Positions 1-32,408 of a stretch of 32,408 nucleotides of DNA are shown piece after piece; position 1 is the stretch's first letter; each line of letters opens with the position of its first letter. The translations under genes and the position numbers were made by a program. Source of the stretch: a virus. Location: positions 1 to 32,408 of IMG/VR virus record IMGVR_UViG_3300042484_001102, one strand, 5' to 3'. The notes below the pieces were generated by a model, which did no database searches, was not told the DNA's origin, and saw only the letters and a program-made list of their open reading frames with translations.

Positions 1-61
1 GAGTAGCAACACCATCCATTAAGGAAAAGTGTGTATGGACATGCAAACCAACGTAGTTCAT
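1..61 (-). CDS. dnaE: DNA polymerase III alpha subunit (DnaE-type), N-terminus only, cut by the window edge
   Basis: Only the first 20 codons are present. They read MNYVGLHVHTHFSLMDG and onward, which matches the opening of bacterial and phage DnaE polymerases: the first PHP-domain metal-binding motif HxH (here H7 and H9) followed by a serine and a DG pair. The ATG lies 3 nt after the stop of the upstream gene (probable ssDNA-binding protein) and lacks a good Shine-Dalgarno, so translation is probably coupled. The product would be the replicative polymerase working with the helicase, primase and ssDNA-binding protein encoded just before it. The family call rests on one short motif; another PHP-domain phosphoesterase is possible but less likely in this context. 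Confidence 0.75.
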   Translation of the reverse strand, partial: MNYVGLHVHTHFSLMDGVAT

Positions 62-64
62 CTA

Positions 65-718
65 TTACCAGTCAGCGTTTGCTGATGATGTTGACGGACC
101 ATCAAAGCCTAAATAAAAGGCTTCTTGTTCAGCATAAGGAATTTTGTTGAGAGCTTTCTCTAATGGGAATGGCTCTACACCTGTCCAATCAAATGGTTCC
201 TTATCTGGTGCACTTGGAATAAGAGTGTAACTTGTTTCAGTACCCTGACCATTACGCTTTACCTTCCAAGTAAGATTTGAAATGCTTCCTGTCTCAAGAG
301 CATATTCACGAATAGTGTTAAATGCAGATTGCTTGCTTACACCCATTGACCAAATAGACACATATGGTGCTTCAATGCCATCATCTACAAGAACATTGCA
401 ATAGAAACGCAGACGAGCTCTCCAGCCAGCCTTCATGTCTTTACGATGCATCTCTTCAGCCCAGTCACGGCCTTCTGTATCCATAGTATCTACAGCCTTG
501 CGCTTATAGTCTTTTGGATTTGTGTGCTCTGAAACAACAAGAGCTAAACCACGAGCCTCATTATAATTTGCTGAGTCTTCGTCAAGTTCTTCAATGAAAC
601 GAATTTTTACTGCTTGTCCGTCAGCTAACTTTAGCCAACGAACTTTTGTTCCCGTACCTTCATACTTAGGCTTGTCAACTAGGGCATTTATATCTTTTAG
701 ACCTCTTACGATTGCCAT
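65..718 (-). CDS. Probable single-stranded DNA-binding protein (phage gp32-like)
   Basis: 217 aa. I infer an ssDNA-binding role from sequence style and position. The stretch KVRWLKLADGQAVKIRFIEE (about residues 25-44) resembles the opening beta strands of phage SSBs, which carry a 'lysine-x-(aliphatic)-DG-x-x-(aliphatic)-x-x-RF' pattern. Aromatic and basic positions follow (AGWRARLRFYCNVLV near 98-112; SNLTWKVKRNG near 147-157), as expected of an OB-fold. It sits between primase and DnaE in the replication operon. The start is supported by AAGGAG about 8 nt upstream. The C-terminus (SSANADW) is not the strongly acidic tail of many SSBs. No motif is diagnostic, so the family is not certain. 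Confidence 0.6.
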   Translation of the reverse strand: MAIVRGLKDINALVDKPKYEGTGTKVRWLKLADGQAVKIRFIEELDEDSANYNEARGLALVVSEHTNPKDYKRKAVDTMDTEGRDWAEEMHRKDMKAGWRARLRFYCNVLVDDGIEAPYVSIWSMGVSKQSAFNTIREYALETGSISNLTWKVKRNGQGTETSYTLIPSAPDKEPFDWTGVEPFPLEKALNKIPYAEQEAFYLGFDGPSTSSANADW

Positions 719-747
719 TTATTTTCTCCTTATATTTTGTATGTATT

Positions 748-1671
748 TTATTTTAGCATAGCAGCAATAGAATTGTCAAATGAAAACTCAAGTTTCTTAA
801 TAGCTTCATCATTCATATCGCCAATATCCTTATATTTTTTATCTATGTTTGTTATTGTTACAAGGCTTCCTAATTTTTCAACTAGTTTATCTTTCATTAT
901 AGATCCAGCCTCGTCATTGTCTGCAATAAGTACAATATTGTTAAAGTACTTTTCTAATAATCTGATTTGTGATACAGATACATTAGCACCCAGAGTAGCA
1001 ACTGCTGGGAATCCTACTTGATCAAGTCTTATAGCATCAAAAGATGATTCAACTACATAGACTGTTGATGATGTTTTAATCCTGTGTAAGTTAAAAAGAA
1101 TTTTACTTTTTGCAAGTCCTGGAGTGTTTTTAAATTCTTTACCCTCAATTGTTCTAGCAACAAATCCAATACACATTCCATCTGGTGTTGACATTGGGAT
1201 AGTTACTGAATCTTGTTTTTCTGAATATCCTAAATTAAATTTTATCACAGAGTCTTTTGTAATACTGCGACCTTCAAAATATCTCATTGCTCTTGGTGAT
1301 TCAATTGCCTGATTATTTAATCTTTTAATTAAAAGCTCATCATACTGAACAAAATCTGCTGGAGTATATAATGTTTTATCTATTAAAGAAGCAATATTTG
1401 TTTCTTGCTGTTTGCTTGAAATATATCTTACGGTTTCAAAGTATGTTCTACCAGACATAAACATAATTAGTTCAATTAAGTTTTTAGTTGTTTGACATCC
1501 AAAACAAAAAAACAATCCAGACTCTTTGGAAACTTCTCCAGCAGGTGTGCGATTATTGTTATGGTATGGGCAAAATATAATAAAGTCAGATCCAAACTCT
1601 GCCTCAATGTCAATTCCAGCACCGTTTAGTACTCTGCGTATTTGTTCTTCTGAGTATAAATCTTTATGCAT
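748..1671 (-). CDS. DnaG-type DNA primase (CHC2 zinc finger plus TOPRIM)
   Basis: About 307 aa from the preferred ATG; a GTG 48 nt further upstream (1719) also keeps the frame open but lies deep in the helicase gene. Zinc-binding residues C34, H37, C56 and C59 form the N-terminal CHC2 finger used to sample template DNA. A TOPRIM domain follows: the acidic VVESSFDAI block, then the IADNDEAG block giving the metal-binding DxD. It is shorter than bacterial DnaG (about 600 aa) and has no obvious C-terminal helicase-binding domain, as is common in phage primases. It overlaps the 3' end of the helicase gene by 8 nt. It should synthesise RNA primers at the phage fork. Confidence 0.88.
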   Translation of the reverse strand: MHKDLYSEEQIRRVLNGAGIDIEAEFGSDFIIFCPYHNNNRTPAGEVSKESGLFFCFGCQTTKNLIELIMFMSGRTYFETVRYISSKQQETNIASLIDKTLYTPADFVQYDELLIKRLNNQAIESPRAMRYFEGRSITKDSVIKFNLGYSEKQDSVTIPMSTPDGMCIGFVARTIEGKEFKNTPGLAKSKILFNLHRIKTSSTVYVVESSFDAIRLDQVGFPAVATLGANVSVSQIRLLEKYFNNIVLIADNDEAGSIMKDKLVEKLGSLVTITNIDKKYKDIGDMNDEAIKKLEFSFDNSIAAMLK

Positions 1672-2890
1672 TTTTATCTTCAAAGTCTTTATAGCGATAA
1701 TATCCTTTATCAAAATCACACTGAACTAAAAAGTCTCCCATAAAACCATTACGATTTTTTCTAAATGCACACTCAATAATGTCACTATTAGCTGAACGGC
1801 CTAGCGCAAGAACCCAATCAGCATCATAGGCAATTTGTCTAGACCATGCTGTTTGAGCCAGTGTAGGGACTGTAGACAAGTCTTTGACGTCATCTGGTGT
1901 TGCAGAGGATATAGCAATAATAGGAACTTCTTCACTAATAGCCATAAGCTTTAGTTCACGAGATAGATTCTTCATCTTTACCGTTTCATTGTCAGCTTTT
2001 TGGTTTGGCGACATTAATTGTAAATAATCTACCACAACAAAATCAGGTTTGTATTGATCAATTTTTCCACGAATAACTGATGGAGTAACTTCTCCACCGT
2101 TATCGTTTGAAATAATATGAAATGGTGGACGACCATCAAGCTTTGAAGCATGCCACTTTTTCATCATATCTAACTCAACTTCACCATTTGATAGTTTTCT
2201 GTGAGACCATAAACCTTCACCCATAATTGTATAGGCACGATTACGAACTTCTGTTTCACTCATTTCAAGAGAAATAATAAGTGGTGTCTTTCCTTGTTTC
2301 CATGCCTGAACAGCAAAATATAAAGCCATCCATGACTTTCCAATTCCAGGATATGCAAGGAATACTCCAAGTTGTCCAGGCATAATTCCAGAAGGCAGAT
2401 AGTTATCAAATCCTGGCAATCCAGTTTTAATTCCACGCTTTCCTAAAGCATTGTCTGCTTTTACTTGCTCAAAGTATGCAATAGCAGAATCAATATCAAT
2501 TGCATCAATATCACGAATAGCCGATGTATTCTTTTTTAGTTCTGAAGTCTTTGTAATAATTTGTTCAAGTGCTGTAACCCCTTGCCCAGACTGAACCTCT
2601 CCTGCTGCAGATCTAAGAATATCCTTAAGACTATCGTTTAAGTATTCTGCTTGAAGTTCTTCTAGGTGGTGTTTTGTTGCTCCTACTCCACTGACTGGAA
2701 TAAAGTCTCTAAATTTTTCTACAACTAAATTTGTTGGTGGTACTGTGCCATTATTTTCTGAATACAGCCTAATAAAATTCCAAACATCTTTGTGGCTTCT
2801 TAATAGTACTTCTACATTTGCTTGCAATAATACATGAACTTGTTTATCTTCAAGTACTGCAGATATTACCTTAGCCTCTGTATTATTCAC
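1664..2890 (-). CDS. Replicative DnaB-like DNA helicase
   Basis: 408 aa, close to phage DnaB-family length. The N-terminal 120 residues are helical and resemble the DnaB N-terminal collar domain. The RecA-like motor follows: Walker A AYPGIGKS (179-186), the LEMSE block near 208-212 carrying the catalytic Glu, and Walker B VVVDYLQL with D288. Downstream, the SREL-K-x-A block and the basic FRKNRNG near 373-379 fit the DnaB C-terminal core and arginine-finger region. The usual 'SQ' of motif H3 appears as ISSATPDD. The start is GTG, overlapping the preceding gene by 8 nt, with primase overlapping the other end. It should unwind DNA 5'-3' as a hexamer. Confidence 0.9.
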   Translation of the reverse strand: MNNTEAKVISAVLEDKQVHVLLQANVEVLLRSHKDVWNFIRLYSENNGTVPPTNLVVEKFRDFIPVSGVGATKHHLEELQAEYLNDSLKDILRSAAGEVQSGQGVTALEQIITKTSELKKNTSAIRDIDAIDIDSAIAYFEQVKADNALGKRGIKTGLPGFDNYLPSGIMPGQLGVFLAYPGIGKSWMALYFAVQAWKQGKTPLIISLEMSETEVRNRAYTIMGEGLWSHRKLSNGEVELDMMKKWHASKLDGRPPFHIISNDNGGEVTPSVIRGKIDQYKPDFVVVDYLQLMSPNQKADNETVKMKNLSRELKLMAISEEVPIIAISSATPDDVKDLSTVPTLAQTAWSRQIAYDADWVLALGRSANSDIIECAFRKNRNGFMGDFLVQCDFDKGYYRYKDFEDKNA

Positions 2891-3191
2891 TTAACCACTC
2901 TTTCGCTTTTGCTCTTAATTCTTTTCTTTGTTTAATATCTTGCTCTACTTCTATCTTACCATTAAGAATTTTTTCTGCGTTGTATGCAAAATAATTCCAG
3001 CTAGGTTCTTGTGCAACACTAAAATAATACTCTAGTAAATCATAGCAAGCACTAATTCCATAGGACTCAACTAAAGCATCTGAAGACCACTGCTCTACAT
3101 TTAAATTCATGTTTGACTTGCGCTCATACTTTTTAGTATAAAGCTTGTTAAAGCGACTGAGCAAAGCCATTCTGTCTTTGCGTTCAGCCAT
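2883..3191 (-). CDS. Small helical protein just before the helicase; candidate helicase loader
   Basis: 102 aa, mostly helical, with charged ends and an aromatic central part (SYGISACYDLLEYYFSVAQE, about residues 43-62) followed by PSWNYFAYNAEKI. No catalytic or metal-binding motif is visible. It starts inside a TAATG overlap with the preceding gene and ends inside the helicase gene start, so the two proteins are probably made together. Small all-helical proteins encoded immediately before a DnaB-type helicase are often loaders or accessory factors (for example DnaD- or gp59-like). The loader role is inferred from position and fold type, not from homology I can prove. Confidence 0.55.
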   Translation of the reverse strand: MAERKDRMALLSRFNKLYTKKYERKSNMNLNVEQWSSDALVESYGISACYDLLEYYFSVAQEPSWNYFAYNAEKILNGKIEVEQDIKQRKELRAKAKEWLSE

Positions 3192-3397
3192 TATTCTTCT
3201 AGTTCAGCCTTAGCTTCATTAATCTTTGAAGCAAGCTTATCTTCAACAAACTTGTAAACTCTTTCAAACGCCTGATCTACATTTTCACCTTCTCGCTTTG
3301 AGTCAATAATTCCAAGATCAAGCCTCAATGACTGAAAGTTTCCAAGGTTAAGCGTATATCCAAGTGTTACATTAATCTTTGTTTCTTCGTTATTCAT
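3191..3397 (-). CDS. 68-aa conserved-looking protein of unknown function
   Basis: The likely start is the ATG at 3397 (MNNEETKINV), preceded by a G-rich purine run TTGGGGGG 5 nt upstream; an in-frame start at 3430 would add 11 residues and overlap the previous gene. The protein has a predicted beta half (INVTLGYTLNLGNFQSLRLD) and a charged helical half (FERVYKFVEDKLASKINEAK). I recognise no catalytic motif. Its place between a regulatory HTH gene and the replication genes, with a TAATG overlap to the next gene, makes a nucleic-acid-related role plausible but unproven. Confidence 0.6.
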   Translation of the reverse strand: MNNEETKINVTLGYTLNLGNFQSLRLDLGIIDSKREGENVDQAFERVYKFVEDKLASKINEAKAELEE

Positions 3398-3411
3398 GTG
3401 CCCCCCAAGGC

Positions 3412-3954
3412 TTAAATGCTTTCGCTCCAAGTAGGAATAAACCTACCATCTTCTGTCTTCGTATATGTAAGTATACCGTCTCCCATTCGCCTTGTCAATT
3501 CTTGGCTAGTTGGAGTCATGTTATTTGTTATTAATTTGTCTTTTCTTGGTTGTCCAATATGTATAGTAGAAAGTATAGCACGGATATCTCTTACTTGAGA
3601 TTCTGAATAATACGATCTAATTCTAAACCCACGTTCCCCATTAAGCTTTGCTCCTATTGGTGGAGGTATCATTCCTGACTTCATTAACTTAGGCATGTAT
3701 TTTCTATGTCTATTGACAAGTACTGCAGTTTCTGCTACAGTATATGCTCTTTCTCTATTCCGACGAAAATCAGAACGCAAACATGTTTCAAATCTATCTT
3801 GAGTTATATTATAAAAAGAAACCATTCCAGTAGATCTTGAGCTATGATGAAATCTAACTAAATCATTATTAAGAAACCAAATTTTTTGATTTCCTTTAAT
3901 TATAGCTTCGTTATTGTATTCTTCGCTCTGTATTTTTCCTTTAGCAGTAGCCAT
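3412..3954 (-). CDS. MerR-like winged helix-turn-helix DNA-binding protein
   Basis: 180 aa. Around residues 69-125 there is a MerR/excisionase-type pattern: AYTVAETAVLVNRHRKYMPK (helix-turn-helix), then a SGMIPPP turn, then GFRIRSYYSESQVRDIRAIL (wing plus the helix that follows). Phage proteins of this kind usually act as regulators or DNA-structure factors. The C-terminal part is basic (PRKDKL) and ends in TEDGRFIPTWSESI, which looks conserved but has no assigned role. The start ATG follows GGAGGG closely and overlaps the upstream zinc-ribbon gene by 55 nt in another frame, which is unusually long. No effector-binding domain is seen. Confidence 0.7.
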   Translation of the reverse strand: MATAKGKIQSEEYNNEAIIKGNQKIWFLNNDLVRFHHSSRSTGMVSFYNITQDRFETCLRSDFRRNRERAYTVAETAVLVNRHRKYMPKLMKSGMIPPPIGAKLNGERGFRIRSYYSESQVRDIRAILSTIHIGQPRKDKLITNNMTPTSQELTRRMGDGILTYTKTEDGRFIPTWSESI

Positions 3955-4091
3955 CTGCCCTCCCTACTGTCTTGCGGTGGATGATAAAATTTTCTATCCC
4001 CACAGCCAATACAATATGTCTCAATATGGTTTTCAGATGTGTGTTGCCTATCAATGAATATTTTTCCATTGCATCTTTTACAAACATTCAT
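3900..4091 (-). CDS. Small zinc-ribbon protein
   Basis: 63 aa. Two CxxC knuckles (C4/C7 and C27/C30) separated by 19 residues form a zinc ribbon, and a basic C-terminal tail follows. It begins one nucleotide after the stop of the preceding fibre gene and overlaps the HTH gene by 55 nt. Zinc ribbons of this size in phages commonly bind nucleic acid or RNA polymerase. Pairing with the HTH protein at the boundary between tail and replication genes suggests a regulatory role. The zinc site is seen directly; the role is inference. Confidence 0.65.
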   Translation of the reverse strand: MNVCKRCNGKIFIDRQHTSENHIETYCIGCGDRKFYHPPQDSREGRWLLLKEKYRAKNTITKL

Positions 4092-4532
4092 TTAGTTTGG
4101 TATGCCGATAATTATTAAATGAACTGCTAAAGAAAGATCTCCAGATGCTCCGTATCTTACTATTCCTTCAACCTTACTTGTTGTTACAGCCTTTAAAATT
4201 ACTGTTACGTTTTGTCCCGCTGGTGTTCCACCAATGTTGTATGGAGTTGCTGAAACAATTGGTGAATATTTAAAATCATCAAATGTAAATGAAAAAGAAA
4301 CTTCTGATGCTGCAGTAACTGTAGTATTATTTGCTACTTGAACATATCCACCAACAATTTTAGTTTCTGAGGTTTTTACACTTTGTTGTCCAGAAACCCC
4401 ATTATTAATAGTAGAGTAGTTGTATGTAGCAGAAGAAATTTGCGTTGACAAATCATTAACCGTTTCTGCTAGTTGATAGATGTATGTTACATCTAGTGGT
4501 TGCCCTCTTTCGGGTAGTGGTATTTTTGCCAT
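4092..4532 (-). CDS. Small tail fibre or tail-tip protein
   Basis: 146 aa. The N-terminal 35 residues (ERGQPLDVTYIYQLAETVND and on) look like a short helical trimerisation or attachment segment. The remainder is beta-rich and glycine/threonine/serine-rich (FTFDDFKYSPIVSATPYN, then AVTTSKVEGIVRYG), in the style of fibre-tip or lectin-like domains. A clear AGGAGG lies 6 nt before the ATG. It ends the tail gene run before the regulatory and replication genes. The receptor-binding role is inferred from position and composition only. Confidence 0.55.
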   Translation of the reverse strand: MAKIPLPERGQPLDVTYIYQLAETVNDLSTQISSATYNYSTINNGVSGQQSVKTSETKIVGGYVQVANNTTVTAASEVSFSFTFDDFKYSPIVSATPYNIGGTPAGQNVTVILKAVTTSKVEGIVRYGASGDLSLAVHLIIIGIPN

Positions 4533-4550
4533 TATCTTCCTCCTATAACA

Positions 4551-5051
4551 TTATATCGTATGTGGACCATCTGTGTATACCTTTAAAAAATCTGAATCTC
4601 TGCTAATTGGATTACCTCGTAAATATATTTCAGTAGTAAGTCTGTTTGGTTGTGATGCTTGTACTATTCCATTAATTGTGTACGTACTAGGAACTGGAAA
4701 AGAAATACTGTTTCCTTGTATTCTTTGTAGATATATCCAATCTCCTCCATCGTTTCTATCATATTTTACCCAAACATCATATTCACTAGCTTGTCTTATT
4801 TCGTTACCGCTTTTAAGAATACTCACTGCATCCCATGCCTGTTGAGCAATTGATCCATTTTTATTAAAACTTATATTATTAGACACAAAGGTATAATTTG
4901 GCTGTATTAAAAATGTTGGGGACCAATGAGAAGTTCTATTTTTGTCTTCAGATACTATTCTGTATCTTACGTTATATCCTTCTATTGAAGAATCAATTGA
5001 CGGAAGATCGGCATTTAATATTGTTGCTTTTTTAATTCCTATGTCTGCCAT
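4551..5051 (-). CDS. Minor tail protein with a fibronectin type III-like fold
   Basis: 166 aa. The sequence reads like a single Fn3/Ig-like beta sandwich: EGYNVRYRIVSEDKNRTSHW near the start is the typical 'YxVRYR' strand pair followed by a tryptophan, and EYDVWVKYDRNDGG is another strand pair. It starts in a TAATG overlap with the preceding 448-aa gene. Such modules decorate phage tails or serve as spacers in fibres. No enzymatic motif is visible. Confidence 0.55.
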   Translation of the reverse strand: MADIGIKKATILNADLPSIDSSIEGYNVRYRIVSEDKNRTSHWSPTFLIQPNYTFVSNNISFNKNGSIAQQAWDAVSILKSGNEIRQASEYDVWVKYDRNDGGDWIYLQRIQGNSISFPVPSTYTINGIVQASQPNRLTTEIYLRGNPISRDSDFLKVYTDGPHTI

Positions 5052-6397
5052 TACGAAACACCTATTGAAAATCTAAACTCAACATAATTTGCAGTATTAG
5101 GAGATTTTACAATTGTAGTCTCATCATTATTTTTAATTACTGAGTATCCAGTTAAACCATAGAGTGCATTTACAGTAGAAACATTTTCTATTCTCATTGC
5201 ATCTAAAGCAACATAATAGTTTCCTGATACTGCGTTACTGACTATGGCGCTTGCATAAACCTTAATAACAGATACTGCATTCCAATTAAAACCAGCTGTT
5301 GTGTATAGCTCTTGTAGTTTTTTAGTAACTACATGATATCTATTGTTGTCAAAATCATATTGTCCTGTACCAACTCCTTTGACCATATCTACCTCAAACC
5401 TTGCGCTCTCTCCAGAGCCTGATGTATCTGATGATGAAAACTCAACCAAAACTCTAACTTTATCGGGAGATGAGCCAGTTGTTCCATTTTTGTTTACTAC
5501 AGACAAAGCAAGTTTAAGTTCATCTGTTGGTGAATTTTTTGTAAAATCTACCTGTGTTCCAGTTAAATGAATATGGTTTGATCCACTTTCAATATAAAAA
5601 TGTGTTACAGTTGTTGATCCTCCAGATACGTAAGTTCCAACTTGACTACTTAAAAGTGTAAACTTTGTTGTGGTTGGTATAGTAGATACAACTCCAGTTA
5701 TGTTGTAGTTATTTGGATTAATTCCTGTTACTGTTACGCTATCTCCTATTGTTAAATTGTGTGCTTTTGATGTTGTGTACTCAATTCTTGTACCGTTCCC
5801 AGATGCAGCAGTTATTGAAACATCTTTTGTTAGGTTTGCATCATTTCCACGTATCATAATCATGTTATTTAAAAATCTTGATCTTTCGTATATGTTTGCT
5901 CTAGATTGTTTATAAAAAATACTGTTATCTGAGTTTGTCTGAAATACTGCATTTGAAGTTGCAATAACATTATCATTAAGTGGAGAGTCTAAAGCTTCAA
6001 CAATTGGTAATCCTATTGATGTAGTCGTAGTTGATGTATGGTGTTGCCAATTTTCTGTTTCACTAAAAGCTAAAATTGTTTTACTGTCATACGATCCTGC
6101 TGCAGAATTAATTCCAGCAGAATATATTCCAATTTCAGATATTTCATATCTTTCTTCTGTAGGCAATTCTGCGGTTAAAACAAGCTTTGATGTTCCGTTT
6201 TCATTAACAAACCCCCTAGAAGAAATAGGAACCCTAAACATTTCAAAGTCAAGAGAAACTTTTTCAGAATAGTCATCATATTCGTCTACGTTTGAAAGTG
6301 GCTTTGGTCCACAGCCAACGGCAATATAAGACGCAAAAGCGGGTGCCTGACCTAAAAGGTACTTAGCAATAATGTTTTTTCCAGTATTAGTTATCAA
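5051..6397 (-). CDS. Minor tail/adhesin protein with an inserted Ig-like module
   Basis: 448 aa. The N-terminal ~130 residues resemble phage tail proteins that begin ITNTGKNIIAKYLLG and contain the EISEIGIYSA signature. Residues about 193-263 are an Ig-like module (SKAHNLTIGDSVTVTGI ... VGTYVSGGSTTVT), a type repeated in many phage virion proteins. The remaining C-terminal half is a beta-sandwich, carbohydrate-binding-like domain (HFYIESGSNHIHLTG, then FEVDMVKGVGTGQYDFDNN). The start is TTG within a TTGA overlap with the previous stop, and I see no better in-frame start. Likely a distal tail or receptor-binding component. Confidence 0.6.
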   Translation of the reverse strand: MITNTGKNIIAKYLLGQAPAFASYIAVGCGPKPLSNVDEYDDYSEKVSLDFEMFRVPISSRGFVNENGTSKLVLTAELPTEERYEISEIGIYSAGINSAAGSYDSKTILAFSETENWQHHTSTTTTSIGLPIVEALDSPLNDNVIATSNAVFQTNSDNSIFYKQSRANIYERSRFLNNMIMIRGNDANLTKDVSITAASGNGTRIEYTTSKAHNLTIGDSVTVTGINPNNYNITGVVSTIPTTTKFTLLSSQVGTYVSGGSTTVTHFYIESGSNHIHLTGTQVDFTKNSPTDELKLALSVVNKNGTTGSSPDKVRVLVEFSSSDTSGSGESARFEVDMVKGVGTGQYDFDNNRYHVVTKKLQELYTTAGFNWNAVSVIKVYASAIVSNAVSGNYYVALDAMRIENVSTVNALYGLTGYSVIKNNDETTIVKSPNTANYVEFRFSIGVS

Positions 6398-6894
6398 GAG
6401 GCTGATTCTCCAAATTCCGCTTCATATATTGTACCACTTACAATGATTTGAATTTCTATTTGATCGTCAATATTTAAGTTAATTGCTTCAACCACAATAT
6501 TCCCAAGTGAGTCCATGTATACGGGATTATTGTCTGATGAGTTTGTTAGTCTTGGAATCTTGTCTTCTAGTTTTATGGCAAACCCAGAAAAGTATAAGTT
6601 TGATGTTTTTTGAAGGCCAACTATATTGTTTGGATTGTATTGTTGATTAATTAAAGAAAGATTTTTGATAGGCTGATAAGATATATTTTGACCATTAATA
6701 GTATCAAATCTTGCTATATTGATTAGTTCGTGACTACCTATATCTTCAAATATTAAATCTGTCATTACTTCAATTGGAACAGATGCATCGTCAAAAAGAA
6801 TAATGTCTGGCGTTGCTACTTTAATTTTTTGACTTGGAGTTATTGGCGGTGTATAGCTTGGTACATTTGGTGTTGCTGAAACTTGTTCTGACAT
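6394..6894 (-). CDS. Minor tail protein, unknown family
   Basis: 166 aa from the ATG at 6894, which is preceded by GAGGTG 5 nt upstream; the longer reading from 6906 (GTG) would put this ribosome site inside the gene. After a proline-rich, disordered N-terminus (VPSYTPPITPSQ) the protein is beta-rich, with no repeats, membrane segments or catalytic motifs. It starts 1 nt after the hub gene stop and overlaps the next gene by 4 nt. The tail assignment rests on its position between the hub and fibre genes. Confidence 0.5.
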   Translation of the reverse strand: MSEQVSATPNVPSYTPPITPSQKIKVATPDIILFDDASVPIEVMTDLIFEDIGSHELINIARFDTINGQNISYQPIKNLSLINQQYNPNNIVGLQKTSNLYFSGFAIKLEDKIPRLTNSSDNNPVYMDSLGNIVVEAINLNIDDQIEIQIIVSGTIYEAEFGESAS

Positions 6895-6895
6895 T

Positions 6896-9800
6896 TTACA
6901 CCTCACTCAAGTATATCGTCATTGATGGACCATTTGAATTTCTTTGATAGTCTATATTATATACAACAAATCTAGTTAAAGATGATGTAACTATATCTAT
7001 GTCGTTATTGTCTTTGTAGTCAACAGTAACAATGTCTCCAAGTTGAATAGTAGGAATAGCAAAAATATTTAAACCAATATATTTTTTAGGCTTTAATGAT
7101 TTATTAATTATCCACCCAATTAGTTCTTGAGCATCGTCTTGTGTTTGAATATATGCAGCATCAAGACTAAATTCATTTTTTCCATAAGTTAACCTGCTTA
7201 GCTTAATGTCGTTATATTTTTCTTGCTCTACTAATGGAGAATACAAAATTGTGTCTCCTTTAAATTCTGGATCAGATAAGTTTCCTCTTTTTTGAAAATA
7301 CTCATCAACAGTTAATGTGTGTGTTGTGTCTTGTGTAAATGTAACACCTTGAATTCTTAAATAGTTTCCAGTTGTCTCGTCTAAGACTAATGCCTTATCT
7401 GTAGCATTAAATATTAAAAATTCTGCACCATAAGAGTCTGCCTGAAAACCTGACACAGTGTATCCCTTAATTCTGTTAAATGTTGGTGATAGTTTAGCAT
7501 AAAGTGCTGGGTAGGCACGATCATACTTTACATCAAAATATGCACACTCTCGTAATATTGTGCCAAATTCTTCAAAGTACATGTTGTATTTTGGAGGCTG
7601 TTGTGAACTTATTCCAGAAAGATAACTTGATTGAACAATTCCACTCATAGCATATTTTCTAAATGACTCATTTGCGCTAATTTGATTTTGTCCAAATATC
7701 TGTGATGATTTATCGGAAACAATAGAGACTGTATTCTGTGAGTAGTTTTGAGACATTGCATAAATATTTTCAAACATACATCTTGAGGATCCTCTTACGA
7801 ATAAAGCCATATTGTTGTATATGGGAAGAGGATCTGTATCATCAACAATCTTTATTAATTGATTGTTTATGTATAGGTAGAATCTTCTTATTGATCCAAC
7901 TTCTTCATACTCTACTGATAAATCATATACCGTTGAATTTTCTTCGCCATTCATTCTGTATTGTCCAGTAAAGCGACCATCATCAACAATAATGTTAGTT
8001 AGTCCTCCCCACAGTTTAACTGGTATTGCCTCTGATGTTAATGAATCTTTTTTAATTTTATAAAAAAGAACATTACTAATAGATATATCAGTTTCTCCAT
8101 TTTTTAGATTTAAATAAGATTCAATGTTGCTTTCCGTAAGTGCAGCAATTTCAAAATAATACCCATTGTTTGTTTCTGGATTCAACATTACTGCAATGCC
8201 TCCAGAACCTCCTCCAATTGCAACATCCTGACTTGGATTTGCGGTATTTACTTGGTAGTATGAGGTACTGCCTGTAGGAGTTTGAGCTCTCTTTTCACTG
8301 TTTTCAATTTTACCAACAATACGAACACGTGTTCCAAAATGTTTATAAGCGTTATCAAGATTTTTATAAACATAAGAAACAAAGTCTAGAGGTTTTTCTG
8401 TTGATGTAAATGATGGACCATTAATCACAAGAGCAGAAGATTGCACTGTTCCCGTCTGTGTTGATTTAAATAAATTAATCTCTGTTTCTGTTTTATTTGA
8501 AACAGCCATAAAGTTTTTAATTACTCCATTGCGAGTTGTTTGTTTTGCTTTTGTGTTATCAATACCAGCTTGACCTAAAGTTGTTGCTGGCAAACTTATT
8601 TCTTTTTCAGTTGTAAACAAATAATCTGATCTCATTGTGCAACCACGAACATAGTTATTGTCTGACCAATAACTTCCAATTCCTGATTCATGTGTTGTAA
8701 TTTTTGTTCCAAATTGTGCTCTTCCGTGAGATTGAACTGGACCATTTTTTAGCCTTGTTATTCCATCTACTGTTTCATAATATGGCTCTGCATAAATTCT
8801 TACAAGACCTGTTGGATAAATTTTTCCATTAAATGGCAATGAAGAAAAATATCTTTGATACTCTTGGTTGTCGCTAATCCAAACATTTCCAGTACCAGTA
8901 ACGTTAAACTCTACTGCATCATATTTAATTATTTCGCCATTAGAATAAAAGTATCCTTGATTTCTTGTAATCCAATAAACATTTTCACCAACATCAATTA
9001 TATTATTTGTCAATATATTGCTTACAACCAAAGGCTCAGAAGAAGCTATATCTGAATTAATTGGAACCGCACCAAGTACATAGTTTCCTTGTTTTGATGC
9101 AACCTCATTTATTGTTTTTGTGTTTTCAGTTCCTGCAACTTCCCATAGAAGTACTGGCTTATATATCCATGTTTTTTCTTGATCAATTAAACTTGACTGT
9201 CTTATTGAGCCGTAAGATCTTTGTATATACCTTGTTGTATAATTTATTTTTCCATCGTTATAAACTTTTTTATCTTTTGATGAAATATCAATAATGTTAG
9301 GAAGGTTTCCAGATGTCTGATTTTCAATAATTCCAGATTGGCTCTGATTATTATTACCAGAAAGCACAAAGTTTGTTTCTCTTGCATTTTCTGTTGGCAT
9401 TAAATAGTCTTTGCTCATTACAATAAAGTTATTGTATTCATCAAAGAACATTGATGTTTGGGTTGAAGCTGCTAATTGATTTAAAACCTCAGCAACATTT
9501 TGATCTGGTCCAACAAAGAAATATGGAATTATTGGATCTTTTTCGTTAGTTATTCTTTTAAAAGAATAGTTGCTAAAGCCAACATAGTCAAGAAGAACTG
9601 TTATTGCATAACTAAGGGATGCATCCGTTAATAGTAATCTTGGGGCTGGCATAGACTCAAGATAAAAATAAAAATCACGCAAATCAATATTAACTATTGC
9701 TCCAGTGCTTTGCGGAATTCCTTCTGTGTACAGCGTTTTCATAGGAACATAATAGTCAAATCCATCTACATTAACAATGCTCTCAAGAAAACTAAACTTT

Positions 9801-11191
9801 ATATTTTTATTAATATATTTTGAAACTATGCTTAATGTATTTAAGTCATTGAATGACTGATCTTCGTCAAACAATGAAACAGATCCAGTTGAAGCAAGTA
9901 GTTGTCCAACTGGTAAACCCGTTGAAGAAATATCTGATAACATTTTTGTTATTTTATATTCACTAACTTTGTCTGAAATATTTGCAACAAGTCTTGGTGA
10001 CATTTCAATAAGATCAAAAGTAGAATCAAACTTATTCATTGTTTCAACAACAATTCTAATTCCTTCAATGTATGCAAATTCTCTGTAGAATGGCAAAGCA
10101 TTTCCACCTACCATGTATTGTTGTGGGGAAGTAAAATCTGTAACAAAATTTGTATTTGTTTCTATTTCTTCTTTTCCAAGAATCCATCCATAATTTGGAA
10201 CAAATGTTTCATACTCTGAACCGTCCCAAATATGCAGAGTTCCAATTTCATCTTCATTTTCAATTACTAAGTAGCAGAATCCAGTTATTGATATTTCTGG
10301 AAGTAAAATTGTTGATGATAATGTTTCTGCAAATACAAAACTATCTTTAAATTTTTCTGGGATTATCAATCCATATTGCAATTCAACATAACCATCTGAA
10401 TCAACAATAGGGCTTCCATCATCTCTTGTTGAGTTTTGATCAAAAGAATATGCATCAATCCAGTTATCACTGTTTAAATATTGAATCTTCCATTTTCTTG
10501 GAGTTGTTTTGTTAGTGTCACCATATAGTGGATCCTCTAGTGCAGCAGATGATGTTTTAAATGGTCCAAGATTAACTGCTCCTACATTTGTTTGCATCTT
10601 AGCAACAATTCTATTTGCTGGAACCTTTTCTTTATAAACTACAAAAGGTACAGCATCATGTATAAAAAAGTTTGAATTTAGTATTTTATTTGAAATTCCA
10701 TACTCATTACCAGACTCTGTTCTATATGAGGTCCAATACTTAAACTGATCATATCTTGATGGCATGTAATATCTTGGACGCTCTGCAAGTCTTGATCCAG
10801 AGTTTGCAAGATACTTTCCAGAAAAATAAACTGACTTGTTGATTCCAGATCTTGGTCTAAACTGTCCTAAGCAATCTTCTAATGAATAAAATAATTTATT
10901 CTTTTCTTTAGTTGATAGAAACACTTGTGGAGTATCTGTGTTGGTAACTCCTCCATCAACAACAACATCTGACTCTAGTCCGCCAGTGTAATAGTTTCCT
11001 ATGTCAAGTCTGTCAAATGATTGTGGGAGATTTGAATAAATATCTCCAACTTCATTTAGTCTGTATCTATAGTTTCCAACTTTAAATATGTTATCTGGAA
11101 TATTCATGTTCCATTCAGCAAGAACAAGAGATTTTAAATTTACAGTTGCAGATGTCTCTAAATAGTTCTTTAAGGTTTCATCAACAAACAC
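6896..11191 (-). CDS. Large tail hub / tail-associated protein with an internal concanavalin-like domain
   Basis: 1431 aa. Second gene after the tape measure, where the baseplate hub (Tal-like) protein of siphoviruses lies. The C-terminal ~90 residues (DDAQELIGWIINKS ... IQLGDIVTVDYKD ... MTIYLSEV) match the style of hub C-termini, which end by describing a beta-structured ring domain. The central part (about 940-1145) resembles a LamG/concanavalin sandwich (FYLYINNQLIKIVDDTD, ALFVRGSSRCMFENIYA) and may bind glycans. Start is GTG in a TAATGTG junction with AGAGG 6 nt upstream. No peptidase or lysozyme motif was found by eye. Confidence 0.6.
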   Translation of the reverse strand: MFVDETLKNYLETSATVNLKSLVLAEWNMNIPDNIFKVGNYRYRLNEVGDIYSNLPQSFDRLDIGNYYTGGLESDVVVDGGVTNTDTPQVFLSTKEKNKLFYSLEDCLGQFRPRSGINKSVYFSGKYLANSGSRLAERPRYYMPSRYDQFKYWTSYRTESGNEYGISNKILNSNFFIHDAVPFVVYKEKVPANRIVAKMQTNVGAVNLGPFKTSSAALEDPLYGDTNKTTPRKWKIQYLNSDNWIDAYSFDQNSTRDDGSPIVDSDGYVELQYGLIIPEKFKDSFVFAETLSSTILLPEISITGFCYLVIENEDEIGTLHIWDGSEYETFVPNYGWILGKEEIETNTNFVTDFTSPQQYMVGGNALPFYREFAYIEGIRIVVETMNKFDSTFDLIEMSPRLVANISDKVSEYKITKMLSDISSTGLPVGQLLASTGSVSLFDEDQSFNDLNTLSIVSKYINKNIKFSFLESIVNVDGFDYYVPMKTLYTEGIPQSTGAIVNIDLRDFYFYLESMPAPRLLLTDASLSYAITVLLDYVGFSNYSFKRITNEKDPIIPYFFVGPDQNVAEVLNQLAASTQTSMFFDEYNNFIVMSKDYLMPTENARETNFVLSGNNNQSQSGIIENQTSGNLPNIIDISSKDKKVYNDGKINYTTRYIQRSYGSIRQSSLIDQEKTWIYKPVLLWEVAGTENTKTINEVASKQGNYVLGAVPINSDIASSEPLVVSNILTNNIIDVGENVYWITRNQGYFYSNGEIIKYDAVEFNVTGTGNVWISDNQEYQRYFSSLPFNGKIYPTGLVRIYAEPYYETVDGITRLKNGPVQSHGRAQFGTKITTHESGIGSYWSDNNYVRGCTMRSDYLFTTEKEISLPATTLGQAGIDNTKAKQTTRNGVIKNFMAVSNKTETEINLFKSTQTGTVQSSALVINGPSFTSTEKPLDFVSYVYKNLDNAYKHFGTRVRIVGKIENSEKRAQTPTGSTSYYQVNTANPSQDVAIGGGSGGIAVMLNPETNNGYYFEIAALTESNIESYLNLKNGETDISISNVLFYKIKKDSLTSEAIPVKLWGGLTNIIVDDGRFTGQYRMNGEENSTVYDLSVEYEEVGSIRRFYLYINNQLIKIVDDTDPLPIYNNMALFVRGSSRCMFENIYAMSQNYSQNTVSIVSDKSSQIFGQNQISANESFRKYAMSGIVQSSYLSGISSQQPPKYNMYFEEFGTILRECAYFDVKYDRAYPALYAKLSPTFNRIKGYTVSGFQADSYGAEFLIFNATDKALVLDETTGNYLRIQGVTFTQDTTHTLTVDEYFQKRGNLSDPEFKGDTILYSPLVEQEKYNDIKLSRLTYGKNEFSLDAAYIQTQDDAQELIGWIINKSLKPKKYIGLNIFAIPTIQLGDIVTVDYKDNNDIDIVTSSLTRFVVYNIDYQRNSNGPSMTIYLSEV

Positions 11192-11192
11192 A

Positions 11193-11846
11193 TTAAACCT
11201 CTTCTAAGCTTAAAGAAACATTCCAAAGATCAAAATTAGTCCCACCACGCTTTACTACGTTGTAACTAAAGTCTGAAAAATATACTTGAACTATTTGATT
11301 ATATTGTGCTAAGTGTCCAAAGGCTGCATCATCTTTTCCAAAATTAGAATATTTATCATATGCAAGGTACATCCAAAATGGACCTTTATGGTTTTCATAC
11401 CAATCAAGTAATTCTACTCCACCTGCTCCACCATCTGAAGTAAACTCATTTATTGTATTTTTGTATGCTGATATTCCTTGTGCTCCAGCAGCTCCTTCTG
11501 TATTAAAGTTTGCAACTTCTGGATATGCTCTTGATGGTAAATTATTCCATGAGACTGACATTTTTAGTTTATCAGCAATATGATATGACCTCATGCGACC
11601 ATTAATAGTTCTTTGCCTTTGCTCAATTCTTTCTTGCGTAAATGACATATCAGAGCGGTTATCATCTGATAATATTAAAAATTGATCAATTACATTTTGG
11701 TCTGTGCCCCCTGGTAATTCTGCCCCGATTTCATACCCTGTGGGCACGTAGAGACCGTTTGTAAGAGTCCCAGCATTCTCTGACCAAAGGATAGCCTGTG
11801 GTCTCTGATAGCGCTTTCTGCCTGTTATATAGGACGATGTAGCCAT
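11193..11846 (-). CDS. Distal tail (Dit-like) or minor tail protein
   Basis: 217 aa, immediately after the tape measure, with a TAATG overlap. This is the usual site of the distal tail protein that joins the tail tube to the hub. Visible features are a conserved-looking N-terminus (YITGRKRYQRPQAILWSENA), aromatic-rich strands (WYENHKGPFWMYLAYDKYS near 146-164) and a C-terminal FDLWNVSLSLEEV. The last segment is typical of Dit/minor tail proteins that finish with a beta strand. No enzymatic motif is seen. The Dit assignment is from position. Confidence 0.55.
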   Translation of the reverse strand: MATSSYITGRKRYQRPQAILWSENAGTLTNGLYVPTGYEIGAELPGGTDQNVIDQFLILSDDNRSDMSFTQERIEQRQRTINGRMRSYHIADKLKMSVSWNNLPSRAYPEVANFNTEGAAGAQGISAYKNTINEFTSDGGAGGVELLDWYENHKGPFWMYLAYDKYSNFGKDDAAFGHLAQYNQIVQVYFSDFSYNVVKRGGTNFDLWNVSLSLEEV

Positions 11847-14800
11847 TAGTACCTTTGACTCCTAATTCTTTGATTATCAATATTTTTGATTTGTGTTATT
11901 ACTGCCCTTGCAATTTCATCTGTGCTTGCATTGGAGTTTGAAACATTAACATTGATACCATAATTATACACTGAGCTAGAGGTATTTCCAGGTGAATCTG
12001 ATTTATTGTTAAATGTTCCATTATTAATATCACGTAGATTGTCTACACCAAAATTATCAACAGCAAACTTCTTTACTACAAATTCTCCAGGGGTCAACAT
12101 TGCTGGGATTGTATCTGTTCCACGTGCAAAACCACCTGCTGCCATATACTTAGGAATTAATCCACCCATAGATCTTTTTACTGGTGTTTTTGCTGCATAT
12201 TGTGCTGCTGCTTGTGCTGCGTATCTCATTCCACTAACTTGTGCAGCAGTTAAAGGAGTAGGAGCAGGCGCTAGTTTTTTCACTTCATTATTAGCATTAA
12301 TTTTTTTCTGAATTTTTGCTGTTAGTTCTTTGAGGTTTGCTTCTCTTGCTTTAAGATCTTCAGATATTGGTGTTGGTGTGTCTGCAGTTGCTCCACCAAC
12401 AACACTTGATGTACTTCCCGCTGCTCTTGCTTTTGCTACCTCATATAGTGCAATTGCAAGTTTTTCTGCACTACCTGTTTCAGCAAGCAACTGGGTATTA
12501 AGTTCTATTCCTGCATCTTCTGCTAATTTTATTAAATCATCAAATTTTTCAAGTTCTTCTCTAGTTCTAGTGACATAACCTAGTGCTTCTTTATCTTTTT
12601 TAATTTTTCCTTCTGTTACAACAATTAAAGCTTCAGTTTTTCTTATGCTTTCTTCAATTACTATTTTTTGATTTTTTAAAGTTAACAGTGTTCCATTTTC
12701 AATTACACTAATTTGATATTGTAAATCTTTATTTTTTTGTTCAAGAGCATTTCTTCCCAGCGCACCAAGGGCTGAGTCACGGCCTGCAGTTAATGCATTT
12801 CTTTCTCCAGATATAGCAGATTCTGCTTGTTGTGCTCTTGCTTCTTGTACCGCAAATGCTGCAGCAGAGATGTCACCACGAGTAAGAGCATCTGCAATAG
12901 ACATTCTTTGTTTTTGAATATTGTTTATTTCTTGATTAATTGAAGCAATCTTATCTAAAGCAGCTATTTGTGTATCATATTTTTTATTTATTACATCTTC
13001 TTGTCGTGCTACTGACTCAAGAGCAAAATTATTAGCAGCGATTTGTGCCTGTAGTGGATCAATTTGTTCTCTATTCTTTTTATCAATTTCATCATTTATA
13101 TTTTTAAGTTTTTCCTGTTGAACACTTAGCTCATCATTATCTTTTTTTAGCTCTGCAGAATATTTTATTTCTACTAATTTGTCACGAAGATTTAATAATG
13201 CTAACTCATTAGATACAGAGTCTTTAAACTTTTCTTCTGGTGACATGTTTGCTTTGGCTGCTGCTGTTGATCCTTTTAGTGCTTTAGTATATGCTTTAAC
13301 GTCTTCAGTTAGTTGTTTTAATTTTTTACCTTTGCCATTAGCAATAACTAGTGCTGCAATTTCTGCATCATTAGATAATTCGGTTGCAGTTGTATTATCA
13401 ATATTTGCATTACGTAAAATTTTATATGCTTTAGTTTGTTGTACAATTACAGCAGTTTTAGCTGCAAGAGCATTTAGTTTTCCTTTTTCAGAATCGCCAC
13501 CTTTAATTTTTCCATTAGCATCTTCTGTATTATTGGCCTCTTCTTCAACTTTAATAAACTCTGCATATATTCTTTTGAGTCTAATCATTGCTGCTTCTCT
13601 TATAGAAAAATCATCAGATCCCAAATCTTTAAAAATGTTGCTGTCTGGTGAAACAATTCCACCACTAATTAATGTTAATCCCATCATTAAGTCTTTTGCT
13701 GATTTTAAATTTGTAATAAATTTTGTTGCATCAACACCCATTGATTTAAATATTTCAATTAGCGCAGCTTCTCTTGCTTTTTTCTCAAGAGTGGTTAGTG
13801 GTGCTACAATTGCATACATTGTTTCTTCAAATTTTGTTGCATCAATTAAGTTATTTGTAAACATTCCAGCAGCACTATCTGATACAGAAATTATTGTATT
13901 TTGAAGATCTTTTAGTGCTTTTTCTTCTTCTTTTCTAGATCTTGCAGTTTGAATTTGGGTCCCACCAGTTAAGGGTGTTGTATCAATAATTAATGGTTTA
14001 TTTACTTCTTTATTTACTTTATCAAAAAGTGTTTGAATATCTTTTTTAAGTTGATCAATAGAGGTTGGGTCAAGGGTTAAAGATTTAACTTCTAGTTTAA
14101 CATCTGTTTTTTTAGCTTCTTCACGTAAAGAATCAACCAATATTTGTATTTGTGCATCAGCAAATCCTTTTGCTTTAAGGTCAAGGGCAAGAGACTTAAG
14201 CAGTATTATTGCTTGGCTAGCAGTAGAATTAGATAATGTTTTAATTGTTGACTCATAGTCTTTTTTAAAGTTAGAGTCTTGTTTAAATGCTTCTCTTTCT
14301 GTTCTTGTTTTTGTATCTACAGCTTCTAATCCCTGAAGTTGTCTTGGAAGTTTTAATGGTACAACACCAAAAAAATCACCAAGCATTTTTGTTTGTTCTG
14401 TTGTTGATCTTAGTGCGTTAGAAAAACCATCCATGTACTCAATTTCTTTTTTTCTTTTATCGTTATATATCATAAACAATGCTCCAGCAGCTGCAAGTGC
14501 GATGGCTGTTGGTCCTAAAGCAAATTTAAATTTCATAATCTGACTTACAATTTTTTGTCCAGTTAACAACTGTATGATAGATGATAAACCAAATATTAAT
14601 CCAGAAAATTGCATTATTTTTTGAGAAATACTACCTAAAGCACCACCAGCCATTGATCCAGCTCCAGCTAAAGATGTTAATGCAAACGTTCCAGCCATAA
14701 AAGCAGAATTCATGGAATTAATTCTTTGTTGTGAAGTTTTTCTTGCTGCTACTTCAGCATTTATTGATTGTGTGGTTTTTGTTGAAATTATAGCTGCGGG

Positions 14801-17800
14801 TCCCACTTGAGACATCTTCATTTGATTTCTACGAATAGACTTTTGTACTGGGTCTATTGGACCACTTCCATATAAAGATGATCTTGATGCTTGGGCAATA
14901 TTTGATCCCGTTGCAGATCCTCCAATTTGTTGTCCTATTGCTTTTGCATCATCAACATATTCTTGTGCTCCAGCAATAAATCCACGTCCAATGTCAGCCC
15001 CAACTTTTTTAGTTTCTTTTGATGGTGAAGAAATCTTTGCCTCTGCCACTACGCCTTGTTCAATTTGCTTTTTTGTTATTTTTAATATTCTTGTAGCAGC
15101 ATCTTTAACATAAGGAGAAACTTCTTTTATTAACTCGTCAGTTGTAGTAACTATTGATTGACCCAAGTGAGCCATTGTTGCTTTTTCAAATTGACCTGAA
15201 GAAGGATTTAATGTTTGAAAAGATTTTTTAGTCTTTCCTTTGCTGTCAACTCTAGTAGTACTTGTAAACATTTCTGGGTTAAGTGCAGATGCAAGTGCTT
15301 GTGCATTTTTGCTTTCATTTCTATAAGACATTGGAGAGGTTGATCTTGATTGACCACCTGCTGCGGTGCCACCACCACCTACTGGACCAAAAGTTCTAAT
15401 TTGATTTATAGAGTTTTCAAGTGCAACATCAATTTCTTTACCAGCTACGGTAATTCCTTTTGCAGCCTCACGAAGAGCTGGAACAACTATTTGTTCAATA
15501 TCAATATCTTTTACAAATTCAATACCAGACTCATTTAGTGCTCTTACGGTGGTTTGTGCAAACAAATCTCCAACTCTTTCAAGTTCTTGCATTACTGATG
15601 GATCTTTTACTTTTTCTCCAATTTGTCTTGCAATAACTGCAAGAAGTGGTGCTTGTCCTGCTGCTCCTGCTTGTCCAACATACCTTGTATAGTCTGAAGT
15701 TGGAACTCCTCTACCAGAAGTTTGACCCATTGAGGTGTTAATTGATTCTGGCATGTAGGTAGTTGCATTTCTGTATCCCTTAACTAATCCACCTTCATTA
15801 AAGCCAATTCTTTTTTTATTTAACTGCATTAACAGTGGTAAGAATTCTTCTGTTACATCTTTTGTAACAACAAACTCACCAGGAGTAAGCATGGCTGGAA
15901 CTGTATCTCCATTTCCAGTTCCTGGAACTACTCCTCCAGCTGCAAACTTTTTAGGAGATGAAACACCAGGGGCTCTCATCATTCCTGGATTTATTGCTGC
16001 AAACTTTGCACCTGCATTTGCTGCTTGTTGATATGCAGCAATTAATTTTGCTATTGCAGTAGACTCTGCTGTAAATGTTTGTGTAAGTCTTGCATGTGAT
16101 TGATCTAAAGAGTGTGCTGCAGCTGCTGCATCAATTTGTTCCATTGTTAAATAATCAGTTTGTTCACCAAGTATTTGTGATTGTCCAGTTAGTCTTAAGT
16201 ATCCATTGCGTAAAACCATTACACCTTTTATAATGTTTGCAAAAGCATTTGCAAGCAAACCAAATGTCATTAAGGCAATTGGGCCTATAGCACCTACTGC
16301 CACTGTTAATATTACTAATGCTCTTTTGACTCCAGAAGAAAGGTTATTGAATTTTTCAAGTATCCCGCCAATAAATTCTACAATTGGTGTAACAGCTTCT
16401 AAGAATGTTTGTCCAACTGGAACAAGTGCAAGCTTTAAATCTTCAACAGACTTACGGAATTTATTCATTGCAGAGTCTGCAGTTAATCCTAATTCTTTTT
16501 CTGATAAAGCAGAAAGATCTTCAATGGATGATCCTGCTAACTCAAGAACACGTGCTGCCTGTCCAGTTTCATTTGTTACGTTATCAAATAATGTTGACAA
16601 ACGTGCAAACTGGAACTTACCAAATAATTGTTCAATTGCTCTTGCACGTGTAAGTGGATCTAATGTATCTAGTGCTTGTGCAAATTCAATAACTGTTCCT
16701 TTAAGATTTCCTTGATTTGATTCAACAATTTGACTCATATTGATTCCAACACTTTGGAGCATTGCTGCTGCCTTTGTGCTTGGATTAATTAAAGATGCAA
16801 GACCAGACTTTAATGCGTTAGCGCCTTCTGATGCATTAATTCCACCTTCTTTCATTGCTGCCATAAAGAAAGCTAAATCTTTTACGTCACCACCAAGTTG
16901 TTGAATAACTGGTGCAACTTTTGGAATTGCTGTTGTAATATCATCTAAAGATACAACTGTTTGGTTTTCTACTGCGTTAAGAAAGTCAATTGATGATGCA
17001 AGGTTTTCAGAAGACATCTTAAATGCATTTTGCAATGAAATTGTTGTTTCAAGTGCTTTGTTTGCATCAATTTGTCCAAGGACAGAAAGTCTTGTTGCTT
17101 CAGTTGTCTGACGCTGTAAGTCAACTCCCTGGAAACCTGCTGCTGCAGCTTCTGCTGCAAGTCCAACTGTTTGTGAAACTGCAACACCATATTTAGTAAA
17201 CATTTGACCAAGTGCTGTAATGCTATCAAGTGCTTGGTTTGTTTCTTCTGTTGGAGTAAATAAATCTCCATAGACTTTTCTAAACTTAATTGTTTGAGCT
17301 TCCATTTCCATGAAAGTTCTTGATGCAACCATTCCAAGGCTAGCAAGTGGAAGAGTAAAACCAACCATAAGCTGTCGCCCAGCCCACTGTGTATTTTTAC
17401 CAAAGTTTAAAAGGTTTGTAGATCCTTGCTTAACTAGTTGATTAAATATTGCTTGTTTCTGTGCTGCTAATTGAGTTTGAGTAGAAAAATTATTCATATC
17501 AAGCTGGTTAGGCATTACTGCAATTGCTTTCATTGCTCCGCTTGAATCACGGCCTAGCTTAATGTATTGTGTTTGTAATTTTTTTACACGATCTTCAGCA
17601 ACTTTACCAATTGTGTCAAACTCAGACTTAAATAGTCTTCCAAATGTTTTTGTAGATGCTCCAGAATATCTAAAATACTCTCGCATAGAGAATTTATTTT
17701 TCTCAAGGGAGTTTGTAAAGGATTCTGATGTTGTTTTAACTGTGCGGAGTTCTGCAGAGAATGCACCTGTAGCATTAACGCTATTGATGAAGTTCTTCTG

Positions 17801-17947
17801 CAGATCTCTCTGCGCCAGTCCAGCAGCTTCGCTGCTTTTAGCGATAGATGTATGAAACTGAGATATCTGACGTTGTAAAGCCTTTAGTTGGGCTAACGCT
17901 TCAGACGTATCAATATTAACGCCAATATTAGCATTAACGTCAGCCAT
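11846..17947 (-). CDS. Tape measure protein (TP901-type)
   Basis: 2033 aa, by far the longest gene. It templates tail length and is delivered through the tail. Residues roughly 190-480 match the phage minor-tail/TP901 core: METRAEIAN-type helices are replaced here by FMEMEAQTIKFRKVYGD, then AVSQTVGLAAEAAAAGFQG and GGINASEGANALKSGL, ending with the LFGKFQFARLSTLF signature. Hydrophobic segments lie near 545-580, 1085-1120 and 1140-1165. Long helical and coiled-coil stretches fill 1550-1900. A GDTVPAMLTPGEFVV-type motif occurs twice (about 676-692 and 1940-1955). Start is ATG with GAGGTG upstream. At about 0.15 nm per residue the tail would be near 300 nm. Confidence 0.92.
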   Translation of the reverse strand: MADVNANIGVNIDTSEALAQLKALQRQISQFHTSIAKSSEAAGLAQRDLQKNFINSVNATGAFSAELRTVKTTSESFTNSLEKNKFSMREYFRYSGASTKTFGRLFKSEFDTIGKVAEDRVKKLQTQYIKLGRDSSGAMKAIAVMPNQLDMNNFSTQTQLAAQKQAIFNQLVKQGSTNLLNFGKNTQWAGRQLMVGFTLPLASLGMVASRTFMEMEAQTIKFRKVYGDLFTPTEETNQALDSITALGQMFTKYGVAVSQTVGLAAEAAAAGFQGVDLQRQTTEATRLSVLGQIDANKALETTISLQNAFKMSSENLASSIDFLNAVENQTVVSLDDITTAIPKVAPVIQQLGGDVKDLAFFMAAMKEGGINASEGANALKSGLASLINPSTKAAAMLQSVGINMSQIVESNQGNLKGTVIEFAQALDTLDPLTRARAIEQLFGKFQFARLSTLFDNVTNETGQAARVLELAGSSIEDLSALSEKELGLTADSAMNKFRKSVEDLKLALVPVGQTFLEAVTPIVEFIGGILEKFNNLSSGVKRALVILTVAVGAIGPIALMTFGLLANAFANIIKGVMVLRNGYLRLTGQSQILGEQTDYLTMEQIDAAAAAHSLDQSHARLTQTFTAESTAIAKLIAAYQQAANAGAKFAAINPGMMRAPGVSSPKKFAAGGVVPGTGNGDTVPAMLTPGEFVVTKDVTEEFLPLLMQLNKKRIGFNEGGLVKGYRNATTYMPESINTSMGQTSGRGVPTSDYTRYVGQAGAAGQAPLLAVIARQIGEKVKDPSVMQELERVGDLFAQTTVRALNESGIEFVKDIDIEQIVVPALREAAKGITVAGKEIDVALENSINQIRTFGPVGGGGTAAGGQSRSTSPMSYRNESKNAQALASALNPEMFTSTTRVDSKGKTKKSFQTLNPSSGQFEKATMAHLGQSIVTTTDELIKEVSPYVKDAATRILKITKKQIEQGVVAEAKISSPSKETKKVGADIGRGFIAGAQEYVDDAKAIGQQIGGSATGSNIAQASRSSLYGSGPIDPVQKSIRRNQMKMSQVGPAAIISTKTTQSINAEVAARKTSQQRINSMNSAFMAGTFALTSLAGAGSMAGGALGSISQKIMQFSGLIFGLSSIIQLLTGQKIVSQIMKFKFALGPTAIALAAAGALFMIYNDKRKKEIEYMDGFSNALRSTTEQTKMLGDFFGVVPLKLPRQLQGLEAVDTKTRTEREAFKQDSNFKKDYESTIKTLSNSTASQAIILLKSLALDLKAKGFADAQIQILVDSLREEAKKTDVKLEVKSLTLDPTSIDQLKKDIQTLFDKVNKEVNKPLIIDTTPLTGGTQIQTARSRKEEEKALKDLQNTIISVSDSAAGMFTNNLIDATKFEETMYAIVAPLTTLEKKAREAALIEIFKSMGVDATKFITNLKSAKDLMMGLTLISGGIVSPDSNIFKDLGSDDFSIREAAMIRLKRIYAEFIKVEEEANNTEDANGKIKGGDSEKGKLNALAAKTAVIVQQTKAYKILRNANIDNTTATELSNDAEIAALVIANGKGKKLKQLTEDVKAYTKALKGSTAAAKANMSPEEKFKDSVSNELALLNLRDKLVEIKYSAELKKDNDELSVQQEKLKNINDEIDKKNREQIDPLQAQIAANNFALESVARQEDVINKKYDTQIAALDKIASINQEINNIQKQRMSIADALTRGDISAAAFAVQEARAQQAESAISGERNALTAGRDSALGALGRNALEQKNKDLQYQISVIENGTLLTLKNQKIVIEESIRKTEALIVVTEGKIKKDKEALGYVTRTREELEKFDDLIKLAEDAGIELNTQLLAETGSAEKLAIALYEVAKARAAGSTSSVVGGATADTPTPISEDLKAREANLKELTAKIQKKINANNEVKKLAPAPTPLTAAQVSGMRYAAQAAAQYAAKTPVKRSMGGLIPKYMAAGGFARGTDTIPAMLTPGEFVVKKFAVDNFGVDNLRDINNGTFNNKSDSPGNTSSSVYNYGINVNVSNSNASTDEIARAVITQIKNIDNQRIRSQRY

Positions 17948-17988
17948 CTAGTTTACACCTCGCTTTTTAGTTTTTGTTGTTAATTGTT

Positions 17989-18288
17989 TTATTCACCAGC
18001 AAGTGTTGAACCTGATGCTGCTTCTACAATTTTGTAGACAGTTGGTAAGTCTAGAACTTCTTCTAGCTTGTCAATGTCATCTGCAAGTTCTGGTTTGTAC
18101 TGTTTCATTGCAATTTGAACACACTCAACAAGAAGAGTCATTGACTTTTCATTGTCATCCGCCACCGCTGCAACACCCTCAAACTTTGCCATAAATGGAC
18201 GAAGAAGAGAGATTTTTAAAGGACGGACAGATATTTCTGTACCATCCATAAGTGTGAGTTTTTGAGCCTCATACACTGTCGTTGCCAT
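17989..18288 (-). CDS. Tail assembly chaperone, short form (gpG-like)
   Basis: 99 aa. It is clearly paralogous to the N-terminal ~95 residues of the 234-aa protein encoded just before it: both start MAT-x-x-Y, share DGTEI, PLKI, LR-x-FM, a CV-x-I-x-MKQY-x-P block and DLPT-x-YKI. It lacks the C-terminal T domain. It lies directly before the tape measure, the expected place of the chaperone that keeps the tape measure soluble during tail assembly. It has its own candidate promoter and an AGGAGGT ribosome site 3-4 nt before the ATG. No frameshift signal leads on from it; its stop is followed by a second in-frame stop. Confidence 0.75.
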   Translation of the reverse strand: MATTVYEAQKLTLMDGTEISVRPLKISLLRPFMAKFEGVAAVADDNEKSMTLLVECVQIAMKQYKPELADDIDKLEEVLDLPTVYKIVEAASGSTLAGE

Positions 18289-18313
18289 ACTACCTCCTAA
18301 TTAGGTTATGTTA

Positions 18314-18322
18314 ATTATAGCA
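18314..18322 (-). promoter_or_regulatory. Extended -10 promoter before the short tail chaperone
   Basis: TGCTATAAT read on the minus strand: a perfect -10 hexamer with a TGN extension, in the 42-nt gap between the two tail chaperone genes. Transcription would begin about 20 nt before the AGGAGGT site and ATG of the 99-aa gene. A TTGACA at 18334-18329 is only 9 nt from the hexamer, too close to act as its -35. Confidence 0.6.
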
Positions 18323-18330
18323 CGAAAGTG

Positions 18331-19035
18331 TCAATTTTTTAGGAGTGTTGGATCTACCAAATTTTCGTAATCAAGTCCCATGTTAATGCCAAACCCTGCC
18401 TTTTGAGCATTTTGTCCTTGAAGAGATAATACATCATTACTATCAGATGTTGCTCCTTGGCTAAAAACTCTAGCTTTCATGTCTTCCCATTCTTTTTGTC
18501 CTTTGTCAGAACCTGAAGCTCCTTCTAGGTCTACACCTTGAATTGCTGCAAGAAACTTTTTTTCTTCGTAGTCTAGCTCTCTTTTACTAGATAATGTTAT
18601 CATTAACTCTGGCATAGATAAAGATTCTTCTAGTTCCTTATAGTCTTTCCAAATACCCAAAATAAATACTTCTGCCTCTAATTTTGCAAGGTCTAAGTCT
18701 TGCCATGTCATGCCACTTGAAGTTGCTTGATCCTTGACTGTTTCTTCTGATTTTTTATTTATTTTTATACCTGCTGCCACATCAATAATTTTATATATTG
18801 TTGGTAGGTCTATGTTGTCTTCAAATGAGTCTATTATTGATGGATAGTATTGTTTCATGCATATACCCACACATTTTGACAAAATATCAATTGCGCCATC
18901 ATCATCTGATACGTTTTCAATTTGATTAAAAACAATCATAAAATCTCTTAGGTATTTAATTTTTAATGGAGTTATTTCTATCTCTGTTCCATCAATTAAA
19001 TAAACATTTTCTCTGTGATATATTTGTGTGGCCAT
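18331..19035 (-). CDS. Tail assembly chaperone, long form (gpGT-like, fused in frame)
   Basis: 234 aa. The N-terminal ~90 residues are the same domain as the 99-aa chaperone encoded next. The C-terminal part (WQDLDLAKLEAEVFILGIW ... MITLSSKRELDYEEKKFLAA) resembles the T domain that in most long-tailed phages is added by a programmed -1 frameshift. Here both parts are in one uninterrupted frame. The gene stands between the major tail protein and tape measure, as expected. No Shine-Dalgarno precedes the ATG; instead a TGATAGAAT element ends 7 nt before it, so the transcript may be leaderless. Function: binding the tape measure and recruiting tube subunits. Confidence 0.75.
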   Translation of the reverse strand: MATQIYHRENVYLIDGTEIEITPLKIKYLRDFMIVFNQIENVSDDDGAIDILSKCVGICMKQYYPSIIDSFEDNIDLPTIYKIIDVAAGIKINKKSEETVKDQATSSGMTWQDLDLAKLEAEVFILGIWKDYKELEESLSMPELMITLSSKRELDYEEKKFLAAIQGVDLEGASGSDKGQKEWEDMKARVFSQGATSDSNDVLSLQGQNAQKAGFGINMGLDYENLVDPTLLKN

Positions 19036-19042
19036 TTTATCT

Positions 19043-19051
19043 ATTCTATCA
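19043..19051 (-). promoter_or_regulatory. Extended -10 promoter, probable leaderless start of the long tail chaperone
   Basis: TGATAGAAT on the minus strand, followed by exactly 7 nt (AGATAAA) and the ATG of the 234-aa chaperone. The usual distance from -10 to the transcription start would place +1 at or next to the start codon. It directly follows the U-tract of the terminator behind the major tail protein gene. Confidence 0.55.
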
Positions 19052-19087
19052 CAAAAACAACAAAGCCCACCTCAAAAGAAGTGGGCT
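19051..19087 (-). terminator. Intrinsic terminator after the major tail protein gene
   Basis: On the minus strand AGCCCAC pairs perfectly with GTGGGCT across a 10-nt loop, and TTGTTGTTTTTGT follows. It begins about 20 nt after the major tail protein stop. A strong candidate rho-independent terminator that isolates tail tube transcription from the chaperones. Confidence 0.85.
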
Positions 19088-19106
19088 CAGTCGTATAATT
19101 ATTAAA

Positions 19107-19742
19107 TTATGATGCTGCTGTCCAAGTACGATCTACGATCTTACCATATGAACCAGAAACATCTTCTGGTAGAAGACGGAATGATACTTCAAACATTGAA
19201 GCCTCATCACGCTTTGCAGATACTGTAACATTCTCAATTGACAATGCACGGTATGCTGTATAAACACGCTCTACATAAGCTGAGTCTACGCAGTCTCCAG
19301 TTCCTGGACCTACTGCAACAATACCACGCTCTACAGGGCATTCTCCAATATCACCAGCAGAAAGATCAAGTGATCGTCCGTTAGATGTACTCTTGTTTCC
19401 TGTAAGCTTGCTATCTGAGTAAGCCAAAGCTAGAAGAAGGTTTTCTAGTGTTGCTTCAGCAAAAGCTGTTGCAAGATTTACCTGCATGCCCTGCTTGTAA
19501 AGCTTTGCTACGTCAAGAATTTGATCAACTTGAACTTCACCGAAGTCAGGTTGGAAATTTAACTCAAGACCATTCATTGTGTAACCAACATTTGTGTAAT
19601 CAGCATCATCCGCAAGTGTCTCACGGAATGTTTCTGAGTTAACAAAAGGAGTTAGTGAAGTAGCATCAAGTGTTGTGTCTGCCACAAACAGTGCTGCTGC
19701 ACCAACAATAATATTGGTTGACGTTCCACGACTATAAGCCAT
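19107..19742 (-). CDS. Major tail (tube) protein
   Basis: 211 aa. Small beta-rich protein following the connector genes and preceding the chaperones and tape measure, which is the fixed place of the tube subunit. It begins MAYSRGTSTNIIVGAAALFVAD and contains VGYTMNGLELNFQPDFGEVQ, a pattern of tube proteins with the long beta-hairpin. Good ribosome site GAGGTG 7 nt before ATG. It has its own promoter about 65 nt upstream and a terminator directly behind, which fits a protein needed in hundreds of copies. Base composition is less AT-rich than its neighbours, as for the capsid gene. Confidence 0.8.
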   Translation of the reverse strand: MAYSRGTSTNIIVGAAALFVADTTLDATSLTPFVNSETFRETLADDADYTNVGYTMNGLELNFQPDFGEVQVDQILDVAKLYKQGMQVNLATAFAEATLENLLLALAYSDSKLTGNKSTSNGRSLDLSAGDIGECPVERGIVAVGPGTGDCVDSAYVERVYTAYRALSIENVTVSAKRDEASMFEVSFRLLPEDVSGSYGKIVDRTWTAAS

Positions 19743-19748
19743 AGTATT

Positions 19749-19763
19749 TCACCTCTTTTTCAT
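19749..19763 (-). other. Possible leader mini-ORF (MKKR) before the major tail protein
   Basis: In the roughly 60-nt leader of the major tail protein an ATG opens a four-codon frame, M-K-K-R, whose TGA stop overlaps the GAGGTGA ribosome site of the tail protein gene. It has no ribosome site of its own. It may be chance; if translated, a ribosome terminating there would be placed over the downstream start. Confidence 0.2.
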
Positions 19764-19808
19764 TAATAGGGTTATTAAGTTGTTAGGCGTTTGTGTTTCC
19801 TCAAATTA

Positions 19809-19817
19809 ATTATAACA
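19809..19817 (-). promoter_or_regulatory. Extended -10 promoter for the major tail protein gene
   Basis: TGTTATAAT on the minus strand, just after the stop of the 197-aa tail terminator-like gene. A 5-bp inverted repeat (ATCAT/ATGAT, 19817-19831) lies immediately upstream. The predicted leader is about 60 nt, longer than at the other promoters here. No -35 match is apparent. Confidence 0.6.
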
Positions 19818-19822
19818 TCATT

Positions 19823-20416
19823 TTATATGATTATTTTTGTGGCTGGCTTGGATTCAGGCTTCCAAAGTGATCCAGTAACTGTTCCAGTTGGGTCAGCCAA
19901 ATGGTAGTCAAATTCAACAATAACTTTGTTTCCTCCATAAGTTCTGGCTGTACCAAAATCAATTATGTCTCTAGTCTCTTCAAGCTGATAAACCTTAAAT
20001 GTGTGAAAATAAAATATATTATCAATAAGATTTTGGTTTTGTGATGTTCCAAGATTAATTTGCCTATTTGAGCACCAGTCGTTTACTTCTTGTGCTGACT
20101 CATCTCCACGATCCAGTAGGCGTTGAACACCCTCTGTAACTTGAACTAGATTTTCAGTAACAGTGCTTTGTGTAGCATAAAAATAATAAAGCATCTGTTC
20201 ACACTTTATGTGTGGAAAGCTTTTTTTGTTCATTCTGAAAAGTCTGTCATATGTTGCCATTATTCCATTTTCAGTAAGTGTCTCAGTTATATCATCAATT
20301 GTAGATGGTGTTGATGGGAAAAAGGGTATTCCGTCAAATCCATAATCTGATAGTTTATCTTTTATGTAATTATTAATCCATAGTGTTGGTGTATTTAATA
20401 ATGTATCGTTTGCCAT
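19823..20416 (-). CDS. Tail terminator-like protein
   Basis: 197 aa. Last gene of the connector block, just before the major tail protein, which is the usual place of the tail terminator that caps the finished tube. Visible features: helical N-terminus (TLWINNYIKDKLSDYGF), a mixed middle part (MLYYFYATQSTVTENLVQV) and beta strands at the end (NKVIVEFDYHLADPTG). It starts 1 nt after the previous stop, with AGGAG about 10 nt before the ATG. The family cannot be confirmed by eye. Confidence 0.5.
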   Translation of the reverse strand: MANDTLLNTPTLWINNYIKDKLSDYGFDGIPFFPSTPSTIDDITETLTENGIMATYDRLFRMNKKSFPHIKCEQMLYYFYATQSTVTENLVQVTEGVQRLLDRGDESAQEVNDWCSNRQINLGTSQNQNLIDNIFYFHTFKVYQLEETRDIIDFGTARTYGGNKVIVEFDYHLADPTGTVTGSLWKPESKPATKIII

Positions 20417-20417
20417 A

Positions 20418-21092
20418 TTATGCTACTCCTGCCTGTGCTATCCATTGGTATCCCGTTCTTATTCCAACAGACTTACCATTATTTTTTCCAGCCTTAATGT
20501 TTGCCTTATAGACTGTTGGACTTTCTAAATAGTCTTTTATTCCACTTGACCTAATAAAGGCTTGTGAAAAATATTTAGTAAAAAACAAATCAAATGTTTT
20601 TTCAAATCCACCAAGTGCTGCAGGTCCTCCAGGGTTTGTTATGACAATATCCTTTTTTGTAAAAATAGTTTCTCCATTGTCTTCAAAAACTAAAACACTT
20701 GATGTTGTTGGAGAAATTATTACAGGAATTCCATTTTCCATAATTCTTGCTTTATTATAAAATGGGACATTTGATCCATCTTTTATTGTTGAAGATTGAG
20801 AAAATGTTGAAAAGAATGATACTCCAGAGTCTGTGGATTTATAGGAAATATCATATAGTCTTGCTTCTGGACTTCCAACTCTATACCACTCATAAACATG
20901 TTGAAGAATAACTGGATTTACCTTAGCATTTGTATCAATAAAGGTCTTTAATGATTCAGTGGCTAATGATCCTATGTTTTCAAAAAATTTAGACTTTCCC
21001 TTTTTTATACCGTCTAAAAATCCAAGAGAGTAATCAATAATATTACTCATGTCTTTTCTAAATAAATTTGAATTAACTGTTACTCTTATCAT
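20418..21092 (-). CDS. Neck / tail completion protein (HK97 gp10-like position)
   Basis: 224 aa. Begins in an ATGA overlap with the previous gene. The N-terminal ~75 residues are helical with a run of lysines (LGFLDGIKKGKSKFFENIGS), as in HK97 gp10-type neck proteins. FDLFFTKYFSQAFIRSS near 166-182 is another helix. The C-terminus carries a lysine/glycine-rich loop (KAGKNNGKSVGIRTGYQW). Position third in the connector series supports a neck role; sequence alone does not prove it. Confidence 0.5.
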   Translation of the reverse strand: MIRVTVNSNLFRKDMSNIIDYSLGFLDGIKKGKSKFFENIGSLATESLKTFIDTNAKVNPVILQHVYEWYRVGSPEARLYDISYKSTDSGVSFFSTFSQSSTIKDGSNVPFYNKARIMENGIPVIISPTTSSVLVFEDNGETIFTKKDIVITNPGGPAALGGFEKTFDLFFTKYFSQAFIRSSGIKDYLESPTVYKANIKAGKNNGKSVGIRTGYQWIAQAGVA

Positions 21093-21541
21093 ACATTTAC
21101 CGCTTGATTTTCTGAGCGACGCAAAAGTACTTTATAAAAATCAACATTATTTGTTGGTCCAACTAATGGCTCTTGTGATGCAACTTCATATATTGTTCCT
21201 TGGCCAGATCTAGGTCCAGATGTTTCCATATATATTGTTTCTGAGTTTGGAAGCCTTACATTTGTAATAAGAATATTAGTCATTGAATGTCTTTCTTTTT
21301 GTGTTGATATTCTTAAATCAAATTTAACTCTTCCAGTCAAAACCATATCTTGATTAATTTTAACATTAGTTACAATTTCTTCTTTTGTTTTTCCAGTTCC
21401 AGAACTAAGGTAGCATGCAACTGTTCTATCAAGAACCCATTGTTTTTTTAGATTGCCATAAGCAGCTTGTTCAACTACAGGATAATAAATATCTGCCAAC
21501 ATTGGAAACATAAAGTCGGTAGCTTCGCATACCGTATTCAT
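21089..21541 (-). CDS. Head-tail stopper / head closure protein
   Basis: 150 aa, joined to its neighbours by a TAATG overlap upstream and an ATGA overlap downstream. The second half is beta-rich (VLTGRVKFDLRISTQKERH ... ILITNVRLPNSETIYMET), compatible with the small beta-barrel stoppers such as SPP1 gp16. It carries two cysteines (C5 and C43). It follows the adaptor-like gene, the standard order adaptor-stopper-neck-terminator. Assignment by position and fold style. Confidence 0.5.
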   Translation of the reverse strand: MNTVCEATDFMFPMLADIYYPVVEQAAYGNLKKQWVLDRTVACYLSSGTGKTKEEIVTNVKINQDMVLTGRVKFDLRISTQKERHSMTNILITNVRLPNSETIYMETSGPRSGQGTIYEVASQEPLVGPTNNVDFYKVLLRRSENQAVNV

Positions 21542-22533
21542 TATAAGAACCCAGGTGTTTTAACGTTTGTTATATATTTGTCAATAATAATATCAACAAG
21601 AATATTTCCAGTACCAGAAAACTTTGATGAATCATACTTAAGTCTAAACTGATCTGTTTGATATTCAGAAATGTATGTCTTGTAGTGTTCCATTTTTCCA
21701 CATTTAATATCGTCAATTAATAAATTCATGGCATCACGAATATCACCTGGAATAACTTTGTATCCTGAATCATAGTCAATTACGTAATCAAAACCTTCAG
21801 GAAATGCTGCTGGTTGATTTCTTGTATTTGTCCACATGTTATCATAATTTTCATATGGTGCGTATGCATAAAATGAGTCTGATCCTGCATCTCTGTACTT
21901 TAATGGTTTTCTTTCTGCACGATCTTTTGTTTCATTTAGGTCATAATCTACTGGTACTTTTACAATTGAAGTTTCGTCTTTTGTAACAATATAGTTGTAT
22001 CCATCAAGTCCTGGGCCATCAACAGTATCAGTTATGTCATAGACTAATCTTCCATTTTCATATACTTGATTGACGCTGTAAATTGGTTTCCAAACTGGTA
22101 AATAGTCTGTTCCTTGTCCAACTACCTCAAGTATTTTCTTTTCAAATGTAAATTTAGTGCCAATCAATGAGTCAATAATAGCTCTTGCAAGGCGTTCATT
22201 GTATGTTGCTTCTGCAATCTCTGTTGCAGTAATTCCTAATGTGTTTGGATTAACGTATGGACGGATAACAGTTAAATTATCTTCAACTACTATATGCTGT
22301 TCTTCATCTTCATCTTCATTAATTTCATAAATTTGAACAGAATAATCGTCATCATATTTTATAAAATCACCAGTTAAAGTAAATGTAATTTGTGAGTCTA
22401 GATCAGAAGTTATGGTTTCTGATACATTAAGATTAAGTATAGAATTTTCAATTGTAAACAAATAGTCAGTGTCTGCTTCTGGGACATCGTATTTAATGTC
22501 AATAGGAAATGGTGGAAGTCTTAATACTATCAT
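21541..22533 (-). CDS. Head-tail connector (adaptor-like) protein
   Basis: 330 aa. The N-terminal third is beta-rich with an acidic EINEDEDEE loop (about 89-97). Helical parts (EIAEATYNERLARAIIDSLI near 125-144; DIRDAMNLLIDDI near 275-287) resemble gp6/gp15-type head-tail adaptors, but the protein is longer than the usual 100-200 aa, implying extra domains. ATGA overlap with the preceding gene; TAATG with the following one. Expected to sit under the portal ring. Moderate confidence from order in the operon. Confidence 0.5.
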   Translation of the reverse strand: MIVLRLPPFPIDIKYDVPEADTDYLFTIENSILNLNVSETITSDLDSQITFTLTGDFIKYDDDYSVQIYEINEDEDEEQHIVVEDNLTVIRPYVNPNTLGITATEIAEATYNERLARAIIDSLIGTKFTFEKKILEVVGQGTDYLPVWKPIYSVNQVYENGRLVYDITDTVDGPGLDGYNYIVTKDETSIVKVPVDYDLNETKDRAERKPLKYRDAGSDSFYAYAPYENYDNMWTNTRNQPAAFPEGFDYVIDYDSGYKVIPGDIRDAMNLLIDDIKCGKMEHYKTYISEYQTDQFRLKYDSSKFSGTGNILVDIIIDKYITNVKTPGFL

Positions 22534-22880
22534 TTTTGTTTACCGTAGTATGAGGCAACTTCTTGAGGTGTCGCAATGCGAACTGACCTGTGTGTTACCC
22601 ATTTTTCGGATTCCTCCTTAGTTACAATGTTATATCCTTTTTCTAGAGTTCCTACTCCACTCCAAAAAATATTTCTTTCTGAAAATAATGCAATGCTATT
22701 TTTTATTTCTTCTTCAATATCTTGTTTTTCTTCTACTGCTGCATCTTCTGGAGTCCAGTTAGCAATAATTTCTAGTATTTCTATTTTTTTATTTGCCCCA
22801 ATAATATCAATATTATTTTTTTTGGCATAGGATTTTATCTCCATAACAGTCTTTTTAGATAGTTCTTCAGTAATAGACAT
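22530..22880 (-). CDS. Small protein with SAP/Rho-N-like N-terminus, first gene of the connector operon
   Basis: 116 aa. Residues about 7-40 (LSKKTVMEIKSYAKKNNIDI, then GANKKIEILEII) have the two-helix pattern of SAP or Rho-N domains, in which 'L-x-K-x-T-V-x-x-L-K-x-x-A-K' leads into a glycine and a lysine-rich helix. Such domains bind nucleic acid or act as adaptors, and they occur in phage head-gene clusters. The C-terminal half (FWSGVGTLEKGYNIVTKEES ... IATPQEVASYYGK) is not recognised. It has its own extended -10 promoter and an AGGAGG site 7 nt before ATG. Confidence 0.55.
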   Translation of the reverse strand: MSITEELSKKTVMEIKSYAKKNNIDIIGANKKIEILEIIANWTPEDAAVEEKQDIEEEIKNSIALFSERNIFWSGVGTLEKGYNIVTKEESEKWVTHRSVRIATPQEVASYYGKQK

Positions 22881-22896
22881 TAAATCCTCCTATGCC

Positions 22897-22905
22897 ATTA
22901 TACCA
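22897..22905 (-). promoter_or_regulatory. Extended -10 promoter for the connector operon
   Basis: TGGTATAAT on the minus strand in the 28-nt gap after the 81-aa gene, 16 nt before the ATG of the 116-aa gene. The predicted leader is only about 10 nt and just holds the AGGAGG site. No -35 match is apparent. Confidence 0.6.
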
Positions 22906-22908
22906 GAA

Positions 22909-23154
22909 TTAGCGTCTTCTTCTTGATTTACCAAAATTATTTTGTAATGGTAAGCGAATACCATTTGGTATTCCAGAAGGATTGACTGCATTTGGTCCTG
23001 TTGTATCTCCCATGTTTGCACCTGGAAGATTTTCTAAAGTATTTACTTGGAGTCCGTTTGGACCCATAATTATTACTCCAGGAGTTCCTAAAGATGCAAG
23101 TGCACCATTACCAAAATGATTATGGTCTATTGGGTTTGTTCCTGGATATGACAT
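22909..23154 (-). CDS. Stand-alone copy of the major capsid protein N-terminal extension
   Basis: 81 aa. Almost the whole protein aligns with residues 9-75 of the major capsid protein encoded just upstream: YPG at the start, then H-x-H-x-G-x-GA-x-AS, then GPNAVNP followed by G-x-P-x-GI-x-LP-x-Q. Spacing between these blocks differs by only about two residues. It ends in a basic tail, KSRRRR, absent from the capsid protein. It follows the capsid terminator with AGGAG 7 nt before ATG, so it is probably made at a lower level by readthrough. It could be a minor head protein or a competitor/cofactor of capsid assembly; its function is unknown. Confidence 0.7.
   Translation of the reverse strand: MSYPGTNPIDHNHFGNGALASLGTPGVIIMGPNGLQVNTLENLPGANMGDTTGPNAVNPSGIPNGIRLPLQNNFGKSRRRR
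22935..23148 (-). repeat. Diverged copy of the capsid protein N-terminal coding region
   Basis: Coding region of the 81-aa protein that corresponds at protein level to 24319-24118 in the capsid gene. The GPNAVNP block and flanking glycine/proline positions make common ancestry very likely. The DNA is more AT-rich than the capsid copy. Confidence 0.7.
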
Positions 23155-23164
23155 ATATACTCCT

Positions 23165-23202
23165 AAAAGAAAATAAGGAGGGTAGTTTTTACGCTACCCT
23201 CC
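23165..23202 (-). terminator. Intrinsic terminator after the major capsid protein gene
   Basis: On the minus strand GGAGGGTAG pairs perfectly with CTACCCTCC across an 8-nt loop (CGTAAAAA), followed by TTATTTTCTTTT. It lies about 20 nt behind the capsid stop and before the 81-aa gene. A strong rho-independent terminator candidate. Confidence 0.88.
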
Positions 23203-23221
23203 CTATAAAGTATTTCAATGA

Positions 23222-24343
23222 TTATGAGTTATTTGCTGCTGTTGCGAATGCAACTGCATCAAGCTCTTCCCATTGTAGACCAAAGCGGACGAATACTGTG
23301 TACTCAATTGTGTCCTTCTTTGGTTGGTAGAAACGGTTTACAGTGATGTCTCTCTGGAATCCCCATACACGGTTCTGAGGGAATGTAAGATCTACATAAC
23401 CTGCAGGGTAGTAAGGAACTTCCTGAACTTCAACACCAAGAACACGTGTTGTACGTGCTCCACCGAATGTCTGTGCTGCACCATCTAGATAGCTCTGACG
23501 GTTAGCAGGTGTACCTGCTGCAATTGGAGAAAATGCCTCTGCGATTGCATCAGCAAGTGTACCGTTGTTCTTAACGATACCCTGGAATGCATCTGTACCT
23601 GCATAGAACTTTAGATTGTTCTTGATTGCACGGTACTTGCGTGGCATTGCAAGGATAATATCCTGTAGAACAGGAGTTGTCCATTCATTGTTTGCAACGG
23701 TTACGAATGATTCGTGTGCGTCTGATCCTGAAGTTACCTTGTTTACGAAACCATCCATGATTGAAAGGAATGGAGCAGTTGAACCGTCACCGTTGATCGC
23801 AAGATCTTCAATGTCGTTTGCAAATGCTGTTGTCATTAAACGAACAAGGTGGTCTTCAAGAGCTCCACCTTCTAGGTTATCTTCAAGTGATTCTGTTGAT
23901 ACTTCCCAATCAAGACGAATCTTTTTTGTAGTAAGTTCAACCTTTGAGAATGTTGCTCCTGCATTGGTAAATGTAGGGTTTGCTTGTGCTGCTGCACGAA
24001 TTACACGCTCACCAACGTTAACTTTTTCAAGTTCCATTGTGTTAGCTCGCATTGTAACTCTACGTCCATCTTTAGCGAGAACTGTAGCATCCCACACATA
24101 ATCAATGAAGCGACGGGCTTGCTCAGGTAGCAAGATACCTCCAGGCGTACCTGTTGGATTTACAGCGTTAGGACCATCTAGTACTCCTAAATTTGCTGTA
24201 GCAATATTGCCCATGGTTCCTGTGCGGCCTGCAACTGGAATTCCAGCGTCTGCTGAGCTTCCTGAAGCAAATGCACCATCACCGCTATGAGCGTGGGCTA
24301 CTGTTGGAGAGCCTGGATAGTTCTTTACGATATCTTCTGACAT
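23222..24343 (-). CDS. Major capsid protein (HK97 fold)
   Basis: 373 aa from the ATG at 24343; AGGAGG at 24357-24352 lies 8 nt upstream, so the in-frame GTG overlapping this site (24352) is not the start. After a glycine-rich extension (about 1-72) the HK97-type N-arm and core follow: QARRFIDYVWDATVL, then the E-loop region and LDWEVSTESLEDNLEG, which resembles the spine-helix start with AFANDIEDLAINGDG. The extension recurs as a separate 81-aa protein. No delta domain is seen; scaffolding appears to be supplied by the protease C-terminus. The gene is less AT-rich than its neighbours and ends at a terminator, fitting high expression. Confidence 0.88.
   Translation of the reverse strand: MSEDIVKNYPGSPTVAHAHSGDGAFASGSSADAGIPVAGRTGTMGNIATANLGVLDGPNAVNPTGTPGGILLPEQARRFIDYVWDATVLAKDGRRVTMRANTMELEKVNVGERVIRAAAQANPTFTNAGATFSKVELTTKKIRLDWEVSTESLEDNLEGGALEDHLVRLMTTAFANDIEDLAINGDGSTAPFLSIMDGFVNKVTSGSDAHESFVTVANNEWTTPVLQDIILAMPRKYRAIKNNLKFYAGTDAFQGIVKNNGTLADAIAEAFSPIAAGTPANRQSYLDGAAQTFGGARTTRVLGVEVQEVPYYPAGYVDLTFPQNRVWGFQRDITVNRFYQPKKDTIEYTVFVRFGLQWEELDAVAFATAANNS
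24118..24319 (-). repeat. Capsid N-terminal extension, duplicated as a separate gene
   Basis: Capsid residues about 9-75 (YPGSP ... GPNAVNPTGTPGGILLP) are the partner of the 81-aa protein at 23154-22909. Similarity stops where the conserved HK97 N-arm (RFIDYVWDA) begins, so the duplicated unit is the extension alone. Confidence 0.7.
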
Positions 24344-24351
24344 ATTGTTCA

Positions 24352-24357
24352 CCTCCT
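24352..24357 (-). promoter_or_regulatory. Ribosome binding site that fixes the capsid start
   Basis: AGGAGG on the minus strand, 8 nt before the ATG at 24343. Because its last base is part of an in-frame GTG, the longer reading (MNNMSED) would start within its own ribosome site and is rejected. Confidence 0.8.
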
Positions 24358-24369
24358 AGTGATTTTATG

Positions 24370-24921
24370 TTAGTTGTATAGGTCGGAGAATTTGAGGAAA
24401 CGTCCGCCCCATAGGGATTTGTGAGCCATTACTGGCTCCTGCACGATCTCGCCTAGATCGCCAGACTTGCGGAAAGCGGTATCTAGCTCTACTAGATCTA
24501 CTCGCTTGCCAATTTCATTGAAAGTTCCCTTGATCTGATCTACATCAGTTGTTGTGGCTTCAAGAGATTTCTTTATATTTGCAACTTCATCACTTAGTGA
24601 TTTTAGTGTTGCTGCTAGATCGCCAAAGGCATTATTAACAGAATCTTTAATTTCTGTAATTGCATTAACAACTACGTCATCCGCTTTAGCTGCAGTTTTT
24701 TCTTCTTTGTCGTCTTCTTTTGTTAAAGCAGAAGGCATCATTTCTTCGTCTTCTTCTTCTTCATCTGTTGACTTCTTAGGAGCGTCTGCTTTTTCTGCTT
24801 CTGCTTCTGCTGCAATAGGTGCCTCAATAGTGGCATCTGCCTTTGGAGTGACCTCTGATACTACTTCTGGAGTTACTTCTGCTTCTTCAGCCTTTGCAAC
24901 TACTTCTGTATTTTCTGTCAT
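24370..24921 (-). CDS. Scaffolding protein, nested in frame in the protease gene
   Basis: 183 aa, beginning at an internal ATG (MTENTEVVAKAEEAEV) and sharing the stop of the protease gene. The start is preceded by a complete AAGGAGGT, 7 nt upstream, the best ribosome site in the window. The product has the look of a scaffold: an acidic, alanine-rich, disordered first half (including EEEEDEEMM), a coiled coil (LKSLSDEVANIKKSLEATTT) and a conserved C-terminal tail (WGGRFLKFSDLYN) that could bind capsid. The arrangement resembles lambda C/Nu3, where scaffold is translated from inside the protease gene. The separate product is inferred from the start signal, not proven. Confidence 0.65.
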   Translation of the reverse strand: MTENTEVVAKAEEAEVTPEVVSEVTPKADATIEAPIAAEAEAEKADAPKKSTDEEEEDEEMMPSALTKEDDKEEKTAAKADDVVVNAITEIKDSVNNAFGDLAATLKSLSDEVANIKKSLEATTTDVDQIKGTFNEIGKRVDLVELDTAFRKSGDLGEIVQEPVMAHKSLWGGRFLKFSDLYN

Positions 24922-25680
24922 AGGACTTACCTCCTTGTTAATCTTAGAAGACTCTATGCCTTTAGCACTATCAACTAAGAATTTTATCATGTCTATTTTA
25001 TCTTTATCTGATTTTTCTACAAAACCAATATTTTTCATTTCTTCTCCAGATACTGGACTAACTTGTGTATCTTCTTCGGAAGTTAAAACAATTCCATTAT
25101 CTTTATCGTAGAATACATTTTCAATAATTGTATCCATTCCGTCACCTTTAATTACATCAATGCCATCAACTTTTTCAACTGAAACAATGCTGGCAAACTG
25201 ATTTGCTGGTGAATCTACTAAAGATAGTTCTACTAAATCATATTGTTTAATAACTCTAATTGTTTTGTCAAGTTCTTCATTATATGCATCATCCCACTTA
25301 TTCATTCTTCCGCCAATAGAAAAACCAGTGTATGTACCATCAAGAACTTTTTCCCATGCATTCTGTGCACCCTTTGAAATGTATGTAGAAACGTAAACTC
25401 CTTTATAGAATTTTTTTGTTTCTGGATCAAAGTATTTTTCTTCTTTAAAATTAATCATTTTACCAACGGCTGAAGGCTGATGCATTTCACGAATATTTCC
25501 ACGGAATCTAGAGAAAGCTTCCATAGATGCTTCTGTTGTAACAATATCATCTTGCTTATCAATGTTGTCTAGTGATGCAAAACCTGATACTATTCTGCGT
25601 TCTTGGTCTACTTTTCCAAAGGGCATAGATAGGCGAAGATTGTCGCCGTCAGTTGTCCAAAATGCCTTATTTGTATTCAT
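24370..25680 (-). CDS. Prohead protease (XkdF/HK97 gp4-like) fused to scaffold
   Basis: 436 aa from the ATG at 25680. The protease domain is residues ~1-175: VSGFASLDNIDKQDDIV, then catalytic His67 in NIREMHQPS, Ser121 in YTGFSIGG, and the VELSLVDSPAN motif at about 150-160. These match phage prohead serine proteases of the XkdF/HK97 gp4 type, which cleave scaffold and mature the capsid. Residues ~250-436 are the scaffold region described separately. An ATG 24 nt upstream (25704) is also in frame, but a TGGTATAAT promoter lies between the two, and neither has a convincing Shine-Dalgarno; the shorter, nearly leaderless form is preferred. Confidence 0.85.
   Translation of the reverse strand: MNTNKAFWTTDGDNLRLSMPFGKVDQERRIVSGFASLDNIDKQDDIVTTEASMEAFSRFRGNIREMHQPSAVGKMINFKEEKYFDPETKKFYKGVYVSTYISKGAQNAWEKVLDGTYTGFSIGGRMNKWDDAYNEELDKTIRVIKQYDLVELSLVDSPANQFASIVSVEKVDGIDVIKGDGMDTIIENVFYDKDNGIVLTSEEDTQVSPVSGEEMKNIGFVEKSDKDKIDMIKFLVDSAKGIESSKINKEVSPMTENTEVVAKAEEAEVTPEVVSEVTPKADATIEAPIAAEAEAEKADAPKKSTDEEEEDEEMMPSALTKEDDKEEKTAAKADDVVVNAITEIKDSVNNAFGDLAATLKSLSDEVANIKKSLEATTTDVDQIKGTFNEIGKRVDLVELDTAFRKSGDLGEIVQEPVMAHKSLWGGRFLKFSDLYN
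24929..24936 (-). promoter_or_regulatory. Internal ribosome binding site for the nested scaffold
   Basis: AAGGAGGT on the minus strand, fully complementary to the 16S rRNA 3' tail core, 7 nt before an in-frame ATG. It codes for part of the protease-scaffold linker (NKEVSP) and no other internal site of this strength was found in the long genes. Confidence 0.7.
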
Positions 25681-25690
25681 TGTGTATTCT

Positions 25691-25699
25691 ATTATACCA
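25691..25699 (-). promoter_or_regulatory. Extended -10 promoter before the protease-scaffold-capsid unit
   Basis: TGGTATAAT on the minus strand in the 105-nt gap behind the halogenase gene. It ends 10 nt before the ATG at 25680, which would leave a leader of about 3 nt or none. A TTGAGA 19 nt upstream is a weak -35 candidate. Confidence 0.65.
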
Positions 25700-25784
25700 A
25701 ACATTTATAGGGTTTTCTCAAGTATTGAGATAGTGCCAAGTTAGACCTGGTTTCTATATAAAGCCAAGCAACTTTTATGCTGTA

Positions 25785-27155
25785 CTAAACTATAATACCA
25801 TACAGTTCAAGCTCTTTTTTTGCAGTATCTTTTGTTATATTGTTTGTACCAGCTAAAACCCAGTTCCACAGAGGTGCCCCTGCACTACCATAGTAATAGT
25901 CATAGTTGAAAAATCCAGGTACCTTGTGTTTTGACCTTTCCAGAATTTCCCTAGAAAAAGGTGTAAGGGTTTTACCAGAGGAAATATGTTTCCAGAACTC
26001 TGAATCTGTTCTACCACCTTGATAGTGTATTACTAAAAAATCACGTATATCATCATATAGTTTTTGCATACGAGAGTTATATCTTTTTTGACCTACTGGG
26101 TCGTATGTTTTTTCCCAGGTATCTGACATAAACTCAAAACAAAATGTAACAAGTTGAACTATGGTTGTATGTATTGAGGTTGCTTCTAGTGGTTCTGCAA
26201 AAGATGAAGCAAGTCCTAAAGCAAGACAATTTTTTTCCCAAAGAACATCGCATCTTCCAGACTCAAACTTTATTACTTTTATTGGATCAATTTCATGACC
26301 CAGCAATAACTCAACTTCTTTTTGAGCATTTTCTACAGATATATATTTATCAGAAAAAACATAACCACATCCAATACGACTTGCTGTTGGAATTTGCCAC
26401 ATCCATCCAGCTGACAGTGCGTGAGCTACGGTTAGTGGCTCTAGATCATCTTTTGGCCTTGGCAAAATAAATGGTATTGCAGTATTGACTGGAAGATTTT
26501 CTGAGTAAGAATTCCACTTAACACCTAAAGATTTCATTAGTATACGTGAAAATCCTGTACAGTCAATAAAAAAATCTCCAAAAATTTCTTCATTATTTTC
26601 TAATATTAAACTTTTTATTGATCCATCTTCTTTTAGTGTTACTTTATTAATAATTCCATCTATGTGGCTAATTTTGTTTTCTAAAATTTTTTTAAAATGT
26701 TTTCCTATAAGAGTTCCATCAAAATGAAGTGCTGTGACTTCTGTATATTTTTTATCTATAAAGCATTTTCCTAGTTTAGAGGATTCATGCATTCCTTCAG
26801 AACCTTTTTGATAGAAGGCAGTTAAAAAATCAACATCTGGACTAAACTTATGGGTTTCGGTTCCATCTAAAGGTGCATAATAAGAACTTCCATCTCCTGT
26901 CCAATTTTTATGTCTAATTCCTAGTTTTAATGTTGCATCAGTATTTGCTATAAAGTCAGAAATGTTACTTCCAGTATCAAAAAACTTATTGTTAAGTACA
27001 CGTGTTAGTAATCTAGTAGAGCCTTCTCCAGATCCTATAATTCCTAACTGAGTAGACTCAATTAAAGTTACTCTATGTTTGTTTGGTTGAGAGTTAGCAA
27101 AAAAAAGTGCTGCAAGCCATCCAGCAGTTCCACCACCAGCAATTACTATGTTCAT
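25785..27155 (-). CDS. Flavin-dependent tryptophan-halogenase family enzyme
   Basis: 456 aa, intact. FADH2-dependent halogenases make a hypohalous species that is passed to an active-site lysine and then to an aromatic substrate. Visible: FAD-binding GGGTAGW (7-13); GSGEGS (41-46); Lys77 in TLKLGI, matching PrnA K79; the family signature GWMWQIP (250-256); GLASSFAEPLEATSIH (314-329), in which E324 matches the catalytic glutamate; and the C-terminal HYQGGRTDSEFW. Ser327 replaces the Gly of the usual EST-G motif, a change also seen in other members. It starts 13 nt after the portal stop with GAGGTAA as ribosome site, so it is transcribed with the portal. No flavin reductase is in the window. 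Substrate and halide are unknown. Confidence 0.9.
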   Translation of the reverse strand: MNIVIAGGGTAGWLAALFFANSQPNKHRVTLIESTQLGIIGSGEGSTRLLTRVLNNKFFDTGSNISDFIANTDATLKLGIRHKNWTGDGSSYYAPLDGTETHKFSPDVDFLTAFYQKGSEGMHESSKLGKCFIDKKYTEVTALHFDGTLIGKHFKKILENKISHIDGIINKVTLKEDGSIKSLILENNEEIFGDFFIDCTGFSRILMKSLGVKWNSYSENLPVNTAIPFILPRPKDDLEPLTVAHALSAGWMWQIPTASRIGCGYVFSDKYISVENAQKEVELLLGHEIDPIKVIKFESGRCDVLWEKNCLALGLASSFAEPLEATSIHTTIVQLVTFCFEFMSDTWEKTYDPVGQKRYNSRMQKLYDDIRDFLVIHYQGGRTDSEFWKHISSGKTLTPFSREILERSKHKVPGFFNYDYYYGSAGAPLWNWVLAGTNNITKDTAKKELELYGIIV

Positions 27156-27168
27156 ATAGTTACCTCAA

Positions 27169-28812
27169 CTACTGAGATGATCTACCTTCGCCTTTTGGAT
27201 TTCTTCCAGATACTGTTGTAGTACTATCTGATGCGTTATTTGTTCTTTCTGCGTCCCTAGATCTATTTCCATTTGCCCTTGAATCTGCAGCCTGCCTTGG
27301 ACTTAATTCAAGAGGAGAGTCTCCATGTTTTGCTTGTGGAAGATCAAGAATTTCTCTTGCTTCATTTGGAAGCATTATCTGATTTTTTACATAACGCTCA
27401 AGAATTTGAGACTGAGCAATTTCATCAGTAAGCGTAAGCTCATTAAACCTAAACTCTAAAATATCTGTTTTTTCTTTAATTACTTTGTTAATTATTTTTT
27501 CAAGATCTTGTTGTGCTGGACGTGAAACTTGTTCTTTAAATGTGCGATCTTGAGCTAATGAGCTAGCTGTTGCTCCAGTTTCTGATCCACCAAGTTTAGA
27601 GATTGGAACCTGATGAGCAATTAAAATATCATCTCTGTTTTGTTTACGATACTCTTTAAATGATCCATCTTGAATTCCATTTTCAATTGGGTCCATCTTA
27701 AACTCAACCTTGCTATTTTCAGTATCTCCAGGAAGTGGTATGTATAGAGTTCTGTGTGATTGTGCTTTAAGTCCCGTTTGTAAAAAGCGAAACATTTTAT
27801 CTTCTGCATCTGAAGACAACTTTGCACCCTTTAATGTAATAACATATCTAGGAACAGCTTTATTTTCAAAATAATCAATATTGTATTGTGAAGCAAGTTG
27901 ATCACCAATAAGCGAAGGAAATGCTGCAACAATATCTGGTACACCATAGTATGTATTTAGTGGAGAGTAATCCTTAAAATGAATAATTTCGTTTGGACGT
28001 TTATCTTCTGTAAGAGGATTAGAATTTGTTGCTGAAAAATTTTTAAAGTAAACAACTTTTGGTCCAATAATTTGAACAAATCCATCACGGAGTCTACGAA
28101 CACGCATTGTTATTGAAGGAATATGTCCAACATATCCAATTTCCCCAGTAACCGTTCTTCCAATTTCTAGGTATCCATTGCCAGTAGACTGTATGTCTGT
28201 AAATACTTTTTCCATCGTTCTAGTAAAGCTATCATCATCATTAAGGGATTCAAGCCAATCACGCAACTCAAGTTTTGCACGTTCAATTCTTTTACGGGCA
28301 CGGCCTACTGCATCTGTATTATCATTACTTTCAAGACTTAAACTTGTTCTATCTGTTACATCAAAACGATATCCAAGACCAACAACATTTTCTACTTTTG
28401 CATCAATAGCAGCATGATTAGCAAAAGATGTGTCATAAAAGTTAGCAAGTTCATATAAATTATATGGTGGAGTAATTACATCAAAAAGACCATAACCATT
28501 TCTGTAGACTAAGCCTGGATTAATAGCTTTTGATCCAGTATCATTAATTCCTTTAGGGTCTGCATTAGCAGAATCTAAATATGATGTTGAAAGTAAATCA
28601 ATGTTTGCATTTGTAGCAAGATATCCGCTAGCATTTGATGCTTTGTTTACTTGTCTGGTTACACGACGCTTAAAGTTTTCCTGTATTCCAACCAAGCCTT
28701 TAAGTTCATCCCAAGATTTGTTAAAAGGATCGCTTGCTTTAAATGGGTTTTCTTCTTTTTGATTTGTGTCTAATCTTGCTTGAATATAATCATTGTCATA
28801 GTCATTACTCAT
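27169..28812 (-). CDS. Portal protein (HK97/PBSX type)
   Basis: 547 aa from the ATG at 28812, which has AAGGA 8 nt upstream; an ATG 9 nt further up (28821) is too near that site. Typical portal features: helical N-terminal clip-proximal region, GNGYLEIGRTVTGEIGYVGH, then NEIIHFKDYSPLNTYYGVPD with the LIGDQLASQYNIDYFENKAV helix and VPRYVITLKG. These are standard for phage portal family proteins. HQVPISKLGGSETGATASS is the conserved segment before the crown. The C-terminus is disordered and polar. It forms the dodecameric ring for DNA entry. It overlaps the upstream gene by a few bases. Confidence 0.88.
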   Translation of the reverse strand: MSNDYDNDYIQARLDTNQKEENPFKASDPFNKSWDELKGLVGIQENFKRRVTRQVNKASNASGYLATNANIDLLSTSYLDSANADPKGINDTGSKAINPGLVYRNGYGLFDVITPPYNLYELANFYDTSFANHAAIDAKVENVVGLGYRFDVTDRTSLSLESNDNTDAVGRARKRIERAKLELRDWLESLNDDDSFTRTMEKVFTDIQSTGNGYLEIGRTVTGEIGYVGHIPSITMRVRRLRDGFVQIIGPKVVYFKNFSATNSNPLTEDKRPNEIIHFKDYSPLNTYYGVPDIVAAFPSLIGDQLASQYNIDYFENKAVPRYVITLKGAKLSSDAEDKMFRFLQTGLKAQSHRTLYIPLPGDTENSKVEFKMDPIENGIQDGSFKEYRKQNRDDILIAHQVPISKLGGSETGATASSLAQDRTFKEQVSRPAQQDLEKIINKVIKEKTDILEFRFNELTLTDEIAQSQILERYVKNQIMLPNEAREILDLPQAKHGDSPLELSPRQAADSRANGNRSRDAERTNNASDSTTTVSGRNPKGEGRSSQ

Positions 28813-29200
28813 CAAATGCATCCTTGCCTGACTTATTTAATGTTTGCTGAGCAGCATGCCAAGCACCTAAATCATTCATTGATGGTATAAGTCCAGATTT
28901 CATTCTGTCCAATTGCACTGAATGCTCTTCATCATCAATTCTTGTTAATCCAGGAACAAAAACTGCTTCTCCGTCACCTTCATCGCCATAATATTTTGCT
29001 GCTTGTTTAAGTTCTGCTATTTTTGCTAAATCATTACGCATAGACTCTATATTTAATACGTTACCTTCTCCGTCTGTAAACCATTTTCCTGTTGATTTTT
29101 TATATACGTAAAGTCCCCAATTGTATTTTTTTTCAATTACCTGCCTACGTACATTCTTTACAAGAGGTTCGCCAGTTTCTGGGTTAATTAAAGAATTCAT
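28805..29200 (-). CDS. 131-aa protein of unknown function before the portal
   Basis: Not recognised. N-terminal half basic with aromatic residues (NWGLYVYKKSTGKWFTDGEG, about 27-46), central helix (MRNDLAKIAELKQAAKYYG) and an acidic C-terminal half ending KSGKDAFDE. No Cys pairs, membrane segment or signal. It has an extended -10 element exactly 7 nt before its ATG and no Shine-Dalgarno, so the transcript may be leaderless. It overlaps the portal gene start, which suggests a role in head assembly or simply coupling. Confidence 0.6.
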   Translation of the reverse strand: MNSLINPETGEPLVKNVRRQVIEKKYNWGLYVYKKSTGKWFTDGEGNVLNIESMRNDLAKIAELKQAAKYYGDEGDGEAVFVPGLTRIDDEEHSVQLDRMKSGLIPSMNDLGAWHAAQQTLNKSGKDAFDE

Positions 29201-29207
29201 AAACTTT

Positions 29208-29216
29208 AGTATACCA
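29208..29216 (-). promoter_or_regulatory. Extended -10 promoter, probable leaderless start before the portal operon
   Basis: TGGTATACT on the minus strand, followed by 7 nt (AAAGTTT) and the ATG of the 131-aa gene. Spacing equals that at the long tail chaperone. It would drive the 131-aa gene, the portal and the halogenase. Confidence 0.6.
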
Positions 29217-29218
29217 TA

Positions 29219-32200
29219 TTACACAGGTGTTTTGACTTGAATCTGCCAAGATGTGTCTTTATATACCTTTATGCTAACAGAGTCAAGCAACATTCCCTGA
29301 CTATCATCAACAATAATCTTATTGGTTCCAATATAAGTTTTGTATATTTCAACAGGATTTGACCCATAAAGATCTACAGTAGACAAGACTAATACACCAT
29401 TCCAGGTATAGCTATCTAACCAGTACTGCCAATCTAAATCATTAGATATATCATTTTTTACTCTTGTCCATGGACGATTTATAGACTTTTGAATTTTTTG
29501 GATTCCTGTAGACTGATAGTAGGAAACATTATTAAATAAAGCTGAACCAGTTAAATTAATTGATCCAAGATATGAGTTAAAGTTAAGTGATTCTGGGAAA
29601 GAAACCGAAAGGACTCCCCATTCATTTTTTGTTATTCTTGGTTCTCTTACTAAGTTACCATTCCAATAATATGAAATTCCCTGATATTCTTGATTTGTTA
29701 ATTGACTTCTTGCAACAACTTTTCCACGTGTTCCGTTAACATTGTCTGATAAAACATAAAACTTTATTGTGTCACCCTTGTAATCTATATCAAATAAAGT
29801 TTCTTCTTCTACTGAAAAGAATAAACTATCATATCTCATCCATAACTGTATTGCGTTTACTTTATAGTCTAACGCAAGAGAACTATTTATTGGAACAGAT
29901 ATACCACGACTTGTTTGTAAATTAGTTTCACCACTTACTTTAATTCCAGAGTCCCTAGTTAAATAAAGATATGGTGTGCTTCCTTTATAAATGTTGAATG
30001 GATTTTTTGATTTATAGTCATAATAGACTCCAGATTGTTTAAATGGAAAAATATTTTGTCCAAATCTAGTTCCAATTGGATTAAATGAGTTATCGTTTAG
30101 CGCTTGTGATGCAATTTCTAAATTTTTAATAGATATTGGATTTTTATTAATTGATGTAGCGTTAAGTTCAATATGGTAAACAATTGCAAGATCATTAAAA
30201 TTAACTTTTTTGCTTGGGTAAATTATTGTGTTGTTAATTACCTCAAATTTTGTAGTTTCCCAGTTTTCAAAAGAATCAATATCAATAACTAAACTATTTT
30301 CTATTGGTTGAATTGTTGTAAAGAAAGATTCTAGATTATTTGCTCCATCTTGAATATATTGAAAACTTATATATGTTTTTATTGTTGAGTTTGATGTGTC
30401 ATATCTATAATTTTCAACTGATCTACTGTTTAACTCTGCATAGTCTTCCCAATTAGTCAATAGAAAATTATCAAGTTGATCATAAGATTTTTGTATTGGA
30501 AAAAGATATTCATTTTTTAGTGTAGAATAATTCCAACTAGATACTTGTTCATAGACTGAAACAGTTGATGGTGCTGGAATGTCAATATTAAATTGTAAAA
30601 AATCTAAATCATAGTAACTTTTTCCTTTAGAATTTGTAACATATTTTGCAAAATAAGATAATGGCATGTAGTCTTCCCAGTATCCATAAGAGTTAATGTC
30701 AAGAAAATAGTTATTGTATTTTTCAAATGGAACTAGTGTGTAGCTTGCAGTATGATTAATCATTTCATCTACTGAAGCATTAAGGATTATTCCGCTTTGA
30801 TCAAAATTATCTTTAATTAAATTTGTATTAAATTTACTAGATATTCCAAAACTATAAATATTTCCAGTAAATGAGTTTTCTGGGTTGGTATCTCCTGCAA
30901 TATATATTTCTAGTCCATTTTTATTTCCAAAAAATGTTGCAACGTTTCCACCAAAATAACTAACTAATTTTTCAATATTTATTCCAGCAATATACTTGTC
31001 TCCAGATACTAAACCAGAAAATACTGTGCTTGGGCTTCCACCCTCTAAAACCTCTTCCCATGATGCTGTATTATAAAATCCAGCGTCTATAACTGTTCCA
31101 TTATCGTCATAAAAACTTTGATATATAAAATCATCATAGATTATTTGTTCTTCTCCATTATAATAGAGAGAGTAATTTATGTGATCCCCTTCTTTTATAA
31201 CAGAAAAATAATTTTTAGTTATTGAGTTATATATTGTAAATAATGTTTCTACAGATGTCATATTTGTTGAACTAAAAATACCATATATAGCAATAGGATC
31301 ACTATTTATAATATTGAAATTATTAAAATTAAAGTAAGAATGAACATTGTTCCAAGAATTATTAGGTCTAAATGTTATAAAGTTATTTGCTTCATCCTGT
31401 ATTTCTTTGTTATCAGAATAAAGATTTTCTATTGTTTTTTCTTGTATAGATATATTTGGCAAAGAATATTGTGGAGTAGACAATGATTGAGGGCTTGTTG
31501 TTAAATTATCAAAACTTCCTTGTTCCCATTTTGCAAAATTTGGATATGAATAGTTTGCTGTGTATCCAGAAAATGGGTAATCAATAAAAGTTGAAACTCC
31601 ACCATATGAAGAATCAATAGATTCTGGAGATATAACAGCTTGTCCATAAACCCATCTTCTTTTTGCTACTGTAATTGGAACTTGGTATGGGTATATAGAA
31701 ATACAGTCAATTTCAAAAGGATTTATGTCTGCATAAGAGTAAAATCCTAGCCAATCTTGATCTTTGCCTTCTTCGTCTAATTCATCTGGAAAAGTTAAAT
31801 CATCAATATTAAAATTAAATGATAAGACTTGTTCTCCATTTATTAAAAGGGATGCAGTATTTCCTATAAAACGAATGTGAATAAGCATTGGTCTATACCA
31901 TTCACCAACAAAGTGTGATGCAAAATTATTTCCAATTGAAAGAGTTAGAAATCCACCGTTTATATATAATCCATCAGTTGATGATATTGGACCAAATATT
32001 CTTTTGTCTAAAGATGAGTCTGAGTTAATTCTTGCCCAAAATTCTACAGTGTAATTATTATATTTTCCTTTATTGTTAAGAAATCCTTTTCCTGGAACAA
32101 TTAAAGATGCTCCAGAGCTTACATTTAGTTTTGTAAGATTTGATGCTCCAAAAACTAATGGTAAGCTTGTATTTCTTGCTAAAAGTCCAAGAGCTGAAAG

Positions 32201-32408
32201 ATAGTATCCTGGAGTATCTTGAATTCCATAATTAAAAGATTCTACCCCTTGCATTCCACCATACAAAGATATTGAAGAAGGTAGTTGAATTGTTTGTACT
32301 CCAAGAGAAGAAGTATTAAATTCTTCAGACCATTGTCCAGCAGTAACACCATTTATATGAAAAATATAGTCATCAGTAGTTGATCCACCGTCTAATGTAT
32401 TAATTTTT
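29219..32408 (-). CDS. Large LamG/concanavalin-like virion protein, 5' end beyond the window
   Basis: At least 1062 codons: the frame is open from the right edge (the 47 codons before 32266 contain no stop), so the true start is outside. There appear to be three LamG-like beta sandwiches. The first is near VEFWARINSDSS and LLINGEQVLSFNF; the second is around SVIKEGDHINYSLYYNGEEQ and FTGNIYSFGIS; the third is around NAIQLWMRYDSLFF and SYYWNGNLV. Such domains bind glycans. The position before the portal, rather than among the tail fibres, is unusual. It may be a head-decorating adhesin, a fibre or a minor structural protein. No peptidase or hydrolase motif was found by eye. Confidence 0.65.
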   Translation of the reverse strand, partial: KINTLDGGSTTDDYIFHINGVTAGQWSEEFNTSSLGVQTIQLPSSISLYGGMQGVESFNYGIQDTPGYYLSALGLLARNTSLPLVFGASNLTKLNVSSGASLIVPGKGFLNNKGKYNNYTVEFWARINSDSSLDKRIFGPISSTDGLYINGGFLTLSIGNNFASHFVGEWYRPMLIHIRFIGNTASLLINGEQVLSFNFNIDDLTFPDELDEEGKDQDWLGFYSYADINPFEIDCISIYPYQVPITVAKRRWVYGQAVISPESIDSSYGGVSTFIDYPFSGYTANYSYPNFAKWEQGSFDNLTTSPQSLSTPQYSLPNISIQEKTIENLYSDNKEIQDEANNFITFRPNNSWNNVHSYFNFNNFNIINSDPIAIYGIFSSTNMTSVETLFTIYNSITKNYFSVIKEGDHINYSLYYNGEEQIIYDDFIYQSFYDDNGTVIDAGFYNTASWEEVLEGGSPSTVFSGLVSGDKYIAGINIEKLVSYFGGNVATFFGNKNGLEIYIAGDTNPENSFTGNIYSFGISSKFNTNLIKDNFDQSGIILNASVDEMINHTASYTLVPFEKYNNYFLDINSYGYWEDYMPLSYFAKYVTNSKGKSYYDLDFLQFNIDIPAPSTVSVYEQVSSWNYSTLKNEYLFPIQKSYDQLDNFLLTNWEDYAELNSRSVENYRYDTSNSTIKTYISFQYIQDGANNLESFFTTIQPIENSLVIDIDSFENWETTKFEVINNTIIYPSKKVNFNDLAIVYHIELNATSINKNPISIKNLEIASQALNDNSFNPIGTRFGQNIFPFKQSGVYYDYKSKNPFNIYKGSTPYLYLTRDSGIKVSGETNLQTSRGISVPINSSLALDYKVNAIQLWMRYDSLFFSVEEETLFDIDYKGDTIKFYVLSDNVNGTRGKVVARSQLTNQEYQGISYYWNGNLVREPRITKNEWGVLSVSFPESLNFNSYLGSINLTGSALFNNVSYYQSTGIQKIQKSINRPWTRVKNDISNDLDWQYWLDSYTWNGVLVLSTVDLYGSNPVEIYKTYIGTNKIIVDDSQGMLLDSVSIKVYKDTSWQIQVKTPV

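Follow-up and report, generated by a model that had tools for sequence, protein, structure and literature searches.

A flavin-dependent halogenase gene as apparent cargo between the portal and protease genes of a viral contig

Results

The halogenase gene and its predicted product

A flavin-dependent halogenase gene was found within the head genes of IMG/VR virus record IMGVR_UViG_3300042484_001102, analysed here over its whole stretch of 32,408 nucleotides (the window). Enzymes of this family add chlorine, bromine, or iodine to aromatic rings. On balance, I favour the reading that a freshwater phage, probably of an actinobacterium, carries this gene as cargo between its portal and protease genes, and that the product acts on an aromatic substrate other than free tryptophan. 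The features on which the analysis depends are as follows.

27169..28821, minus strand: portal protein (PF04860, E 7e-31; phrog_12)
27155..27178, minus strand: ancestral portal-protease junction, left copy, ATCTCAGTAGTTGAGGTAACTATA (aligned locally to the right copy and to relatives)
27156..27168, minus strand: portal-halogenase gap of 13 nt with a ribosome-site-like GAGG stretch (sequence)
25785..27155, minus strand: flavin-dependent halogenase, 456 aa (PF04820, phrog_2928, catalytic motifs, AlphaFold, PDB matches)
25706..25731, minus strand: ancestral junction, right copy, ATCTCAATACTTGAGAAAACCCTATA (matched by alignment to the uninterrupted junctions of the related loci L063, L067, and L068)
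24370..25704, minus strand: head maturation protease-scaffold (PF14550/PF04586; phrog_9427, E 2e-109)
23222..24352, minus strand: major capsid protein (PF05065; TIGR01554)

The halogenase ORF starts with ATG and has no internal stops. A sequence-only reading had described a complete enzyme with the FAD motif, the active-site lysine, the WxWxIP signature, and the catalytic glutamate, and this description holds. The single Pfam match is PF04820 (E 3.9e-86, residues 2-407; score 290 bits, cut-off 21), and the PHROGs search led to phrog_2928 'tryptophan halogenase' (E 3e-96). The FAD motif of the GxGxxG type reads GGGTAG (residues 7-12), and K77, WMWQIP (251-256), and EPLE (321-324) are all kept. 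Across 33 viral halogenase sequences, K77, W251, P256, and E321 are invariant, while the conservation of W253, I255, and E324 is 90% or higher. In the HMMER alignment to PyrH, K77 corresponds to residue 75, E321 to residue 351, and E324 to residue 354. I take PyrH residues 75 and 354, the counterparts of K77 and E324, to be the catalytic pair. In AbeH, Lys75 and Glu352 are named (PMC11840605). Glu352 of AbeH may correspond to the leading Glu of EPLE; the phage protein keeps both glutamates, and the catalytic conclusion is unaffected.

The AlphaFold model, for which the 33 viral sequences served as input, has a pLDDT of 93.9 and a pTM of 0.92. Its best PDB matches are all flavin-dependent halogenases (PyrH, AbeH, PrnA, and Thal), and the predicted structure has the PrnA/PyrH-type fold that defines membership among the PF04820 flavin-dependent halogenases. 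The structural comparison with PrnA-type enzymes came out in favour of the assignment, and the claim of likely activity is backed by the family fold, the catalytic residues, and the purifying selection described below. The gene is intact, and its product is probably a functional flavin-dependent halogenase, judging from sequence and model. A protein of the same fold might instead hydroxylate an aromatic residue or catalyse some other flavin reaction, with no halogenation. Fresh water contains little halide compared with the sea, and the second Glu of EPLE varies in some viral relatives (EPLQ, EPLD). However, the window protein retains the halogenase-specific K77, WxWxIP, and both glutamates, and I regard this alternative as quite improbable.

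Gene order around the halogenase

The portal, halogenase, protease, and capsid genes all lie on the minus strand. The portal stop is followed after 13 nt (TTGAGGTAACTAT, which contains the GAGG) by the halogenase start, in agreement with the placement between portal and protease-scaffold genes first read from the sequence. From the halogenase end to the called protease start there are 80 nt; the N-termini of relatives suggest that the true protease start is 25680, 24 nt past the called one. A search for the same portal-halogenase-protease order, as had been proposed, found it in five other IMG/VR viral contigs, with the capsid gene following in the same way. Three of their halogenases are identical to that of the window and two are 93% identical. 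Since five other contigs repeat the order, it is not an assembly error; a chimeric assembly at the halogenase was rejected because the same junctions recur in those contigs. Named phages gave no megablast match to the head region.

A scan for consensus promoters, aimed at one belonging to the halogenase itself, returned 41 sites, against 39 in shuffled sequences. Upstream of the protease gene, a promoter-like stretch (TTGAGA-N19-TGGTATAAT, window 25680-25740) is conserved in the portal relatives and untouched by the insertion; its spacing is not one that the consensus scan covered. Directly behind the capsid gene is a strong terminator-like hairpin (23173-23206) with 13 pairs and a T-rich tail. 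Upstream of the portal gene, positions 29219-32266 encode a large protein of at least 1015 aa, LamG-like in appearance, which is kept in most portal relatives and has no Pfam or PHROG match. Just ahead of the tape-measure gene, two adjoining genes (17989-18288 and 18331-19035) encode similar N-termini (MATTVYEAQKLTLMDGTEISVRPLKI and MATQIYHRENVYLIDGTEIEITPLKI) and are perhaps duplicated tail-assembly chaperones.

Insertion into the portal-protease gap

A search with the portal protein yielded 80 loci, one of which is the window's own clade; of the remaining loci, 75 show both portal and protease. In all 75 the portal-protease gap measures 7-41 nt, and in none does a halogenase lie there. A core head gene of the phage group was rejected on this count. 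The halogenase insert is flanked by two copies of the ancestral junction, each of about 20-25 bp. The left flank (ATCTCAGTAG TTGAGGTAACT) retains the portal end and the beginning of the ancestral gap. The right flank restarts with the ancestral junction (ATCTCAATAC TTGAGAAAACCCTATAAATGTTTGGTATAAT) and continues into the protease as in the relatives; the insertion has spared a conserved TTTGGTATAAT stretch that lies upstream of the protease. Each copy matches the junction of the relatives well (scores 42-83), and the match between the left and right copies is only modestly unusual (p 0.014, block shuffles). In Streptomyces phage Belfort (L206; portal 45% identical), the same gap holds a small 'membrane protein' gene (9578-10036). 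Because Belfort carries a different gene there, the gap accepts cargo. On the compared sequences, the halogenase is lineage-specific cargo inserted in the portal-protease gap and is not head-assembly machinery. Its position is therefore a poor guide to any role in head assembly.

Is the gene maintained? Between the two lineages of 93% identity, the halogenase has a dN of 0.032, a dS of 0.246, and a dN/dS of 0.13; for the same lineages, the portal has a dN/dS of 0.04-0.05, the protease one of 0.21, and the capsid protein one of 0.10. The halogenase, like its neighbours, is held by purifying selection, and the gene is maintained, as its dN/dS indicates. The sequence-only reading had held that absence from related phages would point to a passing insertion. 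The absence was confirmed in 75/75 relatives, but two diverged lineages keep an intact gene. An insertion of no benefit to the phage would fit a gene that is confined to one small clade and is absent at this place in all other relatives tested. The low dN/dS, the intact copies in the two lineages and in five other contigs, and a halogenase of another branch elsewhere in another phage of the group, which suggests repeated uptake, argue against it, and I consider it very improbable.

Origin and host

In the maximum-likelihood tree, the window halogenase groups with the viral sequence L004, then with L008 and L007 (supports 99/94 and 99/95). It sits inside an all-virus clade of 23 rows (82/86), and the next group is alphaproteobacterial. 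The best cellular matches are also alphaproteobacterial, at about 40% identity or less. Recent capture from an actinobacterial host is unsupported, given these cellular matches and the nesting of the gene among viral ones. The GC content (0.336) and GC3 (0.177) are like those of the neighbouring genes, so that composition gives no sign of foreign origin. In the few loci of the closest alphaproteobacterial homologues that were scanned (high GC, poor ORF calling), LysE transporters were found in two and oxygenases in none.

A second, unlike halogenase of 487 aa was noticed in the same portal group (locus L144 of record G024, 8854-10317), beside RecA and DNA polymerase III genes. It belongs to another branch of the tree than the window halogenase. 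From their sequences, phages of this portal group appear to have acquired halogenases at least twice. The host of the window phage is probably a freshwater member of Actinomycetota, because the portal is akin to that of Streptomyces phage Belfort.

Features of the substrate site

Free-tryptophan halogenases have a lid with two glutamines (Gln160/Gln164 in PyrH) that binds the carboxylate (PMC11840605) and a C-terminal motif of the YYHGFETYS type (PMC8269204). In the alignment, residues 97 and 139 of the window halogenase correspond to PyrH residues 95 and 164, and the lid stretch is 27 residues shorter than in PyrH. The PyrH alignment revealed no carboxylate-binding lid in the window halogenase and no motif of the YYHGFETYS type; the protein has YYGSAGAPLWNW there, reading GSAGAPLWNW where PyrH reads GFETYSW. 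Since both the tryptophan-binding lid and the motif are missing, free tryptophan is an unlikely substrate on sequence grounds. MibH acts on a peptide. Both MibH and VirX1 are among the enzymes without the two free-tryptophan motifs (PMC8269204). By analogy, the missing motifs fit a bulky or peptide substrate, although they are no proof of one.

Oxygenases and fibre genes

A longer, near-identical contig of the same virus (G001, locus L145) extends the view beyond the window, whose reverse strand begins near G001 base 21,491. Six PF13640 2OG-Fe(II) oxygenases, two phrog_7084 proteins, and a gene resembling a short-chain dehydrogenase lie at G001 5,680-12,052. This island is situated between a gene for a collagen-like protein (1,943-2,677) and the tail-fibre genes; the fibre genes of G001 are at 1943-2677, 14411-16267, and 16897-18759. 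The halogenase is in the same genome as these oxygenase and fibre genes, at a distance of 16 kb.

Is such an association common among viral halogenases? The neighbours of 20 viral halogenases numbered 118; each of two 2OG oxygenase families was matched by 23 of them, with possible overlap between the two sets. PF13759 oxygenases are present in 26 of the 28 halogenase-bearing records examined, and an oxygenase centre lies within 2.5 kb of 33 of 54 halogenases. Fibre, adhesin, or collagen-like genes adjoin the halogenase in Syn9, S-SRM01, and DSL-LC01; no fibre-type neighbours were seen in S-RIM44, P-SSM2, and G024. Seven other records of the portal group have oxygenases without any halogenase, while G024 has a halogenase and no PF13640 oxygenases.

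The closeness of the two kinds of genes was assessed by two tests. The simpler one (PF13640 only, smallest distance, records of at least 30 kb) gave p 0.09. The second one (PF13640 and PF13759, mean log distance, circular shifts, 21 records of at least 30 kb) found halogenases closer to oxygenases than chance (p 0.007); the six named isolates alone gave p 0.08. Since the records are related, the p values of both tests are rough. In this phage, the second test placed the halogenase no closer to oxygenases than chance (p 0.89). Tight linkage was not upheld, in view of the 0.09 of the simpler test and the 0.89 of this phage. The link holds across the record set, modestly above chance, and is loose within this phage.

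Many viral contigs (L007, L013, L016-L018, L020-L030, L032, and L034) have two to six halogenase-like genes in tandem or at short distances. Interleaved with them are genes of about 200 aa that resemble oxygenases, and some halogenase copies alter WxWxIP. Among the PHROG families matched by oxygenase-like proteins are some named 'DNA endonuclease V' and 'ferrochelatase'; the names are apparently misannotations that have spread into phage records, e.g., Syn9.

Discussion

The following course of events is proposed. The phage lineage would have picked up an intact halogenase from a pool of phage halogenases and retained it in the portal-protease gap as cargo that could be read from the structural transcript. 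Its position suggests late expression. As in other members of the family, host-supplied FADH2 together with O2 and halide would give HOX, which would pass to K77 and halogenate an electron-rich aromatic ring. The substrate may more likely be a peptide or protein, modified at an aromatic residue, or perhaps a bulky aromatic metabolite. A candidate protein substrate would be a phage fibre or another virion protein, possibly shared with the 2OG-Fe(II) oxygenases of the phage. Because oxygenases occur between the fibre genes and in most halogenase-bearing phage records, modification of a virion protein is plausible from the gene content; it is about equally likely as halogenation of a small molecule. 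Among the papers searched, none on halogenation or hydroxylation of phage virions was found.

The gene may also be auxiliary to host metabolism, with no link to the virion: the enzyme would halogenate a small host aromatic (an indole, phenolic, pigment, signal, or defence compound) and alter host physiology. The usual classification of phage halogenases is as auxiliary metabolic genes (PMC3037559, PMC10452541). The halogenase sits among metabolic genes in S-RIM44 and P-SSM2, and the second halogenase of the portal group, in G024, adjoins DNA metabolism genes. Although halogenases are found repeatedly in phages of aquatic habitats, the review that describes the viral enzyme VirX1 lists no native substrate for it; in vitro, VirX1 accepts many small aromatics (PMC8407142). 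On the other hand, no biosynthetic partner gene is beside the window halogenase, virion genes surround it, and many relatives show the association with oxygenases and fibres. I hold the auxiliary role as a possible explanation, tentatively; if it is the only role, the gene still adds to the kinds of phages in which such genes are known.

A broader version of the virion-directed reading is that phages run an oxidative protein-modification kit, made of halogenases and batteries of 2OG-Fe(II) oxygenases, on their own fibre or capsid proteins, with the window halogenase supplied from the head operon. This is speculative and rather unlikely as it stands; if it were true, virions would carry halogenated and hydroxylated residues. 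The window halogenase is a small, confidently modelled member of its family under selection in a structural operon, and the relatives that lack the gene lend themselves to comparison. The association with oxygenases and fibres makes virion-protein modification directly testable in culturable relatives.

Comparison with known systems

The nearest relatives outside the clade are L007 and L008 of IMG/VR, which share 49-53% identity and the same catalytic motifs and are grouped with the window halogenase at 99/94. They differ in their length of about 500 aa and in their settings, which are tandem halogenases with 2OG oxygenases for L007 and a glycosyltransferase for L008. VirX1 of cyanophage Syn10 (PDB 6qgm) is also a viral PF04820 member, with similarity over residues 3-392, but it is 531 aa long and about 26% identical (Syn10/Syn9). 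In Syn9, the halogenase gene is preceded by genes for tail-fibre assembly and followed by 2OG oxygenases; it does not lie in a head operon as in the window phage. PyrH and PrnA share the fold (TM 0.81-0.86) and the catalytic motifs with the window halogenase at 23-30% identity, while their free-tryptophan lid and C-terminal motif are not conserved in it. Actinomycetia phage DSL-LC01 is likewise a lake phage of an actinobacterium, and its halogenase follows collagen-like genes. However, that halogenase is only 22.5% identical, has EPLD for EPLE and WVSKIP for WxWxIP, and lies beside a glycosyltransferase.

The sequence-only reading had taken placement in the head module of a long-tailed phage as unfamiliar. 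A location in a head or packaging module is not without precedent: in Pelagibacter phage HTVC008M, a halogenase gene (35% identity) separates the small terminase gene from the large one, within the genes for head and packaging. HTVC008M differs in being T4-like, and its halogenase is directly behind a gene resembling phytanoyl-CoA dioxygenase, with four more oxygenases nearby. Phage halogenases are thus already known from cyanophages (PMC3037559, PMC10452541, PMC8407142) and from pelagiphage HTVC008M, and what is new here is the setting.
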